Positions 1 through 64,000 of a stretch of 64,000 bases of DNA are shown here, one piece after another. The notes under the pieces were generated by a model. It made no database searches. It was not told where the DNA came from and worked only from the letters and a program-made list of their open reading frames with translations. Numbering within the stretch: position 1 is the stretch's first letter; every line of letters begins with the position of its first letter. Origin of the DNA: a virus; the IMG/VR virus record IMGVR_UViG_3300046532_001629, positions 1 through 64,000 of that record, one strand, 5' to 3'. The translations under genes were made by a program, and so were the position numbers.

Positions 1-1287
1 GCATACAACAAGTTTATACCTCAAGGACACCCTTGTCCCGAACCCCCAAATCTTAATAAGCCTGGGCATATGGGATTCGGGTTCAAAGTAGATGACGAAT
101 ATATTGATATTAGAACACTTACCGATATTGGAGACACCTACCCCGAAGAATATCTATCAAGTGTAGTGTATCATTCAACAAAAGCACACTGGTTAATACA
201 ATCCATTCAGAAAGAAGGACTCAGGTCTGCAATTCAGGGGTTCACATCTAAACAACCTAACGAAGACTGGTTTCAAATCGTTATCCACCCAGGCTCAGTT
301 CGTTCTGCAGTCTTTGAGGAGATGGAAAACCCCGATATGGAACTCCTCGTATGGGACAACTGTAGGGTCTTAGACGACTTACCATCACTTACCCTAGACG
401 AAACTCTAGAGTACTGGAGAACTGCTCTTAAGGCGGGTGGCAAGGGTTCTCAGGGTCATATGAGTGCAATCTGTGTCAACGGTGTTATAGAGTGGCAACC
501 ATCTCTTATCGATTTGGATTTTAGGTCTGAGGTCTATGACCACGGCAAGAAAGTACACAAATTGACTAAGGGAAAACCTCTCAATATCTATATCGGATAC
601 GACTCTACTATGGGTGATTTAGATAAGATATGTGAACACTCTATCCTAAAAAGTGTCGAGAGAGCTATACCGAAAGGTGACATCATGCCTCATTGTGGAT
701 TTATACCCGAAATTAAATTACTTGACATTTCCAAACTTCCCGACTATAATAGAGAGTATGCAAACCAAAGTACAGAGTTTACCTACAGTCGTTTCCTAAT
801 TCCGTATCTAGAGAACTATGAAGGTTTCAGTATATTCCTAGACAACGATTTCATATTCAAGAAGAATATTCTACCATTATTATTCTATCTCAATCCCGAT
901 GATGCAGTTGCTTGTATAAAGTATCCACACTACGAACACGACACTACTAAATTTGATGGTGAAGTGAACATCGACTACCCATGCAAACTATGGTCAAGTC
1001 TAATGGTATTCAACAACGGACACGAAGACTGTAAGAAGTTGACACCTGAAGTAGTGAACTCTTGGACAGGGAAACAGTTGCATCAATTTGAATGGACTGA
1101 TAAGATTTCTCCAATACCACAGAAATACATCTTTGTTGAAGGGTATGATGACCCCGAAGAGAAGTGGGACTACAGTGGAATCCATTACACACGTGGTGGG
1201 CCTTGGATAAAAGGCATGGATACAAAAGACATAAATAATCTAGACGACTACTACAACTGGAAAAACCTCTATTCGAAATCGAGATAG
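1..1287 (+). CDS. Glycosyltransferase-like protein, 5'-truncated by the window edge
   Basis: The frame is open from base 1 to the stop at 1287, so the gene begins before the window; the ATG at 70 is only the first internal Met. The C-terminal half looks like a GT-A glycosyltransferase: a YSRFLIPYL stretch leads into FLDNDFIF, a DxD-type metal/nucleotide-sugar site, and a late HYTRGGPW segment resembles the C-terminal His region of family 8-like enzymes. The N-terminal ~120 residues form a separate domain (HSTKAHW start, then a conserved IHPGSVR segment) that I do not recognise. It lies upstream of two 2OG-Fe(II) oxygenases. The substrate cannot be told; virion decoration or DNA/host glycan modification are both possible. 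Confidence 0.6.
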   Translation, partial: AYNKFIPQGHPCPEPPNLNKPGHMGFGFKVDDEYIDIRTLTDIGDTYPEEYLSSVVYHSTKAHWLIQSIQKEGLRSAIQGFTSKQPNEDWFQIVIHPGSVRSAVFEEMENPDMELLVWDNCRVLDDLPSLTLDETLEYWRTALKAGGKGSQGHMSAICVNGVIEWQPSLIDLDFRSEVYDHGKKVHKLTKGKPLNIYIGYDSTMGDLDKICEHSILKSVERAIPKGDIMPHCGFIPEIKLLDISKLPDYNREYANQSTEFTYSRFLIPYLENYEGFSIFLDNDFIFKKNILPLLFYLNPDDAVACIKYPHYEHDTTKFDGEVNIDYPCKLWSSLMVFNNGHEDCKKLTPEVVNSWTGKQLHQFEWTDKISPIPQKYIFVEGYDDPEEKWDYSGIHYTRGGPWIKGMDTKDINNLDDYYNWKNLYSKSR

Positions 1288-1292
1288 TGAGT

Positions 1293-1298
1293 TATAAT
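1293..1298 (+). promoter_or_regulatory. Putative -10 box TATAAT
   Basis: TATAAT sits 20 nt before the ATG at 1319, with an AGAGGA ribosome-binding site (1305-1310) between them. No convincing -35 hexamer is visible, as it would lie inside the preceding coding sequence. Confidence 0.35.
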
Positions 1299-1318
1299 AT
1301 TAACAGAGGACTTAAATT

Positions 1319-1882
1319 ATGAGAAATGCACTAGTATACACCGAAGAGATGAAACTCTTTATAAGAAAACCAAACGGACTTGAATACGAGTTTGACAATG
1401 TTGATAAACCTGAACTGGGTTTTGACTACGATGTTATCGTCTATGATGACATTGAACAGAAAGTTGTAAAGTGGGATGACAGCCTTGGTAATTTTGATAA
1501 TCAAGACAGAGTAGAACTAGAAGACTCTGAGAAAGAATCCATTGAAGCCTATATTGAACACTCAGAAGCACCAATGGGTGTCAATCTTAATTCCCAATTT
1601 TGTCAAAAAATATCTGAAGAAGTGTTATCTTCATTAAAAGACTGCACAAACTCATATGGTTTCGATGACCTAAATGAAGTATTGTTTGCAGGGAGAGAGG
1701 GTTCAAACCACCCCCACAGAAGCAATGCAAGACGAGTTATGGAATTTGGAGATGCCTGTTATAATGTTGGTGACCAAATCCAAGACACGATCATTGCGAC
1801 TAGAGAAGATCAACTCGAAGTTTTTGAACACTATCAAAATTCTTTACCGAAATTTGACTTTGGCGTTGATCACCCGAGATAA
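1319..1882 (+). CDS. Hypothetical acidic phage protein
   Basis: A 187-residue protein with no motif I recognise. It is acidic, has no signal peptide or membrane segment, and carries a mid-protein segment rich in Ser, His and Arg (GREGSNHPHRS). A good AGAGGA ribosome-binding site lies 8 nt before the ATG, supporting this start. It is followed 5 nt later by a 2OG-Fe(II) oxygenase gene and is probably co-transcribed with it. Function unknown. Confidence 0.6.
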   Translation: MRNALVYTEEMKLFIRKPNGLEYEFDNVDKPELGFDYDVIVYDDIEQKVVKWDDSLGNFDNQDRVELEDSEKESIEAYIEHSEAPMGVNLNSQFCQKISEEVLSSLKDCTNSYGFDDLNEVLFAGREGSNHPHRSNARRVMEFGDACYNVGDQIQDTIIATREDQLEVFEHYQNSLPKFDFGVDHPR

Positions 1883-1887
1883 TTTCT

Positions 1888-2610
1888 ATGGACTATACTC
1901 CAAAAGTAGTCTATGTCGATGAACCATTTAAGATACAAGACCTACCATTAAAGGACATTTATGTCCTTGACAATTGGTTATCTACAGAACTACACCATTA
2001 CTTTGATAAGAGAATAGTTAGTTCTAGTATTTGGTCTAAGACTAATCAAGTGTCTTCTGATAGCCCTACTGGATTACCCCATCACAGTTTTTGGGGTGCG
2101 TCATGGTTTAGGGATAATGAAACCCCTGAGCAGGATGTTGTAACAGACCAGTTGTATTTTCCTAGATATTTAAACCGAAGACTTCAGATGGAGTTTGGGT
2201 TTAAGTGGGAACGATTTCAGTACATGGGATTGAATTCACAGACACAAGGACTAGATGGAACTACTCATAAAGATTGCCATGAAGATGATGAATGGAATCT
2301 TTCATTCTTGTATTACCCAAATAGATTTTGGAACCCAGCTTGGGGTGGAACCTTACGAATCTATGATGCAGAACAACAAGGTATACAGGGTAGAGCAGAT
2401 CATATTAAGAATCACCAAATTGCAGAAGTAGAATTCAAACCTAATAGATTGATTATGTTTGATGGAAGACTACCTCACGGTGCAGATGCACCTAATCCGT
2501 CTGCAAGATACATAGACAGACGTTCAGTAGTAGTCCGAGGAGACGAGGTCAGATTACTAGAAAACGACAAGGAATTTTACGATGCCAACGATAGACTTTC
2601 AAACATATAA
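1888..2610 (+). CDS. 2OG-Fe(II) oxygenase superfamily protein
   Basis: A 240-residue soluble protein with the double-stranded beta-helix dioxygenase signature. HKD at residues 127-129 supplies the HxD iron ligands. A WNPAWGGTLRIY strand follows, then RLIMFDGRLPHGAD with the distal His near 197, and RRSVVVRG supplies the 2-oxoglutarate-binding Arg near 211. Family members hydroxylate proteins, nucleobases or small molecules using 2-oxoglutarate and O2; the substrate here is unknown. Its end overlaps the next gene by 29 nt. It is one of five candidate 2OG-Fe(II) enzymes in this window. Confidence 0.75.
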   Translation: MDYTPKVVYVDEPFKIQDLPLKDIYVLDNWLSTELHHYFDKRIVSSSIWSKTNQVSSDSPTGLPHHSFWGASWFRDNETPEQDVVTDQLYFPRYLNRRLQMEFGFKWERFQYMGLNSQTQGLDGTTHKDCHEDDEWNLSFLYYPNRFWNPAWGGTLRIYDAEQQGIQGRADHIKNHQIAEVEFKPNRLIMFDGRLPHGADAPNPSARYIDRRSVVVRGDEVRLLENDKEFYDANDRLSNI

Positions 2611-3499
2611 TCCAACAACTTTACAGAACTTTAAACCAGTTCTGGCAAAGAATGTGGTTCCCGATTGGTGGAAAAAAGCGAAGGTTGGTGAAGCAATTAA
2701 CGGAACCTTTCAACAGACCATAAGATCATGTCCAGCAATGGATGACTGGTTAAAGATGGGGTGGTATCTACTTGCAAACCGAGACCTACACGTTAAATGT
2801 GGAGTGTCAAATTTTGAAGAGGGGGACACTTCTTCGTGGTTTCATTTAGAAGACGGTGAGAAAGACGACTGGATACAATCCTATGAGTCTCAGTCACACC
2901 CATCTACTCAAACTTTAGATGCGTTCTCCTATTATGGTGCTGGTGAGAATGCACCCATAAGAGATGCATTTAAATGTAAGAATCCATGGAATATTAAAAC
3001 CCCCAAAGGGTATTCATGTTTCTACTTAGACCCCTTTCTACATCAAAACAAATACTTTGCAACATGGCAGGGCATCATTGATACAGATGAGTTCAATGTG
3101 AACTTAGACAATGCACAGATCATTTTCTACCCTAAAGTCAATCACTCCTTCACAATCAAGAAGGGAACACCTTTATGTCAGATCATACCATTCAAGAGAG
3201 AAGAATGGGCAGGCACATACACAACAAATAGTATGGAATCGTATATAAATAATCTTACTGTGAAAAATTCGACTCAAGATAATATATCGATGACAGAAGC
3301 AAATGCATTAGATATCAAGAAAGAAAATATCAAAAGAGTCGGGCCATATAAAAAGAGGGGAATGTGGAAACCAAAACAGAAGTTCTTCAATGAAGACACT
3401 CCACCACCCGAGTGTCCGTTTCATGTTTCTGCAGAGAACCCAGCACCAAATGAGATACAATTAGAAATGAATTTTGGAGACGAAACAAATGGCAGTTAG
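2582..3499 (+). CDS. Conserved marine-phage-type hypothetical protein
   Basis: A 305-residue protein of unknown function. It begins inside the end of the preceding oxygenase gene. Visible features are a Trp-rich N-terminal third (PDWWKKAK), a central segment around NPWNIKTPKGYSC, then GIIDTDEF and a PLCQIIPFKRE motif. This arrangement reminds me of an uncharacterised family often found next to 2OG-Fe(II) oxygenases (possibly DUF6065), but I cannot confirm that. The C-terminal ~60 residues are low complexity and Pro/Lys-rich. No membrane segment or signal peptide is seen. Confidence 0.55.
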   Translation: MPTIDFQTYNPTTLQNFKPVLAKNVVPDWWKKAKVGEAINGTFQQTIRSCPAMDDWLKMGWYLLANRDLHVKCGVSNFEEGDTSSWFHLEDGEKDDWIQSYESQSHPSTQTLDAFSYYGAGENAPIRDAFKCKNPWNIKTPKGYSCFYLDPFLHQNKYFATWQGIIDTDEFNVNLDNAQIIFYPKVNHSFTIKKGTPLCQIIPFKREEWAGTYTTNSMESYINNLTVKNSTQDNISMTEANALDIKKENIKRVGPYKKRGMWKPKQKFFNEDTPPPECPFHVSAENPAPNEIQLEMNFGDETNGS

Positions 3500-4193
3500 A
3501 CTACTATTCCCAACCCTACTTTTTCATAGAAATCTTTTACAAGAAGACTTAGATGAATCTAGAGGATTGACCCAATCATATATGACACATCTTGTTGAAG
3601 AGATGGATAGTATGCGGAGACGAGACCCGAAGGGGAGACAGGTCTCCAATCAATACACTGGTTGGCAATCCCATGATGGTTGTGAGAAAAGTCCTGCATT
3701 CACTAAATGTATGAATAGAATTGTTAAACTCTTTAATGACGAAGTGTTACCGTTTCATGGACTGGATACGAAAAATGCAAAAGTATCTATTGGCAACTCT
3801 TGGGCAAACATCAATGACAAGGGTGCATGGAATATGCCACACCTACACAATGGGTGTTGGTACAGTGGAGTGTTTTATATCAAGGGTGACGGAGATGAGG
3901 GTAGATTGCAGATGATAGAAACAGATGTTAAGGTCGTTGCAGATATGCCACATTCACCGAGAACTCCTTCCAATTTCGGGTTTGAATGCAAATCAGGAGA
4001 ATTAGTTCTTTTCCCTAGTGGTGCAATGCACATGGTTGAACCAAATCCTACAGATAAAGAACGGTATTCTATATCGTTCAACATCAATATGGATTACCTA
4101 GGACAGGATGGAAACAAAGGAAACATCGAAAATTGGAACCCTGACGAATTTGTTTTCAATTTAGACACTAATGGTAACCCAATAACCGTGTAA
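3489..4193 (+). CDS. 2OG-Fe(II) oxygenase superfamily protein (TIGR02466-like)
   Basis: A 234-residue protein resembling the small 2OG-Fe(II) oxygenases common in marine phages. It has MPHLHNGCWYSGVFYI (the His-rich iron-binding strand followed by the conserved SGVFY turn), then GELVLFPSGAMHMV with the distal His, and RYSISFNI with the co-substrate Arg. The ATG at 3489 is preferred over an in-frame TTG at 3474 because GGAG (3476-3479) lies 9 nt before the ATG. It overlaps the preceding gene by 11 nt. Substrate unknown; it may modify a virion or host protein. Confidence 0.75.
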   Translation: MAVRLLFPTLLFHRNLLQEDLDESRGLTQSYMTHLVEEMDSMRRRDPKGRQVSNQYTGWQSHDGCEKSPAFTKCMNRIVKLFNDEVLPFHGLDTKNAKVSIGNSWANINDKGAWNMPHLHNGCWYSGVFYIKGDGDEGRLQMIETDVKVVADMPHSPRTPSNFGFECKSGELVLFPSGAMHMVEPNPTDKERYSISFNINMDYLGQDGNKGNIENWNPDEFVFNLDTNGNPITV

Positions 4194-4203
4194 CGAGGAA
4201 ACC

Positions 4204-4482
4204 ATGTTCCTAAATAACTACATGGAATTTGTAGTCAGCCCAGTCGTTCTTTGGAACATCATCGTATCACTCATTGTATTTCCGATTGGTTTTATAGTGA
4301 GGTCGCTCACATCCGAACAAAAGCGGTTGGATATATTAATGAACAAAACCCGAGAAGAGATCGCAAAAGATTATGTCACTAGAGATCAAATTGAAGCAGA
4401 TTTTAGCAGACTAATGTCTACACTTGACCGAATGGACGAGAAGATAGACAAACTCCAAACCAAAACATACTTCCAAGAATAG
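4204..4482 (+). CDS. Small membrane-anchored coiled-coil protein
   Basis: A 92-residue protein with one N-terminal transmembrane helix (about residues 10-35, VVLWNIIVSLIVFPIGFIV). A charged heptad-like C-terminus follows (SEQKRLDILMNKTREEI... LDRMDEKIDKLQTK). GAGGA (4195-4199) precedes the ATG by 4 nt. This one-helix plus coiled-coil layout is seen in phage spanin- or holin-accessory proteins, but nothing here is specific. It sits between the oxygenase gene and the gp13 late promoter. Confidence 0.65.
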   Translation: MFLNNYMEFVVSPVVLWNIIVSLIVFPIGFIVRSLTSEQKRLDILMNKTREEIAKDYVTRDQIEADFSRLMSTLDRMDEKIDKLQTKTYFQE

Positions 4483-4494
4483 GTTCATAAACTG

Positions 4495-4502
4495 TATAAA
4501 TA
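4495..4502 (+). promoter_or_regulatory. Late promoter TATAAATA upstream of gp13
   Basis: An exact match to the T4 late promoter octamer, located in the intergenic gap 30 nt before the gp13 start. A gp55-type late sigma factor is encoded at 22746-23339. Confidence 0.75.
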
Positions 4503-4532
4503 GTATTAGACGATTAATACTGGAATACAATT

Positions 4533-5348
4533 ATGGCATCACCTAACAGCAAAGCAACATTTAAGTCCTACATAGAAAGAAAACTTGGAGCTCCTGTTCT
4601 CGAAATCAACGTGGACGATGACCAGTTTGATGACAGAATGGATGAAGCACTGCAATACTTTCGTGAGTTTCATTACGAAGGTGCAATCAAGTGTTACTTA
4701 AAACACCAACTTACTCAAGCAGAGATTGATTCGTTTAAAACAAACGAGACACATAACGCTGCAACAAGTGGTGGACAAGTAATAAGTGGACAGACTTACG
4801 GAGAAGGTCAGAATTACATTACACTACCCGAACATGTGTTAAGTGTAATACAAATTTTCCCATTCTCAAGTGGACAACAGTCTAATATGTTTGATATTCA
4901 ATATCAACTTAGACTGAATGATCTTTGGGATTTATCATCTACGAGTGTTTTATACTACTCACAAGTACAATCACATCTTGCAATGCTAAACGACATATTA
5001 GTAGGACAGATTCCTATAAGATATAATATGCATTCTAACAGACTATACATTGACTACAATACGGCTAAGCTTACTGCTGGTGAGTGGATTATTGTTGAGT
5101 GTTATAGAATGATTGACCCAACAGACATGACAGATGTTTATAACGATATGTGGTTGAAGAAATATGCAACCAATTTAGTTAAGTATCAGTGGGGTGAAAA
5201 CCTATCCAAGTTTAGTGGAATTTCATTGCCAGGCGGTGTTACACTAGATGCACAACAAATGAAAGAAGAAGCAAAAGAAGAGATATTAAGATTAGAAGAG
5301 GAATCACGAAATAACTTTGAGATGCCTGTTTTAGATATGATAGGATAA
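4533..5348 (+). CDS. 13: Neck protein gp13-like
   Basis: A 271-residue head-completion/neck protein, assigned from its N-terminal region (FKSYIERKLGAPVLEINV, then DDQFDDRMDEALQYFREFH) and its place as first gene of the gp13-gp14-gp15-gp16-gp17 block. T4 gp13 has 309 residues. In T4, gp13 and gp14 form the neck that closes the portal after packaging and lets the tail attach. It is preceded by a perfect late promoter. The C-terminal ~40 residues are Glu/Lys-rich and helical. Confidence 0.85.
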   Translation: MASPNSKATFKSYIERKLGAPVLEINVDDDQFDDRMDEALQYFREFHYEGAIKCYLKHQLTQAEIDSFKTNETHNAATSGGQVISGQTYGEGQNYITLPEHVLSVIQIFPFSSGQQSNMFDIQYQLRLNDLWDLSSTSVLYYSQVQSHLAMLNDILVGQIPIRYNMHSNRLYIDYNTAKLTAGEWIIVECYRMIDPTDMTDVYNDMWLKKYATNLVKYQWGENLSKFSGISLPGGVTLDAQQMKEEAKEEILRLEEESRNNFEMPVLDMIG

Positions 5349-5352
5349 CCTA

Positions 5353-6204
5353 ATGCCGACTAATGTATTTTTTAACCATGCAGTCAGTACTGAACAACAT
5401 CTCTACGAAGATTTAGTTGTTGAATCACTTAGATTCTATGGACATGAGTGTTACTACTTACCGAGAGCCCTTGTCGAAGAGGACACGATTCTTGGTGAAG
5501 ACGTGCAATCCACTTTTGGTGATGCATATGCAGTTGAAATGTACATTGAGAACACAGACGGATTCGAAGGAGAGGGTGACCTTTTCAGTAAGTTCGGTGT
5601 TCAAGTACGTGACACTGCAACCTTCGTATTATCTTTAAGAACATGGGAGAGATTCATTTCCCTAGACTCAAACCTTGCAACAGCATTACGACCTAACGAA
5701 GGAGATTTGATCTACTTCCCTATGTCGGGTTCAATGTTCGAAATCAAATTTGTAGAACACGAGAATCCATTCTATCAAGTCGGTAAACTATTTGTATTCA
5801 AGATGCAGTGTGAACTGTTCGAATACAGTGGAGAAGATTTCGATACAGACATTGGTTCTATCGATGTTATTGAGAACGAACAAGCATACTCAATCGAGAT
5901 GACCATGAACAGTGGTTCGGGTGCATATGTTATTAACGAACCATTAACACTATCAGGTGTTACGGTTGGTGAGGTGTCTGCATGGGCCTTCTCTACAGAA
6001 ACCCTAAATATAGTACATAACACTAAGACACTTGCAGTTGGAGATTCTTTGGTCGGAACGATATCAGGATGTACTAGAACGATTGCATCTATTGTAGATG
6101 TGATGACATTTGCTAATGATGGTGGCGCACAGAATAAAGACTTTGAAGATAAGGATGGGTCATACTTAGACTTTAGTGAAACTAATCCATTCGGAGAACC
6201 ATAA
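5353..6204 (+). CDS. 14: Neck protein gp14-like
   Basis: A 283-residue protein, partner of gp13 in the neck. It begins with FFNHAVSTEQHLYEDLV and has the LRFYGHECYYLPR segment typical of marine T4-like gp14; T4 gp14 has 256 residues. AGGA at 5342-5345 overlaps the gp13 stop and lies 7 nt before this ATG, so the two genes are probably translationally coupled. The C-terminal third is Thr/Ser-rich beta sequence. Confidence 0.85.
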   Translation: MPTNVFFNHAVSTEQHLYEDLVVESLRFYGHECYYLPRALVEEDTILGEDVQSTFGDAYAVEMYIENTDGFEGEGDLFSKFGVQVRDTATFVLSLRTWERFISLDSNLATALRPNEGDLIYFPMSGSMFEIKFVEHENPFYQVGKLFVFKMQCELFEYSGEDFDTDIGSIDVIENEQAYSIEMTMNSGSGAYVINEPLTLSGVTVGEVSAWAFSTETLNIVHNTKTLAVGDSLVGTISGCTRTIASIVDVMTFANDGGAQNKDFEDKDGSYLDFSETNPFGEP

Positions 6205-6206
6205 GA

Positions 6207-7259
6207 ATGTTCGGTACTCATTTTTACCATGAAACGATTAAGAGAAGTGTATCTATATTTGGTACACTCTTTAATAATATCTATATCGAGAAGAAAAAAT
6301 CAGACGGAACAGTCCTTTCAAAGAGTCTAGTTCCAATTTCCTATGGCCCTAAACAGAAATGGTTAGCAAGGTTAGATGACGAGAAGAACCTAAACGATGG
6401 TAACAGAAGTGCAATCAGTCTACCGAGACTTGCCTTTGAGATCAGTGGGTTTGAATATGATGCAACAAGACAACAAAACAAATTAATAAAAACCCAAAAA
6501 AATCAGTTAGAAGCTGCAGACACAGGTAAGAGGGGATTCCAATATGCACCAGCACCCTACAACATATCCTTTTCACTAGGCATTCTTGCAAAGAATGCTA
6601 ATGATGCATTACAGATTCTAGAACAGATCATTCCTTACTTCCAACCCGAATACTCAGTTACAATGAAGATGGTTGATTCGATGAGTGAGACCCGAGATGT
6701 GCCGATAATATTGAATAGTGTAACAATGGACGATACCTATGAAGGAGATTTCTCTGAAAGAAGAGTAATCCAGTACAATTTAGAATTTCAAATGCAAATA
6801 TACTTCTTCGGGCCAGTGTTTACTGGTGAGATAATCAAATCGGTTATTGAAAGAGACTATATTAACACAGGACTTGGTGGGTTCACAACGACACAGTTAG
6901 AAGCATCGGGACTTGTTAAAGAAGTTAAACATTACGAACCTGCGTTTGAAGAACGAACTAATAGTGTAGTGTCTGCATCAACCACAATTGCCTTTACTAC
7001 TGCAATAAATAGTAAGATAAGTGCTTTAGATGAAGTATTTGGGACTGGGAATGCAACCGAACCGACTGTTGTGAGTATTGCTAGTGATAAACTATCGATA
7101 GTAGTCTCAAGTGCAGTAACACTAGGTGCAAAATCTAGACTGAAGTTCGTGGGTTCTGTTGACCCAATCGATACATTCGTGGTTGCAGAGACAGTGAGTT
7201 TTTATGATGACGGTGCTAAGTCTACATTCACAGAAGACAAGGTAACAGATGCGAGTTAA
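6207..7259 (+). CDS. 15: Tail sheath stabiliser gp15-like
   Basis: A 350-residue protein that caps the tail tube and sheath and joins the tail to the neck. It is recognised by its start (FGTHFYHETIKRSVSIFGTLFNNIYI) and central RRVIQYNLEFQMQIYFFGPV segment. T4 gp15 has 272 residues; the extra length is a C-terminal Ala/Ser/Thr-rich beta extension (from about residue 240). It starts 2 nt after gp14 and lies in the late head/tail operon. Confidence 0.85.
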   Translation: MFGTHFYHETIKRSVSIFGTLFNNIYIEKKKSDGTVLSKSLVPISYGPKQKWLARLDDEKNLNDGNRSAISLPRLAFEISGFEYDATRQQNKLIKTQKNQLEAADTGKRGFQYAPAPYNISFSLGILAKNANDALQILEQIIPYFQPEYSVTMKMVDSMSETRDVPIILNSVTMDDTYEGDFSERRVIQYNLEFQMQIYFFGPVFTGEIIKSVIERDYINTGLGGFTTTQLEASGLVKEVKHYEPAFEERTNSVVSASTTIAFTTAINSKISALDEVFGTGNATEPTVVSIASDKLSIVVSSAVTLGAKSRLKFVGSVDPIDTFVVAETVSFYDDGAKSTFTEDKVTDAS

Positions 7260-7264
7260 TAATT

Positions 7265-7666
7265 ATGGCAGACAAAATAGATAATCAGCTAAACGATATT
7301 TTAGATATCACAGGTGAGATTCAAAAAGAGACCAAAGTGGTCAAAATCCCAACAGCTTCTGAGTCTATGGAGAACGACTATAAGTATGGTCGTGAGACCC
7401 TCTACAGTCTCGTAGAACGGGGCCAGGACGCCATTGATGGAATCCTTGACCTATGTAAGGAAACCGAACATCCTCGTGCTTACGAGGTTGCAGGACAACT
7501 TATAAAGACCGTTGGGGATACTGCAGAGAAACTACTAGACTTGCAGAAGAAAATGAAAGATTTAAGTGATGAAAATGTTAATGTGAAGACTCAACACAAC
7601 CATTTATATGTTGGTTCCACTTCTGAGTTGCAGAAGTTCCTCAAAAATGAAAAGAAAAAGAACTAG
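7265..7666 (+). CDS. 16: Terminase small subunit gp16-like
   Basis: A 133-residue, mostly helical protein directly before the large terminase. It has the conserved SMENDYKYGRETLYSLVERGQ-type helix and a second coiled-coil helix (TAEKLLDLQKKMKDL); T4 gp16 has 164 residues. It recognises DNA and regulates gp17 during packaging. The basic C-terminus (KNEKKKN) runs directly into the gp17 start. Confidence 0.88.
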   Translation: MADKIDNQLNDILDITGEIQKETKVVKIPTASESMENDYKYGRETLYSLVERGQDAIDGILDLCKETEHPRAYEVAGQLIKTVGDTAEKLLDLQKKMKDLSDENVNVKTQHNHLYVGSTSELQKFLKNEKKKN

Positions 7667-9265
7667 ATGGTAGCTCCTACAAACCAAGGATATCTTGGAA
7701 ATACTCAGATCAAAAGATCGGGTATTGAACAACAGTATACCGAAGAAGAATTTAAAGAATATCTGAAGTGTTCATCCAACCCTACACACTTCATTGAGAA
7801 CTATTGTCAAATTATATCACTAGACGAAGGCCTTGTCAAGTTTGAACTTCGTGGATATCAGGCCAATCTAATTGAACACTACGATTCAAATCGATTCAAT
7901 ATAGTTCTTGCTTCACGTCAAAGTGGAAAATCAATTACCAGTTGTGCATACCTTTTATGGTATCTCCTCTTTCACCCCGAAGTCACTGTCGCAGTACTTG
8001 CAAACAAAGGTGCAATTGCACGTGAGATGATATCTCGTATCGTCACTATGTTAGAATCAGTTCCGTTCTTTTTACAGCCTGGAGTTAAGATTCTTAACAA
8101 AGGTTCAATAGAGTTTGCAAACGACTCGAAGGTCGTAGCAGCTGCAACGTCTTCAAGTTCGATTCGTGGACTTTCAATCAACCTACTATACCTTGATGAG
8201 TTTGCGTTCGTAGAGAATGCAGAGGAATTCTATACATCAACATATCCTGTTGTTACTTCAGGTAAGAACTCGAAGGTTATTATCACATCTACTGCAAATG
8301 GTGTTGGTAATATGTTCTACAAGTTATATGAGAGTGCAGTACAGAGAGAAAGTGAGTATAAACATTTCCTTATTAATTGGTTTGATGTGCCAGGCAGAGA
8401 TGAGGCATGGAAGAAGTCTACCATTGCAAACACATCCGAGACTCAGTTCGAACAAGAGTATGGTAATAGTTTCCTAGGAACAGGTAATACACTCATCAAT
8501 TCAAATTGTTTGTTAGGAATGAGGTCAATTGACCCTGACTGGAATAAGGATAACATAAATATATACACTAGACCCATAGAAGGTCATTCATATGTATGTA
8601 CAGTGGATGTATCTAAGGGTAGGGGAATCGACTATTCCACGTTTAGTATATTTGATGTGTCGGTACAACCCTTTAAACAAGTTGCTACATTCAGAGACAA
8701 TATGTTGTCTCCGATGTTATTACCCGACATGATTTCAAAATATGTTAGACCCTATAACGAAGCATTAGTAATCGTAGAGAACAATGCAGAAGGGGGGATG
8801 GTTGCTACTCAATTACACTATGATATCGAATATCCCAATGTATTTGTACAGGGGATGACCAAACAGGAAGATATCGGAGTGACGATGAACCGTAAGATTA
8901 AAAGAATCGGTTGTTCAACACTCAAAGAGTTGTGTGAGGAAAATCGTTTAGAGTTGGTCGATAGGGCCACAATAACTGAACTTTTAACCTTTATAAATAA
9001 AGGGACATCATACGAAGCAGCAAAGGGCTATCATGATGACATGGTTATGAACTGCGTATTATTTGCATGGTTTGTAACAACAGAATTCTTTTATCATTTA
9101 ACGGACTCTGCGGTAAAGGACTTATTGTATTCAGAACAACAAAAGATGATTGAAGATGATATGTTACCTGCTGGAGTCTTTGGTGCAACCCAAGGGCCAG
9201 AAGAAGTAAGTTTTGTGGATACAGAAGGGGATAGATGGTTCCCCGCACAAGCTGAAAGAGAATAA
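7667..9265 (+). CDS. 17: Terminase large subunit gp17-like
   Basis: A 532-residue DNA-packaging motor ATPase/nuclease. The N-terminal ATPase domain has Walker A ASRQSGKS near residue 90 and Walker B LLYLDEFAF near 175. The C-terminal RNase H-like nuclease has the acidic residues in CTVDVSKGRGIDYS, VIVENNAEGG and GYHDDMVMN. T4 gp17 has 610 residues. The ATG follows the gp16 stop without a gap. An internal TATAAATA at 8991-8998 is treated as chance. It cuts and translocates concatemeric DNA into the prohead through the gp20 portal. Confidence 0.95.
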   Translation: MVAPTNQGYLGNTQIKRSGIEQQYTEEEFKEYLKCSSNPTHFIENYCQIISLDEGLVKFELRGYQANLIEHYDSNRFNIVLASRQSGKSITSCAYLLWYLLFHPEVTVAVLANKGAIAREMISRIVTMLESVPFFLQPGVKILNKGSIEFANDSKVVAAATSSSSIRGLSINLLYLDEFAFVENAEEFYTSTYPVVTSGKNSKVIITSTANGVGNMFYKLYESAVQRESEYKHFLINWFDVPGRDEAWKKSTIANTSETQFEQEYGNSFLGTGNTLINSNCLLGMRSIDPDWNKDNINIYTRPIEGHSYVCTVDVSKGRGIDYSTFSIFDVSVQPFKQVATFRDNMLSPMLLPDMISKYVRPYNEALVIVENNAEGGMVATQLHYDIEYPNVFVQGMTKQEDIGVTMNRKIKRIGCSTLKELCEENRLELVDRATITELLTFINKGTSYEAAKGYHDDMVMNCVLFAWFVTTEFFYHLTDSAVKDLLYSEQQKMIEDDMLPAGVFGATQGPEEVSFVDTEGDRWFPAQAERE

Positions 9266-9291
9266 CAGTGTGTTGGTGAGTTTTTATTTGT

Positions 9292-9299
9292 TATAAATA
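9292..9299 (+). promoter_or_regulatory. Late promoter TATAAATA upstream of gp18
   Basis: A perfect late octamer, 76 nt before the gp18 ATG. The long leader that follows contains two copies of a 16-nt repeat. Confidence 0.75.
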
Positions 9300-9305
9300 A
9301 AACAG

Positions 9306-9356
9306 TAAACAACACTTTTTAAAAAAATGTTGATTTAAAATAAACAACACTTTTTA
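9306..9356 (+). repeat. Direct repeat in the gp18 leader
   Basis: TAAACAACACTTTTTA occurs at 9306-9321 and again at 9341-9356. TGTTG between them (9329-9333) can pair with CAACA of either copy, so two alternative hairpins are possible just before the tail sheath gene. The AGGAG ribosome-binding site (9365-9369) follows. Confidence 0.6.
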
Positions 9357-9375
9357 CATTAACAGGAGTAAAAGT

Positions 9376-11367
9376 ATGGCATTTCAAGTATCACCAGGCG
9401 TTCAAATCTCAGAGATAGATTTGACAAATGTTGTACCAGCAGTATCAAGCACAATAGGTGCTTTTGTTGGTTCATTCAGATGGGGCCCAGTTGGTGAAGT
9501 AATCACAGTTTCCGATGCAAAGGGTTTGGTAGATAATTTTTCGTCTCCTGCTAATTCAACATCAGCAGCTGAAGACTTCTATACTGCAGAATCTTTCTTA
9601 AAATATGGTTCTACACTAAGAATCGTAAGATCGGGGTCAACTGCCTCATTAATGCGTAGTGCAAACCACTCAGGTGACGCTACTTCATTATTGAAAAATA
9701 ACGAAGACTACGTAAATTCTTACAAATCGGGTGCTTTAAACGGCACAGTCGGTCAATGGGTATCAAGATATCCTGGCGTTTTGGGAAATTCAATTAAAGT
9801 TTCTCATTGTGCTAGTGCATCTGCTTACTCTTCAACTAGTGCATCAACTACTAGTGGAATCGAGGCAATTGGACAAACAATTATTGCTGTTGTTTCAGGT
9901 GCAGCTTTCCAAGTCGGAGATGTTATAACCTTCGCTGGACAGACACAAGAATACAAAGTAACAGGTATTGCTAGCAACGATCTAACCGTTAAGTCATTAG
10001 GTCAACCAGCAAATACTGGTATAGTCACTGAAGTTGCAAGTGGAACTGCGATCAATAGAAAATGGGAACACCATTCACTATTCAACAAAGCTCCAGGCAT
10101 TTCAAGTGGTGCAGCCCTCGCTGGTGCAACTGCTGATGAAATTCATATCGTAGTTATAGACGAAGATGGTGCTTTCACAGGAGCCGCTGGAACAGTACTA
10201 GAATCATTTGGATTCTCTTCAATGGCTTCGGATGCAAAAACACCTGAAGGTAGTTCACTCTACTATAAAGATGTAATTGCTACACAGTCAAAATACGTAT
10301 ACTGGTCAGGACACAACACTGCAACAGATTTAACCGCTGCAGAAGATAGAACACTTGCAACTTCCGTTGCAGACCCCTTTACAGGGCCGACAGCACCATG
10401 GGCAATATCATTAACTGGTGGTGTAGATGGAAGTATCAGTACTGCTGGTCAAAAACACGGTGACTGGACAACTCATTTCGGGGATGCAGAAACAATCGAC
10501 ATCTCATTCTTAATCGTAGGTTCCACAAGAACTTGGAGTGGGTCTGCAGAACAAGATACACGTGCAGATTGGACAACACTTGCTAATCAAGCAATTCTTC
10601 TTGCAGAAGCAAGAAAAGATTGCATGGTTATCTTATCACCTAGATATTCAGATGTCGTTGGTGTTTCAAGTGAGTCAACTCAATCATCCAATGTTAAATT
10701 AACTGCCGATACAGCAACTTCAAGTTCTTATGCAGTAATTGACAGTGGTTGGGTATACCAGTACGATAGATTCCACGATACATACAGATGGGTTCCTGCA
10801 AACGGACACACTGCTGGTATTATGGCAAGATCAGACCTTACTAGAGATTCATGGGTTTCACCTGCTGGATTCTCAAGAGGACAATACTTAGGTATCACTA
10901 AACTTGCTTTCAATCCGAAACAAGCATCTAGAGATGACCTATACAGAGCCAGAGTTAACCCAGTGGTTACCTTCCCAGGCCAAGGTACATTGTTGTACGG
11001 TGACAAAACTGCATTAAGTTCTCCATCAGCATTTGATAGGATTAATGTCAGAAGATTATTCATAGTATTAGAGAAAGCAATAGCAGTTGCTGCTAAAGCA
11101 CAATTGTTCGAATTTAACGATGCTTTCACAAGAGCTCAGTTTAGAAGTGCAATTGAACCTTTCCTAAGAGATGTTAAAAACAGAAGAGGTTTAGTAGATT
11201 ATTCAGTAATATGTGACGACACTAACAACACAGACTCCGTTATCGATAGAAACGAGTTCGTATGTTCAATTTTTGTCAAACCTGCTCGATCTATTAACTT
11301 CATTACATTGAACTTTGTCGCTGCCAGAAGTGGTGTCGAGTTTTCTGAAATTTATAGTGCAGTTTAA
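9376..11367 (+). CDS. 18: Tail sheath protein gp18-like
   Basis: A 663-residue contractile tail sheath protein (T4 gp18: 659). The N-terminus SPGVQISEIDLTNVVPAVSS and the GAFVGSFRWGPVGE strand are standard for the family. The C-terminal ~150 residues (LYRARVNPVVTFPGQGTLLYGDKT, then NVRRLFIVLEKAI) form the conserved sheath core. The middle ~300 residues are Ala/Ser/Thr-rich and probably form the outward-facing variable domain. An AGGAG site precedes the ATG. High Ala and Thr content suggests strong expression. Confidence 0.95.
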   Translation: MAFQVSPGVQISEIDLTNVVPAVSSTIGAFVGSFRWGPVGEVITVSDAKGLVDNFSSPANSTSAAEDFYTAESFLKYGSTLRIVRSGSTASLMRSANHSGDATSLLKNNEDYVNSYKSGALNGTVGQWVSRYPGVLGNSIKVSHCASASAYSSTSASTTSGIEAIGQTIIAVVSGAAFQVGDVITFAGQTQEYKVTGIASNDLTVKSLGQPANTGIVTEVASGTAINRKWEHHSLFNKAPGISSGAALAGATADEIHIVVIDEDGAFTGAAGTVLESFGFSSMASDAKTPEGSSLYYKDVIATQSKYVYWSGHNTATDLTAAEDRTLATSVADPFTGPTAPWAISLTGGVDGSISTAGQKHGDWTTHFGDAETIDISFLIVGSTRTWSGSAEQDTRADWTTLANQAILLAEARKDCMVILSPRYSDVVGVSSESTQSSNVKLTADTATSSSYAVIDSGWVYQYDRFHDTYRWVPANGHTAGIMARSDLTRDSWVSPAGFSRGQYLGITKLAFNPKQASRDDLYRARVNPVVTFPGQGTLLYGDKTALSSPSAFDRINVRRLFIVLEKAIAVAAKAQLFEFNDAFTRAQFRSAIEPFLRDVKNRRGLVDYSVICDDTNNTDSVIDRNEFVCSIFVKPARSINFITLNFVAARSGVEFSEIYSAV

Positions 11368-11379
11368 GGAGTATAAAAC

Positions 11380-11877
11380 ATGGCAACAATAGACCAATTT
11401 AAAGCACAACTAGTAGGTGGTGGCCCACGTGCAAACAGATTCAGAGTTTTCCTACCTCGTGCAGGAAACAAGATTGAATTTTTAGCAAGTGGTGCTCAAA
11501 TACCAGCTGCAACAATAGAAATAACTCCAGTTAAGTTTAGAGGTCAAACTCTTAAACTTGCTGGGGATAGAACCTTTGCTGACTGGACAGTGAAGATCAT
11601 CAATGACGTAGAATTTTCTGCAAGAACTGCTCTAGAAGCATGGCAGGAAGAGATACAAGGATTTGGTACTTCAGACGGTTCAACAACAACCGATTACCTC
11701 TTAAGTCGTGCCTATATTGAACAATTAGGTAAAGATGATTCTGTTCTAGCGAGATATGAGTTTTTTAATATGTTCCCATCCGAAATTGGTGCTATCGAAC
11801 TGTCTTACGACAGTGGTGATGCATTAGAAGATTTTGATGTGACATTTGCTTTTTCTCACTGGGAAAGAACAGTCTAA
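11380..11877 (+). CDS. 19: Tail tube protein gp19-like
   Basis: A 165-residue major tail tube protein (T4 gp19: 163). Conserved features are RANRFRVFLP near the start, FLASGAQIPAATIEITPVKFRGQ, and a final DFDVTFAFSHWER. It polymerises inside the gp18 sheath to form the DNA conduit. It starts 12 nt after gp18 with a GGAG site at 11369-11372. Confidence 0.93.
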   Translation: MATIDQFKAQLVGGGPRANRFRVFLPRAGNKIEFLASGAQIPAATIEITPVKFRGQTLKLAGDRTFADWTVKIINDVEFSARTALEAWQEEIQGFGTSDGSTTTDYLLSRAYIEQLGKDDSVLARYEFFNMFPSEIGAIELSYDSGDALEDFDVTFAFSHWERTV

Positions 11878-11912
11878 GTAGAATAACAGTGAAATTAGCA
11901 CTTTATAGGTGT

Positions 11913-11920
11913 TATAAATA
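11913..11920 (+). promoter_or_regulatory. Late promoter TATAAATA directly before gp20
   Basis: A perfect late octamer with only 5 nt (atagt) between it and the gp20 ATG. If transcription starts the usual ~6 nt downstream, the mRNA begins at the AUG. No ribosome-binding site can fit between them. Confidence 0.75.
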
Positions 11921-11925
11921 ATAGT

Positions 11926-13464
11926 ATGGAAATATTCGGATTTGAAATCGCTCGTAAAAAAGACGAGCTACGTGCAACGACTATCAACAAAGGACAGTCG
12001 TTTGTTCCACCAGTTGATGATGACGGTACACCAGTCATCTCACAACAAGCAGGTGGGTTTATATCGGGTGGAGCCTATGGCTCCTATGTCGATATGGAAG
12101 GTGGTATCAAGAGTGAGATTGAACTCATTCGAAAATACCGAGAGACATCGCTAGTCCCTGAATGTGACTCGGCGATCGAAGACATTATCAATGAGTGTAT
12201 CACATCGGATAGTTCTGATAGGATAGTCACACTCGACCTCAGAGATGTTAAACTCTCTGATAGTATCAGAAAGAAGATACAAGACGAGTTTACTAACATT
12301 CTATCACTAATGAAGTTCAATCAGAACTCTCATGAATTATTCAGAAAATGGTACGTTGATGGAAGAATTTACTTCCATAAGGTCGTTGACAGTAAACGCC
12401 CTAAACTTGGTATTGTTGATATTAGGAACGTTGACCCCTTGAAGATTAAGAAGGTCAGAAATGTTGAAGAAGAGAAAGGTAAGGACGGCGTAACAAGAAT
12501 TAAAAAAATTGAAGAATTTTATGTCTTCAATGATAAAGGTTTTGATAAGACTAGTGCCGTAGAAGGTGCAACTCTTAGAATTGCCCCTGAGGCAGTATGT
12601 TATACTACTTCGGGATTGTTGGATTATAACAAAAATGCAGTAATTGGATATATGCACAAGGCATTGAAGACTGCAAATCAGTTATCGATGATGGAAGATG
12701 CACTAGTGATCTATAGATTGTCTAGAGCTCCCGAAAGAAGAATTTTTTATATTGATGTTGGTAATTTACCTAAGGCAAAGGCCGAACAGTATCTTTCAGA
12801 GACAATGAATAAGTACAGAAATAAACTTATTTACAATGCAGATACAGGTGAGATCAAAGACGACAGAAAACATATGAGTATGTTGGAAGATTTTTGGTTA
12901 CCAAGAAGAGAAGGTGGTAGAGGAACGGAGATATCTACATTGCCAGGCGGACAAAACCTTGCAGAGATTGATGATGTAGAGTACTTCAAGAAGAAGTTAT
13001 ACCAGTCTCTTAATGTACCATCGTCTAGGATGGAATCAGATAATGGTTTCAACATGGGCAGGTCTTCAGAGATTAATAGGGACGAGTTGAAGTTCAACAA
13101 GTTCACAAACAGACTTCAGAAGAAGTTTGCTAGAGTATTTACAGATATCTTGAGAACTCAGATTATCTTAAAAGAAATTGCAAATGCTGAAGAGTTTGAC
13201 AAGATTAAAGATTTTATCCAGTATGATTTTACTGCAGATAACCACTTCACTGAGTTGAAGGAACAGGAAATTTTTAAGGAAAGATTAGATGCACTTCAAA
13301 ATGTATCAGAATATGTTGGTAAATATTTCTCACAAGAATATGTTAGAAAATATATACTACGACAAACAGAAGAAGAGATTGAGACCATTGATAAACAAAT
13401 TTCTACCGAGAAAGAGGCAGGAGTTGGTGGAGACGAAGATGATGGTGGATTCTCACAGTATTAG
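11926..13464 (+). CDS. 20: Portal protein gp20-like
   Basis: A 512-residue portal vertex protein (T4 gp20: 524). It has YGSYVDMEGG near residue 50, KYRETSLVPECDSAIEDIINE, and the LDYNKNAVIGYMHKALKTANQLSMMEDALVIYR-type helix common to T4-like portals, plus RSSEINRDELKFNKF near the crown. It is the dodecameric ring that nucleates head assembly and docks the terminase. It probably comes from a leaderless late transcript. Confidence 0.95.
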   Translation: MEIFGFEIARKKDELRATTINKGQSFVPPVDDDGTPVISQQAGGFISGGAYGSYVDMEGGIKSEIELIRKYRETSLVPECDSAIEDIINECITSDSSDRIVTLDLRDVKLSDSIRKKIQDEFTNILSLMKFNQNSHELFRKWYVDGRIYFHKVVDSKRPKLGIVDIRNVDPLKIKKVRNVEEEKGKDGVTRIKKIEEFYVFNDKGFDKTSAVEGATLRIAPEAVCYTTSGLLDYNKNAVIGYMHKALKTANQLSMMEDALVIYRLSRAPERRIFYIDVGNLPKAKAEQYLSETMNKYRNKLIYNADTGEIKDDRKHMSMLEDFWLPRREGGRGTEISTLPGGQNLAEIDDVEYFKKKLYQSLNVPSSRMESDNGFNMGRSSEINRDELKFNKFTNRLQKKFARVFTDILRTQIILKEIANAEEFDKIKDFIQYDFTADNHFTELKEQEIFKERLDALQNVSEYVGKYFSQEYVRKYILRQTEEEIETIDKQISTEKEAGVGGDEDDGGFSQY

Positions 13465-13473
13465 GAGTAAATG

Positions 13474-13650
13474 ATGAGTAGTGAAATAGCAAAAGAAATT
13501 GTAAATAGTATCGAAGCAGGAAATCTTAGTGATGCAAAAGATCAAATTGATCAAGGCATTAAAGAGAAAGCAGCCGAGACAGTAGACATGAAACGTGTCG
13601 GTTTACAGGTTGACTGGATGTCAACTACAACAGAACCACAAGGAATGTAA
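13474..13650 (+). CDS. Small prohead core protein, gp67-like by position
   Basis: A 58-residue ORF between gp20 and gp21, where T4 carries gene 67. The start at 13474 is chosen over the adjacent ATG at 13471 because AGGAG (13463-13467) is then 6 nt away. The protein is helical and charged (SSEIAKEIVNSIEAGNLSDA) with a conserved-looking VDMKRVGLQVDWM segment near the end. Its stop overlaps the next start (TAATG). In T4 such proteins are scaffold-core components degraded by the gp21 protease. The assignment rests on position, not sequence similarity. Confidence 0.6.
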   Translation: MSSEIAKEIVNSIEAGNLSDAKDQIDQGIKEKAAETVDMKRVGLQVDWMSTTTEPQGM

Positions 13651-13955
13651 TGAAGAGTTTCGTGCGGATTTCTAGAGAACTTAATGAGGCTAAGGTGAAA
13701 CTACCTAGTGGTCATAAAGAACTCAAGACTGATATTGTTAAAGTTGGTGGTAAACCAACGACTATCACTTACACTACTGCAAAAGGCAGAGTGTCCGTAT
13801 TCGTGAACGGTTCGGACTTTACAGGTGGTTCGCCATATAAGGATTTGGCTGCTGCAGAAAAAGAATTTAAAGACATCAAACAGGTTATGCAACAAATGGC
13901 TGAAGAAGGTGTCACAATAGAGGAAATCATTAATGAAATTAATAGCAGAGTTTAA
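13650..13955 (+). CDS. Prohead core protein, gp68-like by position
   Basis: A 101-residue protein between the gp67-like gene and gp21, matching T4 gene 68 in order. It begins MKSFVRISRELNEA. The MKSF/MKTF start and an LNE-Ala junction resemble T4 capsid-targeting and prohead-protease sites. AGGA (13641-13644) lies 5 nt upstream. The rest is a small beta domain (TTITYTTAKGRVSVFVNG) and a C-terminal helix. It overlaps gp21 by 23 nt. Likely a core component cleaved during head maturation. Confidence 0.55.
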   Translation: MKSFVRISRELNEAKVKLPSGHKELKTDIVKVGGKPTTITYTTAKGRVSVFVNGSDFTGGSPYKDLAAAEKEFKDIKQVMQQMAEEGVTIEEIINEINSRV

Positions 13956-14583
13956 CGAGAATATTGCACCGATCATTACCGAATCAACAAACGGTAAGAA
14001 GGATTACTTCATTGAAGGTGTCTTTATGCAAGCAGACATCAAAAACCGTAACGGTAGAGTCTATCCAAAAGAAATTATGGAGAAAGAAGTAGGTCGTTAC
14101 GTCAAAGAGTTCGTTGAGAAGCAACGTGCTTTCGGTGAGTTGGGACACCCTGAAGGGCCAACCATCAATCTCGACAAAGTATCACATCTTATCCAATCAT
14201 TGACTCTAGAAGGGTCAAACTATGTTGGTAAAGCAAAGATTTTAAGTACTCCAAACGGTGAGATTGTAAAAGCTCTCATTAATGATGGTGCTAAATTGGG
14301 TGTATCATCTAGAGGTCTAGGTTCACTAGAGCAAAAAGGTAATGCACAATACGTAAAAAACGATTTCCAACTTGCAACTGCAGGCGATATCGTGGCAGAC
14401 CCATCTGCCCCTGAGGCATTTGTCGAAGGAATCATGGAAGGTGTTGAGTGGATTATGGGTAAAAATGGAGTGTTAACTGCCGTGCAGGCAGAAGACTTCC
14501 AAAAAACCCTCAAGTCTGCACGACTAAATAACTTGGAAGAAACTAAGTTAAATCTATGGAAAAGGTTCGTTGAGAACCTCTAA
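13933..14583 (+). CDS. 21: Prohead maturation protease gp21-like
   Basis: A 216-residue serine protease of the T4 gp21 (herpesvirus protease-like) family; T4 gp21 has 212. It has the conserved FIEGVFMQADIKNRNGRVYPKEI segment and GELGHPEGP containing the catalytic His. SSRGLGSL contains the catalytic Ser, and DIVADPSAPEAFVEG follows. It cleaves scaffold, capsid and internal proteins after Glu in (L/I)xE-type sites. Candidate targets in this window are gp23, gp22, the gp68-like protein and the MKTF-type proteins at 26138, 59651 and 59826. Confidence 0.92.
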   Translation: MKLIAEFNENIAPIITESTNGKKDYFIEGVFMQADIKNRNGRVYPKEIMEKEVGRYVKEFVEKQRAFGELGHPEGPTINLDKVSHLIQSLTLEGSNYVGKAKILSTPNGEIVKALINDGAKLGVSSRGLGSLEQKGNAQYVKNDFQLATAGDIVADPSAPEAFVEGIMEGVEWIMGKNGVLTAVQAEDFQKTLKSARLNNLEETKLNLWKRFVENL

Positions 14584-14585
14584 CA

Positions 14586-14593
14586 TATAAATA
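14586..14593 (+). promoter_or_regulatory. Late promoter TATAAATA upstream of gp22
   Basis: A perfect late octamer 3 nt after the gp21 stop and 40 nt before the gp22 ATG. A GGAG ribosome-binding site follows at 14623-14626. Confidence 0.75.
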
Positions 14594-14633
14594 AATTAAG
14601 TAGTTCATTAAGAATTAATAACAGGAGTAAAAA

Positions 14634-15968
14634 ATGGCAGATTTAGAAAACAACCTAGAAGGCATACAAGAAGCAGGTCAACCTGATTCTAAAGCCGAGA
14701 AAGGGGATTCAAAAACAGTCAAACAAGGTTCATCAGATGCTGCGACTATTGGTCAAGGTAAAGTTGATGTCGTCAAACCCGAAGAAAATCCTGTTGACAA
14801 AGCTGTTGCAGCGCAAAAGAAGGCAGAAGCTGGAGTGAAAGTCGTATCGAACGACCCACAACAGAAGAATGCTGGTAAAGCTGACAAAGCAGATTCAATC
14901 AAAGAAGATGAGAAAGAGTCTAGTAAAGACGTTCAGAAATCTACTAAGATGGAATCGATCAAAGCTATCGTCAACAACATGAAGGAAATGACTAAGGAAG
15001 AAATCTCGTCTGTACTGGGAACAGTATCAGAAGAGGAAGTTGACGAAAGTTTGACAAAGGCTGAAACAGCAAGAAAAGTAGTAGAGTCTTTGAAGTCTAT
15101 GGACGAAGAAGCAGTTGCTAAAGTTCTTGAAGGTTTTAATAAGAAAGAAGAAGAAGCAGACGAAGACGAAGAAGAAGTAAAAGAAGAAGTGGAAACTTCT
15201 CTTGAACTTGAATCATCTTTGGTAGAAATTGAAATAGATGACGACCTATCTGCAATTTCAGAAGCATTAGAACTTTCTGAAGAAAATGCTGAGAAAGCAA
15301 AAACAATATTCAAAGCTGCAGTTTCTAGTAAGGTGCAGGAAGTATCTGAGACTCTTAGAGCTCAATACTCAGAAGAATTAAAAACCACAGTTGAGACTGT
15401 CAAAGGCGACCTTGCGGAAGCAGTTGATAAGTACTTAACATATTGTGCAGAAGAGTGGACGAAAGAAAACGAACTCGCAATAGAACGTGGTTTGAGATCA
15501 GAAATGACAGAAAACTTCATTGAAGGACTGAAGACATTGTTCGTAGAACATTATGTTGACGTTCCTGAAGACAAGTACAATGTTATTGATGAACTCGCAA
15601 ATCGTCTCGATGAGATGGAATCTAAATTGGATGGTGAAGTTCAGAACAATATGGACATCACTGAAGAATTAGAAACACTCAAGAGAGTGAACGTGATATC
15701 AGCTGCGTCTTCGGACTTAACTGATTCACAAAAAGAGAAATTATCTTCACTTGCAGAAGGTGTTGAGTACAAAACTGAAGAGGACTTCGCTGAGAAGATT
15801 TCTGAAGTTAAGAATGCGTACTTCCCTGCTGAAGGTGGTCAAAAGATAGTTGAAGAAACTCTAGTAGTTGAAGGGGCAAATGAATTCGAAGTTGAAAAGA
15901 CCGAGAAAGTTCTTGACCCAATACTTGCTAGATATTCACAAGCAATTAGTAACCACAGACCTCTATAG
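14634..15968 (+). CDS. 22: Prohead core scaffold protein gp22-like
   Basis: A 444-residue, very acidic, helical scaffold protein placed between gp21 and gp23. T4 gp22 has 269 residues; the excess is an N-terminal ~200-residue Lys/Glu/Ala-rich low-complexity region. The C-terminal half (ENAEKAKTIFKAAVSSKVQE... LFVEHYVDVPEDKYNVIDELA) carries the conserved scaffold segment. It forms the internal core around which gp23 assembles and is degraded by gp21 before packaging. Long acidic runs (EEEADEDEEEVKEEVE) would tolerate heavy proteolysis. Confidence 0.9.
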   Translation: MADLENNLEGIQEAGQPDSKAEKGDSKTVKQGSSDAATIGQGKVDVVKPEENPVDKAVAAQKKAEAGVKVVSNDPQQKNAGKADKADSIKEDEKESSKDVQKSTKMESIKAIVNNMKEMTKEEISSVLGTVSEEEVDESLTKAETARKVVESLKSMDEEAVAKVLEGFNKKEEEADEDEEEVKEEVETSLELESSLVEIEIDDDLSAISEALELSEENAEKAKTIFKAAVSSKVQEVSETLRAQYSEELKTTVETVKGDLAEAVDKYLTYCAEEWTKENELAIERGLRSEMTENFIEGLKTLFVEHYVDVPEDKYNVIDELANRLDEMESKLDGEVQNNMDITEELETLKRVNVISAASSDLTDSQKEKLSSLAEGVEYKTEEDFAEKISEVKNAYFPAEGGQKIVEETLVVEGANEFEVEKTEKVLDPILARYSQAISNHRPL

Positions 15969-16000
15969 GTCTTAGGTTATTTTTTTTAAAGGAAAATAAA

Positions 16001-17314
16001 ATGTTTTTATCAGAAAACTTACAAGAAAAGTGGTCACCGATTCTAGAACACTCCGATCTTCCAAAGATCGAAGATAACTACAAACGTGCTGTAACTGCTG
16101 TTATTCTTGAAAACCAAGAAAAGGCTCTTAATGAAGATAGAGTTAACCTTGGTGAGGCAGCACCTTTAAATGCTACTGGTAGTGCGATTTCTAACTGGGA
16201 TCCGATTTTGATCTCATTAGTTCGTAGAGCTATGCCAAATCTCGTTGCTTACGACATTTGCGGTGTTCAACCAATGACTGGGCCTACTGGTCTTATCTTT
16301 GCTATGAAAGCAAGATATAATGACTACATGACTCAATCTGCTATATTATCTAAAACAGAAGCTATGGGTGTCAACGAAGTTGATACTGAATTCTCATCAA
16401 CTGCATCACCTGAAAGTGGTAAAGCTGGTGTTAATGTTCAAATCTCAGACCCTTTTGATACTTCAAGTCCTTCGTATGAAGATACGACTGGTACTGGTAT
16501 GACTACAGCTCAGGCTGAAGCATTAGGTGATGCAACTGCAAACGGTTTTGCTTCAATGGCATTCTCTATCGAGAAAGCTACTGTTACTGCAAAGTCAAGA
16601 GCATTGAAAGCAGAATACACACTAGAATTAGCACAAGACCTTAAAGCAATCCACGGTCTTGATGCGGAATCAGAACTTGCAAATATTCTTTCATCAGAAA
16701 TTCTTGCGGAAATCAACAGAGAAGTTGTTAGAACAGTAAACTCACAAGCCAAACTCGGTGCAGCCGATACAGCTAGTGCAGGTACTTTCAACCTTGACGT
16801 AGATGCAAACGGAAGATGGTCTGTTGAGAAATTTAAAGGTCTATTGTTCCAAATCGAAAGAGAGTCTAACAAAATTGCTAAAGAAACAAGAAGAGGAAAA
16901 GGTAACTTTATTATCTGTTCATCTGATGTTGCTTCTGCACTTTCAATGGCTGGTGTATTAGATTACGCTCCTGCTCTTTCTACTAACCTTAACGTTGACG
17001 ATACTGGTAATACTTTTGCTGGTCTTCTAAACGGACGTGTTAAAGTTTATATCGACCCATATGCTGGTGTTGATTACTTGACAGTTGGTTACAGAGGTTC
17101 AAACCCTTATGATGCTGGCTTATTCTACTGCCCATACGTTCCATTACAAATGGTTCGTGCAGTTGGTGAGAACACATTCCAACCAAAAATCGGTTTCAAA
17201 ACTAGATATGGTATGGTAACAAATCCATTCGTAGGTGCTACACCTTCTGACGGACTTGCTACTGCTGGAACTAACCAGTATTACAGAAAATTTGCAGTGT
17301 CAAACATTCTGTAA
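16001..17314 (+). CDS. 23: Major capsid protein gp23-like
   Basis: A 437-residue HK97-fold capsid protein (T4 gp23: 521). Conserved segments are NWDPILISLVRRAMPNLVAYD, GVQPMTGPTGLIFAM, and a C-terminal LFYCPYVPLQMVRAV then FQPKIGFKTRYG. The N-terminus has LGE-Ala at residues 50-53, a likely gp21 cleavage site analogous to T4 Glu65-Ala66. No late box lies directly upstream; an AAAGGA site precedes the ATG. The gene ends before a strong terminator. Confidence 0.96.
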   Translation: MFLSENLQEKWSPILEHSDLPKIEDNYKRAVTAVILENQEKALNEDRVNLGEAAPLNATGSAISNWDPILISLVRRAMPNLVAYDICGVQPMTGPTGLIFAMKARYNDYMTQSAILSKTEAMGVNEVDTEFSSTASPESGKAGVNVQISDPFDTSSPSYEDTTGTGMTTAQAEALGDATANGFASMAFSIEKATVTAKSRALKAEYTLELAQDLKAIHGLDAESELANILSSEILAEINREVVRTVNSQAKLGAADTASAGTFNLDVDANGRWSVEKFKGLLFQIERESNKIAKETRRGKGNFIICSSDVASALSMAGVLDYAPALSTNLNVDDTGNTFAGLLNGRVKVYIDPYAGVDYLTVGYRGSNPYDAGLFYCPYVPLQMVRAVGENTFQPKIGFKTRYGMVTNPFVGATPSDGLATAGTNQYYRKFAVSNIL

Positions 17315-17344
17315 GGTTATTCTTAACCTCATTACTTCGGTAAT
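17314..17344 (+). other. Two tandem small hairpins after gp23
   Basis: AGGTTA(17314-17319)/TAACCT(17324-17329) is followed directly by ATTAC-TTCG-GTAAT (17331-17344), which has a stable UUCG tetraloop. Both precede the main terminator and may protect the 3' end of the abundant capsid mRNA. Confidence 0.5.
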
Positions 17345-17347
17345 ACT

Positions 17348-17377
17348 AAAAAGGACTCTTTCGAGTCCTTTTTTTTT
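17348..17377. terminator. Bidirectional rho-independent terminator between gp23 and the minus-strand operon
   Basis: A GGACTC(17353-17358)-TTTC-GAGTCC(17363-17368) stem has a T-run on the plus strand (17369-17377). An A-run before it gives a T-run on the minus strand. It can end both converging transcription units. Confidence 0.85.
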
Positions 17378-17402
17378 GGCTTTGCAGTGGCACGTTGCAG
17401 TA

Positions 17403-17849
17403 TCAGAAGTCACCCTCTGCAACTTGAACAACAGTGATACCTCTTGCCTTCCACATTGCAACAACTTTGTTTCTGTCATCGTATACAAGGTCAATCTTAC
17501 CACCAAACTCTTCGAATTTATCTGCAAGGTCGGACTTGAACACTTCATCGGGTCTGAAGTCACCTTCGGGTCTAAGGAACAATCCTTGATGACCCTTACC
17601 AATCCACTCATCAATCTGAGCTTCAGTAAGACTTCTTTGTGACTCGTTTCTTGCAGAGAAGAATGCAACATCATGTCCGTCTTCAATGTGTTTCTTTGCA
17701 AGGTCACACACCCATTGTACAGGAGTGTCAAATCTAGTCTGTTCTTTGAATGATTTCCAGTCGGTAGGTTGTTGGGTAACATGATGTCTCCTATGCTCTA
17801 CATCAGCAATAGTACCATCAACATCAAAAATTATAGTTTGTTTTTTCAT
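17403..17849 (-). CDS. HAD-superfamily phosphatase, polynucleotide 3'-phosphatase-like
   Basis: A 148-residue HAD hydrolase encoded on the minus strand. Motif I is IIFDVDGTIAD (nucleophile Asp near residue 9), followed by EHRRHHV. Motif II is FFSARNES, and the C-terminal YDDRNKVVAMWKARGI is the form seen in the phosphatase half of T4 polynucleotide kinase. The kinase half is absent. It may repair 3'-phosphate ends of cleaved RNA or DNA, or be a nucleotide phosphatase. It is driven by its own early promoter and coupled to a micro-ORF by an ATGA overlap. Confidence 0.8.
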   Translation of the reverse strand: MKKQTIIFDVDGTIADVEHRRHHVTQQPTDWKSFKEQTRFDTPVQWVCDLAKKHIEDGHDVAFFSARNESQRSLTEAQIDEWIGKGHQGLFLRPEGDFRPDEVFKSDLADKFEEFGGKIDLVYDDRNKVVAMWKARGITVVQVAEGDF

Positions 17850-17941
17850 GAAACACCACTAGTTATAAGTGCAAATAGAAACAATGACAATCCTTGTAGA
17901 AAGTCCTTATCCAATAGTCCAAGTTTTTTTATTTTTTTCAT
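17846..17941 (-). CDS. 31-residue hydrophobic micro-ORF coupled to the phosphatase
   Basis: On the minus strand, an ATG at 17941 opens a 31-codon frame. It has a basic start (MKKIKKLG) and a hydrophobic helix (LSLFLFALITSG), and its TGA overlaps the phosphatase ATG (ATGA). AGGA lies about 8 nt before this ATG. An in-frame ATG at 17956 would extend it by 5 codons from a nearly leaderless position. It is either a small membrane protein or a leader peptide controlling the phosphatase. Confidence 0.5.
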   Translation of the reverse strand: MKKIKKLGLLDKDFLQGLSLFLFALITSGVS

Positions 17942-17965
17942 ACCTGATTTCCTCATTATATACAT

Positions 17966-17995
17966 AGTATACCAAAAAATGAGGGTCATTGTCAA
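17966..17995 (-). promoter_or_regulatory. Early sigma-70-like promoter, minus strand
   Basis: Reading the minus strand: TTGACA (17995-17990), an 18-nt spacer containing a TTTTTTGG core, then TATACT (17971-17966). It is nearly identical to the plus-strand promoters at 28905, 29124, 29625 and 32354 and drives the micro-ORF/phosphatase pair. Confidence 0.85.
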
Positions 17996-18010
17996 GTCTT
18001 TTTTGTTTGT

Positions 18011-18017
18011 CTAAATA
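18011..18017 (+). promoter_or_regulatory. Late promoter CTAAATA
   Basis: A CTAAATA box followed by CTAGTGTA, then a small hairpin (GTAAGA-ATAA-TCTTAC, 18023-18038) and an AGGAG site before the gene at 18058. It lies back-to-back with the minus-strand early promoter. Confidence 0.6.
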
Positions 18018-18057
18018 CTAGTGTAAGAATAATCTTACATACACACAGGAGACTATT

Positions 18058-18270
18058 ATGTCCACAAAATCAGGGTTCGAAATCCGAGCCGATCTACTAT
18101 CCCAAGCACAAGGAATTCTTACTGATAATTATCAGAGAGAAGTCGATGCTGTTTATCTACACAATGATAACAATCCCAATGAGAAGAAACCCTTACCATT
18201 GAGAGAGATTATGGGAGATGAAATCATTCTAGTTGCAAGACAACTAAATGAGTTTGTTACTGAAAAGTAA
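18058..18270 (+). CDS. Conserved small phage protein
   Basis: A 70-residue soluble protein starting MSTKSGFEIRADLLSQAQGIL, with a C-terminal REIMGDEIILVARQLNEFV helix. Similar short proteins lie after gp23 in marine T4-like phages as I remember them, but no function is known to me. It has an AGGAG site and its own late promoter, and a strong terminator follows, so it is a monocistronic late unit. Confidence 0.7.
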   Translation: MSTKSGFEIRADLLSQAQGILTDNYQREVDAVYLHNDNNPNEKKPLPLREIMGDEIILVARQLNEFVTEK

Positions 18271-18275
18271 CGATT

Positions 18276-18299
18276 TGGGGGGAAACCCCCATTTTATTT
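18276..18299 (+). terminator. Rho-independent terminator
   Basis: TGGGGG(18276-18281)-GAAA-CCCCCA(18286-18291) with a GNRA loop, followed by TTTTATTT. Confidence 0.8.
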
Positions 18300-18301
18300 A
18301 C

Positions 18302-18308
18302 CTAAATA
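18302..18308 (+). promoter_or_regulatory. Late promoter CTAAATA
   Basis: A CTAAATA box directly after the terminator, followed by TAGGTATA and a GGAG site before the ATG at 18328. Confidence 0.6.
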
Positions 18309-18327
18309 TAGGTATACGGAGAATATT

Positions 18328-18546
18328 ATGAGTGAATACAAAAAAACAGTGAAGGTTCTAGAGGGGCCATGGGAAGCAGAAACGTTTCCACAAGGTGAGG
18401 AGACAACGGATGTTATCTCTAGGAAGACCGTAACGACATATATCCAAGATGGATATCTATGTGAGAACACAGTAACGAGAGAGTATAGAGATAACGATTA
18501 CTTCGATACCTCTTCTACTAAAAGGATAACAAGAATACATGGCTAG
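18328..18546 (+). CDS. Hypothetical small protein
   Basis: A 72-residue, beta-rich polar protein (KTVKVLEGPWEAETFP... TVTTYIQDGYLCENTVTREY). No motif or membrane segment is recognised. Its stop overlaps the next start by 8 nt, so it is coupled to the gp3-like tail gene and probably late-expressed and structural or assembly-related. Confidence 0.6.
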   Translation: MSEYKKTVKVLEGPWEAETFPQGEETTDVISRKTVTTYIQDGYLCENTVTREYRDNDYFDTSSTKRITRIHG

Positions 18547-19072
18547 CATTAACAAATCAACTCTCAATAAGAATAATTTTAAACTTATTATTGATAAACT
18601 TCCAACAGTCGAGTACTTTGTACAGTCGGTAAACATTCCTGGCCTGTCCTTTACAGAAGTGGAGTTTGGTGCTGGTGTTGGTCTTGATGCATTTTTCCCA
18701 GGCGACAAAGTAACCTTCGATAACCTTGAAGTGACATTCCTAGTCGATGAAGACTTAGAGAACTTCAAAGAAGTCTATGATTGGATTGGTGCAATTGTTC
18801 CTATACACGACTCAGGTGACTTTAGTAAGTGGACTGATTCTAAATCAACTAGAGGTGTCCTTGCCTCAATAGACAATGACCTTAACCAGTACAGTCAGAT
18901 TACACTAGTAACAAACACTAACAAAAATATACCCAACAAATACTTCAGGTTCTATGACTGTTTCCCAACTGCACTTAGTGGCATGGAACTCAAGTCAGGT
19001 GAGTCAGGGGAGGCAGTCACATGTACTGTAACCTTTAGATTCACATACTACGACATAGAATCCACTAGTTAA
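18539..19072 (+). CDS. Tail completion protein gp3-like (tail-tube fold)
   Basis: A 177-residue protein beginning with NFKLIIDKLPTVEYFVQSVNIPGLS, a pattern shared by tail-tube-like and tube-terminator proteins. It ends in a CTVTFRFTYYD strand. In marine T4-like phages the gene between gp23 and uvsY is annotated gp3 (tail completion; T4 gp3 has 176 residues). The match here rests on position, length and tube-like motifs. It would cap the growing tail tube. Confidence 0.65.
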   Translation: MASINKSTLNKNNFKLIIDKLPTVEYFVQSVNIPGLSFTEVEFGAGVGLDAFFPGDKVTFDNLEVTFLVDEDLENFKEVYDWIGAIVPIHDSGDFSKWTDSKSTRGVLASIDNDLNQYSQITLVTNTNKNIPNKYFRFYDCFPTALSGMELKSGESGEAVTCTVTFRFTYYDIESTS

Positions 19073-19088
19073 AAACCCCTTTTCGTGA

Positions 19089-19094
19089 TATAAT
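19089..19094 (+). promoter_or_regulatory. -10 box TATAAT, leaderless arrangement before uvsY
   Basis: TATAAT is followed by 6 nt (tatagt) and then the uvsY ATG, so transcription should start at the AUG. The -35 region is weak. Confidence 0.55.
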
Positions 19095-19100
19095 TATAGT

Positions 19101-19544
19101 ATGAACTTAGATGAATTGAAAATTGAGTGGACGAAAGATTGTGAGATAGACGATATCGAATTAGATACTGCATCTCTAGAAGTCCCTAAACTCCACGCAA
19201 AATACCAAGATTTACTTACCAGTAAACTAATCCTTGCAAAAACTTACGAATATAAGTATAACCTATTGTTGAAAGATAAGTGGTTGTGGTACAACGGTAA
19301 GATGGACTCAGATAGGATTAATGAACTAGGTTGGCCACACGACCCATTAGATGGTGTGTCTGTTATGAAAGCAGATATGCACTACTTCTATAATGCAGAC
19401 CCCGATCTAGCACAACTAAAAGCACGACAAGAACTATTGAAAATAACTATAGATTTTCTTAAAGAATGTATGCAAAACATTACTTGGAGACACCAAACGA
19501 TTAAGAACACAATCGATTGGAGAAAGTTCATGGCTGGGAGTTAA
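19101..19544 (+). CDS. uvsY: Recombination mediator UvsY-like
   Basis: A 147-residue helical protein matching T4 UvsY (137 residues) in length and layout. It has an acidic N-terminal segment (LKIEWTKDCEIDDIEL), YQDLLTSKLILAKTYEYKYNLLLKDKWLWYNGK, and a C-terminal ITWRHQTIKNTIDWRKFMAG ending like T4 UvsY. It loads the UvsX recombinase onto gp32-coated single-stranded DNA. Its place just before uvsW supports the call. Confidence 0.82.
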   Translation: MNLDELKIEWTKDCEIDDIELDTASLEVPKLHAKYQDLLTSKLILAKTYEYKYNLLLKDKWLWYNGKMDSDRINELGWPHDPLDGVSVMKADMHYFYNADPDLAQLKARQELLKITIDFLKECMQNITWRHQTIKNTIDWRKFMAGS

Positions 19545-19546
19545 TT

Positions 19547-20230
19547 ATGATATTAGAAAATTATATTTGGACTGCACCTTCATTCTTCACAAAGGAAGAG
19601 GTTGCTCAAATCCATGTTGCATCTGAAAAGTTGCCGTTGAAAAATTCAATGATTGGACAGACCAATCGTACCCAAGACTCTGAAGAGTCGTCTTCAGAGG
19701 GTAAGACAGACCATTCTATTAGACAGGGTGGTAACAAGTGGTTCATCAATGAAGAAAATCATATGCCGGCACACCTCAATGAGAAGATGGCAGCTGCACT
19801 TAATCAGGCAAACATGGATTCACGATGGAATCACACCATTGAGTATCAAGAAAATCCTCAGTACACTATTTACAATGCACCCAAAGAAAAAAAAGGTGGT
19901 GACTTCTATACATGGCATACAGATGCCGGGCCGATACACTACGATAATGGAATGCACAGAAAGTTATCAATGACTATTCAGTTATCAGAGCCAGATGATT
20001 ATGAGGGTGGACACTTTCAGTGGTTAGAACCTCATAGACAATTTGATCGTCTAAAGCAAACAGACAACACAATCAATATTGAAAACAGTATTCAAACAGT
20101 CCCATTCTCTGCCAGAGAGATAGGAAGTGTCATTGTATTTCCATCATTCTTATATCACCAAGTAACACCTGTACTATCAGGCTGTAGAAAATCCTTGGTA
20201 GTTTGGTATGTTGGAAAACCCTATGTCTAA
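19547..20230 (+). CDS. 2OG-Fe(II) oxygenase (PKHD-type hydroxylase-like)
   Basis: A 228-residue oxygenase. YTWHTDAGP holds the HxD iron ligands. RKLSMTIQLSEPDDYEGGHF is the PKHD-type strand, VIVFPSFLYHQVTPV has the distal His, and RKSLVVWYVG has the 2OG Arg. The ATG at 19547 is used because GGGAG lies 6 nt upstream; an upstream in-frame start would run into uvsY. It sits between uvsY and uvsW, so it is part of a core recombination operon despite being accessory. Substrate unknown. Confidence 0.85.
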   Translation: MILENYIWTAPSFFTKEEVAQIHVASEKLPLKNSMIGQTNRTQDSEESSSEGKTDHSIRQGGNKWFINEENHMPAHLNEKMAAALNQANMDSRWNHTIEYQENPQYTIYNAPKEKKGGDFYTWHTDAGPIHYDNGMHRKLSMTIQLSEPDDYEGGHFQWLEPHRQFDRLKQTDNTINIENSIQTVPFSAREIGSVIVFPSFLYHQVTPVLSGCRKSLVVWYVGKPYV

Positions 20231-21656
20231 ACCCATCGTCACAGTAACCAAGCTTGATGAAGTCTTCATGCAAGTTAATTGTCCCGATGACGGACTGGCA
20301 AAAGACCTGTTCGATTTCTTTTCATACATGGTTCCTAATCACAAATTCATGCCATCATTCCGTTCAGGGTTTTGGGATGGTAAAGTAAGACTATTTTCAA
20401 TCAAGACAAGAAAAATTTATATCGGTCTACTCCCATATGTTGATGAGTTCTGTAGAGAACGAGGATACGACTTTCGGGGGGTGCATGATGTAATAGGTGA
20501 GAAGATTAGAAACTTGCCTGAAGTAGAAAAGGAGTTCAAACAACAACTAAAGTCGTGGGACATTCCAATGGTTCCTAGAGACTACCAATTAGAGGCATTC
20601 AAAAGTGCAATCGGATATGGACGGCAATTACTATTATCTCCAACAGCAAGTGGAAAGTCACTTATCATTTATATGTTGGTACGATGGTTTAATACTAAAA
20701 CTGTCATCATTGTTCCTACTACATCACTTGTAGAACAGATGACAAAAGATTTTCAGGAGTACGGTTACAAAGACCCGATCTGTAAAATCTATTCTAAACA
20801 ACCAGTCTTCGATGCAGACATTACCATTACAACATGGCAGTCATTTGCAAAAGCCCCCAAAGAAGTACTTCAATCATTTGGAATGGTTGTAGGAGACGAG
20901 GCACATTTATTTAAAGCAGATGTACTGAAGGGTATCCTAGAGAAGATGAAGGACACTGCAATACGAATTGGTACGACAGGTACACTGGACGGAAGTGAAG
21001 TCCACAGACTACAACTGGAAGGTTTGTTTGGCCCAGTGAAGAAAGTCATAACTACAAAAGAATTGATGGATGAGGGAACGATTGCAAATCTTTCTATAGA
21101 TTGTGTCATACTACGTCATACTAAACAGAAGAAAACTACCTATGTGGATGAGATGGATTATCTCGTATCTCACGAAGGTAGAAATGACTTTATATGCAAC
21201 CTCGTGTACAGTCTTAAAGGAAACACCTTGGTGTTATTCCAGTACGTAGAGAAACACGGTGCTGTCCTACACAACAAAATGATGAAACGATTGGATGATC
21301 AGTTACACTATGTGTACGGTGGAACAGATGTGAAAGACCGAGAAGAGGTGAGAGTCCTTGTTGAGAAAGCAAACGATAATGTTATACTTGCATCATATGG
21401 AACCTTCTCTACAGGTGTAAACATTAAGAAGATAGATAATGTAGTCTTTGCATCCCCATCTAAATCACGAATTAGGAACTTACAATCAATTGGTAGGGGT
21501 CTAAGAAAGGCTGAGGGAAAGACCACCATGAGATTGTTTGATATTGCAGATGACCTACAATGTAACAATTATACCCTGAAGCACCTTAAAGAACGTATAA
21601 ATATATACAACGAAGAAGGATTTTCATATGAGATTAAACAGTTCAATTTAAAATGA
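20223..21656 (+). CDS. uvsW: DNA/RNA helicase UvsW-like
   Basis: A 477-residue superfamily 2 helicase matching T4 UvsW (503). The N-terminal substrate domain (FDFFSYMVPNHKFMPSFRSGFWDGKVRLFS) is followed by PRDYQLEAF and Walker A SPTASGKS. DEAH-type VVGDEAHLF, SAT-like GTTGTL, and motif VI QSIGRGLRK complete the helicase core. It remodels recombination intermediates and R-loops. The ATG at 20223 is preferred over 20208 because a GGAAA lies upstream; the choice is uncertain. Confidence 0.93.
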   Translation: MSKPIVTVTKLDEVFMQVNCPDDGLAKDLFDFFSYMVPNHKFMPSFRSGFWDGKVRLFSIKTRKIYIGLLPYVDEFCRERGYDFRGVHDVIGEKIRNLPEVEKEFKQQLKSWDIPMVPRDYQLEAFKSAIGYGRQLLLSPTASGKSLIIYMLVRWFNTKTVIIVPTTSLVEQMTKDFQEYGYKDPICKIYSKQPVFDADITITTWQSFAKAPKEVLQSFGMVVGDEAHLFKADVLKGILEKMKDTAIRIGTTGTLDGSEVHRLQLEGLFGPVKKVITTKELMDEGTIANLSIDCVILRHTKQKKTTYVDEMDYLVSHEGRNDFICNLVYSLKGNTLVLFQYVEKHGAVLHNKMMKRLDDQLHYVYGGTDVKDREEVRVLVEKANDNVILASYGTFSTGVNIKKIDNVVFASPSKSRIRNLQSIGRGLRKAEGKTTMRLFDIADDLQCNNYTLKHLKERINIYNEEGFSYEIKQFNLK

Positions 21657-21820
21657 AACATTTAAACGATATACATATGGGGTACTTCAAACATCTTGCT
21701 CATGCATGGAGAATGGCATTCATTCTTATTGTTCATGGGTTCTTTCCATGGGTATGGGAAACAAAGGTGAGTGATGAAATTATGTCATACCACAATGAGG
21801 AGGCCGAGAATGAAATATGA
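21653..21820 (+). CDS. Small membrane protein, DUF6356-like
   Basis: A 55-residue protein whose ATG overlaps the uvsW stop (ATGA). It begins MKHLNDIHMGYFKHLAHAWR, followed by one hydrophobic helix (MAFILIVHGFFPWVW) and an acidic tail. The pattern resembles the short DUF6356 family of one-helix membrane proteins. Function unknown. A TATAAATA at 21596-21603, inside uvsW, could serve it as an internal late promoter. Confidence 0.6.
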   Translation: MKHLNDIHMGYFKHLAHAWRMAFILIVHGFFPWVWETKVSDEIMSYHNEEAENEI

Positions 21821-22250
21821 AGTTGTAAAACTTAGGACTGGTTCTGAAATCTGTGGAATGATAAAGGACATGGATGAGTGGATTGAAATCACACTCCCAA
21901 TGATATGTCAATTGACTAAGATGGGAGCTATGGAAACTCTTGCTACGTTCATACCATACGCACCTTTAAGTAAAGATTCTATTATCACCATTGCAAGAGA
22001 TGATGTGATGCATAGAAGTAACTTGAATGAACAGTTCATACCGTTTTACGATGAAGCATCTTCTAGATGGTTAACCATGGTAGAGTCTGAAACAATTCCA
22101 TTAACTAACAAGATGCCTACTAAGGAGATGGTATCACGAACAGTTGGTGCCATGTTAGAGAATATGACAGACGAAGAGTTGGATGCTTTTGAAGATGAAG
22201 AATTGATGGATGACCTTACTCCACCTATGGATAAAGCATTATTGCATTGA
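21810..22250 (+). CDS. Conserved phage protein with Sm-like N-terminus
   Basis: A 146-residue protein. The start at 21810 is set by GAGGAGG (21797-21803) 6 nt upstream. The N-terminal ~75 residues (YEVVKLRTGSEICGMIKDMDEWIEI) look like an Sm/Lsm-type beta barrel; the short gene at 51386 has a related start (LRLLGGETILGRV). The C-terminus is acidic (DEELDAFEDEELMDDL). An RNA- or protein-binding role is possible but unproven. Confidence 0.6.
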   Translation: MKYEVVKLRTGSEICGMIKDMDEWIEITLPMICQLTKMGAMETLATFIPYAPLSKDSIITIARDDVMHRSNLNEQFIPFYDEASSRWLTMVESETIPLTNKMPTKEMVSRTVGAMLENMTDEELDAFEDEELMDDLTPPMDKALLH

Positions 22251-22274
22251 TCAAATGATGCACTTTTTGTTTGT

Positions 22275-22281
22275 CTAAATA
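22275..22281 (+). promoter_or_regulatory. Late promoter CTAAATA
   Basis: TTTGTCTAAATA, the same context as at 18011, lies 49 nt before the ATG at 22331; AAGGA precedes that ATG. Confidence 0.6.
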
Positions 22282-22330
22282 TCCGTGTATAATTAAATAT
22301 ACAAATAACTTATATAACTAAAGGAAAACC

Positions 22331-22498
22331 ATGTCCACAGCAATTATGATTGCGAAGAGCATGGTACGAAAAGCTAGAGAAGTTTCAGATAACAGATTCG
22401 TCTGTAAGATTTGTGACACTATCGAATTTCTAGTGCTGTTGACTCTTCCGTTTGCCCTCCCATTTCTTGTGATGATCACAACAATCAAGGGATATTAA
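22331..22498 (+). CDS. Small one-helix membrane protein
   Basis: A 55-residue ORF with an AAGGA site 5 nt upstream and a late promoter. It has a basic N-terminal half (KSMVRKAREVSDNRF), a CKIC pair, then a hydrophobic helix (LVLLTLPFALPFLVMITTI). It could be a holin-like or membrane-associated late protein. No family recognised. Confidence 0.5.
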   Translation: MSTAIMIAKSMVRKAREVSDNRFVCKICDTIEFLVLLTLPFALPFLVMITTIKGY

Positions 22499-22551
22499 AA
22501 CAACACCCAAAACCCAGTGCAGAGGTAATTCTTTGCACTAATTTTGCAACC

Positions 22552-22558
22552 CTAAATA
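22552..22558 (+). promoter_or_regulatory. Late promoter CTAAATA, leaderless arrangement
   Basis: CTAAATA, 5 nt, ATG at 22564; the same spacing as at gp20 and iscU. Confidence 0.5.
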
Positions 22559-22563
22559 AATGT

Positions 22564-22647
22564 ATGAAGAAGAATAAGGTGACACGTCCTGTATCCCTTA
22601 TTAGTATATTCCCCTTGGGACATATTAATTTTAACACAGATTTCTGA
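22564..22647 (+). CDS. 27-residue micro-ORF
   Basis: An ATG exactly 5 nt after a late box opens a 27-codon frame (MKKNKVTRPVSLISIFPLGH...). It is basic then mildly hydrophobic. A GAGGAG just after its stop precedes a GTG with a further 15-codon frame. Support comes only from the promoter spacing, so this is a weak call. The remaining ~100 nt up to gp55 hold only the gp55 promoter. Confidence 0.3.
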   Translation: MKKNKVTRPVSLISIFPLGHINFNTDF

Positions 22648-22711
22648 GGAGTCAAGTGGGTTTCTCAAAATACTTCAAATTAATTAAATTCAATAATCAC
22701 TAAAAACCCCC

Positions 22712-22739
22712 TTGTCAATACCCGATTTATCCGTATAAT
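22712..22739 (+). promoter_or_regulatory. Early promoter of gp55, leaderless arrangement
   Basis: TTGTCA (22712-22717), 16-nt spacer, TATAAT (22734-22739), 6 nt, then the gp55 ATG. A preceding AAAAACCCCC tract recurs at several other early promoters. Confidence 0.65.
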
Positions 22740-22745
22740 AGAGGT

Positions 22746-23339
22746 ATGACTACTAAAAAAGCAATCAAGAAAGACCCAAAGAAAGCAGTCCATTACGTAT
22801 CCAACAAAGATTTCACAATTGCTGTTGCAGAATATGTTGTACTCCTTAAAGCTTCAAAAGAAAACGAAACCGAGAAACCTCGTATGTCAGAGTATATCGG
22901 TGAGTGTATCTATAAGATTTCTACTCGACTATCGACTAGACCTAACTTTATAAACTACACATATAGAGACGAGATGATTTGTGATGCAATCGAAAACTGC
23001 ATACAATACATCGGGAATTTCAATACAGAAAAGTCTAACAATGCATTCGCATATGTTACTCAGATTTGTTACTATGCTTTCCTACGAAGAATACAAAAGG
23101 AAAAGAAACAAGTCTACATTAAACAGAAATCAACCATGGAATCAAGTATCACTATGGATTCGTTTTCTACTATAGATGGTCAACATGACCCCATGCTCAC
23201 GAATACAAATGTCGAATGGTTACAGGAACACATGAATCACGTAGAGTATGCACCCCGAAAATCAAAAAGAGCAGCAAGCAAAAAGAACAATTTGGAAACA
23301 AACTTCTCTGAAGAAGAACCGAATCCAATAGAGGACTAA
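22746..23339 (+). CDS. 55: Late-transcription sigma factor gp55-like
   Basis: A 197-residue sigma factor matching T4 gp55 (185). It has the YVSNKDFTIAVAEY start, PNFINYTYRDEMICDAIENCIQYIGNF (region 2 core) and NNAFAYVTQICYYAFLRRIQKEKK. With core RNA polymerase and the gp45 clamp it recognises the late box. About twenty TATAAATA/CTAAATA sites in this window are its likely targets. Its own promoter is early-type with 6 nt to the ATG. The stop is followed within 4 nt by the AUU start of gp47. Confidence 0.93.
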   Translation: MTTKKAIKKDPKKAVHYVSNKDFTIAVAEYVVLLKASKENETEKPRMSEYIGECIYKISTRLSTRPNFINYTYRDEMICDAIENCIQYIGNFNTEKSNNAFAYVTQICYYAFLRRIQKEKKQVYIKQKSTMESSITMDSFSTIDGQHDPMLTNTNVEWLQEHMNHVEYAPRKSKRAASKKNNLETNFSEEEPNPIED

Positions 23340-23342
23340 ATT

Positions 23343-24413
23343 ATTAAGATCGCTATATTAAATGACACCCACGCAGGTGTTAGGTCGGATATGATAGAAA
23401 TGGCAAAGTATCAAGGTCGTTTCTACGAGGAAGTTTTCTTCCCATATCTAGATGAACATGATATCAAACAAGTTATCCACTTGGGAGATTACTTTGACAG
23501 ACGGAAGTATATCAACTTCTCCAGTCTTGCAGAGAATAGGAAGCACTTTATTGACCCTTTGGTCAAGAGAGGAATTCACATGGATTTGATCTTGGGTAAT
23601 CATGACACCTATTATAAGAACACCAACGATGTAAACTCCCCCGAACTGCTACTGTTCAATGAGAGTAACATCAATGTGATACAAGAACCTCAAATTAAAG
23701 AGTACGATGGATTTAAACTTGCACTAGTACCGTGGATTAATCCCGAGAACTATGCAGACTCAGTTGAGTTCTTATTGAACGCACCCAGTACACATTGTTT
23801 CGGACACTTTGAGATCGAAGGTGCATTGATGCAGCCTGGATTTAATTGTCCACATGGACTAGATCACACATACCTAAAAAGATTTGAACAAGTGTTGAGT
23901 GGACACTTCCACCATAAATCTGAAGTGGGCAATGTTAGATACCTAGGTTCTCAAATGCAATTCACTTGGTCAGACTATAATGACAACAAGTACTTCCACA
24001 TCTTTGATACGGAGACTTTGGAGATACTACCTGTTCATAATCCGATCACGATGTTCGAGAAAGTCTTCTATGACGACACTAAGTTCGAAAAATTCGAAGA
24101 CATTAATGATATGGATTTCTCAAATGTTGCAGGAAAGTTTGTAAAGCTTATCGTTATTAATAAGGACAATCCATATTGGTTCGACACATTCCTTGATAAA
24201 GTACACGCACAAAATCCGTTACACTTACAAGTAGTTGATGACAACAAACACATGGACTTCTTTGGTGACGATGATATGGAAGACATTGAAGACACTCTTA
24301 CTATACTAGGAAAATATGTTGACGGACTAGAGATACAAGGGAAGAAAAAACCCCTTAACGAATTGATGACTTCATTGTATAATGAAGCTTTAGATCAGCA
24401 CAACTACTTATGA
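23343..24413 (+). CDS. 47: Recombination endonuclease subunit gp47-like, AUU start
   Basis: A 356-residue Mre11-type nuclease. The motif I residues (ILNDTHAG) lie before the first ATG (23391), so the protein must begin earlier. In frame, the gp55 TAA is followed by ATT ATT AAG ATC GCT. GAGGA (23331-23335) is 7 nt before the ATT at 23343, aligning it with the Met of T4 gp47 (MKIL). Further phosphoesterase motifs are HLGDYFDRR, LGNHD and SGHFHHKS. With gp46 it resects ends for recombination. A base error turning ATG into ATT is the alternative. Confidence 0.9.
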   Translation: MKIAILNDTHAGVRSDMIEMAKYQGRFYEEVFFPYLDEHDIKQVIHLGDYFDRRKYINFSSLAENRKHFIDPLVKRGIHMDLILGNHDTYYKNTNDVNSPELLLFNESNINVIQEPQIKEYDGFKLALVPWINPENYADSVEFLLNAPSTHCFGHFEIEGALMQPGFNCPHGLDHTYLKRFEQVLSGHFHHKSEVGNVRYLGSQMQFTWSDYNDNKYFHIFDTETLEILPVHNPITMFEKVFYDDTKFEKFEDINDMDFSNVAGKFVKLIVINKDNPYWFDTFLDKVHAQNPLHLQVVDDNKHMDFFGDDDMEDIEDTLTILGKYVDGLEIQGKKKPLNELMTSLYNEALDQHNYL

Positions 24414-26125
24414 TTATATTTAAAAAAGTACGGTGGAAGAACTTACTTTCATCGGGTAATAACTTTACCGAAATACAACTGGATTCCCATCAAACTACAC
24501 TGGTTCTAGGTGAGAACGGTGCAGGGAAATCTACACTACTAGACGCAATGTGCTTTGGTTTGTATGGACGTGGGTTCAGAAACCTCAAGAAAGAACTCCT
24601 TATTAATAGTGTAAACGAGAAAGGACTATTAGTAGAAGTAGAGTTTACTATCGGTAGACGTGAATACAAAGTTATCCGTGGTGCAAAACCAAACAAATTT
24701 GAGATACACGTGGATGGTGTATTCGTTAATCAAGACGCAACAGTAAGAGACTATCAAGAACACTTAGAGAAGAACATTCTCAAGATGTCGTATCGTTCAT
24801 TTACACAAGTTGCAATTCTAGGTAGTGCAAACTTCGTCCCCTTTATGCAGTTGAAAGCCAAGGACAGACGAAACCTTGTAGAAGACCTACTCGATATTAG
24901 TATCTTTAGTACGATGAGTGATATACTGAGAAAAAGAGTATCTAACCACACTGTAGAGATTCGAGAGAACGTCCATGAGATAAATATCATGGAAGAAAGA
25001 ATTCAAGGATTGTCCTCACAACTAGAAGCATTACGTGAGAACCGAGATCATAAGATTGGTAAGTTTGAAACAACTATCAACGAAACCAACACGAATATTG
25101 AAGACCTTTTAGGAAAGGTAGACGAGAAGACTACCGTTATCGGAGAGAAGACCAGTTCTATCTCTGATAGAGACCCACAAGGTGACCGACTTAAACAAGC
25201 AATGGATATTTCCAAAACACTGGAAACTAAACGACAACGCATTATTAAGGAGATTGAATTTTATGAGTCAAATGATAATTGTCCAACCTGTAAGCAGGAT
25301 TTAGATGAGGAACACAAAGAAACTCACGTTGCAGAGAAACAGGCAAAGAAGGAAGAGTTGGCACTTGCACTTGAGCAAATCGCCAGAACCATCGAAGATT
25401 CCACCAATAGAATGGAGGAGATTAGAAGAGTCCAAGAAGGAGTAGATTCCCTTCAACGACAAATCTCAGTTCTCCAATCAGAAATTGTTTCAAACCAAAA
25501 GTACATCGGCAAACTTCAGAAAGAGATTGAAGACCTAAAGACAGAAGCTTCGGTTAATAACAATGCACAGGATATGATTGACGACAACGAAGAGAAGTTG
25601 GATATACTACACTCTAAAAAAGAGTCCCTTGTATCACAGGGACACTACTACGACATTGCACAAACATTGCTCAGAGATCAAGGTGTTAAACAGAAGATAA
25701 TCAAACAGTACGTTCCAGTGATGAACAACATGATTAATAAATACCTTGCATCCCTAGAGTTCTTTGTTGGGTTTGAATTAGACGAATCTTTTGAAGAGAC
25801 TATTAAGTCTAGATTCCGAGACGTATTCAAGTACGACAATTTCTCCCAAGGAGAGAAGATGAGGATTGACCTTGCCCTTCTGTTTACGTGGAGAACTATT
25901 GCAAGAATGAAGAATAGTGTGAACACTAACCTATTGATTTTAGATGAAGTGTTCGACTCGTCTTTAGACACAAACGGCACAGATGACTTCTTAAAGTTAC
26001 TAAACACCTTGACAGAAAAGACTAACTGTTTTATAATTAGTCACAAGGGTGAAGCACTCTACGATAAATTTAACAATGTTATTCGATTTGAGAAGCATAA
26101 AAACTTCTCACGAGTTGCAGAATAG
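24410..26125 (+). CDS. 46: Recombination endonuclease subunit gp46-like (Rad50 family)
   Basis: A 571-residue SMC-like ATPase (T4 gp46: 560). Walker A is GENGAGKST at residues 34-42. Long coiled-coil arms flank a CPTCKQDL zinc-hook motif near residue 295, followed by the signature FSQGEKMRIDLAL and Walker B LLILDEVFDSS. It starts in a 4-nt overlap with gp47 and forms the end-processing complex with it. It supports recombination-dependent replication and host DNA degradation. Confidence 0.95.
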   Translation: MIIFKKVRWKNLLSSGNNFTEIQLDSHQTTLVLGENGAGKSTLLDAMCFGLYGRGFRNLKKELLINSVNEKGLLVEVEFTIGRREYKVIRGAKPNKFEIHVDGVFVNQDATVRDYQEHLEKNILKMSYRSFTQVAILGSANFVPFMQLKAKDRRNLVEDLLDISIFSTMSDILRKRVSNHTVEIRENVHEINIMEERIQGLSSQLEALRENRDHKIGKFETTINETNTNIEDLLGKVDEKTTVIGEKTSSISDRDPQGDRLKQAMDISKTLETKRQRIIKEIEFYESNDNCPTCKQDLDEEHKETHVAEKQAKKEELALALEQIARTIEDSTNRMEEIRRVQEGVDSLQRQISVLQSEIVSNQKYIGKLQKEIEDLKTEASVNNNAQDMIDDNEEKLDILHSKKESLVSQGHYYDIAQTLLRDQGVKQKIIKQYVPVMNNMINKYLASLEFFVGFELDESFEETIKSRFRDVFKYDNFSQGEKMRIDLALLFTWRTIARMKNSVNTNLLILDEVFDSSLDTNGTDDFLKLLNTLTEKTNCFIISHKGEALYDKFNNVIRFEKHKNFSRVAE

Positions 26126-26132
26126 ATAAATA
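26126..26132 (+). promoter_or_regulatory. Late promoter ATAAATA, leaderless arrangement
   Basis: ATAAATA, 5 nt (gtatt), ATG at 26138. The box overlaps the end of gp46 (stop 26123-26125) by adjacency only. Confidence 0.65.
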
Positions 26133-26137
26133 GTATT

Positions 26138-27625
26138 ATGAAAACATTTAAAGAACATCTGTTAACCGAAACCCCGATGGCAGCAAATTTCGAGGATATC
26201 TATAAACGCAAGAATAAAGATAAGTTCTTAGACAAAGCAGTCAAGGGTGAACTTGAATTAGAAGCTGGTGGAAAGATGAAAGCAATTTCAAAGGATGACT
26301 TTGCATTAAAGACCCTTATGTCAGTGGATAGTGAAGATGCTATCGAAGACAAGCCTGCAATTAGAAAACACCTGAAGACTAACTGGGGTATTGGTAAAAT
26401 CGGTGACATTAGTAAGGATATGAACGGCCTTTCTAATAGAGAAGGTGGTAAGAATCCTAGTGGAGAAGATTGGGAATCTCTCATTGCAGTTGCAGTAAAC
26501 CAAATCAATGGTCTTAAATATAACATTGGAGCTGAGTGGGAACGTGCAGAAAAGTTTTGGCCTGATTACGAACTCCAAGCAATAAAACTAGGCAAGGAAT
26601 TTATCAGTAAACTTAAGGTTAAGAGTCTCAGACAATTAGGTTCATCAACCGCTGCAACATCCGCAACATGGGATGCACCTAACAAGACACCTAAAACAGA
26701 TTTAATAGACGGTAAACAACACATATCACTTAAGATGCATGGTAACTCTCAGTTGATGTCGGGTAAGAAAGAAGAGGTTCTTGCAACCTTTAAAGCTGCC
26801 CAAGAGGAGTTTGGAGAATCTACAGCAGGAAAGGTGGAAATCAAAAAGGTTATGGATACTCTTGAAGAGAAGATGATTACATTAACAAATAAAGGTTCAG
26901 TTAAATCGATTGACGCTTTGAGAGGAAAGACTGACCTTTCAGACAAAGAATTGGAGAGAATTGCAGAGTTAGACCAAGGTCGATTACAAGCAAAAGAAAT
27001 CAATGATGAATTAGACAAGATATTTCAATCACTACCTTTTAAATCACACGTTGCATTTGAAGCTGCAACAGGTAGAAGTAAATTTGCACCATCCCCCGAG
27101 GCAGTTGCAAACTTAGTAGTAGTGTTCAAAGAGAGTGGTAGTATATCAGATACATTAAAACTAGACACGGCTGCATCAGCCGGAATGGTACTTGCAAAGG
27201 GTAATGATTTTTATGTGTCCTTTAAGAGTGGTGGTGGTAATAGTTCCAAACCATATCTTTCATTGAGAACTAGAAAATTAAAGCTGACAAGTTTAAAAGC
27301 GGTTAATGCCTCCTATGCAGATGATACTTTCCGTAGTATAATTATGGAAGAGATAAACAAAGAAGGGTTACTTACAGAAGACATGCAACAACTAGACGAG
27401 TTTGCATTATTTAATAAACTTGTAAGTAAAGTTAAAGATGTGTCAAAGTCAGTTATCAGTAAAGTTGGTAAGGCAATGAAAGCTATCTTAGAAAGAGTCA
27501 AGAAAGCTTTCCAGTACATTTACAAACTAGGTAGACAAGCAGTCAGGGGATTAATGAACTTCTTTGGCGTGAAGCTCGATAAAGTGAAGATAACCAAAAC
27601 TGGTGGAATGGTATCACTAGTATAA
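26138..27625 (+). CDS. Candidate capsid-packaged protein with possible PD-(D/E)XK-like nuclease core
   Basis: A 495-residue late protein starting MKTFKEHLLTE-Thr. This resembles the T4 internal-protein capsid-targeting sequence (MKTYQEF-type, cut after Glu by gp21). A conserved region (GEDWESLIAVAVNQ near 109-122, KTDLIDGKQHISLK at 186-199, then NSQLMSGK) resembles a PD-(D/E)XK nuclease with Asp188 and an SLK in place of ExK; this is tentative. A second LLTE at 411-414 separates a basic amphipathic C-terminus. It may be packaged, processed and injected to act on host DNA. Confidence 0.55.
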   Translation: MKTFKEHLLTETPMAANFEDIYKRKNKDKFLDKAVKGELELEAGGKMKAISKDDFALKTLMSVDSEDAIEDKPAIRKHLKTNWGIGKIGDISKDMNGLSNREGGKNPSGEDWESLIAVAVNQINGLKYNIGAEWERAEKFWPDYELQAIKLGKEFISKLKVKSLRQLGSSTAATSATWDAPNKTPKTDLIDGKQHISLKMHGNSQLMSGKKEEVLATFKAAQEEFGESTAGKVEIKKVMDTLEEKMITLTNKGSVKSIDALRGKTDLSDKELERIAELDQGRLQAKEINDELDKIFQSLPFKSHVAFEAATGRSKFAPSPEAVANLVVVFKESGSISDTLKLDTAASAGMVLAKGNDFYVSFKSGGGNSSKPYLSLRTRKLKLTSLKAVNASYADDTFRSIIMEEINKEGLLTEDMQQLDEFALFNKLVSKVKDVSKSVISKVGKAMKAILERVKKAFQYIYKLGRQAVRGLMNFFGVKLDKVKITKTGGMVSLV

Positions 27626-27635
27626 CAGGATAATT

Positions 27636-28265
27636 ATGTACGAATTGATTCAGGAGGCCTCAAAGGTCTTAAGAACACCACCACTGGTGTTAGATTTCGA
27701 AAACCCATCACACGACCCAAAGGACGTGGAAGTAAAACTTGGAGAGGCAATGACCAAATTTGGTGGCCTCGGTTTGAGTGCAAACCAAGTGGGGTTAGAT
27801 GTTAGATGTTTTGTAATGAGAACTGCAGACGCAGGAATCCAGTGTTTCTTCAATCCTGAAATCACCAAAGTATCACAAGAGACAGACCTACTTAAAGAAG
27901 GGTGTCTATCTTTCCCTGATATATACCTCATGATAAAACGATCAAGAGTCGTTGAAATGAAGTATCAGGATTCGGATGGAGAAGAACATTTTCTCATGTT
28001 AGAAAATATTGGAGCAAGATGTGCTCAACATGAAATTGATCATTTAAACGGAATCGTGTTTTTACAACGTGCTTCCAAATTGAAACTAGATCGTGCATTA
28101 AAGTCGCGACCAAAAGAAAAAGCGAAACGATTAGAATATGAAAAAAGAGCAGCCGTCGCAAAGTACATCCAGTCCGTTCAATCTGCTAAAGATTCCGAAC
28201 CTCGTGAGTCAGCAGGAACAACAGGCACTAGTACACTACCACAAGACGCATCACCACAAACGTAG
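27636..28265 (+). CDS. def: Peptide deformylase
   Basis: A 209-residue metalloenzyme that removes the formyl group from nascent N-termini. All three motifs are present: GLGLSANQ (44-51), EGCLS (88-92, Cys90 metal ligand) and HEIDH (132-136). Peptide deformylases are frequent in marine phages. The C-terminal ~40 residues are a low-complexity Ser/Thr/Pro tail and are encoded by DNA that also encodes the start of the next protein in another frame. Confidence 0.92.
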   Translation: MYELIQEASKVLRTPPLVLDFENPSHDPKDVEVKLGEAMTKFGGLGLSANQVGLDVRCFVMRTADAGIQCFFNPEITKVSQETDLLKEGCLSFPDIYLMIKRSRVVEMKYQDSDGEEHFLMLENIGARCAQHEIDHLNGIVFLQRASKLKLDRALKSRPKEKAKRLEYEKRAAVAKYIQSVQSAKDSEPRESAGTTGTSTLPQDASPQT

Positions 28266-28791
28266 TATCGGAGACGGTAGTGATTACCGTGGGATAGATT
28301 ACGTACACATACACACCCAGTGGGTGAGAGACATCTTCAACAGGATTTCGTATCAGTGTGTGGGTGATATTCGTAAATGCACAGATCAAGTAGTGTATCC
28401 CGAAATGATTTCTCTAAATGAATGGCCAATTGGTGGATTTCAAACCCCACATTTGGATACTTATTCAACTCAAGAAGAAAAACATGACTTAATAGAGGAT
28501 ATCCCTAGCAGGGAATGGACTCTAATCTTATACCTAAACGATGAATTTGAAGGTGGAGAGACCTTCTTCCCCGCAGAACGTTACACGCACCATCCTAGGG
28601 CCCGTGAGGGGGTATTATTCCAAGGTATATACCTTGAACATGGGGTCAATCCTATTAGACGATGTCCACGACATACTATTGCAATGTGGTTCAGCACGAA
28701 TCCCGATAGAATCCTTACAGACAATAGAACTCCCAATCTACAAGAAGACCATTTCGACCTAAGAAATCAAGACGACTCAAGACCATATTAA
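28138..28791 (+). CDS. Prolyl 4-hydroxylase-like 2OG-Fe(II) oxygenase
   Basis: A 217-residue P4H-type oxygenase: TPHLDTY (iron ligands), EWTLILYLNDEFEGGETFFP (family core), GVLFQG, then HGVNPI with the distal His and RHTIAMWF with the co-substrate base. Typical N-terminal P4H sequence (LLKIPNLVSQQEQQAL) is encoded inside the 128-nt overlap with the deformylase gene, which supports the ATG at 28138. It would hydroxylate a protein or small molecule; substrate unknown. Confidence 0.8.
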   Translation: MKKEQPSQSTSSPFNLLKIPNLVSQQEQQALVHYHKTHHHKRSIGDGSDYRGIDYVHIHTQWVRDIFNRISYQCVGDIRKCTDQVVYPEMISLNEWPIGGFQTPHLDTYSTQEEKHDLIEDIPSREWTLILYLNDEFEGGETFFPAERYTHHPRAREGVLFQGIYLEHGVNPIRRCPRHTIAMWFSTNPDRILTDNRTPNLQEDHFDLRNQDDSRPY

Positions 28792-28799
28792 TTGGAAAT

Positions 28800-28876
28800 G
28801 CACCCTTAGCTCAGCTGGATAGAGCAACGGCCTTCTAAGCCGTAGGTCAGTGGTTCGAATCCACTAGGGTGTACCA
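28800..28876 (+). tRNA. tRNA-Arg (anticodon TCT), CCA encoded
   Basis: A complete cloverleaf: acceptor GCACCCT/AGGGTGT, D arm GCTC..GAGC, anticodon stem ACGGC/GCCGT with loop CTTCTAA (anticodon TCT), and T arm with GGTTCGAATCC. The discriminator A and CCA are encoded (28873-28876). It reads AGA, a codon used often in these AT-rich genes. It lies between the P4H gene and the first of the repeated early promoters. Confidence 0.95.
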
Positions 28877-28904
28877 ATTAATCCCCAAATATCGAAAATA
28901 AAAC

Positions 28905-28934
28905 TTGACAGTGACCCTCACTTTTTGTTATAAT
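28905..28934 (+). promoter_or_regulatory. Early sigma-70-like promoter (repeat family)
   Basis: TTGACA (28905-28910), an 18-nt spacer ending CACTTTTTGT, TATAAT (28929-28934). Confidence 0.85.
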
Positions 28935-28964
28935 GGCTGTACAAATTGAGAAAAGAGAGAGATT

Positions 28965-29120
28965 ATGACCAATACTGAACTGTTAAACATCCACCTCAAC
29001 AATAGTGACTTAAACCTCACTAACCTCTCTAACATCAACAACTCAAGTGTTTCCGTTGTGCGTTGTATACTAATACAGTATTACAGCACCAAGGGTTTTA
29101 CTCACCCAATTCTAAAATAA
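28965..29120 (+). CDS. Small hypothetical early protein
   Basis: A 51-residue protein after an early promoter and a purine-rich GAGAGAGA site. It is Asn/Leu-rich at the N-terminus (LLNIHLNNSDLNLTNLSNIN) and ends in a more hydrophobic segment. The next early promoter begins 4 nt after its stop. Small single-gene early units of this sort often encode host-takeover proteins, but nothing specific is visible. Confidence 0.55.
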   Translation: MTNTELLNIHLNNSDLNLTNLSNINNSSVSVVRCILIQYYSTKGFTHPILK

Positions 29121-29123
29121 AAC

Positions 29124-29153
29124 TTGACAATGACTACCACTTTTTGTTATACT
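29124..29153 (+). promoter_or_regulatory. Early sigma-70-like promoter (repeat family)
   Basis: TTGACA (29124-29129), 18-nt spacer with CACTTTTTGT, TATACT (29148-29153). The following ATGTATATAATGAAAAA leader is shared with the promoter at 32354. Confidence 0.85.
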
Positions 29154-29185
29154 ATGTATATAATGAAAAATCAAGAGGAAATATA

Positions 29186-29431
29186 ATGTTGTCAGAAAAT
29201 CTTTTGAAATTAACAGTAAAACTTCTAAGTGAACATTCTCGAAGCCTTACTCGGAAAGAGTTAGTGAATCTTCTGAGATATAAAGAAGATTTGAGTCCAA
29301 GTATGTATAGTGAACTGTATAAGATAAGAGTTTTCTTGTTTAAACAAGTAAAGGCCAAACGAATGAATAGCTGGGGAAAGTTTTACTACTTGACTGATGA
29401 AGGTCAACAATACTTTTTAGGAGACGCATAA
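29186..29431 (+). CDS. Small winged-helix-like early protein
   Basis: An 81-residue protein. AGAGGAAA (29174-29181) sets the ATG at 29186. Two helices (LLKLTVKLLSEHSRSLTRKELVNLL) are followed by a third and a beta-wing-like FYYLTDEGQQYF end, a pattern typical of small winged-helix DNA-binding proteins (the YLTDEG turn). It may be an early transcriptional regulator. The stop overlaps the next ATG. Confidence 0.55.
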   Translation: MLSENLLKLTVKLLSEHSRSLTRKELVNLLRYKEDLSPSMYSELYKIRVFLFKQVKAKRMNSWGKFYYLTDEGQQYFLGDA

Positions 29432-29622
29432 TGGCAAACACTTATTTAAAAGAAATTACAGATTGGGGTACATACTCCTGCAAAAACCACACTTACATAT
29501 TCAATGAAAAGAGTCAGAATATTGGATACATCAAAACAGGAACTAAAGAAGAGATAATCTTCAAGTCTCCTATGAAGCAATTCTCCAAAACAAGACGAAA
29601 GTTCGTCACCCTAAAAAGATAA
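29431..29622 (+). CDS. Small hypothetical early protein
   Basis: A 63-residue basic protein overlapping the preceding stop (TAATG). It is beta-rich (HTYIFNEKSQNIGYIKTG) with a basic tail (KTRRKFVTLKR) that could bind nucleic acid. It belongs to the same early unit as the winged-helix-like gene. No family recognised. Confidence 0.5.
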   Translation: MANTYLKEITDWGTYSCKNHTYIFNEKSQNIGYIKTGTKEEIIFKSPMKQFSKTRRKFVTLKR

Positions 29623-29624
29623 AC

Positions 29625-29654
29625 TTGACAATGGGTCTCACTTTTTGGTATACT
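29625..29654 (+). promoter_or_regulatory. Early sigma-70-like promoter (repeat family)
   Basis: TTGACA (29625-29630), 18-nt spacer with CACTTTTTGG, TATACT (29649-29654). It drives the CobT-like gene. Confidence 0.85.
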
Positions 29655-29682
29655 ATAGTCTGAATCGGGAAACAAATAAATT

Positions 29683-32064
29683 ATGACAAATCAAATCAGA
29701 AATCAAAAAGACCAACTTGCCAAACTAATGGCAACGGAAGACTTAACAATCGTGCATAAGAAGGTGCCTACTGCATACTTTGATATGAAGAATAGAATAC
29801 TTTGTTGTCCTATTCTTAAAGACGATATCTCAAACGAGTTATACGACTTGTTCATGGGTCACGAAGTTGGTCATGCATTACACACTCCATATGAAGGTGT
29901 ACATAGTGCCGTAACAAAAAACAGAACACTTAAAGGATATCTTAATGTTGTTGAAGACGTTAGGATTGAGAAAGCAATCAAAAACAAATATCAAGGTCTT
30001 AGAAAATCTTTCTTCACTGCATATAACGAATTGATGGATATGGACTTCTTTGGAATCAAAGATAGAAACCTTACAGAACTTTCATTGATCGACAAAATCA
30101 ATCTTATCACTAAGGTCGGAGCAAGAATCAGTATTCCGTTAACCAAGGTCGAACAAGAATTCTTGGACATGGCAAATGCCTGTGAGACTTGGGATGAAGT
30201 TGTGGTTTGTGCTGAAGCAATTTACGAATACTCTAAAGAGAACGAAACAAGAAATGAAGACGATGAAGCATTAGTTCCTCAGACAATGTCTATGGACGGA
30301 GAAGAAGAAGACGAAGACGGTAACGAGTGGAATGATGACGATTCAGACGAAGACGAAGAGTCGGATGATTTTAGTGACTCTTACGATGATTCAGAAGACT
30401 CAGACGAAGACGAAGATTCTCTTCCCGAGATAAAGGATTACACCGATGGTAATGATCACAATGACGAACAAGAGCAGGACGATGTAGAAGACGAAGAAGA
30501 GTCTAAACAACAAAAAACCACTGGTAAAGAGGGTGGTGATGGTCAAGGTTCAGATTACGATGAAGAAGACGGTGCCAGAGAGTCGATTACAGAACACAAT
30601 GCACATAACAATGAAGACCAGTTTCTTTCAGAAGACAACCAAGTCAGAACTCTGATTAATGTCAAGAAAGCATTTGTTAATTCTAATAACTTTGAACACA
30701 AAGTTGTTGGTTACAAGCAAATGATTGAAGACTGGGACAAAGGTCTTTGGAACAATGTAACTGGCTATAGGAGGCCTCAAGATGAAGTTGACAGTATGAA
30801 AAATAGAGCTGTCAAGTCTTCTAAGAATTTGATTGAGAAAAACAAGAAACTTGTTGCTCACATGGCAAAAGAATTCGAGATGAAACAAACTGCATTGAGA
30901 AGTTCGAAAGCAATGAGTGGTAAAACTGGTAAGTTAGATATGAACAAACTTGCAAAGTATCAGATCGTTGATGATGTATTCAAAAAAGTGACAATGTTGC
31001 CTGATGGTAAAAACCACGGAGTAACAGTCATGTTAGATTGGAGTGGTTCAATCAGTAGACAAGTGTGTGACCTTTTAGAGCAGACACTTATCCTAGTTCA
31101 ATTCTGCAAGAAGGTCAACATCCCTCACAGAATTTATCTTTTTACTGATTCATATAACAGATTAGACGATTACAGAAGAAGTGAAAGTTCACATCTAATT
31201 GAATTATTCTCAGACAAAATGTCTACTAAAGATTACATCAAGAACTGTATCAATGTTGCAAGTCTTTATAATAACCACTTTGCACAAGGTGTTAGTTACA
31301 GACACTTCGATAAGTTCATTACAAAATGGAATGCATGGTTTGAAGAGGTTGAACAACTTGAAGCTGGAAGGTGGCAGTCTTTTGAAACTAGTGCTAACCC
31401 TAGTGGTTACAGGTTGGGTGGAACACCACTTGACGCATGCCTAGTGTCACTGAGAGTGTTACTTCCTAAATTCAATGCAGAGTATCAGATTGAGAAGTCA
31501 ATCCTAACAATCATCACAGATGGTTATTCTCACCAGTCAGAAATCTTCGATAAAGATTCTTCTGAACTAGCTGATGAGGCTGCCCAAACGGAAGGTGAGG
31601 ATTACTACTCAAGAATCAAAAAGATTAGACAGTTCCAAGACCCATTCTCAAAGAAGTTGTACACTTACTCAGACGGTGTTGGATACAGTAGAGACTACTT
31701 TCAGGCAACCACGAACATCCTAGACTGGATATCAAAAGAATGTGGTGTGACTGTCACTGGGTACTTTGTAATGGAAAAGAAGAATGATCTTTGGGGTCTC
31801 AGTTCAGAACTTAAAGATGTCCGTATTGATGTCGATGATGTTTGGAAGAAGGTGAGAAAAGAGGGGTACATGATTGAGACCCACGGATACGGAAAATTAT
31901 TCTTGACTGCAGCTTCCACCTTGAGTGTTGATGGTGATGATACACTATCAGACGAAATGATCGGTGCAAAGAAATCATCACTGATGGCTGCATTCAAGAA
32001 AAACCAAAGAAGTAAAACCACTTCAAGATTTTTAACCAATGAATTTATTAAGGAAATAGCATAA
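29683..32064 (+). CDS. CobT-like protein: zinc-peptidase-like region, acidic linker and VWA domain
   Basis: A 793-residue early protein. Near the N-terminus, GHEVGHALHTP (H60-E-x-x-H64) is a zinc-metallopeptidase motif, with a further ED pair in VVEDVRIE. Residues ~200-300 are a very acidic low-complexity linker. A von Willebrand A domain follows, with its MIDAS motif DWSGS near residue 452. Homologues in marine T4-like phages are often named cobalt chelatase CobT. The MoxR-type ATPase at 32669 is its likely partner. Together they would form a metal-loading or protein-remodelling pair; cobalamin synthesis is not supported here. Confidence 0.8.
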   Translation: MTNQIRNQKDQLAKLMATEDLTIVHKKVPTAYFDMKNRILCCPILKDDISNELYDLFMGHEVGHALHTPYEGVHSAVTKNRTLKGYLNVVEDVRIEKAIKNKYQGLRKSFFTAYNELMDMDFFGIKDRNLTELSLIDKINLITKVGARISIPLTKVEQEFLDMANACETWDEVVVCAEAIYEYSKENETRNEDDEALVPQTMSMDGEEEDEDGNEWNDDDSDEDEESDDFSDSYDDSEDSDEDEDSLPEIKDYTDGNDHNDEQEQDDVEDEEESKQQKTTGKEGGDGQGSDYDEEDGARESITEHNAHNNEDQFLSEDNQVRTLINVKKAFVNSNNFEHKVVGYKQMIEDWDKGLWNNVTGYRRPQDEVDSMKNRAVKSSKNLIEKNKKLVAHMAKEFEMKQTALRSSKAMSGKTGKLDMNKLAKYQIVDDVFKKVTMLPDGKNHGVTVMLDWSGSISRQVCDLLEQTLILVQFCKKVNIPHRIYLFTDSYNRLDDYRRSESSHLIELFSDKMSTKDYIKNCINVASLYNNHFAQGVSYRHFDKFITKWNAWFEEVEQLEAGRWQSFETSANPSGYRLGGTPLDACLVSLRVLLPKFNAEYQIEKSILTIITDGYSHQSEIFDKDSSELADEAAQTEGEDYYSRIKKIRQFQDPFSKKLYTYSDGVGYSRDYFQATTNILDWISKECGVTVTGYFVMEKKNDLWGLSSELKDVRIDVDDVWKKVRKEGYMIETHGYGKLFLTAASTLSVDGDDTLSDEMIGAKKSSLMAAFKKNQRSKTTSRFLTNEFIKEIA

Positions 32065-32351
32065 TGAGAGAACCACTAAGAGTAGACGAAGCATATTACA
32101 TTAACCACAATACAGATTACAGTGCATTTGCAGATGCTGTCATGGACGTTGGCCCATCACCTTGTGAGAAGTTCGACTGTCCTAAACAAAGTCATTGTGC
32201 AGAGTTTGGGGTGGAGTGTAAGGCATTCAGAGTATGGACTAACAATGGTGAGACGGTTTACGATAGACATTTGTCTATGGATAAAGATGGTAACCCTAAA
32301 GAGAAAAATATTGAATTATCAGTCGGAAACCTTTTACAAATATGCAAATAA
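32064..32351 (+). CDS. Conserved Cys-containing hypothetical protein
   Basis: A 95-residue protein overlapping the CobT-like stop by 1 nt. Four Cys residues in PCEKFDCPKQSHC...VECKAF could form a small metal-binding knuckle. The remainder (DRHLSMDKDGNPKEKNIE) is polar. It is in the CobT/CobS-like early operon and ends just before another early promoter. Confidence 0.6.
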   Translation: MREPLRVDEAYYINHNTDYSAFADAVMDVGPSPCEKFDCPKQSHCAEFGVECKAFRVWTNNGETVYDRHLSMDKDGNPKEKNIELSVGNLLQICK

Positions 32352-32353
32352 AC

Positions 32354-32383
32354 TTGACAATGGGTCTCACTTTTTGTTATACT
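32354..32383 (+). promoter_or_regulatory. Early sigma-70-like promoter (repeat family)
   Basis: TTGACA (32354-32359), 18-nt spacer with CACTTTTTGT, TATACT (32378-32383). The spacer starts identically to the copy at 29625. Confidence 0.85.
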
Positions 32384-32415
32384 ATGTATATAATGAAAAA
32401 ACAAAGGAAAGAATT

Positions 32416-32667
32416 ATGAAATTAGCACTTAAACAAATAATCATGTCAACGACTGAAGTCTCAGAGTTGAACGAAATTATATCACTTTGTAATGAAGTGA
32501 AAAAACTGAATGCAAAAGCAAGTTTGTCGGTTGGACAAAAAGTTTATGTTGTTCAAAAAACCAAGAAGACTCTTGGTGAGATTGTGAAAATCAAAATCTC
32601 TAGAGCAACTGTGAAATTGCCAGAAGGTAATTACTCAGTTCCATTAACAATGTTGGAGGCAGCGTAA
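32416..32667 (+). CDS. Small hypothetical protein with KOW/SH3-like C-terminus
   Basis: An 83-residue protein. AAAGGAAAG (32403-32411) sets the start at 32416. An N-terminal helix pair (STTEVSELNEIISLCNEVKKLN) is followed by LSVGQKVYVVQKTKKTLGEIVKIKISRATV, a small beta-barrel pattern of SH3/KOW type that binds nucleic acid in some families. It precedes the MoxR-type ATPase by 1 nt. Function unknown. Confidence 0.55.
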   Translation: MKLALKQIIMSTTEVSELNEIISLCNEVKKLNAKASLSVGQKVYVVQKTKKTLGEIVKIKISRATVKLPEGNYSVPLTMLEAA

Positions 32668-32668
32668 T

Positions 32669-33901
32669 ATGAGCTTAAGAACTTATGATAGAACCGAGTC
32701 AATTGTCATTTCAGGCAAAGACTTCCATTTTACACCCGATAGGAAAGAGTTCCTCGAAACTCTTGTAAAGACATATCCCAATCAAACGAACTTCGTCAAA
32801 GAAGACTTTGTGGCTATTGGTGGAATGCCTTACTGGGTCAAATCATCAAGGTATGATTTTAAAGATAATGGTATCTTTAATCTCCATGCAGTGGTTAAAG
32901 GTTACAACGGTGGGTATGAACCCGAAGTTCAAACCGCACCGATACAACCTGCCCCTATCAGTGCAGTTAGTGTTCCACAAAACATGCCAGTTGCAGCCAA
33001 AACTGTTGCTGTCAACTCCCTTGACAACTTCAAGATAATCCCCGAAAAAATGGAGAACTATGTTCCCTTCGGTCATTATAAAGATGTCAAGAACATCATC
33101 AAGTCAAAATTATTCTTTCCAATCTTTGTGACTGGTCTGAGTGGTAATGGTAAAACATTGATGGTAGAGCAAGTCTGTGCCATGCTGAAGAGAGAACTCT
33201 TCAGAGTCAATATCACCATCGAGACCGATGAGGATGATTTGATGGGTGGTCACACTTTACAGGGTGGAGACATCATGTTCAGAGAAGGCCCAGTTATCAA
33301 AGCAATGAGAAAAGGTGCAGTTCTACTACTTGACGAAGTTGACTTAGGGTCAAACAAGTTGATGTGTCTGCAATCAGTTCTTGAAGGTAAAGGATACCTA
33401 ATCAAGAAAACTGGTGAGTGGGTTACACCTACTAAAGGTTTTACAATCCTTGCGACTGCAAATACCAAAGGTCAAGGTTCAGACGATGGAAAGTTCATTG
33501 GAACTCAAGTCATGAACGAAGCCATGTTGGAAAGATTTGCAATCACCATGCAACAAGAATATCCCCCAGTGAAAACTGAGAGAAGTATTCTCTCGAAAGA
33601 GATGGCATTGACTGGTGAAGTCGATCAAGAATTCTGTGAGAAACTTGTGGACTGGGCAGACATTATCAGAAAATCATACTACGAAGGTGCAATCGATGAT
33701 GTCGTGACCACTAGAAGGTTGGTTCACATTGTCAATGCATACAGAATGTTCAATGACAAACTGAAGTCCATTACAATGTGTATCTCAAGGTTCGATCAAG
33801 AAACGAGAGATTCGATTCTAGACCTTTACACTAAGATAGATGCAGGGGTTGACTTAAATGCCCCTGTTGAAGAAAACCCTATTGACGAATCATCATACTA
33901 A
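32669..33901 (+). CDS. CobS-like MoxR-family AAA+ ATPase
   Basis: A 410-residue protein. The N-terminal ~120 residues are a separate domain with a Pro/Ala linker. The AAA+ core has Walker A GLSGNGKT, Walker B AVLLLDEVD and sensor TILATANTKG. Family members (CobS, MoxR, NorQ) work with a VWA protein to insert metals or activate enzymes. The partner here is the CobT-like protein at 29683. It is expressed from the early promoter at 32354. Confidence 0.88.
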   Translation: MSLRTYDRTESIVISGKDFHFTPDRKEFLETLVKTYPNQTNFVKEDFVAIGGMPYWVKSSRYDFKDNGIFNLHAVVKGYNGGYEPEVQTAPIQPAPISAVSVPQNMPVAAKTVAVNSLDNFKIIPEKMENYVPFGHYKDVKNIIKSKLFFPIFVTGLSGNGKTLMVEQVCAMLKRELFRVNITIETDEDDLMGGHTLQGGDIMFREGPVIKAMRKGAVLLLDEVDLGSNKLMCLQSVLEGKGYLIKKTGEWVTPTKGFTILATANTKGQGSDDGKFIGTQVMNEAMLERFAITMQQEYPPVKTERSILSKEMALTGEVDQEFCEKLVDWADIIRKSYYEGAIDDVVTTRRLVHIVNAYRMFNDKLKSITMCISRFDQETRDSILDLYTKIDAGVDLNAPVEENPIDESSY

Positions 33902-33904
33902 GGG

Positions 33905-33910
33905 TATACT
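33905..33910 (+). promoter_or_regulatory. -10 box TATACT, leaderless arrangement
   Basis: TATACT, 5 nt (aaggt), ATG at 33916. No clear -35. Confidence 0.45.
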
Positions 33911-33915
33911 AAGGT

Positions 33916-34206
33916 ATGTTTGGAAATAAATCAAAAATAGACTACAAATACAACGAAGGAGAACTCTTAGCGGAGTTTTCCCAGTATGTTGACAAGACCT
34001 ATGACCAACATTATAGTCTGAGCAAGTATCAGGCAACTGAGTTCATTATGGACGCAGGTCATGGGGAAGGTTTCTGTATTGGTAATGTGATGAAATATGC
34101 ACAACGATACGGAAAAAAAGAGGGTAAGAACCGATCTGACTTATTGAAAGTCATACACTACGGATTTCTTGCATTAAATAATCACGACAAGGAGAACAAC
34201 CAGTGA
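33916..34206 (+). CDS. DUF3310-like protein
   Basis: A 96-residue protein with a segment GFCIGNVMKYAQRYGKKEGKNRSDLLKVIHYGFLA. The GNVxKYxxRxGxK...DLxKxxHY pattern is that of the DUF3310 (SaV-like) family found in many phages, function unsettled. It lies just before the gp45 clamp gene with a TGATG overlap. Confidence 0.7.
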   Translation: MFGNKSKIDYKYNEGELLAEFSQYVDKTYDQHYSLSKYQATEFIMDAGHGEGFCIGNVMKYAQRYGKKEGKNRSDLLKVIHYGFLALNNHDKENNQ

Positions 34207-34871
34207 TGAAAATAAGTAACGACACGAGAGATGTCTTAAAGAATTTCTCAACCATAAACTCGGGTATTCGAGTTAAAACAGGAAACACGCTGGAAACTAT
34301 TTCGAATATGAAAAATATCCTTGCTGTGGCTACTGTGACGGAGGAGTTCCCAAAGAATTTTTCCATCTATAATCTGCCAGAATTTTTGGGAGCAACTTCT
34401 TTATTAGAAGACCCCGAATTCAATTTCAATGATACATCATTGTCTATTGAGGATTCAAATTCTAAAATGGATTATCATTATGCATCTGAAGGAATGGTTA
34501 CGGCCCCCGATAAGATGATTACCATGCCAGAGGCAGAGATTACATTTAGTATTACTTCTACACTGTTGTCAGACTTGAACAAAGCTGCAAGTGTGTTGGG
34601 TGTAAACGATCTAGTGTTAACCTCGGATGGAACTAGTCAGACGTTGACAGTCAAAGATAAGAAGCAACCAACCTCAAACACATTCGCAAGAGTTGTGGGT
34701 GAAGGGGACGGTATCTCTTATTCAATGAACTTCAAGATTGAGAACCTAAAACTACTCGCAGGTAACTACGATGTTTCAGTTTCTTCAAAGGGAATATCAC
34801 ATTTCAAGAATTCGGATGTAGCAATTGAATATTTCATTGCACTAGAACCTGATTCTTCTTATGGAGTTTGA
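34206..34871 (+). CDS. 45: Sliding clamp gp45-like
   Basis: A 221-residue DNA polymerase processivity clamp (T4 gp45: 228). It starts MKISNDTRDVLKNFSTINSGI, and the FSIYNLPEFLGATSLLEDP segment matches T4-like clamps. The ATG at 34206 overlaps the upstream stop (TGATG); GGAG lies upstream. It also acts as the mobile enhancer of late transcription with gp55, linking replication to the late promoters mapped here. It is loaded by gp44/gp62. Confidence 0.93.
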   Translation: MKISNDTRDVLKNFSTINSGIRVKTGNTLETISNMKNILAVATVTEEFPKNFSIYNLPEFLGATSLLEDPEFNFNDTSLSIEDSNSKMDYHYASEGMVTAPDKMITMPEAEITFSITSTLLSDLNKAASVLGVNDLVLTSDGTSQTLTVKDKKQPTSNTFARVVGEGDGISYSMNFKIENLKLLAGNYDVSVSSKGISHFKNSDVAIEYFIALEPDSSYGV

Positions 34872-34880
34872 ACCAATCGG

Positions 34881-34888
34881 TATAAATA
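34881..34888 (+). promoter_or_regulatory. Late promoter TATAAATA between gp45 and gp44
   Basis: A perfect late octamer 9 nt after the gp45 stop, directly before a strong hairpin. It is unexpected in front of a replication gene. Confidence 0.65.
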
Positions 34889-34893
34889 AAAGT

Positions 34894-34970
34894 GAGTGTG
34901 TAGTGCTAAGTCATTGCACCACACTCGGGAATGAAACCTTCTCATCAATCATCAAGGTGTTTCATGCTAG
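34894..34970 (+). ncRNA. Structured leader or small RNA between gp45 and gp44
   Basis: Hairpin 1: GAGTGTG (34894-34900) pairs with CACACTC (34920-34926), with a 2-nt bulge and an inner GTGC/GCAC. Hairpin 2: GAAACCTT pairs imperfectly with AAGGTGTTTC further down. A late promoter lies 5 nt upstream. It could be a small late RNA or a 5' structure limiting gp44 translation. A competing 18-codon frame starts at 34932. No known RNA family recognised. Confidence 0.4.
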
Positions 34971-34999
34971 TTTTTCGGCGGGGTTAGACTAATCTTATT

Positions 35000-35938
35000 A
35001 TGAATGAATTTCTATATGTCGAGAAATATCGACCACAAACAATCGAGGAGACAATACTTCCTCAACAGTTTAAAGACCAATTCAAAGAATTTGTCAAACA
35101 GGGTGAAATCCCTAACCTTTTATTATGTGGTACGGCAGGTGTAGGTAAAACTACCATTGCTAAGGCACTCTGTAATGAGTTAGGTGCAGACTTCATCGTA
35201 ATCAATGGTAGTGATGAGGGTAGACTCATAGACACCCTTAGAACGAAGATTAAGAACTTTGCATCGACAATGTCATTGATGGGTGGGCCTAAGGTGGTTA
35301 TCCTAGATGAGGCAGATTACATATCTGCAGAATCAGTTCAACCAGCATTGAGAGCATTCATCGAAGAGTTCTCCAGTAATTGTAGATTTATATTCACTTG
35401 TAATTACAAGAATCGAATCATTCCTGCATTACACTCAAGAACAACTGTAATCGATTTCAAGATTGCACCAAAAGAGAAACCTGTTCTTGCAAACCAATTT
35501 CTAAAACGACTGAGTAAGATATGCCAATTGGAGAACATCAAAACTGAACCAGCAGTACTTGCTGAGTTGGTTATGAGATTCTTCCCCGACTTCAGACGTG
35601 TTCTGAACGAGGTTCAACGATATGGAGTTGGTGGTGTTATCGACACTGGTATACTTTCATCACTAAGTGAAGAGAAGTTTACACCATTGATCGATATGAT
35701 CAAAGATAAGAATTGGAGTGCAATGAGAAAGTGGGTCGGACAGAATTCCGATAACGACTTCAACACTCTATTCAGAAAAGTTTTTAACGCATTGGAACTA
35801 CGATTGCAACCCCAATCCATTCCAGCTGCTGTTTTAATAATTGCAGACTATCAGTATAAGGCTGCATTTGCAATGGACAGTGAAATTAACTTCACTGCTT
35901 GTTTGACTGAAATAATGTCGGAGTGTAAATTTAAATGA
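35000..35938 (+). CDS. 44: Clamp loader large subunit gp44-like
   Basis: A 312-residue AAA+ ATPase (T4 gp44: 319). It begins FLYVEKYRPQTIEETILP, with Walker A CGTAGVGKTT, Walker B VVILDEADY and the arginine-finger SRTTV motif. It forms a 4:1 complex with gp62 to load gp45. It ends in a 4-nt overlap with the next gene. No clear ribosome-binding site precedes the ATG. Confidence 0.95.
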   Translation: MNEFLYVEKYRPQTIEETILPQQFKDQFKEFVKQGEIPNLLLCGTAGVGKTTIAKALCNELGADFIVINGSDEGRLIDTLRTKIKNFASTMSLMGGPKVVILDEADYISAESVQPALRAFIEEFSSNCRFIFTCNYKNRIIPALHSRTTVIDFKIAPKEKPVLANQFLKRLSKICQLENIKTEPAVLAELVMRFFPDFRRVLNEVQRYGVGGVIDTGILSSLSEEKFTPLIDMIKDKNWSAMRKWVGQNSDNDFNTLFRKVFNALELRLQPQSIPAAVLIIADYQYKAAFAMDSEINFTACLTEIMSECKFK

Positions 35939-36201
35939 GTGAACATGATGAAGTCGTAGAACGACAAAGACAAATATTAGAGGCAGAGACTTGGGCAAAG
36001 GGTGTTAAGACACTTCACGCACATTCACTATCTTCATGCTGGTATGATACTAGAGGCAACGATGGTTCGGTACTGGATACTGAATACAATGATGGTGTCA
36101 TCAAACGAGAAATCCGAAGCACAGGTGAAATTGTTTACTTTGGTGAATCTCTTTCAGGTCAAGAATTACTTAATTCTTATTCAAGAAACACAGGTAAGTA
36201 A
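35935..36201 (+). CDS. Hypothetical protein in the clamp-loader operon
   Basis: An 88-residue soluble protein overlapping gp44 by ATGA and ending directly before gp62. It has an acidic N-terminal helix and a beta-rich remainder (NDGVIKREIRSTGEIVYFGES). No motif recognised. Its position suggests a replication-linked role. Confidence 0.55.
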   Translation: MSEHDEVVERQRQILEAETWAKGVKTLHAHSLSSCWYDTRGNDGSVLDTEYNDGVIKREIRSTGEIVYFGESLSGQELLNSYSRNTGK

Positions 36202-36612
36202 ATGCCTAAACCCACTGGTCGTAATCCTTTCGACTTTGTCAAGTCCGTTTCCTATGATAAAAAAGATATCATGGTGGATGAAGTCGAAGAAAAGAGTTAT
36301 GCACCCTTCCTAGCAAATAAATCATTGTCTTACCACCAAGACTCTGTTTTCTTCACCAACGAGATGAATATACGCCATGGTCTCGATAATCGTCTTCAAT
36401 ATCTATTTTTCCTAAATACTTTACGAAAACGACAAAGGTTTGGTTCATGGGAAAAACCTTATGTCAGTATAAAAATAGACACGATTAAAAATTATTATCA
36501 AGTATCGACATTGAAAGCAAAAGAATATATGACTATGTTGACAGATAAAGAAGTTCGTGAATTGAAAAACAGAATGAATATCGGTGGACAAAATGGCAAT
36601 GGAACAAAGTGA
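36202..36612 (+). CDS. 62: Clamp loader small subunit gp62-like
   Basis: A 136-residue protein (T4 gp62: 187), assigned by NPFDFVKSVSYDKKDIM, FLANKSLSYHQDSVFF, and NIRHGLDNRLQYLFFLNTLRKRQRF, all typical of marine T4-like gp62, and by its place between gp44 and regA. It is shorter than in T4, as is common in marine relatives. It overlaps regA by 20 nt. Confidence 0.88.
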   Translation: MPKPTGRNPFDFVKSVSYDKKDIMVDEVEEKSYAPFLANKSLSYHQDSVFFTNEMNIRHGLDNRLQYLFFLNTLRKRQRFGSWEKPYVSIKIDTIKNYYQVSTLKAKEYMTMLTDKEVRELKNRMNIGGQNGNGTK

Positions 36613-37006
36613 TAATCTTATAAAGGATTTGGTTGAAATTACCTTCCCCGAAAAAGACGACTTCCTCAAAATCAGAGAAACACTATCCCGAATAGGGGTA
36701 GCATCAAGACGTGATCAAGAACTATTTCAATCATGTCACATCCTACATAAACGTGGTAAGTATTATATCACACACTTCAAAGAATTATTTAAACTAGATG
36801 GTAAACCTACAAGCATCGATGAATCAGATATCGGTAGACGTAACACCATCGTTAAACTACTTGCACAATGGAAACTAGTGTCAATAGTAGATGAAAGTAA
36901 AATAGTAGAACCACAAGCTCCCCTTTCACAAATCAAGATCATTCCGTTCAAAGAGAAAAAAGAGTGGAAACTTACAACAAAGTACTCCATTGGTGGCACT
37001 AAATAG
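36593..37006 (+). CDS. regA: Translational repressor RegA-like
   Basis: A 137-residue RNA-binding repressor matching T4 RegA (122) closely: FLKIRETLSRIGVASRRDQELFQSCHILHKRG, YYITHFKELFKLDGK and a final EWKLTTKYSIG. It binds initiator regions of early mRNAs and blocks translation. Leaderless early mRNAs, as predicted here, would present an unusual target. The ATG at 36593 is chosen over a GTG at 36584. It overlaps gp62, as in T4 order. Confidence 0.93.
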   Translation: MAMEQSDNLIKDLVEITFPEKDDFLKIRETLSRIGVASRRDQELFQSCHILHKRGKYYITHFKELFKLDGKPTSIDESDIGRRNTIVKLLAQWKLVSIVDESKIVEPQAPLSQIKIIPFKEKKEWKLTTKYSIGGTK

Positions 37007-37013
37007 ATAAATA
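36999..37013 (+). promoter_or_regulatory. Tandem late boxes CTAAATA and ATAAATA
   Basis: CTAAATA (36999-37005) spans the regA end and ATAAATA (37007-37013) follows; AGGAG (37034-37038) then precedes the holin-like gene. Confidence 0.65.
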
Positions 37014-37044
37014 CCTCTGTTATTAACTTAAACAGGAGAATGGT

Positions 37045-37221
37045 ATGTTAGAATTTTTACAGTGGGTCATAGCATGGGTACAGGTACTTCCTTGGTTAGT
37101 TATGGGTGCATCTTTGATTGCAGCTTTAACTCCAACACCGATAGATGATGGGTTAGTGAAAAAAATGTATAAGGTCATAGACTGGTGTGCTTTCAATATA
37201 GGCAAAGCAAAAGAGTCATAA
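37045..37221 (+). CDS. Holin-like small membrane protein
   Basis: A 58-residue late protein: a hydrophobic N-terminal half (FLQWVIAWVQVLPWLVMGASLIAAL), a TPTPIDD turn, then VKKMYKVIDWCAFNIGKAK. The ALTPTP...DDxxVKKxYKxID...NIGKAK pattern is common in small proteins annotated as holins in marine phages. It is a reasonable partner for the lysozyme at 50941, though lysis genes are far apart here. AGGAG lies 6 nt upstream. Confidence 0.6.
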   Translation: MLEFLQWVIAWVQVLPWLVMGASLIAALTPTPIDDGLVKKMYKVIDWCAFNIGKAKES

Positions 37222-37242
37222 ATAGTATAGTAAATATAAATA
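37218..37242 (+). promoter_or_regulatory. Tandem late boxes ATAAATA and TATAAATA
   Basis: ATAAATA (37218-37224) overlaps the holin-like stop; TATAAATA (37235-37242) follows, 16 nt before the ATG at 37259. Confidence 0.7.
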
Positions 37243-37258
37243 ATTTAAGAGGTAAATT

Positions 37259-37504
37259 ATGGAATATGTAATAGTAGCAGTTGTAATCGTAGCGTTAGGG
37301 TTTCATCTTTTCAGTAAGAAGGAAGTTGCTAAGTCTAAACCAGCATCTAAACCTAGTGTCTCAAGTAAATCAACACCTAGTGTTGCAGAATTGAAAAAGC
37401 TAACGAAGCTTCAATTATTGGCCATAGCAGACAGGGAAAACATTAAAGTAAAACGTAGTGGTTCCAAGGCAGAAGTCGTTAAATCGATTGTACAGCACAA
37501 GTAA
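37259..37504 (+). CDS. Membrane-anchored SAP/HeH-domain protein
   Basis: An 81-residue protein: one N-terminal transmembrane helix (VIVAVVIVALGFHLF), a Ser/Lys/Pro linker, and a C-terminal helix-extended-helix motif (LKKLTKLQLLAIADRENI then SKAEVVKSIVQHK) of the SAP/HeH/Rho-N type, which usually binds DNA. It could tether DNA to the membrane. A strong terminator follows. Confidence 0.65.
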   Translation: MEYVIVAVVIVALGFHLFSKKEVAKSKPASKPSVSSKSTPSVAELKKLTKLQLLAIADRENIKVKRSGSKAEVVKSIVQHK

Positions 37505-37521
37505 ACCGTAGTAGGTTTCTG

Positions 37522-37548
37522 AAAAGACACTTCGGTGTCTTTTTTTTT
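37522..37548 (+). terminator. Rho-independent terminator
   Basis: AGACAC(37525-37530)-TTCG-GTGTCT(37535-37540) flanked by A and T runs; the UUCG loop and 9-T tail make it strong. It isolates the curli island from the replication operon. Confidence 0.85.
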
Positions 37549-37568
37549 GGTCTAAAGTAATGGAACAC

Positions 37569-37575
37569 CTAAATA
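37569..37575 (+). promoter_or_regulatory. Late promoter CTAAATA, leaderless arrangement, first gene of the curli island
   Basis: CTAAATA, 5 nt (acact), ATG at 37581. An earlier in-frame ATG at 37560 lies upstream of the box and is unlikely to be used. Confidence 0.65.
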
Positions 37576-37580
37576 ACACT

Positions 37581-37877
37581 ATGGAACAGATATTTGATTT
37601 GATAGGAGAAGTGGGAGCCCCGATTGCAGGAAGTCTTGTGATGGGATTTTTCATATTCATAGTAATTAAACAGATACTAGAAGGGATTGTAGAATCGATT
37701 GGTACACTTACCATGTTCTGCACATCCTTAGAAAACCGTGCCAGAATGATGTCGAATGAGATGATTAAAATCGATCTCCTAGTGTCCAGTGCATTAGAAC
37801 TTAGACCCGACATCGACAGAGTTGCTCGTGCAGAAAACTTCATAGAAGATGGAAAACTGGATGTAAGGAGAGACTAG
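37581..37877 (+). CDS. Membrane-anchored helical protein before csgF
   Basis: A 98-residue protein with a hydrophobic helix (GAPIAGSLVMGFFIFIVIKQIL) followed by an amphipathic helical tail. Its layout matches the next protein, suggesting a duplicated or paired inner-membrane unit. The start at 37581 is set by the late box 5 nt upstream. Possible roles are an accessory of the curli-type exporter or a membrane-perturbing protein; neither is shown. Confidence 0.6.
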   Translation: MEQIFDLIGEVGAPIAGSLVMGFFIFIVIKQILEGIVESIGTLTMFCTSLENRARMMSNEMIKIDLLVSSALELRPDIDRVARAENFIEDGKLDVRRD

Positions 37878-38149
37878 TGGATATTGCTCAGGCTATATCC
37901 GACTACGGATTCCCAATAGTAATGTCAGTTGGACTGGGTTACTTCATCTATTATGTTTGGTGGTTCATCGGAGAACACATCGAACCCCAAATTGAAAAAA
38001 TGCATTTTGCACTTATTAAAGTGATAGATCAAGTTAGAATGTTAGATCAAGATTTAATTCGTTTGCAACAAAAGGTAAACGTGGTTCTCGAAATGAAGGA
38101 GAACCTAAAAAAGAAAGCAGGAGAAAACGATAATGGAAAAGAAAACTAA
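37877..38149 (+). CDS. YvrJ-like membrane/coiled-coil protein before csgF
   Basis: A 90-residue protein with a GTG start confirmed by AAGGAG (37865-37870) 6 nt upstream; it overlaps the preceding stop. ISDYGFPIVMSVGLGYFIYYVWW resembles the short YvrJ-type membrane motif (YGFPI), followed by a coiled coil (MLDQDLIRLQQKVNVVLEMKENL). Tandem with a similar protein and overlapping csgF, it may be part of the secretion unit. Confidence 0.6.
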   Translation: MDIAQAISDYGFPIVMSVGLGYFIYYVWWFIGEHIEPQIEKMHFALIKVIDQVRMLDQDLIRLQQKVNVVLEMKENLKKKAGENDNGKEN

Positions 38150-38618
38150 ACTAGTTCTGTGGGGTTCTGCAATTGTATTGTCACTTGCAATCTTTAGCAC
38201 AGGTGTTAAATCAGACGAAATAGTGTTTGGATTTAAGAGTCCGTCCTTCAGTGGTGCTGGCCAGTCGTCACACTATCTCACCATTGAGAACCAAGAGAAA
38301 TCAAGACGTGATAAAATTGAACAAGGTATAGAAGATAAGATTAAACAAGCAGAGAGAGATGCTTCGAACACTACACTAGCTAAGTTTTTGAGAAATGTGG
38401 AGAGCAGAATTTATGCTCAGATAGCAAAACAGTTAGTAGAGAATATGTTTTCTAATGGAGAGGGCGCAGATTACGGCACATTTACCATCGAAGGAAATAC
38501 TGTGACGTATGAGAAAATGATTGGTGAAGATGGTGGAGAATTTATAAGATTGACAATTGTATCTGAGGATGGAACAACAACGACTTTGGATATACCAGTC
38601 GGCACTGGCGGGTTCTAG
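38133..38618 (+). CDS. csgF: CsgF-like curli assembly factor
   Basis: A 161-residue exported protein: signal peptide (LVLWGSAIVLSLAIFSTGVKS), then EIVFGFKSPSFSG, matching the start of mature CsgF (FxFxxPxFGG). It has central helices and a C-terminal strand (RLTIVSEDGTTTTLDIPVG) like the TGxTxxIxV end of CsgF. E. coli CsgF has 138 residues; here an extra Lys/Glu/Arg-rich helix is inserted. In curli, CsgF sits at the CsgG pore and couples secretion to nucleation. The adjacent csgG supports the call. Confidence 0.75.
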   Translation: MEKKTKLVLWGSAIVLSLAIFSTGVKSDEIVFGFKSPSFSGAGQSSHYLTIENQEKSRRDKIEQGIEDKIKQAERDASNTTLAKFLRNVESRIYAQIAKQLVENMFSNGEGADYGTFTIEGNTVTYEKMIGEDGGEFIRLTIVSEDGTTTTLDIPVGTGGF

Positions 38619-38620
38619 AA

Positions 38621-39505
38621 GTGAGACAACTTGCAATAGTTGGCCTCTTGACGGTTTTGTTCACCACTGGGTGTGCAAGTGTTCCGTCTATGACTGATAG
38701 TTGCACGTCTATTGTAATGAGTAGAGTGGGAGAGTGTATTGAAGAAGCAGAGATAGTTAAGATACCCACGTATCAAGAACTTGCTGATCTTCCCCCAGCA
38801 ACGAATATGCCAGTGGTTGCAGTCTATGCTTTCCTAGATAAGACAGGACAACGAAAGAGAATGGATGGAGTCGCATCGTTCTCAACTGCAGTAACACAAG
38901 GTGCAGAATCATTTCTAATTGATGCACTTAAAACTGCAGGGAAAGGGAAGTGGTTTAGAGTAGTAGAACGAACAAGTCTTGATGCACTCGTAAGAGAGAG
39001 ACAGATCATTCGTTCTACTAGAGAAGATTTTGCAACGAAAGAAGGTAATGAAGATGCCCCAACAGGTATTCAACCTTTGCTCTTTGCAGGAATCCTACTG
39101 GAAGGTGGGATTGTTGGTTATGATACTAACATTGAAAGCGGTGGTAGAGGAGCAAGATTCCTAGGAATCGGGTCTTCTGTTTCTTATCGAAGAGATGTGG
39201 TTACTGTAAGTTTGAGAGGAATATCAACACTTACAGGTGAGATTTTGTTAAATGTGCAGACTAAGAAGACGATACTCAGCACAGGTGGAGGTTATGATGT
39301 ATTCCGTTTCGTTGATATGGATACGAAATTAGTGGAAATAGAAGATGGTGTGGCTTTTAATGAGGGAGTTACGAAAGCAACTCGTTCAGCAATAGAACTA
39401 GCCGTCCTCGAACTTATATACCAAGGACACGATAGAGGTTTTTGGGTAATTACGGATAAACATCTTAACGATGAACATCCAATAGGAGAAACAGATGAAG
39501 AATAA
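38621..39505 (+). CDS. csgG: CsgG-like outer-membrane secretion lipoprotein
   Basis: A 294-residue lipoprotein: signal peptide with lipobox TTGC (Cys18), then the CsgG core: PVVAVYAFLDKTGQR, WFRVVERTSLDALVRERQI, LLFAGILLEGGIVGYDTN, SYRRDVVTVSLRGISTLTGEIL. E. coli CsgG has 277 residues and forms a nonameric outer-membrane channel. The GTG start has only a weak GGCGGG upstream. In a phage this could export the curlin-like proteins or act as an outer-membrane pore. Confidence 0.9.
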   Translation: MRQLAIVGLLTVLFTTGCASVPSMTDSCTSIVMSRVGECIEEAEIVKIPTYQELADLPPATNMPVVAVYAFLDKTGQRKRMDGVASFSTAVTQGAESFLIDALKTAGKGKWFRVVERTSLDALVRERQIIRSTREDFATKEGNEDAPTGIQPLLFAGILLEGGIVGYDTNIESGGRGARFLGIGSSVSYRRDVVTVSLRGISTLTGEILLNVQTKKTILSTGGGYDVFRFVDMDTKLVEIEDGVAFNEGVTKATRSAIELAVLELIYQGHDRGFWVITDKHLNDEHPIGETDEE

Positions 39506-40223
39506 ATTATTACTCATTATGTTAACATTAGGATTATCATCTCAGGCTTTTGCTGGAGATGACGATAACGAAATATGGCTACAGCAAAGTGGTACTGGAT
39601 TGACTTTAAACTTGACCCAAAAAGGTTATGGTAACAAAGTTGGTGGAGATGACTTTAGTGGAACATCAATTGATATGATTTTAACTGGTGCAACAAACAG
39701 TTTAACTCTTATCCAGTATGGTGACTCTAACAAACTATACGGCCCTTTCCTTGCAGATACGTCAACAGTAAACTTAACGTTCACTGGTGATAGTAACTCG
39801 ATGGACTGGAACTTTGGTTATGTTGGAAGTGCAGATAGTGCCAATATGTTAGGAACCATTACAGGTTCATCTAACACATTTGACATCGATGTTGGTTACG
39901 AGGCATCTGCTGAATACTTAAACTGGGACTTAGTAACAACTGGTTCAAGTAACGTATTCACAACTAAAATAGATAGTGATAACGCCGTTTGGAATTGGAC
40001 TGTTACAGGTTCGTCAAACGACATCAATACACTCATGGCTGATGCTACAGATAATTCATTAACTGCAGTTCTAACTGGTTCTTCAAATGATATTGATATC
40101 ATTCAGAAGAGTGGTTCAGATACAGGTTGCCCAACTGGTCAATCTTGTAGTGGTATTATTGACGTATCCTTTGTGACCTCTAATGCAAATATTGACATCG
40201 TTCAACAAGACGATAACGATTAG
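39495..40223 (+). CDS. Curlin-like repeat protein 1
   Basis: A 242-residue secreted protein with a signal peptide (KLLLIMLTLGLSSQAFA) and repeats of about 25-35 residues built on T/S-G-(S/D)-S-N-x-hydrophobic strands. Examples are TNSLTLIQYGDSN, SNSMDWNF, SNTFDIDV, SNDINTL and SNDIDIIQ. Ser/Asn/Gln spacing resembles curlin (SxxxxxQxxxxN) and predicts a beta-solenoid/amyloid. It starts inside the csgG end and is the likely CsgG substrate. Asp-rich ends may keep it soluble. Confidence 0.7.
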   Translation: MKNKLLLIMLTLGLSSQAFAGDDDNEIWLQQSGTGLTLNLTQKGYGNKVGGDDFSGTSIDMILTGATNSLTLIQYGDSNKLYGPFLADTSTVNLTFTGDSNSMDWNFGYVGSADSANMLGTITGSSNTFDIDVGYEASAEYLNWDLVTTGSSNVFTTKIDSDNAVWNWTVTGSSNDINTLMADATDNSLTAVLTGSSNDIDIIQKSGSDTGCPTGQSCSGIIDVSFVTSNANIDIVQQDDND

Positions 40224-41322
40224 TTTTCTACTTATCGGTTCATTAGCACTTGGTGCTGAACCGATAGGGGAGATTACAGAATATAAAGGGTCGGCTGGAA
40301 TGTCACGTGACGGAGAGTCTTCCGTCATTGATGCTTCTGCCGAATCCGATGTGCTTATCTATGATACTGCACAGACTCAGAATGGACGAATGAAAATTCA
40401 GTTCATTGGTGATGAAGAATTAGAATTAACAGAACACTCAAAAGTTTGGATTGACGAGGTCTATTACGACCCCGACCCCTCAAAGTCAAAGATGGTCATG
40501 AGAATGGCATCAGGCACCGCTCGATTTGCTTCGGGTTTCGGTGGAAAGATAAAGAAAAGTAACATAAATATCAGTACACCTACTGCACAAATCACAGTTC
40601 GTGGCACCGACTTCACCACAAGTATTGATGAGATCGGAAGGTCATTGGTAATTTTACTGCCTGATAGATGGGGAAACCCTTCAGGAGTTGTAATTGTAAG
40701 TAATGCAGGAGGAACGGTGACACTAGACGAGGCTTACCAAGCAACGATGGTGAGTACATATGACGATTCTCCAACTAAACCAGTTGTAGTGAACGGTATA
40801 ACACCAAATTTGATTGATAACATGTTTATTGTTAATCCACCCGATGAGGTCACGAAACAAGTATCCGAAGAATCGAGTTCTTCAGAGAACGATTCGAGTA
40901 ATGTTCTTGATGTGGATTTTCTAGAATTCAATGATCTAGAAGAGGATTACTTCGAAGACGATGAATTGGAATACACAGAGCTCGACAGAGATTTATTGGA
41001 TGTTGATTTCTTACAGGATTTACTTGATGTTATCGTAGGAATAGACAAAAAGGTTGGACTAGATAGACAAGCTAGTAAAGCATTTGGAGTAGTAAGAATT
41101 GACGGAACACTTCCAGGCTTTGACAAGGATACACAATACTCAACTATTGTAGATTCAGGTCTAGGTCAGGTTTGGTTCTATAGGGAAGTTAGTGGAATTA
41201 TTTCCATTAGATTACCAATACACGCTCAGGCGAGTATTAGAACCATAACAGACGAAAAAGAGTCATCAATTACGATGGGTGATGGTTCGTCTCTAAATAT
41301 AACTATCACACAAACAAACTAG
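40183..41322 (+). CDS. FecR-domain secreted protein
   Basis: A 379-residue protein with a signal peptide (TISFLLIGSLALGA) and a FecR domain: GEITEYKGSAGM, ALYD-type QTQNGRMKIQFIGDEELELTEHSKV, and the conserved ISTPTAQITVRGTDFTTSI. The middle is acidic and Ser/Glu-rich, and the end is beta-rich. It overlaps curlin-like 1 by 41 nt in another frame. FecR-domain proteins sense or scaffold at the envelope, and fecR genes lie with csgG in several bacterial export loci. A periplasmic or surface partner of the fibre proteins is likely. Confidence 0.72.
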   Translation: MQILTSFNKTITISFLLIGSLALGAEPIGEITEYKGSAGMSRDGESSVIDASAESDVLIYDTAQTQNGRMKIQFIGDEELELTEHSKVWIDEVYYDPDPSKSKMVMRMASGTARFASGFGGKIKKSNINISTPTAQITVRGTDFTTSIDEIGRSLVILLPDRWGNPSGVVIVSNAGGTVTLDEAYQATMVSTYDDSPTKPVVVNGITPNLIDNMFIVNPPDEVTKQVSEESSSSENDSSNVLDVDFLEFNDLEEDYFEDDELEYTELDRDLLDVDFLQDLLDVIVGIDKKVGLDRQASKAFGVVRIDGTLPGFDKDTQYSTIVDSGLGQVWFYREVSGIISIRLPIHAQASIRTITDEKESSITMGDGSSLNITITQTN

Positions 41323-41331
41323 GAGATATTA

Positions 41332-41478
41332 ATGAATATTAGGGAAAAATTACGAGGGTGGCACGAAGATCAAATCTACGGATTTCAAAAGGCCACTCGA
41401 CTCGATGATTACCATATGTATTGGGTATCATTCGCAGAAGGGATTATACTTACATTATTATTTTTGTGGCTAATCTAA
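41332..41478 (+). CDS. Small C-tail-anchored membrane protein in the curli island
   Basis: A 48-residue protein with AGGAG (41321-41325) 6 nt upstream. A charged N-terminal part (REKLRGWHEDQIYGFQKATRLDD) precedes one C-terminal hydrophobic helix (FAEGIILTLLFLWLI). It sits between fecR and curlin-like 2, probably at the inner membrane. No family recognised. Confidence 0.55.
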   Translation: MNIREKLRGWHEDQIYGFQKATRLDDYHMYWVSFAEGIILTLLFLWLI

Positions 41479-41482
41479 ACAC

Positions 41483-42277
41483 ATGAAAAAGTTTTTATCA
41501 TTCTTAGTTATGTTACCTTTGGTAGTCTTCGCAACTGATGACAACAAGGTTGATGTGAACACGACAGGGAGTCAGTCAAACGACTCCCTTGTCTTCAATG
41601 TAACTCAAATAGGTTACGACAACGACACCATCTTTACAATAGGTGGGTCATCAAATTCAATACTCATCAAGCAAGAAGGAAACAACAACGAGATTTCCTT
41701 CGTAGATTACTGGGGTTCGGGAGAAACTTGGGGTGGAGACCTCGATGGTAATTCTAATGCATTGCACTTCGAACAAAGTGGAACTGGTTCTAAGAACGAT
41801 ATAGGATTCCACATACAAGGAAATACCAATGCTGTTCGATGGGGACAAGGAACAGTACTCAATAATTCATCCGACACCACATTTGATTCTGCCTCAGCTG
41901 TCGCAGACGATGGTGGTCATAAACTAAACCTAGACATCCATGGAAGTGATAACACACTCATAGGATATCAGAAATCCAATTTGGTAAATGGTGGAGACCA
42001 TACTGCAACGGTATATTTTTACAGCGATAATAACACTGCATGGTTACGGCAACAAGGTGCTGGTGATAAGACTCTCTATCTGAGAACGAACAACGATGAT
42101 AACGTAGTAAACAGTAATCAAAAAGGAAGTGGGGATCATACGACATCCATTACACTTGGTGGTTCATACGGAACTACACTCAACCTAATACAAAATAGTT
42201 CATCAAACCAGTCATACAACCTTACACAAAGCTGCGTCACAGCTGGTGGTTGTACACTAACAATGACACAAGAATAA
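41483..42277 (+). CDS. Curlin-like repeat protein 2
   Basis: A 264-residue secreted protein: signal peptide (FLSFLVMLPLVVFA), then curlin-type strands such as SNSILIKQEGNNNEISF, SNALHFEQSGTGSKNDIGF, NTAWLRQQGAGDKTLYL and TTLNLIQNSSSNQSYNLTQ. The Ser-x5-Gln-x4-Asn-x5-Gln pattern is clearer than in protein 1. Two Cys near the end (SCVTAGGC) may form a disulfide. The two proteins could be a major/minor fibre pair analogous to CsgA/CsgB. Confidence 0.72.
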   Translation: MKKFLSFLVMLPLVVFATDDNKVDVNTTGSQSNDSLVFNVTQIGYDNDTIFTIGGSSNSILIKQEGNNNEISFVDYWGSGETWGGDLDGNSNALHFEQSGTGSKNDIGFHIQGNTNAVRWGQGTVLNNSSDTTFDSASAVADDGGHKLNLDIHGSDNTLIGYQKSNLVNGGDHTATVYFYSDNNTAWLRQQGAGDKTLYLRTNNDDNVVNSNQKGSGDHTTSITLGGSYGTTLNLIQNSSSNQSYNLTQSCVTAGGCTLTMTQE

Positions 42278-42414
42278 TGGATTCACGAACACTCATAATG
42301 GTAAACGAATACCGAATCTCCCAACGCAAAAAGTTTTGGAGAAAGATTCTTGCAGCGTTTATTGCAGGAACTTGTCTTGGTCTTGCACTTTATGTTTTCT
42401 TTTACCATATGTAA
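42277..42414 (+). CDS. Small one-helix membrane protein in the curli island
   Basis: A 45-residue ORF overlapping the curlin-like 2 stop (TAATG). A basic N-terminus (YRISQRKKFWRK) precedes one hydrophobic helix (ILAAFIAGTCLGLALYVFFY). The positive-inside rule predicts the N-terminus in the cytoplasm. It lies directly before the iscU late promoter. Function unknown. Confidence 0.55.
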   Translation: MDSRTLIMVNEYRISQRKKFWRKILAAFIAGTCLGLALYVFFYHM

Positions 42415-42417
42415 ACC

Positions 42418-42424
42418 CTAAATA
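42418..42424 (+). promoter_or_regulatory. Late promoter CTAAATA, leaderless arrangement before iscU
   Basis: CTAAATA, 5 nt (actat), ATG at 42430. Confidence 0.65.
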
Positions 42425-42429
42425 ACTAT

Positions 42430-42861
42430 ATGGCATATTCTAAAGAAGTAGTAGAACGGTTTGAAGCAGTAATTGCTAACCCTCTAAAACATGCTGTCGG
42501 TTCACTCGACAGGAAAAACCCCAAGGTTGCAACAGGACTTGCAGGAGCTCCTGCATGTGGTGATGTGATGCAACTACAACTCTTACTTGATGACAACGAA
42601 AAGATTGTTGATGTCAAATTCAAGACTTACGGATGTGGAAGTGCAATTGCATCTTCGTCATTGTTCGTAGATTTAATGATGGGTAAGACGATTGCAGAAG
42701 CAAAACTAATCAAAGACAAAGACATTGCAGATGCACTACAACTTCCACCAATCAAATTACATTGTTCAGTACTAGCCGAGGACGCCATCAAACAAGCGAT
42801 GGTGGATTACGAGTCAAAACAATCAAAAGACTACAAACACCCGATCTTAGATCACGTTTGA
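42430..42861 (+). CDS. iscU: IscU-like iron-sulfur cluster scaffold
   Basis: A 143-residue protein with the full IscU ligand set: PACGD (Cys43, Asp45), YGCGSAIASSS (Cys69) and PPIKLHCSVLAEDAI (His111, Cys112). It assembles Fe-S clusters for transfer to target enzymes. No IscS or other isc gene is nearby, so host partners would be needed. It is late-expressed and presumably leaderless, and followed by the adenylate cyclase. It may support Fe enzymes during late infection. Confidence 0.9.
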   Translation: MAYSKEVVERFEAVIANPLKHAVGSLDRKNPKVATGLAGAPACGDVMQLQLLLDDNEKIVDVKFKTYGCGSAIASSSLFVDLMMGKTIAEAKLIKDKDIADALQLPPIKLHCSVLAEDAIKQAMVDYESKQSKDYKHPILDHV

Positions 42862-42878
42862 TTCAGAGGTGACAACTA

Positions 42879-44720
42879 GTGTATAGTTGGAAATCCGTTT
42901 TAGTAACCATTGCGTTACTGCTCACACTTAAGATTTGGAATCCGTATTTCATTGAAAACATTTCGTGGACATGGTTTGATTACCTACACCAATCACAAGA
43001 AATTGTCCAAGTTGATGATATTGTTTTGGTGGACATCGATGAGAGATCGTTGGAAGAATTCGGTCAATATCCCATACCTCGGGGCATTTATCGTGACCTT
43101 CTCCTTAACAGTCATTTCTCTAATACCAGTGTCTTTACCATACTCTTTAGTGAACCTGATCGTGACCCCCTACAGGACGAGATTCTCTCAGAGGGACTTG
43201 TCAATCGATTGACAATCATATCCTCTTCACCAACTATTCAAAAAGACAGTGGCAGTGCGCCATTCGTTGGTAACTCTACATTCGGTGGAGGTGACGCAAA
43301 GAATTGGTTATGGAATTTCTCAGGTATAACATCTCCCCTTAAGATACTTCAGGATAATACTTACGGTGTTGGAGTGAGTGTTGCAACACCTAGTGTAACA
43401 GGAACACCAAACTTTGACGGCACAACACGGTCTGCACCCCTCATTGTTACTGCAAACAATCAAGTCTATCCATCCATTGCACTCGAAACACTTCGTGCAT
43501 TAAAAGACCAACCAAGTTACCAAACAAAAATTACTCCTGAGATGGGAGTGGAGTGGATTAGGATGGGAAGAGATAAACCTATCTCCACCACCCCAACCAG
43601 TGATGTTATGGTGTCCTATTGGAATGGTTTCCAAAGGATTTCTGCTGTAGACCTACCCGACTCTAACCTAGAGAATAAGATTTTAGTGTGGGGGTTAACT
43701 GCAGAGGGATTGAACAATCCAGTTTCAACTCCAGTGGGAGTAATGTATCCCCACGAAGTTCAAGCACACCTAATTCAAACCGTCTTGACAGGAGTTCAAA
43801 TAAAACAATCCTACTATCTTGAATTGCTTGAATCTGTTCTTCTTCTGATAAGTTTGATAATGATAATGGTGATGGTTTACAAACTGCCCACAGCTCTTTC
43901 GGGGGTAGTGAGTCTAGGACTTGTAGTACTTCAGGTGGGTGGGAGTTATTACATTTGGACTTCAGAGCTCGTTCTTTTCGATACCTTCTTTTCATCTATG
44001 GCCTCCTTAGTAGTGTTTGGTCATGCATCTTTCAATCAATACTATACAACCTACAAACTCAAAGAAGAAATCAAGAAGCAGTTCCAAAAGTATTTATCTC
44101 CTGACATGGTTGACGCACTCGCAAAAGACCCATCTTTATTGAAATTAGGTGGAGATAGAAAGGAACTTACATTCATGTTTATGGACATCTGTGGATTCAC
44201 CCCTATAAGCGAACACTACATGAAACAAGATGACCCCGAAGGATTAGTAGAACTGATTAACAAATTCCTTGACATGCAGACTAAGATAATCCTAAATAAT
44301 GGTGGTACTATAGACAAGTATATGGGCGACTGTATCATGTCATTTTGGAATGCACCTCTTGATTGTCCCGAACATGCAGAACTTGCCGTCAAGTCTGCAG
44401 AAGAGATATTAATTGCAACCAAGGAACTTAATGACGAACTCAAACCTCTCGGTCTTCCACCCATTAACGTGGGCATTGGTATTAATACTGGCGAGTGTAT
44501 CGTTGGAAACATGGGCTCAGAACTTAGATTTGACTATTCCGTCATTGGAGATGCCGTCAACCTTGGTGCTAGACTCGAAAGCCAAACACGAAATTATGAT
44601 GGGGTGGACGTGTTGTTGGGCGAAGAAACATATCGACAGTGTCCATCTAGAACATTCTCTGAAGTTGACAGAATCACAGTCAAGGGTAAATCAGAACCAG
44701 TTACAGTTTACACTATCTGA
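42879..44720 (+). CDS. CHASE2-domain adenylate cyclase (class III)
   Basis: A 613-residue membrane receptor cyclase. A first helix (~8-20) leads into a periplasmic CHASE2 sensor (~30-305, with DDIVLVDIDERSLEEFGQYPIPR). Three helices (~312-385) and a linker precede a class III catalytic domain. All catalytic residues are visible: metal Asp436 (FMDICGFT) and Asp484 (DKYMGD), adenine-selecting Lys480 and Asp558, and transition-state Asn561 and Arg565 (NLGARLES). It therefore should make cAMP in response to an extracytoplasmic signal. GTG start with GAGG 9 nt upstream. Confidence 0.9.
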   Translation: MYSWKSVLVTIALLLTLKIWNPYFIENISWTWFDYLHQSQEIVQVDDIVLVDIDERSLEEFGQYPIPRGIYRDLLLNSHFSNTSVFTILFSEPDRDPLQDEILSEGLVNRLTIISSSPTIQKDSGSAPFVGNSTFGGGDAKNWLWNFSGITSPLKILQDNTYGVGVSVATPSVTGTPNFDGTTRSAPLIVTANNQVYPSIALETLRALKDQPSYQTKITPEMGVEWIRMGRDKPISTTPTSDVMVSYWNGFQRISAVDLPDSNLENKILVWGLTAEGLNNPVSTPVGVMYPHEVQAHLIQTVLTGVQIKQSYYLELLESVLLLISLIMIMVMVYKLPTALSGVVSLGLVVLQVGGSYYIWTSELVLFDTFFSSMASLVVFGHASFNQYYTTYKLKEEIKKQFQKYLSPDMVDALAKDPSLLKLGGDRKELTFMFMDICGFTPISEHYMKQDDPEGLVELINKFLDMQTKIILNNGGTIDKYMGDCIMSFWNAPLDCPEHAELAVKSAEEILIATKELNDELKPLGLPPINVGIGINTGECIVGNMGSELRFDYSVIGDAVNLGARLESQTRNYDGVDVLLGEETYRQCPSRTFSEVDRITVKGKSEPVTVYTI

Positions 44721-45027
44721 TCAACCTAGTACACTTCAGTGGTCTGCATTCATAACACTTCAACTATTAGATATCTATACTTCATACAGAGGACTTAAAT
44801 ACGATTGTGTTGAAGAAAAGGGCCCACTCATGGGTAGTAATCCAACTGTAGGAAGAATGTTAACAACCAAGATTGCAGTCCTCACCCCTGCCTTGTCATA
44901 TGATTTAAACAATGGTGGTATAACCAGTATGATGATGAGTGATATGAATGTATTCATGGCTGCGGTTGTTGCCCACAATCATACTATCTATAAGAAGGCA
45001 AAAGAAAATTGTATAAAAACCCCTTGA
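44665..45027 (+). CDS. Small two-helix membrane protein, DUF5658-like; start uncertain
   Basis: A frame that overlaps the end of the cyclase gene. The conserved part begins after it: LQWSAFITLQLLDIYTSYRGLKYDC, then EEKGPLMGSNPTVGRMLTTKI and a C-terminal helix. The LxxLDxxTTxxGL...ENPLxG.NP pattern resembles DUF5658-type membrane proteins. No ATG fits; a TTG at 44665 is the most plausible start, with no clear ribosome-binding site, so translation may be coupled to the cyclase. Confidence 0.5.
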   Translation: MTESQSRVNQNQLQFTLSDQPSTLQWSAFITLQLLDIYTSYRGLKYDCVEEKGPLMGSNPTVGRMLTTKIAVLTPALSYDLNNGGITSMMMSDMNVFMAAVVAHNHTIYKKAKENCIKTP

Positions 45028-45061
45028 TCTTTTAAAACTTATCTGTTATACTGTCTAAATA
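45024..45061 (+). promoter_or_regulatory. Overlapping early and late promoters before hsp20
   Basis: TTGATC (45024-45029), 17-nt spacer, TATACT (45047-45052) is followed by a late box CTAAATA (45055-45061), giving expression in both phases. Confidence 0.65.
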
Positions 45062-45119
45062 CTATTGTAATGCCCATTTGGGGTTACATAATATAACTTG
45101 CTTAATTAAGGAGAAAACT

Positions 45120-45563
45120 ATGACAAGCAGACAGCTCGGAGACTTCGATGTCTTCAATTTCGGGAAATCATTCCCATTCGCAATCGGGTTCGACAGAACT
45201 CTTCAACTATTAGAACGTGCCAATCAGTCACCAACTAATACAAGCTACCCCCCTTACAATATTGTAAAACACGATGCAGAGAATTTCACCATCGAACTTG
45301 CAATTGCTGGGTTCACCAAGGATGATATTGATATCTCGAAAGAGAAGAACGTGTTAACTATCTTTGGTAAACAACCCGATGATAAGGAAATCAAAAGAGA
45401 ATTCATCCATAGGGGACTTGCAGGACGATCATTCAATCGTGTCTTTACACTTGCAGACGATATTATCGTCAAGGGTGCAGATATGAAAAATGGTATCTTG
45501 AGTGTCTCATTGGAGAGAATTGTGCCCGAAGAAGATAAACCCCAAGTAATTAAAGTTTCTTAA
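45120..45563 (+). CDS. hsp20: Small heat-shock protein Hsp20
   Basis: A 147-residue alpha-crystallin-type chaperone: PPYNIVKHDAENFTIELAIAGFTKDDIDI, NVLTIFGKQ, RGLAGRSFNRVFTLADDI and MKNGILSVSLER are the canonical IbpA-like segments. AAGGAG 6 nt upstream sets the start at 45120. Hsp20 genes are common in marine T4-like phages and are thought to protect capsid or host proteins during late infection. A palindromic promoter region follows. Confidence 0.93.
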   Translation: MTSRQLGDFDVFNFGKSFPFAIGFDRTLQLLERANQSPTNTSYPPYNIVKHDAENFTIELAIAGFTKDDIDISKEKNVLTIFGKQPDDKEIKREFIHRGLAGRSFNRVFTLADDIIVKGADMKNGILSVSLERIVPEEDKPQVIKVS

Positions 45564-45573
45564 GAAACCCTCT

Positions 45574-45610
45574 TGGTGATACCTCTATTGTATTGTATAA
45601 TAGAGGTATC
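45574..45610 (+). promoter_or_regulatory. Peroxiredoxin promoter embedded in a perfect 12-bp inverted repeat
   Basis: GATACCTCTATT (45578-45589) and AATAGAGGTATC (45599-45610) form a perfect inverted repeat with a 9-nt loop. The -10 TATAAT (45596-45601) overlaps the right arm, and TTGGTG (45574-45579) is a plausible -35 with 16-nt spacing. Either an operator or a hairpin at the mRNA 5' end. Confidence 0.65.
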
Positions 45611-45632
45611 TTATATATTATGGAGAAGATAA

Positions 45633-46157
45633 ATGTCAGAAGATATTCACATGGGATTACCCCTAGAGATTGGTCAAGAAGTACCAAACGTAAACTTAAT
45701 GACCAAAACTGAAGATGGTATGGTCGCACTTAACACTAAAGAACAATTCGCAGGACAAAGAGTAGTCCTTTTTGCATTGCCTGGAGCTTTCACTCCAACC
45801 TGTTCAACAGCACATTTACCTGGCTTTGATGCATTGTATTCTCAGTTTGTAGAAAAGGGTATCGATGCAATCTATTGTCTATCAGTCAATGACACCTTTG
45901 CTATGAACAATTGGTTCGAACAATTGGGTATTAAAAATGTTAAACCTCTTGCAGATGGTAACGGTGAGTTCACTCACAAAATCGGTGCAGAGTGTAAGAA
46001 ATCAAATCTTGGATTCGGATATAGATCATGGAGATATGCATTAGTATTGAATGACGGCAAAGTCGAACACCTGTTCATCGAAGAAGGTTTCGAAGACAAC
46101 ATTGAGACCGACCCATTTGAAGTATCAAGTGCAGAATACGTTCTAGATTCTATCTAA
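45633..46157 (+). CDS. Peroxiredoxin (Prx5/AhpC-TSA superfamily)
   Basis: A 174-residue thiol peroxidase. The peroxidatic Cys57 lies in PGAFTPTCSTAHLPGF, the Prx5-type active site. YCLSVNDTFAMNNWF and the C-terminal RYALVLNDGKV strand complete the fold. It reduces peroxides at the expense of host thiols and would limit oxidative damage in infected cells. GGAG precedes the ATG, and the promoter carries a perfect inverted repeat, suggesting dedicated regulation. Confidence 0.92.
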   Translation: MSEDIHMGLPLEIGQEVPNVNLMTKTEDGMVALNTKEQFAGQRVVLFALPGAFTPTCSTAHLPGFDALYSQFVEKGIDAIYCLSVNDTFAMNNWFEQLGIKNVKPLADGNGEFTHKIGAECKKSNLGFGYRSWRYALVLNDGKVEHLFIEEGFEDNIETDPFEVSSAEYVLDSI

Positions 46158-46177
46158 AAACCACTAGTCACAATGTG

Positions 46178-46184
46178 CTAAATA
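46178..46184 (+). promoter_or_regulatory. Late box CTAAATA overlapping a -10 TATAAT
   Basis: CTAAATA (46178-46184) is followed by TATAAT (46188-46193) and GGAG (46194-46197), so both early and late expression of the modification cassette are possible. Confidence 0.55.
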
Positions 46185-46203
46185 TAGTATAATGGAGACT
46201 ATG

Positions 46204-47481
46204 ATGAAAGATAATCCGAACAAGTATTTTCAATACCACTTAGAAGACCTTCACCGCAACAGTGCAAAAAAGGAGTTTAATTACATTACTTTCTTTGCTG
46301 GTGGTGGAGGTTCTTCATGTGGTTATAAACTCGCAGGTGGTGACGTTCGTTATATGAACGAGTTCCAACAACTACACGTTGACACTTACCTAGAAAACTT
46401 CCCTAACACTACCCATGAATGCAGAGACATCAAAGAAGTCACTGCAGAAGGAATCATGGAACTCAGTGGACTCAAAAAATACGAATTAGATATCATGGAT
46501 GGGTCACCACCTTGTCCACCATTTTCTATGGCAGGTTCCAAGAAAGAAGGTTGGAACAAAGAGAAGATGGCTTATGGTATGAAACAACAGAACATTGAAG
46601 ACCTTACATGGGAAATGATTAGGATTGCCGAAGGGTTAATGCCTAAAGTTATAATATGTGAGAACGTGAAAGGTCTCTCAATGGACTATGCAAGAGACCA
46701 TCTAAACAGGATGGTAAACGACTTTGAGAAACTTGGATACTCAGTTACTTGGAAAGTCATGAAGGGTCATCAGCACGGTGTACCTCAGAAGAGAGAAAGA
46801 GTATTCATGGTTGGTGTACGTGATGATGTACTAGAAGGTATCGGTATGCCTTGGATGTGTATGTCTTCCGTCTTCCCCGACCCAGTAAAAGAATTTGCAT
46901 CCATTGAAGATGCAATCCATGATTTAGAAACAGATGAACAAAATATTATAGATGCAGCTTATCTAGAAAATGCAATGAATGAATCATCAAAAGGTCATTG
47001 GGTAAATGGATTCGATGTACACCCAAAAGAAGAACTTGCACATTGCACTCCTTGTAAAGGAATTGCAGGAATAGAGGATAAAGAAAATCTTTCCTATGTT
47101 TCTATAGGTGATCATATCGTTGGCCCTTGGTTTGAAGAGAATGCAAAACTTGGTAATATTGCAGAAGAAGATGTAAAACATTCTTACTACATGTCAAGAA
47201 TCGTACCTAAACATCTTGCAGCCCATTCATTAACTGAATCGGGTTGTCAACCAAAATTTATGGGTGGTAATCATTTTCATCACAATGGAAAACGAATCTA
47301 CACACCTAAAGAGATGGTAAGGTTAATGACTTTACCTAATGACTATAAAATGACTGGAGACTATGACGACAAGGGAGCAAGAATCGGATTGATGGTTGCA
47401 CCACTTTGTATGTATCGTCTAGTCGAGGAAGTCAAACAACAGATATTGGAACCATGGAATATACAACAACAACAGACTTAG
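46204..47481 (+). CDS. DNA C5-cytosine methyltransferase
   Basis: A 425-residue C5-MTase. Motif I is FFAGGGGSSCGYKLAGG, motif IV DGSPPCPPFS (catalytic Cys104), motif VI CENVKGL, motif VIII QKRERVFMVGVRDD; a target-recognition region and closing motifs follow. Starts at 46192, 46201 and 46204 are all possible; GGAG 6 nt upstream favours 46204. It overlaps a TET/JBP-like dioxygenase gene, so 5-methylcytosine made here is probably a substrate for oxidation and glycosylation. No restriction enzyme is nearby. Confidence 0.93.
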   Translation: MKDNPNKYFQYHLEDLHRNSAKKEFNYITFFAGGGGSSCGYKLAGGDVRYMNEFQQLHVDTYLENFPNTTHECRDIKEVTAEGIMELSGLKKYELDIMDGSPPCPPFSMAGSKKEGWNKEKMAYGMKQQNIEDLTWEMIRIAEGLMPKVIICENVKGLSMDYARDHLNRMVNDFEKLGYSVTWKVMKGHQHGVPQKRERVFMVGVRDDVLEGIGMPWMCMSSVFPDPVKEFASIEDAIHDLETDEQNIIDAAYLENAMNESSKGHWVNGFDVHPKEELAHCTPCKGIAGIEDKENLSYVSIGDHIVGPWFEENAKLGNIAEEDVKHSYYMSRIVPKHLAAHSLTESGCQPKFMGGNHFHHNGKRIYTPKEMVRLMTLPNDYKMTGDYDDKGARIGLMVAPLCMYRLVEEVKQQILEPWNIQQQQT

Positions 47482-48455
47482 GATTTAAAGACACATTCAA
47501 AAAATGGAATGGTAAGTATCTTACAGAAGATTCTTACGATACTGTTATATCATCTATTGAATACGATGGTGATGTTATCAAAATCTATAAACCTCATGGT
47601 ACACTCATGGGTAAAACATTACTTGCATGTATCGTAAAGAAAGCATACAAGGGTAAAGTATATCAAACAGTTAAAGACACTCTGTTCTCAATAGATGACA
47701 CATCTACAATGAGAGCAAACGCTGCAGGCCCCATTGATCACGATGCCATGAAAGCAAAAGGATTAATCGAAGGTAAAGATTATGTCCTTAGAACACCTAA
47801 CAGTTATTACCCTCTAAAGAAGAACGGTGAGTTCAATCGTATTGCAGAAGCAAATGAGATTCATTCTGTATTGATCGGTTATAAAAGAGGAAGGTTCACT
47901 GGTATGATCAAAGCTAGTGGATGGATGCAAAAGAAATCTAATGCAAAAAAATTAGAAGCATTATCACAGATTGCAAATGTCAATGAGGAAGCATTGAAAA
48001 ATGCAGTTCCCGAAGTATACAACTTACAAAAAACCTTTGCAGACAATTGTATAGACAAGAAGTATCACATTGGTGGTTCACCGATGACAGCCTTATCTGC
48101 AAACAAGTACTCCACAGGTGGGACAACAAAGATGTCTGCTCACTTGGATGGTAAAGATTTAGAATTCGGTATGACTACAATGTGTGTATTCCGTATCGGA
48201 GAATTCGATGGTGCATACTTATGTTTCCCTAGATATGGTATTGCTATTGAAGCAGATGATGGAGACGTACTGATTGCAGATTCAAATGAATTGCATGGTG
48301 TAACACCTATCACTGGTGAAGGAGTGCGACTATCATGTGTTGCGTACTGTGACGAACATGTTGCAACTATGGGTGAAGCAGGTAAAACTGAGAAACCTAT
48401 CGGCCCCCATGCAGGAAACTATGAAGAGAAGGGTACACTAGGAGATTTTTTATGA
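47454..48455 (+). CDS. TET/JBP-family 2OG-Fe(II) dioxygenase (5-methylcytosine oxidase)
   Basis: A 333-residue protein whose C-terminal half is a TET/JBP-like dioxygenase: KMSAHLDGKD (His230-x-Asp232), TTMCVFRIGEFDGAYLCFPR, GDVLIADSNELHGV (distal His281) and GVRLSCVAY (2OG Arg292). Phage TET enzymes oxidise 5-methylcytosine to 5-hydroxymethylcytosine, which is then decorated. The direct overlap with a C5-methyltransferase gene (28 nt) and the downstream glycosyltransferase fit that pathway. The N-terminal ~200 residues are a family extension of unknown role. Confidence 0.85.
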   Translation: MEYTTTTDLGFKDTFKKWNGKYLTEDSYDTVISSIEYDGDVIKIYKPHGTLMGKTLLACIVKKAYKGKVYQTVKDTLFSIDDTSTMRANAAGPIDHDAMKAKGLIEGKDYVLRTPNSYYPLKKNGEFNRIAEANEIHSVLIGYKRGRFTGMIKASGWMQKKSNAKKLEALSQIANVNEEALKNAVPEVYNLQKTFADNCIDKKYHIGGSPMTALSANKYSTGGTTKMSAHLDGKDLEFGMTTMCVFRIGEFDGAYLCFPRYGIAIEADDGDVLIADSNELHGVTPITGEGVRLSCVAYCDEHVATMGEAGKTEKPIGPHAGNYEEKGTLGDFL

Positions 48456-49156
48456 AAATAGTTATTACAGGTTCAAGAGGTTTTATAGGAAAATATCTAC
48501 GAAGTGCTTTAGATAAACATAATATTGTAGAATGGGATACTAAAATAGGTAAAGACATAAAAGATTTTTATTTAGATGGTGATGAAGATTTTGTTATTCA
48601 TCTTGCTGGTCTAATCTCACCAAGAGATTCTATTAACGAACCACACGATTACTGGTTGCAAAATGTAGAATACAGTAAAAAAATATTTGATACATGTAAA
48701 GATGTTCCAATGGTTTATGCTTCTAGTGCAGCTGCAAAAGAATATTGGAGAAGTCCATATGGAACAACTAAAAAAGTTTTAGAAACACTTGCACATAAAG
48801 GTCATGTTGGATTAAGATTTGAAAGCATCTATGGTGATGGTGCCTCAGATATAGGATTAATAACTAGAATCAAAAATGGAACTATTAAGTACCATACAAA
48901 CCATATAAGAGACTTTATTCATATAGATGATATTATAGGTGCTATCTTATTGTTTATCATGCAAGGAACACGAGATGCACTACCATATTATGAAGTTGGA
49001 ACTGGTAAAGAACATTTAGTTTCAGATGTAGTAAAACATTTCGGAGTAGATGTTCCCGAAAAAGAAGGGGATGATATTGAAATATTTCGTAGTATTGCAG
49101 ATATAACAGAAATGAAAAAGTTAGGATGGAAAGCAATGAGGAGTGTGTATGATTGA
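48452..49156 (+). CDS. NAD-dependent sugar-nucleotide epimerase/dehydratase
   Basis: A 234-residue extended short-chain dehydrogenase: ITGSRGFIGKYL (NAD-binding GxxGxxG), VIHLAGLISPRDS, catalytic SSAAAKEYWRSPYGTTK (YxxxK) and HIRDFIHIDDI. It overlaps the TET gene by 4 nt. It would make or interconvert a nucleotide sugar, presumably the donor used by the next gene. It is visibly more AT-rich than its neighbours, suggesting recent acquisition. Shorter than typical GalE (~330), so the substrate domain is reduced. Confidence 0.85.
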   Translation: MKIVITGSRGFIGKYLRSALDKHNIVEWDTKIGKDIKDFYLDGDEDFVIHLAGLISPRDSINEPHDYWLQNVEYSKKIFDTCKDVPMVYASSAAAKEYWRSPYGTTKKVLETLAHKGHVGLRFESIYGDGASDIGLITRIKNGTIKYHTNHIRDFIHIDDIIGAILLFIMQGTRDALPYYEVGTGKEHLVSDVVKHFGVDVPEKEGDDIEIFRSIADITEMKKLGWKAMRSVYD

Positions 49157-49967
49157 TTTAGTTATTTGTACATATAAAAGATTGGATAAACAGACCACTC
49201 TTGGAAACATTCCAAAAAAGTTTAGAGATAACGTAACTTTAGTTGTTCAACCCCAAGAGGAAGCTGAAGCACGAAAAGTTCATCCAAATATATTTGTTCT
49301 TGATGGTGATAACATTGGTTATGCAAGAACTATCGAACAAACAACAAAAGAGTTTGCAGTTAATCGTAATAATCACTTTTGGTTGTTTGATGATGATTTA
49401 AGGTTTGTATATAATGAAGAAACAGAGTATCAAGTAACAGGCAAGAAACACACGTTTACAGAGCAACATTTTGAACAAATGTTAATAGATATTGAAAAAG
49501 AATTAGATTCTGGCTTGATGCATGGTGCATTAGGAACCACTTGGAATTTCCCTTGGGGAAAACTTCCATACATTGAAAATAGTAGAATGTCGGGAAACAA
49601 AGTATACAATAAAAACCTTGCAAAAATATGGAACGATATTGACTGGGTTGGATGTTGTGGTGCAGAAGATTTCTATGTAAATCTGCAATTGTTAACTACA
49701 GGACATGCAAACAAAGTATGGCATAATTATGTTGTTGACCCCGGCCCGAGTTATCAAGATGGTGGTTGTTCTGAGTATAGAGATGTAGAATTCCATAATA
49801 AATCATGTGAAGACCTACAAAAATTATTCCCTGAGTTTGTTAAACTTAGAACCAAAAAAACATTGTCAGGGCCTTGGAAGAACCTAGACAGACTAGGAGC
49901 ATCTGTGCAATGGAAAAAAGCATATTTGTCTTCTCAAGTGGCAACAATAAAGGATTTCATGTCATAA
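49149..49967 (+). CDS. GT-A-type glycosyltransferase
   Basis: A 272-residue glycosyltransferase: start IDLVICTYKRLDKQTTL, DGDNIGYARTI, and FWLFDDDLRF with the DxD metal site; later AEDFYVN and an HNKSCEDLQKLFPEFVK segment. GAGGAG 5 nt upstream sets the ATG at 49149. It overlaps the epimerase gene. In this cassette it is the candidate enzyme for transferring a sugar to 5-hydroxymethylcytosine. Modification of protein or surface glycan cannot be excluded. AT-rich like the epimerase gene. Confidence 0.8.
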   Translation: MIDLVICTYKRLDKQTTLGNIPKKFRDNVTLVVQPQEEAEARKVHPNIFVLDGDNIGYARTIEQTTKEFAVNRNNHFWLFDDDLRFVYNEETEYQVTGKKHTFTEQHFEQMLIDIEKELDSGLMHGALGTTWNFPWGKLPYIENSRMSGNKVYNKNLAKIWNDIDWVGCCGAEDFYVNLQLLTTGHANKVWHNYVVDPGPSYQDGGCSEYRDVEFHNKSCEDLQKLFPEFVKLRTKKTLSGPWKNLDRLGASVQWKKAYLSSQVATIKDFMS

Positions 49968-50665
49968 TGAAACCGAGATATACAAATATAGTTAATCCTC
50001 TAATGGGTCACACAGGTAACGTGATATACAGGACTGTTATAAATGGGATGCTGATTAAGGTTAAAGAAACCCCAACATCGATTTCATTACATTATGGTGA
50101 AGGTGCAATAACTCAAGCATCAATCCTAAAGAACTACCCCGAAAGATTACAATATGATTATGCAAGACATTTAGTACAAGTGGTAAACCACGTTGAATCA
50201 CCGTCACGAGCATTAGTACTTGGATTAGGTGGTGGAGTCATACCAACATGGTTACATCAAAACACTAAGTGTCAAATTGATGTGGTGGATATCATACCCG
50301 ACTTAAAGGACATTGCAGAAAAGTATTTTAAAATGCCCTCAGACAATCGAATCAAGGTGATCACCGAAGATGCATACCATTTTGTACAAGACACATTGCT
50401 AACAGGGATATATGACATCATAATTGTAGATGTTTGTGATGATACACGGATAGAGAACAAATTCATTTCACCTAAATTCTATGAAGGGTTGAAGAGTATT
50501 CTAACACCTAAAGGTCGTGTTGCAATTAATTATTTTGTAGCACCACAAACATATGACGACTACATGATTGGGCTTAAAGATGCCTTCACAAATGTCGTTG
50601 AACAGTATAAAAATTTGGAGGGTGGTAAAAACCATATCACAATTTGTAATGACAACACTATTTGA
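49967..50665 (+). CDS. speE: Spermidine synthase-like aminopropyltransferase
   Basis: A 232-residue protein with a polyamine synthase fold: ISLHYGEGAITQASI (substrate loop), RALVLGLGGGVIPTW (AdoMet/dcAdoMet site), CQIDVVDIIPDL, YDIIIVDVCDD, then a C-terminal INYFVAP strand. The ATG overlaps the upstream stop (TAATG). It may make polyamines that neutralise packaged DNA, or add a polyamine group in the modification pathway; the second idea is speculative. Confidence 0.82.
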   Translation: MKPRYTNIVNPLMGHTGNVIYRTVINGMLIKVKETPTSISLHYGEGAITQASILKNYPERLQYDYARHLVQVVNHVESPSRALVLGLGGGVIPTWLHQNTKCQIDVVDIIPDLKDIAEKYFKMPSDNRIKVITEDAYHFVQDTLLTGIYDIIIVDVCDDTRIENKFISPKFYEGLKSILTPKGRVAINYFVAPQTYDDYMIGLKDAFTNVVEQYKNLEGGKNHITICNDNTI

Positions 50666-50972
50666 AGATAATGTCTACATGGTTGTAGAGAACCTACACC
50701 AGTCTGACGCAGCGATTGAACTTACTGGTGGTGAATGGGACGGACTCGTATACCAATACGGAAAGGTCGGGTTCGAAAATGGCAAACCCAACATAAATTT
50801 TGAAAGAACTATAAGAAGATTACCACATAATGTCGAAAAGACCGAAGAGGAACTTAAGAAACACCTAAATAATGTTGAACTAAAAACACTCATGGGTGAC
50901 ATTCTAGTAGAAGTCATGCAAGCACAAATAAGGAAAGATAATGAACAAAGAAGTACTAAAGGAACAGATTAA
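50649..50972 (+). CDS. Conserved hypothetical protein
   Basis: A 107-residue protein overlapping speE by 17 nt. It starts TTLFEDNVYMVVENLHQ and has GGEWDGLVYQYGKVGFE then NFERTIRRLPHN, a pattern I associate with uncharacterised small proteins of marine T4-like phages. The C-terminal part is helical. A second ATG at 50679 is an alternative start. It overlaps the lysozyme gene by 32 nt. Confidence 0.55.
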   Translation: MTTLFEDNVYMVVENLHQSDAAIELTGGEWDGLVYQYGKVGFENGKPNINFERTIRRLPHNVEKTEEELKKHLNNVELKTLMGDILVEVMQAQIRKDNEQRSTKGTD

Positions 50973-51393
50973 GAGACACGAAGGTGAAGTCCTCGAAGTG
51001 TATGCAGATTCACTAGGATATTTAACACTAGGTGTTGGGCATCTTATTAAAGAAGGTGACGATGAACATGGTCAAGACGCTGGAACTCCAGTCAGTCAAG
51101 ACATTGTAGATTCGTATTACGATACAGACTTTGACAAACACGTTAATGAAGCAATTCATGTGTTTGGAGATGAGGATGCATTCTACCTTTTACCCGAAGA
51201 TATTCAACACGTGTTAGTAAACATGACATTCAATCTTGGTGCAACTCGTTTGGGCTACTTTAAAGGAATGTTGAAAGCATGTAGAGTCCATGACTGGAAA
51301 GAAATGGCAGTAGAGATGGAAGATTCCAAATGGTATGGACAGGTCGGAAGACGTTCGAAAGAACTCCAAGACATGGTTCTTGCCTGTGGATAA
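50941..51393 (+). CDS. e: T4-type lysozyme (GH24 endolysin)
   Basis: A 150-residue muramidase. The catalytic Glu14, Asp23 and Thr29 in KRHEGEVLEVYADSLGYLTLG have exactly the spacing of T4 lysozyme (E11, D20, T26). GVGHL and the C-terminal NMTFNLGATRLGYF and RRSKELQDM segments complete the family. It degrades peptidoglycan at lysis. AGGAAAG precedes the ATG. No signal peptide is seen, so a holin is required. Confidence 0.94.
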   Translation: MNKEVLKEQIKRHEGEVLEVYADSLGYLTLGVGHLIKEGDDEHGQDAGTPVSQDIVDSYYDTDFDKHVNEAIHVFGDEDAFYLLPEDIQHVLVNMTFNLGATRLGYFKGMLKACRVHDWKEMAVEMEDSKWYGQVGRRSKELQDMVLACG

Positions 51394-51655
51394 CATTTTT
51401 GCACTAAGACTTCTTGGTGGAGAAACTATTTTAGGTAGGGTAACCACATCACGATTTAGTAGTAAAACAGTCATCGCAGAACCACAACTTTGTATTGTGG
51501 AAGTCACTGATGGTAAAATGGAAATCAGTCTTGCACCGTGGAATCCATGGGCAAGAGAGTACAGATTCGAAATCAACAATAGAAACATCGTTACAATGTT
51601 TAAGGTTCGACCCAATTTAGAACAGAATTACAAAGTAGCGACAGGAAACAAATAG
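51386..51655 (+). CDS. Sm-like small conserved protein
   Basis: An 89-residue protein; the start is taken as GTG 51386, with TTG 51380 as an alternative. IFALRLLGGETILGRVTT resembles the Sm1 strand pair, and a beta-rich body follows (EPQLCIVEVTDGKMEISLAPWNPWA). It is reminiscent of the longer Sm-like protein at 21810. Possible RNA-binding role. It overlaps the lysozyme end by 8 nt. Confidence 0.55.
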   Translation: MDNIFALRLLGGETILGRVTTSRFSSKTVIAEPQLCIVEVTDGKMEISLAPWNPWAREYRFEINNRNIVTMFKVRPNLEQNYKVATGNK

Positions 51656-51665
51656 GAAATATATT

Positions 51666-51899
51666 ATGGACAAAACACGATTACTCAAAGCACTACAATC
51701 CCAGTACCAAGGACAAATGGACATTGCACTTGCAAACATTGAAGTGTACATTCACAACCCAGCTGGTATCGGAGAACACCCCGATCTTGCAGCTGCCCTC
51801 GACACTCAAATTGAAGCCCTCACATCAGCCAGTGAAAAACATGATACGGTTTCCGACTTAATAAAAGATCAAATTCAAACAAAAACACTTGTAGGATAG
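51666..51899 (+). CDS. Conserved small helical protein
   Basis: A 77-residue acidic helical protein (LLKALQSQYQGQMDIALANIEVYIHNPAGIGEHPDL). The VYxxNPxGIGEHPDL segment is familiar from small proteins preceding DNA polymerase in marine T4-like phages. An AGGAAA site lies upstream. The gp43 promoter -35 overlaps its end. Function unknown. Confidence 0.6.
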   Translation: MDKTRLLKALQSQYQGQMDIALANIEVYIHNPAGIGEHPDLAAALDTQIEALTSASEKHDTVSDLIKDQIQTKTLVG

Positions 51900-51917
51900 A
51901 CCACTTTCTGTTATAAT
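51889..51917 (+). promoter_or_regulatory. Early promoter of gp43, leaderless arrangement
   Basis: TTGTAG (51889-51894), 17-nt spacer, TATAAT (51912-51917), 6 nt (accagt), then the gp43 ATG. Confidence 0.65.
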
Positions 51918-51923
51918 ACCAGT

Positions 51924-54437
51924 ATGGATTTCTATACTAATGTATGTCGCACAAGAGACAAAATTCTTGTAAAGGGTTATCAGAACGGTAAGCAGGTCAA
52001 ACAGACTGTTGCTTACCGTCCTAATCACTACGTCCCATCCACCAAGGGTGAGACTGCATTCCGTTCACTTGACGGCAGACCTCTTGAGGCAGTAAACCTC
52101 AGTTCGATGGGTGGTGCAAGAAAGTTTCGTGAATCGTATCAAGGTACTGTTGGATTTGAAATCCACGGCTACGACAGATACATTTACACCTACATTGCTG
52201 ACCAGTTCCGTGGTGATATCAAGTGGGACTTTAAGACAGTTAAAATTGCAACACTCGACATTGAGTGTGAATCAGAGAATGGGTTTCCCGAACCAACTCT
52301 TGCAATGGAGAAGGTCAATGCAATCACAATCAAACCATTTCGTTTCATGGCACATACCTTTGGTATCGGCCCTTGGGATGAGAAACCAGCCAATGTAACT
52401 TATCATGAATGTGTTGACGAAGCACAACTGTTAACTGAATTTATCAAGTACTGGAGAAAGCAGTCCTTCGATATTATTACTGGTTGGAATGTAGATTCAT
52501 TTGATATTACATATCTGTGTAATCGTGTCGATAGGTTATTCGGTGAAGGAGAACACAAGAAGTTCTCTCCATGGAATCAAGTAGATGTCAGAGAATACAA
52601 AACCAACTTTGGTAACACTCAACAGAAGTTTACACTGTACGGTGTTAATGTTGTTGACTACATGGACTTGTATAAGAAGAGAACTTTCGTCAACCAAGAA
52701 TCCTATGCACTGAATCACATTGCCCACATGGAGTTGGGTAAGAAGAAATTGGATTACTCAGAACACGGTTCATTACACGGATTGTATAAAAACGACTATT
52801 CAAAGTTCCTTGCATATAATGTACAGGATGTTGTTCTTGTTGAAGACCTAGAAGATAAACTTGGTCTACTAGAATTGACCATGACCATGTCTTACAATGC
52901 TAAGTGTAACTACAATGATACATTTGGAATGGTAAAATACTGGGAAACTATTATCTACAACTTCCTCAAAGAACAGGGAATTCAAACCCCACCACAGTCT
53001 CTAGGACAACGCAAGACACATCAAATCGTTGGTGCATATGTAAAGGAACCACTGGTTGGTAAACACGATTGGGTTATGTCGTTTGACTTGAACTCACTCT
53101 ATCCCCATTTGATTATGCAGTATAACATATCACCCGAGACCATGATGAAGAATGGTCTTATGGATGTTGATGTCCAAAAGATTCTAGATGGTAAGGCAGA
53201 CTTATCCAGTCTAAAGAAACTAAATTTAACAGTTGCACCCAATGGTGTAAAATTCAAAAGAGACAAACAGGGTTTCCTACCCGAGCTCATGGAGAAGTTC
53301 TACCAAGAACGTAAAGAGTGGAAAGGTAAGATGATTTCTTATCAAAAGGAACAGGAAGTTTGTACTGATTCAAAACGAAAGAATGAACTTGATGGTCTAA
53401 TCAAACGAGCATACAACAATCAACAGGTCAGAAAGATTGCACTTAACTCTGCTTATGGTGCATTAGCAAATCAATACTTTGCATTCTTCGACCCAAACCT
53501 TGCAGAAGCAATTACCATGTCGGGTCAGTTAGTCATTAAGACTGCAGAGATCACTATCAACGATTGGATGAACAAGGTACTGAAGACTACAGACCAAGAT
53601 TATGTTATCGCAATGGACACGGACTCAGTATACATCACTTTTGATAAACTAGTGCAACAAGTGTTTCCTGCTGATACACCTAAGAATAAGATCGTAGACT
53701 TCCTTGACACCGTTGCCAACGAGAAGATTGAAGGTGTTCTTGCAAAGGGGTATGATGAACTTGCAGATTACACTAACGCATTCCAACAGAAGATGGAAAT
53801 GGGTAGAGAGGCTATTGCAGATCGTGGAATATGGACTGCAAAGAAAAGATACATCCTTAATGTTTATGACATGGAAGGAGTTAGACTTCACGAACCTAAA
53901 CTGAAGATGATGGGTATTGAGACAGCAAAGTCCAGTACACCCCAGTGGATTCGTAAAAAGTTGACCGATGCACTTAAGTTGGTCATGAATGGAACAGAAC
54001 AAGATGTATGGGATTTCGTAGAGAATGCTCGTAGAGACTTTAGAGACCTTCCAGTTGAAAAGGTTGCATCACCTAGAGGTTGCAACAACCTACAACAGTA
54101 CTCAGACAGGTCAATGATCTATAGTAAGGGTACACCTATCCATGTACGAGGTGCATTACTATACAACCACTACCTCGAAAAGAAGAACATTGACAAGAGA
54201 TATAACCTTATTCGGAGTGGAGATAAGATTCTGTTTGTGTATCTTAAGCTCCCAAACAAATTTAACGAGAATGTAATATCCTTCTCTAATGTTCTACCTA
54301 AAGAATTTGAACTACAGGACTACATCAATTACGATATGCAATTCGATAAGGCATTTATTGAACCACTTAAAGCAATAATTGAATTGATCGGTTGGAATGT
54401 TGAACCAGTTGCATCATTGGACAGTTTCTTCGGGTAA
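51924..54437 (+). CDS. 43: Family B DNA polymerase gp43-like
   Basis: An 837-residue replicative polymerase (T4 gp43: 898). The 3'-5' exonuclease has Exo I LDIECE (Asp112, Glu114), Exo II WNVDSFDITYL and Exo III YNVQDVVLV. The polymerase has motif A DLNSLYPHLIMQ, motif B KIALNSAYGALANQ and motif C AMDTDSVYI. The C-terminal FDKAFIEPLKAIIELIGW and SLDSFFG resemble the clamp-binding tail. Its mRNA is predicted to be leaderless, which bears on how RegA could repress it. Confidence 0.97.
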   Translation: MDFYTNVCRTRDKILVKGYQNGKQVKQTVAYRPNHYVPSTKGETAFRSLDGRPLEAVNLSSMGGARKFRESYQGTVGFEIHGYDRYIYTYIADQFRGDIKWDFKTVKIATLDIECESENGFPEPTLAMEKVNAITIKPFRFMAHTFGIGPWDEKPANVTYHECVDEAQLLTEFIKYWRKQSFDIITGWNVDSFDITYLCNRVDRLFGEGEHKKFSPWNQVDVREYKTNFGNTQQKFTLYGVNVVDYMDLYKKRTFVNQESYALNHIAHMELGKKKLDYSEHGSLHGLYKNDYSKFLAYNVQDVVLVEDLEDKLGLLELTMTMSYNAKCNYNDTFGMVKYWETIIYNFLKEQGIQTPPQSLGQRKTHQIVGAYVKEPLVGKHDWVMSFDLNSLYPHLIMQYNISPETMMKNGLMDVDVQKILDGKADLSSLKKLNLTVAPNGVKFKRDKQGFLPELMEKFYQERKEWKGKMISYQKEQEVCTDSKRKNELDGLIKRAYNNQQVRKIALNSAYGALANQYFAFFDPNLAEAITMSGQLVIKTAEITINDWMNKVLKTTDQDYVIAMDTDSVYITFDKLVQQVFPADTPKNKIVDFLDTVANEKIEGVLAKGYDELADYTNAFQQKMEMGREAIADRGIWTAKKRYILNVYDMEGVRLHEPKLKMMGIETAKSSTPQWIRKKLTDALKLVMNGTEQDVWDFVENARRDFRDLPVEKVASPRGCNNLQQYSDRSMIYSKGTPIHVRGALLYNHYLEKKNIDKRYNLIRSGDKILFVYLKLPNKFNENVISFSNVLPKEFELQDYINYDMQFDKAFIEPLKAIIELIGWNVEPVASLDSFFG

Positions 54438-54445
54438 AAAAAATG

Positions 54446-54452
54446 ATAAATA
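54446..54452 (+). promoter_or_regulatory. Late promoter ATAAATA, leaderless arrangement
   Basis: ATAAATA, 5 nt (tgagt), ATG at 54458. Two earlier in-frame ATGs (54443, 54452) overlap the box. Confidence 0.6.
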
Positions 54453-54457
54453 TGAGT

Positions 54458-54931
54458 ATGGAAAATTTATATGAATTTAACGTGACAGTCACAAAAGTGG
54501 TTGACGGAGATACGATTGATGTGGACATCGATTTGGGCTTCTCGGTTGTTCTGAAAAAACAACGAGTTAGGCTAATGGGTATTGATACCCCCGAATCTAG
54601 AACACGTGACTTAGTAGAAAAGGTATTCGGTAAAGCTTCAAAATACCATCTAACAGACATATTATCGAGAGGTGCAGTGACACTGATCTCACACGATAAA
54701 GGTAAATTCGGAAGAATCCTAGGTGAGTTGTTTGTGAACGAGACCGTTGCAGACGAACCTCAATCATTAGAACCAAGAATTAGTGTTAACCAACAGATGA
54801 TTAATGATCATCATGCCGTAGAATATACTGGTGAAAGCAAAGACACCACCTTAGAACGACATTTGGAGCATAGACATCTGCTTTTGGAGAACGGAACCGT
54901 TACCCAAGAACAGATTGATAAGGTGTCCTGA
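54458..54931 (+). CDS. Thermonuclease-like (staphylococcal nuclease fold) protein
   Basis: A 157-residue SNase-family protein: VVDGDTIDVDIDLGF, RVRLMGIDTPESR (metal Asp, Arg and Glu of the active site) and KFGRILGELFVN (second catalytic Arg). The C-terminal ~55 residues are an acidic/His-rich helix (HLEHRHLLL). It hydrolyses DNA or RNA. The start at 54458 is chosen because the late box lies 5 nt upstream. Lacking a signal peptide, it would act in the cytoplasm, for example in host nucleic-acid turnover. Confidence 0.85.
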   Translation: MENLYEFNVTVTKVVDGDTIDVDIDLGFSVVLKKQRVRLMGIDTPESRTRDLVEKVFGKASKYHLTDILSRGAVTLISHDKGKFGRILGELFVNETVADEPQSLEPRISVNQQMINDHHAVEYTGESKDTTLERHLEHRHLLLENGTVTQEQIDKVS

Positions 54932-55137
54932 TGACACTATTATTGATTGATATATTCTATATTATCGTAATAGCACTGATCTTTACTGCAATTCTTACCA
55001 TGGAGATTCAGATCAAAGAAATTAAAACGATGATGAAAGAACACGTCAAATTCGATGATAAGATGGCCAAAGAAGTAAAAGAACGTCTCGCCAGATGCCA
55101 TGACGAAAAATACCCCAAAAACCCCCTTGTAAAATAA
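54931..55137 (+). CDS. Small membrane protein with charged tail
   Basis: A 68-residue protein overlapping the nuclease stop (TGATG). One N-terminal helix (LLLIDIFYIIVIALIFTAIL) precedes a charged helical tail (IKEIKTMMKEHVKFDDKMAKEVKERLARC). The architecture is shared with those at 4204 and 37581. Its end runs into the uvsX promoter. Function unknown. Confidence 0.6.
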   Translation: MTLLLIDIFYIIVIALIFTAILTMEIQIKEIKTMMKEHVKFDDKMAKEVKERLARCHDEKYPKNPLVK

Positions 55138-55155
55138 CCACATCTCTGTTATACT
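55127..55155 (+). promoter_or_regulatory. Early promoter of uvsX
   Basis: TTGTAA (55127-55132), 17-nt spacer ending CTGT, TATACT (55150-55155). A GAGAGG site lies before the uvsX ATG. Confidence 0.7.
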
Positions 55156-55185
55156 AAGGTATACATTTGAGAGGTGTTTATAATT

Positions 55186-56241
55186 ATGAGTTTTTTAAAA
55201 GATTTAGTAAAGGCAAGCGGTAACGAATACGCAAGTATTGTTAACGATGGAATTGCTGCTGGAGATGTTGACAGTTTCATTGATACTGGTTCACACATTT
55301 TCAACGCACTATTAAGTGGTTCACTATACGGTGGACTTCCTTCAAACAAGATTACAGCAATTGCAGGTGAGTCTGCAACAGGTAAGACCTTCTTTGCACT
55401 AGGGATGGTAAAACAGTTTCTAGAAGACAATAAGGATGCAGCGGTAATCTATTTCGAATCTGAATCAGCAATATCAAGAGATATGATTGAGGACAGAGGC
55501 ATTGATTCTAAAAGAGTTGTTATCGTCCCAGTCGTCACAGTGCAAGAGTTCAGAAATCAAGCAATCAGTATACTGGATAAGTATGCAGAAACCCCCAAAG
55601 ACAAACGTCCACCTATGATGTTCTGTTTAGATTCACTTGGTATGTTATCAACAACCAAAGAAATCGAAGACACTGCAGAAGGTAAAGAGACTAAGGATAT
55701 GACTAGGGCTCAGATCACCAAAGGTGCATTCAGAGTTCTTACTCTTAAACTTGGACGAGTCGGTGTTCCTATGATTGTTACAAATCACACATATGATGTG
55801 ATTGGTTCTATGTTCCCTCAAAAAGAGATGGGTGGTGGTAGTGGATTAAAATATGCAGCCTCATCAATCATCTATCTTTCCAAAAGGAAGGAGAAAGAAG
55901 GAACTGAAATCGTTGGTAATATTATTCACTGTAAGAACGCAAAGTCAAGATTGACTGTTGAGAACAGAGTGGTTGATGTAAGGTTATCATACGAGACAGG
56001 GTTGGACAGATATTATGGTCTACTAGACATGGCAGTTGCCTTTGGAATATTTGAGAAATCAAGTACAAGAATTAAACTTCCAAATGGTAAGACAGAGTTC
56101 GGTAAGACGATCAACAACAACCCCGAAAAATTCTTCACACCCGATGTGATGGAAAAATTAGAATTGGTAGCACAGGAATACTTTAAATATGGAACAAAAG
56201 AGAATAGAACAAACAATTCTGAAGAATCTGATTCAGAGTGA
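55186..56241 (+). CDS. uvsX: Recombinase UvsX-like (RecA/Rad51 family)
   Basis: A 351-residue strand-exchange ATPase (T4 UvsX: 391). Walker A is [11 protein letters not shown], Walker [10 protein letters not shown], and the L2-region [22 protein letters not shown] is characteristic of UvsX. The ATG at 55186 is used rather than a GTG at 55174 that overlaps the ribosome-binding site. It works with UvsY, UvsW and gp46/gp47 in recombination-dependent replication. It overlaps gp41 by 53 nt. Confidence 0.94.
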
Positions 56242-57577
56242 AGAGTTTGCACGGAAGGTGCTTCCATTCATTAAGGACGAGTATTTCACAGAACAGGACG
56301 AAAAGACCGTATTCAATGGAGTATTCGATTACTTCCAAAAATACACTAAGACACCTACAGTAGAAGCACTTCTCATAAACTTGGATAACAACACATCTCT
56401 TAACGAGACAGTTGTTAATAACGCCAAGTCTATTGTAAGTGGTATTAAAGGTGGTGACGACACTCCACAAGAGTGGTTACTCGATGAGACTGAACAGTGG
56501 TGCAAAGATAGAGCAATCTACATTGCAGTAATGGACAGTATTGAAGTCATTGACAAGAAGTCACAACGTTCAACTGGTGAGATACCCGAACTCCTTAAGG
56601 ATGCACTTTCCGTGTCCTTTGACACTAATATTGGTCACGATCAAATAGAAGATGCCGACACCCGATTTGAATTCTACCATACGGAAGAAGAGAAGTTACC
56701 GTTCGATTTAGAATATTTTAACAAGATTACCAAAGGTGGATTACCTAACAAGACATTGAATATTTGTCTTGCAGGAACAGGTGTTGGTAAATCCCTATTC
56801 ATGTGTCACATGGCATCAGCTCACTTGATGATGAATAAGAATGTATTATACATTACTATGGAGATGTCAGAAGAAAGGATTGCAGAGAGAATCGATGCGA
56901 ATACCCTCAATGTCCCTATGAAAGACCTACCCGATCTATCTAAGAAGATGTTCAATAAGAAGATTGATAAGATTGCATCTAAGACCAAAGGTAAGTTGAT
57001 TATCAAAGAATACCCAACTGCATCAGCACACGTAGGACACTTCAGACATTTACTCCAAGAGTTAGATGTCAAGAAAGATTTCAAACCCGATATGATTTAC
57101 ATTGACTATCTAAACATATGTGCGTCTTCAAGGGTAAAGCCTGGTGCTGGTGCAAACAGTTATACACTAGTTAAGAGTATTGCAGAAGAACTTAGAGGAC
57201 TTGCAGTAGAGTTTAATGTACCAATCATGAGTGCAACACAAACGACTCGTAGTGGTTACGGTTCTACAGATGTGGAACTAACAGATACCTCAGAGTCATT
57301 TGGATTACCAGCAACAGCAGACTTTATGTTTGCACTAATCTCCTCAGAAGAATTAGAAGAGTTAGATCAGATGGTAGTTAAACAGTTAAAGAATAGATAC
57401 AATGACCCAACCGTATTCAAAAGGTTTGTCATTGGAGTTGATAGAAGTCGTATGAAGTTGTACGATTGTGAACAAGAAGCACAGACAGAAATTGTCGATG
57501 CAAACCAAACATATGACGATAGTGTCCCAGTTGCAGACCGTGGTAGATCAGATAAATTTAAAGACTTTAATATTTGA
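56189..57577 (+). CDS. 41: Replicative helicase gp41-like (DnaB family)
   Basis: A 462-residue DnaB-type helicase (T4 gp41: 475). An N-terminal helical domain ([24 protein letters not shown]) precedes the RecA core: Walker [14 protein letters not shown], then [18 protein letters not shown] and Walker [10 protein letters not shown]. The C-terminal [22 protein letters not shown] contains the arginine finger. It unwinds the fork with gp61 primase, which is not seen in this window. It overlaps uvsX. Confidence 0.95.
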
Positions 57578-57578
57578 C

Positions 57579-57585
57579 CTAAATA
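57579..57585 (+). promoter_or_regulatory. Late promoter CTAAATA
   Basis: CTAAATACTAGTATA context, 10 nt before the ATG at 57596. It overlaps the region just after the gp41 stop. Confidence 0.6.
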
Positions 57586-57595
57586 CTAGTATATT

Positions 57596-57772
57596 ATGAA
57601 AAAGAATTTACAATCTAATGAGGTTATTGAATCTATATCAAAGAAAATTGACCTCAAACAGCAGTTAAGGGATGCCAAGAAGTCCCATGATGACGTGCAG
57701 ATTGAGAAATTAAGTCAGAAAATTAGTAAAATAGAGGATAAATTACACTCTCGACCACTATCAAAAACCTAA
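57596..57772 (+). CDS. Small coiled-coil protein
   Basis: A 58-residue, Lys/Glu/Gln-rich helical protein (VIESISKKIDLKQQLRDAKKSHDDVQIEKLSQ) with clear heptads, ending in SRPLSKT. Its stop overlaps the next late box. It is short, late-expressed and lacks membrane segments; it could be a structural or scaffolding peptide. No family recognised. Confidence 0.5.
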   Translation: MKKNLQSNEVIESISKKIDLKQQLRDAKKSHDDVQIEKLSQKISKIEDKLHSRPLSKT

Positions 57773-57775
57773 ATA
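57769..57775 (+). promoter_or_regulatory. Late promoter CTAAATA
   Basis: CTAAATAAAGGTATA context; a TAGGAAA site follows before the ATG at 57808. Confidence 0.6.
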
Positions 57776-57807
57776 AAGGTATACAACCTCAAATATAGGA
57801 AAACATC

Positions 57808-58209
57808 ATGCCCTCAGGAACAGGAACAATCACAGCAGAAGAAATTGCAATTCGTACAGAACTAAGAGATTCAATAGCAAAGTCTATTGCTTGGGTATCG
57901 GGAACAACTGGTACGTACTCTATTCACGATTTCAGTAATACTGCAACTTTTGACATGGCAAATGACACTCCACCTGCTAAGTCTGATTGGACTGGGGATG
58001 GTTACATGGGTCACTGGGCAGAATGGGCAACAAACAATCCTTCAGTAACTTCAGGTGATCTATATTGGACTTACAAAACCGAACTAGAAGGAGCTAATGG
58101 TATAACACTAGATGGTGCTGGCCGTCATGCAGCTGAGTTAGTATTAATGAACGCTGCACTAACCGAAGCAAACACAAGTTTAGCAGAAGGTATTGCTAAC
58201 GCAGCTTAA
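57808..58209 (+). CDS. Late hypothetical protein, possible virion component
   Basis: A 133-residue protein beginning PSGTGTITAEEIAIRTELRDSIAKSI. It has a Gly/Thr/Trp-rich middle (SDWTGDGYMGHWAEWATNNPSVTSGDLYW) and a C-terminal Ala-rich helix. It has a dedicated late promoter and no signal peptide. Composition and regulation suggest a minor structural protein, but no homologue is recognised. Confidence 0.55.
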   Translation: MPSGTGTITAEEIAIRTELRDSIAKSIAWVSGTTGTYSIHDFSNTATFDMANDTPPAKSDWTGDGYMGHWAEWATNNPSVTSGDLYWTYKTELEGANGITLDGAGRHAAELVLMNAALTEANTSLAEGIANAA

Positions 58210-58227
58210 TATCACCTTTCTATTTGT

Positions 58228-58235
58228 TATAAATA
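58228..58235 (+). promoter_or_regulatory. Late promoter TATAAATA
   Basis: A perfect late octamer 38 nt before the ATG at 58274, in the gap after the preceding gene. Confidence 0.75.
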
Positions 58236-58273
58236 GTAGACAGGAACACATTTAACGTGTATAATAGTCTATT

Positions 58274-59476
58274 ATGGGTGCAAAAAATCTACATTTAGAA
58301 CATCTCGAAGATGAAATCATCAATCAAGGTATTGATGGTGGAAGAGGAGCAATCAACTTCCTAAGAGGTCTTAGAGATATGATGAAAGGGAGCAAAGCCT
58401 CTTCCGTCAATATGACCGTTAAATGGGATGGAGCTCCTGCAATCTTTTGTGGGAAACATCCCGAAACAAATCAATTCTTTGTTGCAAAGAAATCTCTATT
58501 TAATAAAGAACCTAAGTTCTACACATCCGAAGCAGAGATCAAAGCAGACCCAAAGTTAAGTGGTCAACTAGAAGCAAAGTTTCTCGATTCATTCAAATAC
58601 CTCAGTAAACTATCTTTCAGTAATATCATGCAGGGTGATCTAATGTTCACCGATGATAAGACAACTAAAAAAATTGACGGTGTTGAATACATCACATTCC
58701 AACCGAACACTATTCTCTATGCAGTATCCGCTGATTCTAAAATCGGAGAGGACATCGACAGAGCAAAATTGGGTATTGTCTTTCACACTACTTACACTGG
58801 TGGCACGATAGAAGACCTCTCTGCATCCTTTGGTGTGAACCTAGCAAACCTAGGGGTCTCTAATGACGTTTGGGTAGACGATGCATCATACAAAGATGTT
58901 AGTGGTAACTCCACAATGACTGCAACAGAAACACTTAAACTTACACTCGCATTAAAGGAAGTCGGTAAATCATTTCATGGTATTTCGAAGAGAGACTTAG
59001 ATAAGTTCCAAAAAATTCAAGAGATGATTACGAAGAAAGGTGCTGGTGCAACATACAAAACATACTGTAACACCCTTATAAGAGGTGGAAGTTACAAACC
59101 TACTGCAGATGGATACCTTGCACACTTTCAATCATACTGGAAGGACAAAGTGGTGGGTGGTGTTAAGACAGAGAAACACAAAGAGATCAAACGAGAAATC
59201 GGTGAATCAATCTATAACGACATGAGAGGGATGAAAAAGTTCTTAATTAATCTTACAAAATTCATGGGAGGATTGGTGGAGTCAAAACAGATCATCATTG
59301 TTGCATTGAATAGAGTCAAGAGTATTGGTACATTCAAACAAACTGCAACAGGATTCGAAGCAGTCAACCCCGAAGGATATGTTGCAATAGATTCAGGTGG
59401 TTCTGCAGTTAAACTTGTAGACCGTATGGAATTTGCACACAATAACTTTACTGCAATCAAGGCTTGGGACAAATAA
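58274..59476 (+). CDS. Ligase-fold covalent nucleotidyltransferase-like protein (DUF6267-like)
   Basis: A 400-residue late protein with the ordered motifs of the ATP-dependent RNA/DNA ligase superfamily. These are motif I VKWDGAPA (Lys50-x-Asp-Gly), GDLMF near 121-125 as a motif III-like strand, LGIVFHTTY (IIIa-like), motif IV EGYVAI (Glu367-Gly) and motif V AVKLVDR (Lys380). I recall related phage proteins as DUF6267 of unknown function. It could seal or adenylylate nucleic acid. It sits first in a run of candidate virion-packaged proteins, though without an MKTF start. Confidence 0.65.
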   Translation: MGAKNLHLEHLEDEIINQGIDGGRGAINFLRGLRDMMKGSKASSVNMTVKWDGAPAIFCGKHPETNQFFVAKKSLFNKEPKFYTSEAEIKADPKLSGQLEAKFLDSFKYLSKLSFSNIMQGDLMFTDDKTTKKIDGVEYITFQPNTILYAVSADSKIGEDIDRAKLGIVFHTTYTGGTIEDLSASFGVNLANLGVSNDVWVDDASYKDVSGNSTMTATETLKLTLALKEVGKSFHGISKRDLDKFQKIQEMITKKGAGATYKTYCNTLIRGGSYKPTADGYLAHFQSYWKDKVVGGVKTEKHKEIKREIGESIYNDMRGMKKFLINLTKFMGGLVESKQIIIVALNRVKSIGTFKQTATGFEAVNPEGYVAIDSGGSAVKLVDRMEFAHNNFTAIKAWDK

Positions 59477-59477
59477 A

Positions 59478-59651
59478 ATGAGAAGAGTTAAGCCAGATTA
59501 TATTACCGTAAGAATAGACCAACTCAAAGAGGACATGGATAAGACATCCAAGGACTACGACAAGGCTTGGTATAACAGAATTATCCAAGAGTTGAGTTGG
59601 GCCCAAGAAATGTCCGCCAAACCGACAAAAAATTGTTACATGGAAACCTAA
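59478..59651 (+). CDS. Small basic helical protein
   Basis: A 57-residue protein beginning MRRVKPDYITVRIDQLKEDMDK, with a following helix rich in Trp and Gln (AWYNRIIQELSWAQEM). It starts 1 nt after the ligase-like stop and ends in a TAATG overlap with the next gene. No motif recognised. Confidence 0.55.
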   Translation: MRRVKPDYITVRIDQLKEDMDKTSKDYDKAWYNRIIQELSWAQEMSAKPTKNCYMET

Positions 59652-59839
59652 TGAAATCCTTTAAACACTTTAATGAGTCGATTATGATACCCATAAATAT
59701 AGGAGATGTCGTCCTTGGTGGAAAATTCAAGAATAAGAAAATTGTCGTCAAAGAGATCGGTAGAAACGAGAAGGGTGACATTACTATCAATGGAAGACCA
59801 TTATTAAAATTTAGGATTATGCCGAATGAAAACGTTTAA
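59651..59839 (+). CDS. Small protein with MKSF-type capsid-targeting-like start
   Basis: A 62-residue protein starting MKSFKHFNES, similar to the N-termini at 26138 and 59826 and to T4 internal-protein targeting sequences. The remainder is a small beta barrel (IGDVVLGGKFKNKKIVVKEIG, then DITINGRPLLKFRI) of KOW/SH3 appearance. It overlaps the next gene by 14 nt. It may be packaged in the head; speculative. Confidence 0.5.
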   Translation: MKSFKHFNESIMIPINIGDVVLGGKFKNKKIVVKEIGRNEKGDITINGRPLLKFRIMPNENV

Positions 59840-61133
59840 CAAATTTTTAACTGAAGCAACTGGTAAGGGTGCAGTGTTCTCCTTTGGAAGATTCAACCCA
59901 CCCACCACTGGTCATGCAAAGTTGGTAAACAAACTACAGTCAGTCTCGGGTGGTTATACACCTCTAGTGTTCACTTCACACTCAAATGACAAGGTTAAGA
60001 ACCCCCTATCACATGTAGACAAGATCAAGTTCCTTAGACAGTTCTTTGGTAAGATCATTGTTGATACCGCTGCAAGAACAGTATTTGACATTGCAGTAGA
60101 ATTAGAACGACAGGGTTACAAAAAAATTAAGATGGTAGTAGGTTCGGACAGAGTTAGAGAGTTCGATATGTTGTTGAAGAAGTACAACGGAGTCAAAGCA
60201 CGACACGGTTACTACAAGTTTGATCAGATCGAAATTGTATCTGCAGGGGAGAGAGACCCCGATGCAGATGACACTAGTGGTATGAGTGCATCCAAAATGA
60301 GACAGTATGCAGAGGACGGAGACTTTGATAACTTCAAAGACGGTGTTCCATCTACTAACAAAGCACAACAGAAACAACTGTACAATGCAGTAAGACGAGG
60401 TATGGGACTTACTGAAGGAACACTGCCGTTTTATATGCAGACCGATATACAGGAAGACGAATTACAAGAAGGGGTCTATGACCAAGGAATCTTCAAAGCA
60501 TTATTCCTAATGGGTGGCCCAGGCTCAGGTAAAACAACAGTTGTTAAAGCACTATCACTACACACTATGGGTCTCAAAATGATTAATAGTGATCAACATT
60601 TCGAAAGAATGATGACCACTGCAAAGATGTCTATGAAGATGACTTCAGATGGTAGTGGTGAAGTCAATCCCGAAAGAGATGGGATGAGAGCAAAGGCAAA
60701 GAAAATAGCAGGAAAACAAATGGACTTGTACATTCCCAATAGATTGGGTCTAGTATTTGACACTACTAGTGCAAAAGCCAGTAAGATTAAAGACTATAAG
60801 GCACAATTAGATGCATTGGGATATGAATCCAAGATGGTATTCGTTAAAACAAGTCTAGAACTTGCACTAAAACTCAATGATTTAAGAGCTCGAACAGTTC
60901 CCCCTGAAGTAGTTAAGATGGAACACGATGCAGTAGAGACTAATGCAAAACTATTCAAGACCATGTTCAGAACAGGGTTTATAGAGATTGAAAATAACGA
61001 TACCGCTGCATCACTAAAGAAGACTGCAGACAGTCACTTTGGTAGTATCTCTGCATGGGCAAAGAAATTTCCCACTAATGCCAGAGCTATTGCATGGAAA
61101 ACACGAGAACTACTTTTAAAAAAGACTAAATAG
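59826..61133 (+). CDS. NMNAT-like nucleotidyltransferase fused to a P-loop kinase, capsid-targeting-like N-terminus
   Basis: A 435-residue protein starting MKTFNKFLTE-Ala, a T4-type capsid-targeting/gp21 site. Residues 15-150 are a cytidylyltransferase/NMNAT-like domain (FSFGRFNPPTTGHAKLV at 18-34, an HxGH variant; MSASKMR near 153 is the ISSTxxR equivalent). Residues ~225-420 are a P-loop kinase (Walker A GGPGSGKTT, 230-238). LTE-Gly (195-198) and LQE-Gly (213-216) between them look like protease sites. The domain pair suggests NAD or nucleotide metabolism. Confidence 0.7.
   Translation: MKTFNKFLTEATGKGAVFSFGRFNPPTTGHAKLVNKLQSVSGGYTPLVFTSHSNDKVKNPLSHVDKIKFLRQFFGKIIVDTAARTVFDIAVELERQGYKKIKMVVGSDRVREFDMLLKKYNGVKARHGYYKFDQIEIVSAGERDPDADDTSGMSASKMRQYAEDGDFDNFKDGVPSTNKAQQKQLYNAVRRGMGLTEGTLPFYMQTDIQEDELQEGVYDQGIFKALFLMGGPGSGKTTVVKALSLHTMGLKMINSDQHFERMMTTAKMSMKMTSDGSGEVNPERDGMRAKAKKIAGKQMDLYIPNRLGLVFDTTSAKASKIKDYKAQLDALGYESKMVFVKTSLELALKLNDLRARTVPPEVVKMEHDAVETNAKLFKTMFRTGFIEIENNDTAASLKKTADSHFGSISAWAKKFPTNARAIAWKTRELLLKKTK
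61126..61132 (+). promoter_or_regulatory. Late promoter CTAAATA, leaderless arrangement
   Basis: CTAAATA, 5 nt (gtatt), ATG at 61138. The downstream 5 nt are identical to those at 26133-26137. Confidence 0.65.
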
Positions 61134-61137
61134 TATT

Positions 61138-62562
61138 ATGGATTTATTAGACCAACTACTTAAAGTAACAAAAGATGCATCAATGGATTTCAATTCTATA
61201 GTTGAAGATTTCATGATGGAAGATGCAGTTGCCTCTGCAGAACTCAAAGCAAAACACGCTGCAGAGACAGAGAAACTTAAGGACTCACAAGAACGAGACC
61301 TTGAATCTCTTACGACTCGACATGAACGAGAAGTTGCACGACAATCAGATTCCGATAGTAAAGAAAAAGACGATGATGCAATTAAATCTAAACGTGATGC
61401 CGACAGAAAATCAAATGAAAAACAAAGCGAAGGGTTATTAAACTTTATCGACACTTGGAAACAAGAGTTGGATGAGGTATCCGCATCTAAAAGACTGACC
61501 ACCCGATTGAAGAAGAGTGGTGTAGACTTAGACAAACGTGCAAAAGATCGTGCAAAAGAACACGCTGCACTAGTCAAGAAGTATGGTAAAAAGAATGAGT
61601 CGTTTGACTTGGACGAAGGTAAACTCGTAGCAAGTGTTCGTGACATCTTAAAAGTCATCACAAGAAAAATTGAAACGAAACTAGATCAAGAATACACTAA
61701 GAATCCTGAAAGAGGATTGGGTATGATCAACACTCTAGGTGCAATGGTTGGACATAAAGTTACAGACCAAAAACAAGATAAAGGTAAGATGTTCCTTAAG
61801 TTTGGTGAAGAGACTGTAACCGAAGACCGTGAACTTGATGAAGATATGAACGCCTTGTTTTTTGCGATATGGGGTACTGGTGCTATGGTGGTGCTTCCTG
61901 CTTTGATAATGTATCAAATGATATCATCACCTCAAACTCCCAAGTTGCATAGAGATGCTAAAGCGTCAACAACGGCAACAGTTGGTAAACTGATTTCCAA
62001 ATTCAAAAAGGATAAAAACTATAAACCAACTAGTGCAGAGATAGATGTCAGTAAGAAGTTGGAAAACGAGGTTAAAAATAAAGAACCAAGCATTTTCAAA
62101 AAGGCAATGTCAAAATTAAAATCAATAAAATCAAAAAAAGAAGAAGTTGAAGAGTCACGGTACACAGATGAAAAGGACAAACGACAGAAAGCAACTCTTA
62201 AGAAACACGATAAGAGAATGATTAAGATATCAAGAGATTCTATCAAGAAATACGAAAAGGGTAGAAAAGAAGAGACTGAAGTCGAAGAAGACAGAGATTA
62301 CAAGAAAGAAAGGGAAAACTACGGTGGTAGACCCGAACAGATGGAAAGAAACGCTGCGAGAAAAAGAGCTCGTAGACAAATGGAAAAAGAGGGTAAGGCC
62401 AAAGCTGGTGATGGTAAAGATGTTCATCACAAGGATAACAACCCACTAAACAATGATAAGAACAACTTATCCCTAGTGTCTCAAAACTATAACAGGAAAG
62501 AACCTAGACTAAGAATGAAGAAATTAAAGGAAAAGGGAGCATTACCAAATGTCAGGAAATAA
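61138..62562 (+). CDS. Coiled-coil membrane protein with C-terminal HNH domain
   Basis: A 474-residue protein. The N-terminal ~170 residues are charged coiled coil. A hydrophobic helix (ALFFAIWGTGAMVVLPALIMY, ~240-260) splits the protein, and a Lys/Glu-rich region follows. The C-terminus has DVHHKDNNPLNNDKNNLSLVSQNYNR, an HNH-type nuclease signature (HH...N...N). LDE-Gly and LDE-Asp sites could be cut by gp21. It lies among candidate packaged proteins; injected nuclease or membrane-anchored endonuclease are possible roles. Confidence 0.65.
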   Translation: MDLLDQLLKVTKDASMDFNSIVEDFMMEDAVASAELKAKHAAETEKLKDSQERDLESLTTRHEREVARQSDSDSKEKDDDAIKSKRDADRKSNEKQSEGLLNFIDTWKQELDEVSASKRLTTRLKKSGVDLDKRAKDRAKEHAALVKKYGKKNESFDLDEGKLVASVRDILKVITRKIETKLDQEYTKNPERGLGMINTLGAMVGHKVTDQKQDKGKMFLKFGEETVTEDRELDEDMNALFFAIWGTGAMVVLPALIMYQMISSPQTPKLHRDAKASTTATVGKLISKFKKDKNYKPTSAEIDVSKKLENEVKNKEPSIFKKAMSKLKSIKSKKEEVEESRYTDEKDKRQKATLKKHDKRMIKISRDSIKKYEKGRKEETEVEEDRDYKKERENYGGRPEQMERNAARKRARRQMEKEGKAKAGDGKDVHHKDNNPLNNDKNNLSLVSQNYNRKEPRLRMKKLKEKGALPNVRK

Positions 62563-64000
62563 GAAAAACAATGGTGTCCACGAAGTGGGTACTACAGAAA
62601 TTACAGCTGCATACAAAGGTGATACCCCAGGCCAGACGGTTGATGAGTATCTAAAACTTGCAGCTGCAAAAAATGTAGAGAAGAAGAAAGAAAGATCAAA
62701 GAATTTCTCTCAGGTTTTTGACAACCCTTTAAAAGGATTCCCTTACAATGAAGATTTCACTGTAAGAGATGTGAACGAAGAAGTCGAAGCATTCATGGAA
62801 GGCATGGATTTTTGGAAAGTCACAGTCACCAAGAGCATAAACAAATTAAAGAAAGGTCGAAGTGTAATAGTCAAGGCACGTAACAGTTCAGAGGCACTAA
62901 AGAAAGGTGCAAAGAACATGGGTGACCCGAAAGCAAATATGAGTGGTTACATGGTTGCAGTCAAGGACACTAAGTTTCCGACCAATACCAGTGCAACTCA
63001 GGGTAAACGAATGGGTGAGTCTGATGAAATTGACGAATCTTCGGAAGCATGGGTTCTTGTTCAGAATCGTAAGATCATTAAGAAGTTTAAAAGAAAACCC
63101 AGTAATAGTGCATTCACCTCTAGTGACAATCAAACTTTGATGACTGTTTCCAAGGCGGCTAAGATGGGTATTAAGGAATCATTAGACGAAGAAAAGAAAG
63201 ATTCTCCAAAAGAGTTCGAAAAGAAGGTTGTCCACACCATGATGATCATGAAGAAGTATCCTGCTAACAAAAATAAGTCTGATGCAGTATTGAGAAAAGG
63301 TGCTATCAAGTATCTTACTCAAAAACCACGAGGTGCTTCAGATGATTGGGACGAAGGTTTTGAGGAATCAACAAACGAAGCAAAGCAAGCTATAGTGTGG
63401 AAAGTTAAACCACCAAAGGGTCAGAAGAATATTCATCCTGATTCTAAATGGCCAGGAATGAAGCCAGGCGATATCCAAAAGATGAATGAGTCTATTAATT
63501 TAGAAGAAAAGTGGAGTATGGGTGACGGTAAACCACGAGGTGGGGCTAACATAGAAAATGTTCGTTTTTGGGATTTACCAAAAGCATCATTGGAATACAT
63601 CCAAAAAGATTCACAGAAAGCGATGAAGGCAAATCCTTCCAATAAGAAAAACACCGAGGGTAAAGGAAACTACGCTGATCAAATCAATGATGCACAAACT
63701 GTTCTTATATGGAGAAAGAAGAACGGTATTAAGGAATCATTAGATGAAGAGAAGATCGTATACCAAGTTAAAGGTATTCAGAAACCCGAATCAGATGCAT
63801 TCACAAGTGCAGCCAAGTTGATGAAGTTGAAAGTCAAGTTCACAAAAGGTAGTGGCGGTGTTACACTAGTACAACTGGATGGAACTAAGTCACAACTAAG
63901 AAAACTTGATGGTGTTGTCCGAGGTAAGTCAACATACGGAGACCCATCTACTGCTGGACAAGGTTATCATTTCGATGAATCATTCGTTATGGAATCTGCA
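62549..64000 (+). CDS. Long Lys/Glu-rich repeat protein, 3'-truncated by the window edge
   Basis: The frame opens with ATG at 62549, overlapping the HNH gene by 14 nt, and stays open to the last base (484 codons). Two exact copies of a 20-nt segment (63167-63186, 63725-63744) encode GIKESLDEEK-type motifs. Related short LDE/NES/LEE sites (DEIDESSE, EESTNEA, NESINLEEK) recur about every 60-180 residues between small alpha/beta modules (AWVLVQNRKI, QAIVWKVKPP, TVLIWRKKNG). This resembles a multi-module virion protein with protease sites. No family recognised. Confidence 0.65.
   Translation, partial: MSGNKKNNGVHEVGTTEITAAYKGDTPGQTVDEYLKLAAAKNVEKKKERSKNFSQVFDNPLKGFPYNEDFTVRDVNEEVEAFMEGMDFWKVTVTKSINKLKKGRSVIVKARNSSEALKKGAKNMGDPKANMSGYMVAVKDTKFPTNTSATQGKRMGESDEIDESSEAWVLVQNRKIIKKFKRKPSNSAFTSSDNQTLMTVSKAAKMGIKESLDEEKKDSPKEFEKKVVHTMMIMKKYPANKNKSDAVLRKGAIKYLTQKPRGASDDWDEGFEESTNEAKQAIVWKVKPPKGQKNIHPDSKWPGMKPGDIQKMNESINLEEKWSMGDGKPRGGANIENVRFWDLPKASLEYIQKDSQKAMKANPSNKKNTEGKGNYADQINDAQTVLIWRKKNGIKESLDEEKIVYQVKGIQKPESDAFTSAAKLMKLKVKFTKGSGGVTLVQLDGTKSQLRKLDGVVRGKSTYGDPSTAGQGYHFDESFVMESA

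What the first reader, a model, noticed from the sequence alone, without database searches (positions are those of the whole stretch)
26138..27625. Possible packaged, self-processing nuclease with T4-type capsid-targeting N-terminus
The protein starts MKTFKEHLLTE-Thr, close to the T4 internal-protein targeting sequence, and repeats LLTE before a cationic amphipathic C-terminal segment. The central region has a PD-(D/E)XK-like pattern (Asp188, then SLK at 197-199). This suggests a nuclease packed in the head, trimmed by gp21 and injected with the DNA, perhaps against host DNA or co-infecting phage. The C-terminal helix could act on membranes.
Basis: partly seen in the sequence, partly recalled or inferred. 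Interest (0 to 1): 0.68.

Follow-up and report, generated by a model that had tools for sequence, protein, structure and literature searches.

The report
Nuclease-fold protein packed inside phage heads
A marine T4-like phage, and hundreds of its relatives, carry a DNA-cutting-type protein with a tag that in phage T4 sends proteins into the virus head, so it is probably injected into the next host together with the viral DNA.

Summary
It belongs to an un-annotated family with hundreds of relatives in viral contigs (at least 494 stretches). The central domain (aa 104-384) folds with high confidence (AlphaFold2 pLDDT 94.9, pTM 0.91). Its best structural matches, far above the rest, are the PD-(D/E)XK restriction enzymes HinP1I (Z 8.9) and MspI (Z 8.7). 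In 60 diverse members, cyanophage ones included, Glu113, Lys186-Thr187-Asp188, Ser197-x-Lys199 and Glu308 are invariant. The N-terminus MKTFKEHLLTE matches the T4 internal-protein tag MKTYQEFIAE. An L-x-E site sits before a cationic amphipathic C-tail in 79 of 80 members; bare-core cyanophage orthologues lack both tag and tail. A T4-type late-promoter box lies 5 nt before the ATG, and a prohead protease is encoded. T4 Alt is known to be trimmed at both ends in this way, and a neighbouring gene's product with the same tag was found in S-SM1 virions. Best reading: a late-made, prohead-targeted nuclease, trimmed at both ends by the prohead protease in trans (not self-processing) and injected. Nuclease activity, virion presence and target are untested. 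The membrane role is unlikely if the tail is removed.

The parts
26125..26132 (+). T4-type late promoter box GATAAATA, ending 5 nt before the ATG
   Evidence: sequence. ATAAATA lies within 60 nt upstream in 37 of 78 family members against 12% of other ORFs
26138..27625 (+). whole ORF, 495 aa
   Evidence: homologues
26138..26170 (+). capsid-targeting sequence MKTFKEHLLTE (aa 1-11), predicted prohead-protease cut after Glu11
   Evidence: matches T4 IPII/IPIII MKTYQEFIAE; recurrent in family, absent in cyanophage type
26171..26446 (+). variable linker aa 12-103
   Evidence: absent in HTVC008M-type members, where the tag abuts the core
26447..27289 (+). PD-(D/E)XK-fold core, aa 104-384
   Evidence: AF2 pLDDT 94.9, pTM 0.91; VIA-align HinP1I Z 8.9, MspI Z 8.7
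26474..26476 (+). Glu113, invariant, first core helix
26699..26701 (+). Asp188, invariant (motif KTD)
26726..26734 (+). Ser197-Leu198-Lys199, the '(D/E)xK' position; Ser and Lys invariant in 60 members
27059..27061 (+). Glu308, invariant
27224..27226 (+). Lys363, nearly invariant (FKS strand)
27371..27379 (+). predicted C-terminal cut site LTE412-414
   Evidence: site conserved in 79 of 80 members
27392..27400 (+). second predicted C-terminal cut site LDE419-421
   Evidence: nearly invariant Glu421
27401..27622 (+). cationic amphipathic C-tail aa 422-495 (+14), predicted propeptide
   Evidence: family-specific
13933..14583 (+). prohead protease (gp21 type), the enzyme expected to cut the two sites
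   Evidence: PF03420 E 9.8e-38
59826..61133 (+). second tag-bearing enzyme (MKTFNKFLTE-A): cytidylyltransferase/NMNAT-like plus P-loop kinase
   Evidence: a cytidylyltransferase relative with MKKFSAFLNE-A was found in S-SM1 virions

Best explanation
It is an internal head protein of a T4-like marine myovirus that carries a PD-(D/E)XK-fold nuclease. It is transcribed late, drawn into the prohead core by its N-terminal targeting sequence, and trimmed by the prohead protease after Glu11 and after Glu414/Glu421, which removes the cationic amphipathic tail. The mature nuclease domain (about aa 12-414) is then sealed in with the genome and ejected into the next host, where it cuts DNA, most likely host or other foreign DNA, in the first minutes of infection. 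Shown here: fold, invariant catalytic-type residues, both cut-site motifs and their joint presence or absence, late box, and the protease gene. Inferred: packaging, cutting, nuclease activity, ejection, target.
For: Fold: HinP1I Z 8.9 (189 aligned of 247) and MspI Z 8.7, next unrelated row Z 4.4; further PD-(D/E)XK rows are RecE 3.7, Hjc 3.4 and restriction enzyme 3ndh 3.2; same two top hits with the full-length model. Invariant E113, K186-T187-D188, S197, K199, E308 in 60 sequences down to 14% identity. Tag matches T4 IPII/IPIII. Tag and C-site are both present in the main family and both absent in all 11 cyanophage-type members and in Mel-JY01. T4 Alt is cut at ITE-6 and LTE-619 with 63 C-terminal residues removed (PMC5694885). 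Late box 5 nt before ATG, enriched in the family. gp21-type protease in 10 of 10 family-bearing records. T4-GC190 cytidylyltransferase found in S-SM1 virions (PMC3037559) is SSM1_190, two genes from the S-SM1 family member, and starts MKKFSAFLNE-A.
Against: No virion proteomics for any tag-bearing member of this family was found. The second acidic residue is Ser in all members. No profile-level link to HinP1I: hhalign probability 0.1%, scores below shuffles. Foldseek found no significant PDB match. What protects the packaged genome is unknown; the window's C5-methyltransferase is present in only 4 of 25 family-bearing records. The tag regex also fires on up to 15% of other ORFs, a count inflated by redundant family copies and tagged neighbours.
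Confidence: 0.64

Rival explanations
1. A packaged nuclease that works inside or at the head rather than in the next host: a debranching or resolvase-type enzyme that trims DNA during packaging, doing the job of T4 gp49 (endonuclease VII).
For: No endonuclease VII (PF02945) in 13 family-bearing phage records searched (one of them, S-SM1, in two copies), while the T4 positive control is found. The PD-(D/E)XK fold includes resolvases; Hjc is a weak row. The cyanophage orthologue sits beside the primase-helicase and UvsX.
Against: It would be packed into the prohead core before DNA entry, which is not needed for gp49-like work. Best structural matches are site-specific restriction enzymes, not resolvases. 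Family-free relatives were not checked for gp49.
Confidence: 0.15
2. A cytoplasmic DNA-metabolism nuclease that is not packaged; the MKTF..LTE start and the C-terminal LLTE are incidental or serve another purpose.
For: The cyanophage version has no tag and no tail and lies in the replication cluster. No direct virion evidence for this protein.
Against: Tag and C-site occur and vanish together, match T4 tags, and come with a late box. A tag-bearing neighbour's relative was found in virions.
Confidence: 0.15
3. A packaged protein with a nuclease fold but no catalysis: a DNA-binding or decoy protein, for example an anti-restriction factor like T4 IPI.
For: T4 IPI is an injected restriction inhibitor (PMC3012670). 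Ser replaces the second acidic residue.
Against: E113, D188, S197, K199 and E308 are invariant across 60 very divergent members, which is not expected of a dead enzyme. A Pfam R-HINP1I family member also has SLK after KTD.
Confidence: 0.06

Closest known systems
T4 internal head proteins IPII/IPIII (and IPI)
   Same: N-terminal MKT[FY]xE...[LI]xE tag with an L/I-x-E cut site; prohead protease present in the phage; late-type promoter box
   Different: T4 internal proteins are small and of other folds; this one carries a 280-aa nuclease-fold domain and a second, C-terminal cut site
T4 Alt (ejected ADP-ribosyltransferase)
   Same: packaged enzyme with both N-terminal (ITE-6) and C-terminal (LTE-619) prohead-protease sites, about 63 residues removed at the C-terminus (PMC5694885); here LTE-11 and LTE-414/LDE-421, 74-81 residues
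   Different: nuclease fold instead of ADP-ribosyltransferase; dual processing here is predicted, not measured
HinP1I and MspI (PD-(D/E)XK type II restriction enzymes)
   Same: overall fold over the whole domain (Z 8.9 and 8.7); order Glu helix, KTD, xLK; a Pfam R-HINP1I member (L218) even has SLKK
   Different: no sequence-profile match; no consistent cognate methyltransferase; phage-encoded
phrog_22045 (cyanophage S-IOM18 SWYG_00149, S-SM1 SSM1_188)
   Same: orthologous core with the same invariant residues, same neighbourhood with DUF6267 and cytidylyltransferase
   Different: no targeting tag, no C-terminal site, no tail; unknown function

Membership tests
T4-type internal (ejected) head protein | N-terminal capsid-targeting sequence ending in [LI]-x-E | tested here: met
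   MKTFKEHLLTE against IPII/IPIII MKTYQEFIAE; recurrent in the family
T4-type internal (ejected) head protein | phage encodes the prohead protease | tested here: met
   PF03420 in the window and 10 of 10 family-bearing records
T4-type internal (ejected) head protein | late expression | tested here: inconclusive
   GATAAATA box 5 nt upstream, enriched in the family; no transcription data
T4-type internal (ejected) head protein | present in virions, cleaved, ejected | not testable with these tools
   needs virion mass spectrometry; only a neighbour's relative has such data
PD-(D/E)XK nuclease superfamily | alpha-beta core fold | tested here: met
   HinP1I Z 8.9, MspI Z 8.7, large gap to the next rows
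PD-(D/E)XK nuclease superfamily | conserved Asp of motif II and Lys of motif III | tested here: met
   D188 and K199 invariant in 60 members
PD-(D/E)XK nuclease superfamily | acidic residue (D/E) two before the Lys | tested here: not met
   Ser197 in all members; replacements occur in accepted members (a R-HINP1I Pfam member with SLK), so it is described as having this fold, a SxK variant
PD-(D/E)XK nuclease superfamily | metal-dependent DNA cleavage | not testable with these tools
   needs an enzyme assay
HinP1I (PF11463) / MspI (PF09208) families | profile match to the family | tested here: not met
   no Pfam match; hhalign prob 0.1% and scores below shuffles against R-HINP1I sequences
HinP1I / MspI restriction-modification systems | accompanied by a cognate DNA methyltransferase | tested here: not met
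   C5-methyltransferase in 4 of 25 family-bearing records, absent from complete HTVC008M and S-SM1; N6/N4 methyltransferases not scanned

The most novel reading that the evidence does not exclude
A nuclease pro-enzyme: the prohead protease both delivers and arms it, by cutting off the targeting tag and the cationic tail inside the prohead. Marine T4-like phages would then inject an armed DNA-cutting enzyme with their genome, as part of a suite of head-packed enzymes encoded together (nuclease, DUF6267 with ligase-like motifs, NMNAT-like and kinase domains).
Probability: 0.3. Interest if true: 0.82.

Novelty: new variant of a known kind. Interest (0 to 1): 0.62.

Why it matters
T4 internal proteins are few and mostly of unknown function, and the role of Alt's two propeptides is an open question in the literature (PMC5694885). 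This family, with hundreds of relatives in viral contigs including phages of SAR11 (Pelagibacter) and OM43-type (Methylophilales) bacteria, gives an enzyme-type cargo with both tags and a natural control group: orthologues without tag and tail. It makes testable what the head tags do and whether these phages inject DNA-cutting enzymes.

Tried and rejected
No Pfam, PHROG, PADLOC or PDB sequence match to the window protein worth keeping; weak hits are coiled-coil noise. Foldseek against PDB gave nothing significant; only the VIA-align second look showed HinP1I/MspI. Profile comparison with three R-HINP1I proteins fetched from genomes failed, MspI family not found in the sampled genomes. Self-protection by the window's C5-methyltransferase: not general. 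C-tail as a module shared with other packaged proteins: tail models hit nothing credible outside the family. Self-processing: no protease signature. Bacterial origin: one genome scan (85k species) gave only two MAG contigs, plasmids none. The supplementary proteome table of S-SM1 (Table S8) could not be read, so whether SSM1_188 is in virions is unknown.

Full report
Observation. The ORF at 26138-27625 is intact and 495 aa long, with N-terminus MKTFKEHLLTE-T, a second LLTE at 411-414, and KTPKTD188...IS197LK199 as reported. It lies between gp46 and a peptide deformylase in a T4-like phage record of 69,778 bp. It has no Pfam, PHROG or PDB sequence match of its own.

Family. tblastn finds relatives in Pelagibacter phage HTVC008M (gp126), the Methylophilales Melnitz phages and Microcystis phage Mel-JY01, all 'hypothetical'. 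Profile scans of viral contigs find at least 494 and 331 matching stretches. A structure search pointed to cyanophage proteins. These proved to be phrog_22045 (S-IOM18 SWYG_00149, S-SM1 SSM1_188), found by the family profile at E 1.3e-7 in a small set, and located in the same neighbourhood (UvsX, primase-helicase, this gene, DUF6267, cytidylyltransferase). Outside phages almost nothing was found.

Core domain. An alignment of 60 cores down to 14% identity keeps E113, K186, T187, D188, S197, K199, E308, G312 and F316 invariant, and Q205, S208 and K363 nearly so. AlphaFold2 on this alignment gives pLDDT 94.9, pTM 0.91. VIA-align ranks HinP1I (Z 8.9, 189 aligned) and MspI (Z 8.7, 183 aligned) first over the whole domain, then drops to Z 4.4; weaker rows include RecE, Hjc and a restriction enzyme, all PD-(D/E)XK by established knowledge. 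The full-length model gave the same top two. Foldseek alone gave no significant PDB match, and profile comparison with R-HINP1I proteins failed. The link is therefore at the level of fold and motif order, not family. The second acidic residue is Ser in every member; one R-HINP1I Pfam member fetched here also has KTD followed by SLKK.

Head targeting. T4 IPII and IPIII start MKTYQEFIAE-A. Family members start MKTFKEHLLTE-A, MKSFNAFLAE-A, MKGFKEYINE-A, MMKTYRQFINE-E, MQTFKQYISE-G and so on; a strict pattern fits 45 of 81, and several 'no' cases are near misses. None of the 11 cyanophage-type members fits. In HTVC008M-type members the tag is followed almost at once by the core. In the window only two other ORFs have such a start: a small gene in the portal-protease gap, where T4 has core genes 67/68 (by position and general knowledge), and the cytidylyltransferase-kinase at 59826. 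External support: S-SM1 virion proteomics found the cytidylyltransferase T4-GC190 (PMC3037559), which is SSM1_190 with N-terminus MKKFSAFLNE-A. NMNAT-like proteins recur in cyanophage virion proteomes, though the authors of PMC10665884 note that contamination is possible.

C-terminal site. 79 of 80 members with a full tail carry [LI]xE 50-100 residues from the end, against 39.7 expected by shuffling, and at near-constant places. The exception, Mel-JY01, also lacks the tag, and the cyanophage type lacks both. T4 Alt is cut at ITE-6 and LTE-619, losing 63 C-terminal residues, and its authors ask whether the two propeptides target, tether or control (PMC5694885). The window protein's tail after Glu421 has charge +14 and is strongly amphipathic. 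If cut, it would be gone, or free, before DNA packaging, which weakens the idea that it acts on the next host's membrane. A gp21-type protease gene is in the window and in 10 of 10 tested records, so processing in trans is expected, not self-processing.

Expression. GATAAATA ends 5 nt before the ATG, as does the portal gene's box. ATAAATA lies within 60 nt upstream in 37 of 78 members against 12% of other ORFs (related sequences, so the Fisher p of 7e-13 overstates). This agrees with late synthesis of a head protein.

Mechanism and rivals. The best account is a late-made, prohead-delivered, doubly trimmed and injected nuclease; the target (host or foreign DNA) is the least certain step. The C5-methyltransferase in the window would be an attractive self-protection partner, but it is in only 4 of 25 family-bearing records and not in complete HTVC008M or S-SM1. 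T4 gp49 (endonuclease VII) is undetected in the family-bearing records searched while T4 itself scores, so a gp49-like role remains a rival. An unpackaged replication nuclease is the other main rival; the untagged cyanophage form may be just that, and the tagged form a derivative of it.

Novelty. Packaged T4 internal proteins and dual trimming are known; a nuclease-fold cargo with both signals, in a large unannotated marine family, is to my knowledge new, hence a new variant of a known kind.

Noticed in passing
window 26127-26138, 11915-11926, 61127-61138, and across loci: TAAATA boxes sit exactly 5 nt before start codons far more often than at other spacings (37 cases at 5 nt against 1-4 at 4, 6 and 7 nt), suggesting leaderless or near-leaderless late mRNAs.
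   Followed up: partly
window 58274-59476: DUF6267 (PF19782, phrog_455) has KWDGAPAI and EGYVAV...KLVDR, which look like motifs I, IV and V of covalent nucleotidyltransferases (DNA/RNA ligases); in relatives it can carry the head tag (L066 7172: MLKFNDFLTE-D). No PDB sequence hit.
   Followed up: partly
window 59826-61133: NMNAT/cytidylyltransferase-like domain fused to a P-loop kinase, with tag MKTFNKFLTE-A and LTE/LQE sites between the domains: another likely head-packed enzyme.
   Followed up: partly
window 61138-62562: Protein with a C-terminal HNH domain directly after the NMNAT-kinase gene; part of the same cluster.
   Followed up: no
window 46192-47481: C5-cytosine DNA methyltransferase (PF00145), present in only 4 of 25 family-bearing records.
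   Followed up: yes
window 13650-13955: 101-aa protein MKSFVRISRELNE-A between portal and prohead protease, in the position of T4 core genes 67/68.
   Followed up: partly
L025 4990-6000, L044 4966-6000: These members carry an extra N-terminal domain with RPRPQKL...PSGHATEG...HYPSD, resembling a PAP2-type phosphatase, fused in front of the nuclease core.
   Followed up: no
L007 7245-8375 and 8384-9451; L076, L078, L086 about 4340-5917: Tandem or divergent paralogues next to the main gene, with the same tag-core-site-tail layout in L007.
   Followed up: partly
L005 8001-9477: The gene is split into two overlapping ORFs (196 and 304 aa), a frameshift or assembly error in a 78%-type relative.
   Followed up: no
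window 38133-44720: Genes like curli assembly/transport (as annotated in HTVC008M) followed by an adenylate/guanylate cyclase-like gene.
   Followed up: no
window 54443-54931: Staphylococcal-nuclease homologue (PF00565) without a head tag, between DNA polymerase and UvsX.
   Followed up: no

Follow-up and report, generated by a model that had tools for sequence, protein, structure and literature searches.

A probable late-expressed curli secretion module in a T4-like marine phage

The stretch of DNA analysed here (the window; 64000 nt, positions 1–64000 of the IMG/VR record IMGVR_UViG_3300046532_001629) comes from a T4-like marine phage and probably carries a type VIII (curli) secretion module that is expressed late and exports surface curlin fibres. 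Judged from its sequence, the gene set should enable the infected cell to assemble amyloid fibres of the curli type on its surface towards the end of infection. Modules of this type have already been published from pelagimyophages and related phages (PMC7029224, PMC9004378 and PMC9599517), and the late on-switch, the swappable fibre subunit and the borrowed sensor pair presented below are not described in the available literature on the module. The original prediction mentioned only csgGF-type genes in phages; the complete module, including substrates, FecR and cyclase, has been in print since 2022 (PMC9599517).

Extent, gene content and conservation of the module

All features of the module lie on the plus strand. 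The region 37569–42414 had been predicted to encode CsgF, CsgG, two repeat proteins and a secreted FecR-domain protein, and this content was confirmed by Pfam matches and curlin repeats (the two repeat proteins are hereafter named Cur1 and Cur2). At its 5′ end, the island begins with two small membrane proteins that are duplicates of each other, TM1 and TM2. The end proposed at 42414 was too short: the module continues on the same strand through a gene for an IscU-type Fe–S scaffold protein to a CHASE2-adenylate cyclase gene ending at 44720. Although the module is flanked by regA and gp43 and lies within the replication region, it is served by a late promoter of its own.

Among relatives long enough to tell, all of the core genes were always found together, with TM1 present in 75/75, TM2 in 76/76, CsgF in 76/76, Cur1 in 65/65 and FecR in 52/52. 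The same was true of the distal genes in those relatives long enough to show each (Cur2 in 30/30 and the cyclase in 18/18). In the relatives, the repeat proteins accompany the export genes, as had been anticipated. A 48-residue small membrane protein (41332–41478; transmembrane segment at residues 30–48) is conserved beside FecR in 48 of 50 relatives, and one of 45 residues (42277–42414) occurs in part of the relatives. The IscU-type protein (42430–42861; PF01592, E=9.3e-39; TIGR01999, E=4.6e-49), in which Cys43, Cys69 and Cys112 are kept, occupies a variable cargo slot and was found there in six of 20 relatives. A third curlin was sought in the gap before the cyclase and was not found, other cargo filling this gap.

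The gene order is identical with that of the pelagiphage module of HTVC008M gp11–gp19 (Wittmers et al. 2022, PMC9599517), which runs two small genes, CsgF, CsgG, CsgA/B, FecR, CsgA/B and adenylate cyclase; the CsgG identity is only 47%, however, and here IscU fills the cargo slot. The module order is also common to the Melnitz curli operon (Buchholz et al. 2022, PMC9004378), for which no csgA/csgB and a diverged CsgF were reported, whereas here both curlins were identified and CsgF retains most of its pore-binding motif. Bacterial curli (csg) systems of E. coli and Alphaproteobacteria share CsgF, CsgG and curlin substrates with the phage module, which differs from them in having no detected CsgE or CsgC and in carrying TM1/TM2, FecR and the CHASE2-cyclase; a search of nine bacterial csg loci with the viral profiles found none of these additional proteins. 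MAG contigs called Saprospirales, Sphingobacteriales and similar were considered as bacterial ancestors and rejected: those carrying the whole module are probably misbinned phage contigs, because one of them (L086) has the same replication-gene flanks as the phage module.

A predicted leaderless late promoter at the head of the operon

A leaderless late promoter behind a strong terminator had been proposed at the start of the island, and both elements are present. An intrinsic terminator (37525–37548) with the stem-loop AGACAC-TTCG-GTGTCT at 37525–37540 and a T-run to 37548 closes the upstream transcription unit, and a T-run of at least six within the 70 nt upstream was seen in 37 of 41 distinct relatives. 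It is followed by a T4-type late promoter element (37569–37580), consisting of CTAAATA (37569–37575) and a 5-nt spacer, directly before an ATG at 37581, which is the most likely start of TM1 in place of the 37560 given by the ORF-finder. In every one of 39 distinct IMG/VR upstream regions TAAATA lay exactly 5 nt 5′ of the ATG, and in 18 of them it was preceded by TA (full TATAAATA). This fixed spacing leads us to predict a leaderless late mRNA whose first nucleotide is the A of the TM1 start codon. A second element of the same kind, CTAAATA–5 nt–ATG, stands before IscU (42418–42429). At the TM1-equivalent gene of HTVC008M and Melnitz, in contrast, the late promoter motif is lacking.

The arrangement of promoter and ATG seen at TM1 recurs at the portal gene (11926). 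A promoter class in common with a structural gene would suit a role of the curlins outside the living cell, either coating released virions or staying as a sticky matrix after lysis. We consider such a role improbable, as CsgG/CsgF and the signal peptides suggest that intact cells export the curlins. The late timing of the operon, as inferred from the motif, also argues against early exclusion and against nutrient uptake. In T4, exclusion genes are usually early.

The CsgG/CsgF pore and the TM1/TM2 pair

CsgG (38621–39505; GTG start; PF03783, E=1e-46) is an outer-membrane lipoprotein pore with the lipobox TTGC18, of which Gly17-Cys18 is invariant, and its profile matched solved CsgG structures with E=1.4e-62. 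For CsgF (38133–38618), a profile match was obtained (PF10614, E=1.2e-12), in agreement with the original prediction. Its N-terminal CsgG-binding peptide FGFKSPSFSG contains an [NS]P-x-F-x-G motif that aligns with bacterial CsgF and is kept in phages and bacteria; in this phage, the Asn conserved in the NP motif is replaced by Ser. On alignment, CsgF retains most of the CsgG-binding peptide, contrary to published claims of divergence.

CsgE and CsgC, which had not been obvious to the first reading, gave no match at E<=1 in this record, and nothing over the cut-off was found for CsgE in relatives of 146 and 154 kb. The CsgE gate and the CsgC chaperone are present in E. coli and not in all curli systems. 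Their lack does not exclude curli membership, because alphaproteobacterial modules have been reported without them (PMC9599517); pore gating and anti-aggregation must therefore differ.

TM1 (37581–37877; 98 residues; phrog_18771) has an N-terminal transmembrane segment and a basic C-terminal tail, and its paralogue TM2 (37877–38149) is a 90-residue membrane/coiled-coil protein. The genes 5′ of csgF have been published as ‘histidine kinase’, a label that we reject: none of 18 family members (81–127 residues) gave a kinase domain against Pfam at E<=1, neither HisKA nor HATPase. Twelve of the 18 matched holin PHROG 4898 (best E=7.7e-5), the matches being weak and partly limited to the first 20 residues. 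Together with the late promoter and the position of TM1/TM2 at the head of the operon, these matches could suggest that the pore serves lysis or egress, as proposed for Melnitz (PMC9004378), with CsgG/CsgF timing lysis, TM1/TM2 perhaps acting as a holin-like inner-membrane pair and the curlins being secondary. We regard this as a poor candidate. The curlins were never lost from the relatives that could show them, the retained pore-binding peptide of CsgF runs against the divergence argument underlying the pinholin idea, and a role for the pore alone would leave the exchange of Cur2 and the presence of FecR and the cyclase unexplained.

Cur1 and Cur2 differ in conservation

In the whole 69.8-kb record, PF07012 was found at four places only, all within Cur1 (39495–40223; with signal peptide) and Cur2 (41483–42277), and each protein exceeded the family cut-off once its repeats were summed. 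The top matches of a Cur2 profile search were solved CsgA structures (8c50, E=2.6e-5; 8enq, E=1.9e-4). The Cur1 profile gave no significant match in the PDB (8enq, E=0.34) and by sequence Cur1 is a weak curlin, with a TGSSN ladder above that of shuffles; the HTVC008M annotation labels its counterpart CsgB-like. A beta-solenoid had been expected for both proteins. AF2 predicted repetitive all-beta models with pTM of 0.75 (Cur1) and 0.79 (Cur2) at moderate confidence (pLDDT 77–78), which would be in keeping with this expectation, but Foldseek of the two models against the PDB gave no significant match.

Cur2 is the variable one of the two, with a median identity of 43% compared with approximately 74–84% in most other module genes, and an exchange tract was seen between phages. 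Cur2 is exchanged among phages like a serotype antigen, which suggests that the fibre surface, not the pore alone, matters. Such serotype-like variation would also fit an arms race with competitors, and with the surface location it could be taken to support superinfection exclusion or shielding, in which fibres or an occupied pore deny competing phages access to the infected cell, as proposed previously (PMC9599517). The strictly conserved late promoter on the operon speaks against this role, which we hold to be unlikely. The lysis and superinfection-blocking roles offered by the original prediction gained no evidence here.

A FecR-domain protein and a CHASE2-adenylate cyclase as a probable pair

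The secreted FecR-domain protein (40183–41322; phrog_37870, E=6.9e-66) has PF04773 (E=5e-9) as its sole domain, sitting behind a hydrophobic signal segment, and lacks the anti-sigma portion that E. coli FecR has. Among the module proteins scanned, neither FecI nor FecA was matched as a partner. The cyclase (42879–44720) combines CHASE2 (PF05226, E=5.2e-30), transmembrane segments and an adenylate cyclase domain (PF00211, E=2e-16) with intact catalytic motifs. In Alphaproteobacteria, FecR was encoded within 3 kb of CHASE2 in 20 of 46 cases compared with 0.28 expected, and the pairing was seen at 4/4 plasmid loci; a tblastn search of plasmids with FecR gave no match. FecR and CHASE2 thus form a curli-independent pair in Alphaproteobacteria. 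A Burkholderia operon linked to biofilm (BiofilmReg; PMC5192318) likewise encodes a secreted FecR-domain protein beside a CHASE2 sensor, but there the output is a histidine kinase instead of an adenylate cyclase, and the phage pair is linked to curli export.

The independence of this pairing from curli makes the published identity of FecR as an iron regulator doubtful. That label belongs to a suggestion that cofactors or iron complexes enter through the CsgG pore and that FecR acts as a regulator dependent on iron. The presence of the FecR domain, the failure to find a CsgE gate and the adjoining IscU would be compatible with uptake. With only PF04773 in FecR, no FecI/FecA among the module proteins, a bacterial pairing with CHASE2, an expression too late for feeding replication, and CsgF and the curlins left unexplained, we find uptake very improbable.

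Proposed mode of action

The protein families, co-conservation and promoter support the central claim of the original prediction, a late-expressed curli-type export module with substrates beside the pore. According to this fibre-export reading, the T4-type late transcription machinery would read one operon from the leaderless promoter late in infection. CsgG would form a lipoprotein pore in the outer membrane, with CsgF docking into its mouth via the N-terminal peptide, and Cur1 and Cur2 would exit via the pore and assemble outside as curlin fibres, the conserved Cur1 possibly being the base or nucleator and the variable Cur2 the exposed part. The FecR-domain protein and the CHASE2-adenylate cyclase may form a sensor pair converting an envelope signal into cAMP. 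Counting against fibre export are the missing CsgE and CsgC, the weak Cur1, the negative Foldseek results, the Ser-for-Asn replacement in CsgF and the fact that no clumping was seen in Melnitz-infected cultures (PMC9004378).

As to the benefit, we tentatively favour the published ‘sibling capture’, in which surface fibres keep adjacent cells or newly made virions attached to one another, over the less likely protection from competing phages. A more speculative idea is that the fibre is a variable surface identity tag, with Cur2 alleles recombined between phages while the base for export and anchoring stays conserved, and with display only late on the infected cell. The FecR–CHASE2 cyclase would report fibre or envelope status as cAMP, and the fibre-coated, self-monitoring cell would select what sticks to it.

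Reports place phage-encoded curli throughout the ocean (PMC9599517), and the options for their role are narrowed by leaderless expression late in infection, by the exchange of the distal curlin and by the FecR–CHASE2 pair. If the fibres work, planktonic bacteria without curli would acquire a sticky surface of amyloid shortly before they lyse, which would be relevant to aggregation, the rate of phage encounters and carbon export.

Composition and conservation of the module

Judged by its gene set, which includes terminase, sheath, tube, portal, prohead protease, gp45, gp44, gp62, regA and gp43, the phage is T4-like. The record is a virus fragment of 69,778 bases (window G+C 38.5%), and the curli module lies in the replication region, with regA (36584) to one side and gp43 (51924) to the other. 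Pfam family matches were obtained for CsgF (38133–38618; 1.2e-12), CsgG (38621–39505; 1e-46) and the FecR-domain protein (40183–41322; 5e-9), showing that these genes of the original prediction, which had set a CsgF profile match as a test, are real. Within the record, PF07012 curlin repeats were confined to Cur1 (39495–40223) and Cur2 (41483–42277), the two proteins already proposed as curlin-like, and each exceeded the PF07012 cut-off once its repeats were summed. Against solved structures, CsgA gave the top matches to the Cur2 profile (8c50, 2.6e-5; 8enq, 1.9e-4), and the Cur1 profile alone had no significant CsgA match (8enq, 0.34). For Cur1 and Cur2 alike, G-x-x-N-terminated strand-turn motifs outnumbered those in shuffles when counted with at least one definition of the pattern. 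The AlphaFold2 models were repetitive and all-beta (Cur1, pLDDT 78.3 and pTM 0.75; Cur2, 76.8 and 0.79); neither had a significant PDB match, the weak ones often being beta-helix or solenoid proteins. CsgE and CsgC, earlier described as not obvious, were not found on searching the record, nor was CsgE found in relatives of 146 and 154 kb.

The front of the module consists of two small membrane proteins, TM1 (37581–37877) and TM2 (37877–38149), which are paralogues of each other (phrog_18771). The genes within the predicted extent of 37569–42414 were upheld; its end was not, as the module reaches 44720. Cur2 is followed directly by a small membrane gene (42277–42414), IscU (42430–42861) and a CHASE2-adenylate cyclase (42879–44720; PF05226 5.2e-30, PF00211 2e-16) with intact catalytic motifs. 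We surveyed 80 IMG/VR loci, gathered via CsgG similarity and mutually non-independent, plus the published phages HTVC008M and Melnitz, scoring a gene where the contig was long enough. Export genes and repeat proteins were kept together, as predicted: TM1 was present in 75/75, TM2 in 76/76, CsgF in 76/76, Cur1 in 65/65, FecR in 52/52, the 48-aa membrane protein adjoining FecR (41332–41478) in 48/50, Cur2 in 30/30 and the cyclase in 18/18 relatives, and IscU in just 6/20.

In relatives, other cargo fills the space separating Cur2 from the cyclase (L042 11774–12349; L067 11500–12075; L065 9064–9657; L013 11527–11796): proteins of 191 aa and of 197 aa, the latter resembling a 2OG-Fe(II) oxygenase, and an acidic membrane protein of 85–90 aa. 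In L091 (4825–6663) the cyclase occupies two open frames, reflecting either a frameshift or an assembly error. Whole or partial modules also occurred on contigs filed under various bacterial MAGs (L084–L092, L094, L101), probably misplaced-bin phage contigs. A csgG gene is also present on OR851715.1 (1499 bases), named Salmonella phage S.Kent 1-2-1, which, being so short (1.5 kb), is more probably host DNA than phage.

Exchange of Cur2

Median identity to the window's protein was ~74–84% for TM1, TM2, CsgF, CsgG, Cur1, FecR and the cyclase, ~65% for the 48-aa protein and 43% for Cur2. In pairs such as L060 and L065, CsgG was 95% and FecR 92% identical, yet Cur2 only 37%. Conversely, dS between the window and L043 was 0.17 in Cur2 vs 0.90–2.27 in other genes, and nucleotide identity was 0.95–0.99 from ~41630 through the 3' end of Cur2, with lower values on either side. 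This pattern bears the mark of recombination of Cur2 alone.

Predicted late promoter

Upstream of TM1, a terminator (37525–37548) is followed by CTAAATA (37569–37575), 5 nt and the ATG (37581), in agreement with the leaderless late promoter predicted. The T4 late element occupies −13 to −6 in T4 numbering, so the start site is predicted to fall on the A of the ATG. TAAATA stood exactly 5 nt ahead of the ATG in 39/41 distinct upstream sequences, all 39 from IMG/VR, whereas HTVC008M and Melnitz lack this arrangement at the module start. Fifteen motifs in the window had an ATG within the 18 nt scanned after them; the spacing was 5 in seven, including the module promoter and the portal gene, and the other eight were scattered across other spacings. 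Leaderless late transcription may thus be common in this phage group, and we infer late expression of the module. The same spacing was seen ahead of the genes at 11926 (portal), 26138, 54458, 61138 and 4222. The last of these genes (4222–4482) lies in the structural region; its small product combines a membrane segment at the N terminus with a tail resembling a coiled coil and is a possible holin candidate. IscU, with three conserved cysteines, is preceded by a separate leaderless late promoter element (42418–42861 for element and gene together). Late-promoter prediction in pelagimyophages had been attempted earlier and reported as unsuccessful (PMC7029224).

CsgF peptide, TM1/TM2 and FecR

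Phage CsgF has been argued to be diverged, with CsgG binding possibly lost (PMC9004378). The residues of the CsgF N-terminal peptide seated in the CsgG mouth have been listed (PMC12311626), and this peptide is largely retained: Phe34, Pro37, Phe39 and Gly41 vary little or not at all among the phage and bacterial proteins compared. A conserved asparagine of the peptide is serine in this phage, and binding to CsgG thus stays putative.

The genes ahead of csgF were published as histidine kinases (PMC9599517); no kinase domain was found in 18 family members at E<=1. Weak holin-family matches in 12 of the 18 (best 7.7e-5) offer only a lead to a holin identity. Among phage isolates, TM1/TM2 were restricted to HTVC008M and Melnitz strains, all of which also carry csgG.

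FecR was published as an 'iron-dependent regulator' (PMC9599517). In 20 alphaproteobacterial genomes, chosen by CHASE2 matches with FecR disregarded, a FecR domain lay within 3 kb of CHASE2 at 20 of the 46 CHASE2 places listed, vs 0.28 expected, and FecR adjoined a cyclase in 4/4 annotated plasmid loci. A biofilm operon in Burkholderia pairs a FecR-domain protein with a CHASE2 kinase (PMC5192318); in the phage, the CHASE2 partner is a cyclase. Viral profiles detected FecR, the cyclase and TM1/TM2 at none of nine bacterial csg loci, although a distant FecR could escape such profiles. Taken together, these results make the iron-regulator label doubtful, and a sensor pair of FecR and the cyclase is the simpler reading.

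Phage curli modules are of a known kind, reported in 2020 and 2022 (PMC7029224, PMC9004378, PMC9599517). The most likely mechanism is that curlin fibres would be exported late onto the surface of the infected cell. New with respect to those reports are the fixed leaderless late promoter, the exchange of Cur2, the FecR–CHASE2 pairing, TM1/TM2 without a kinase domain and a CsgF peptide that is largely kept.
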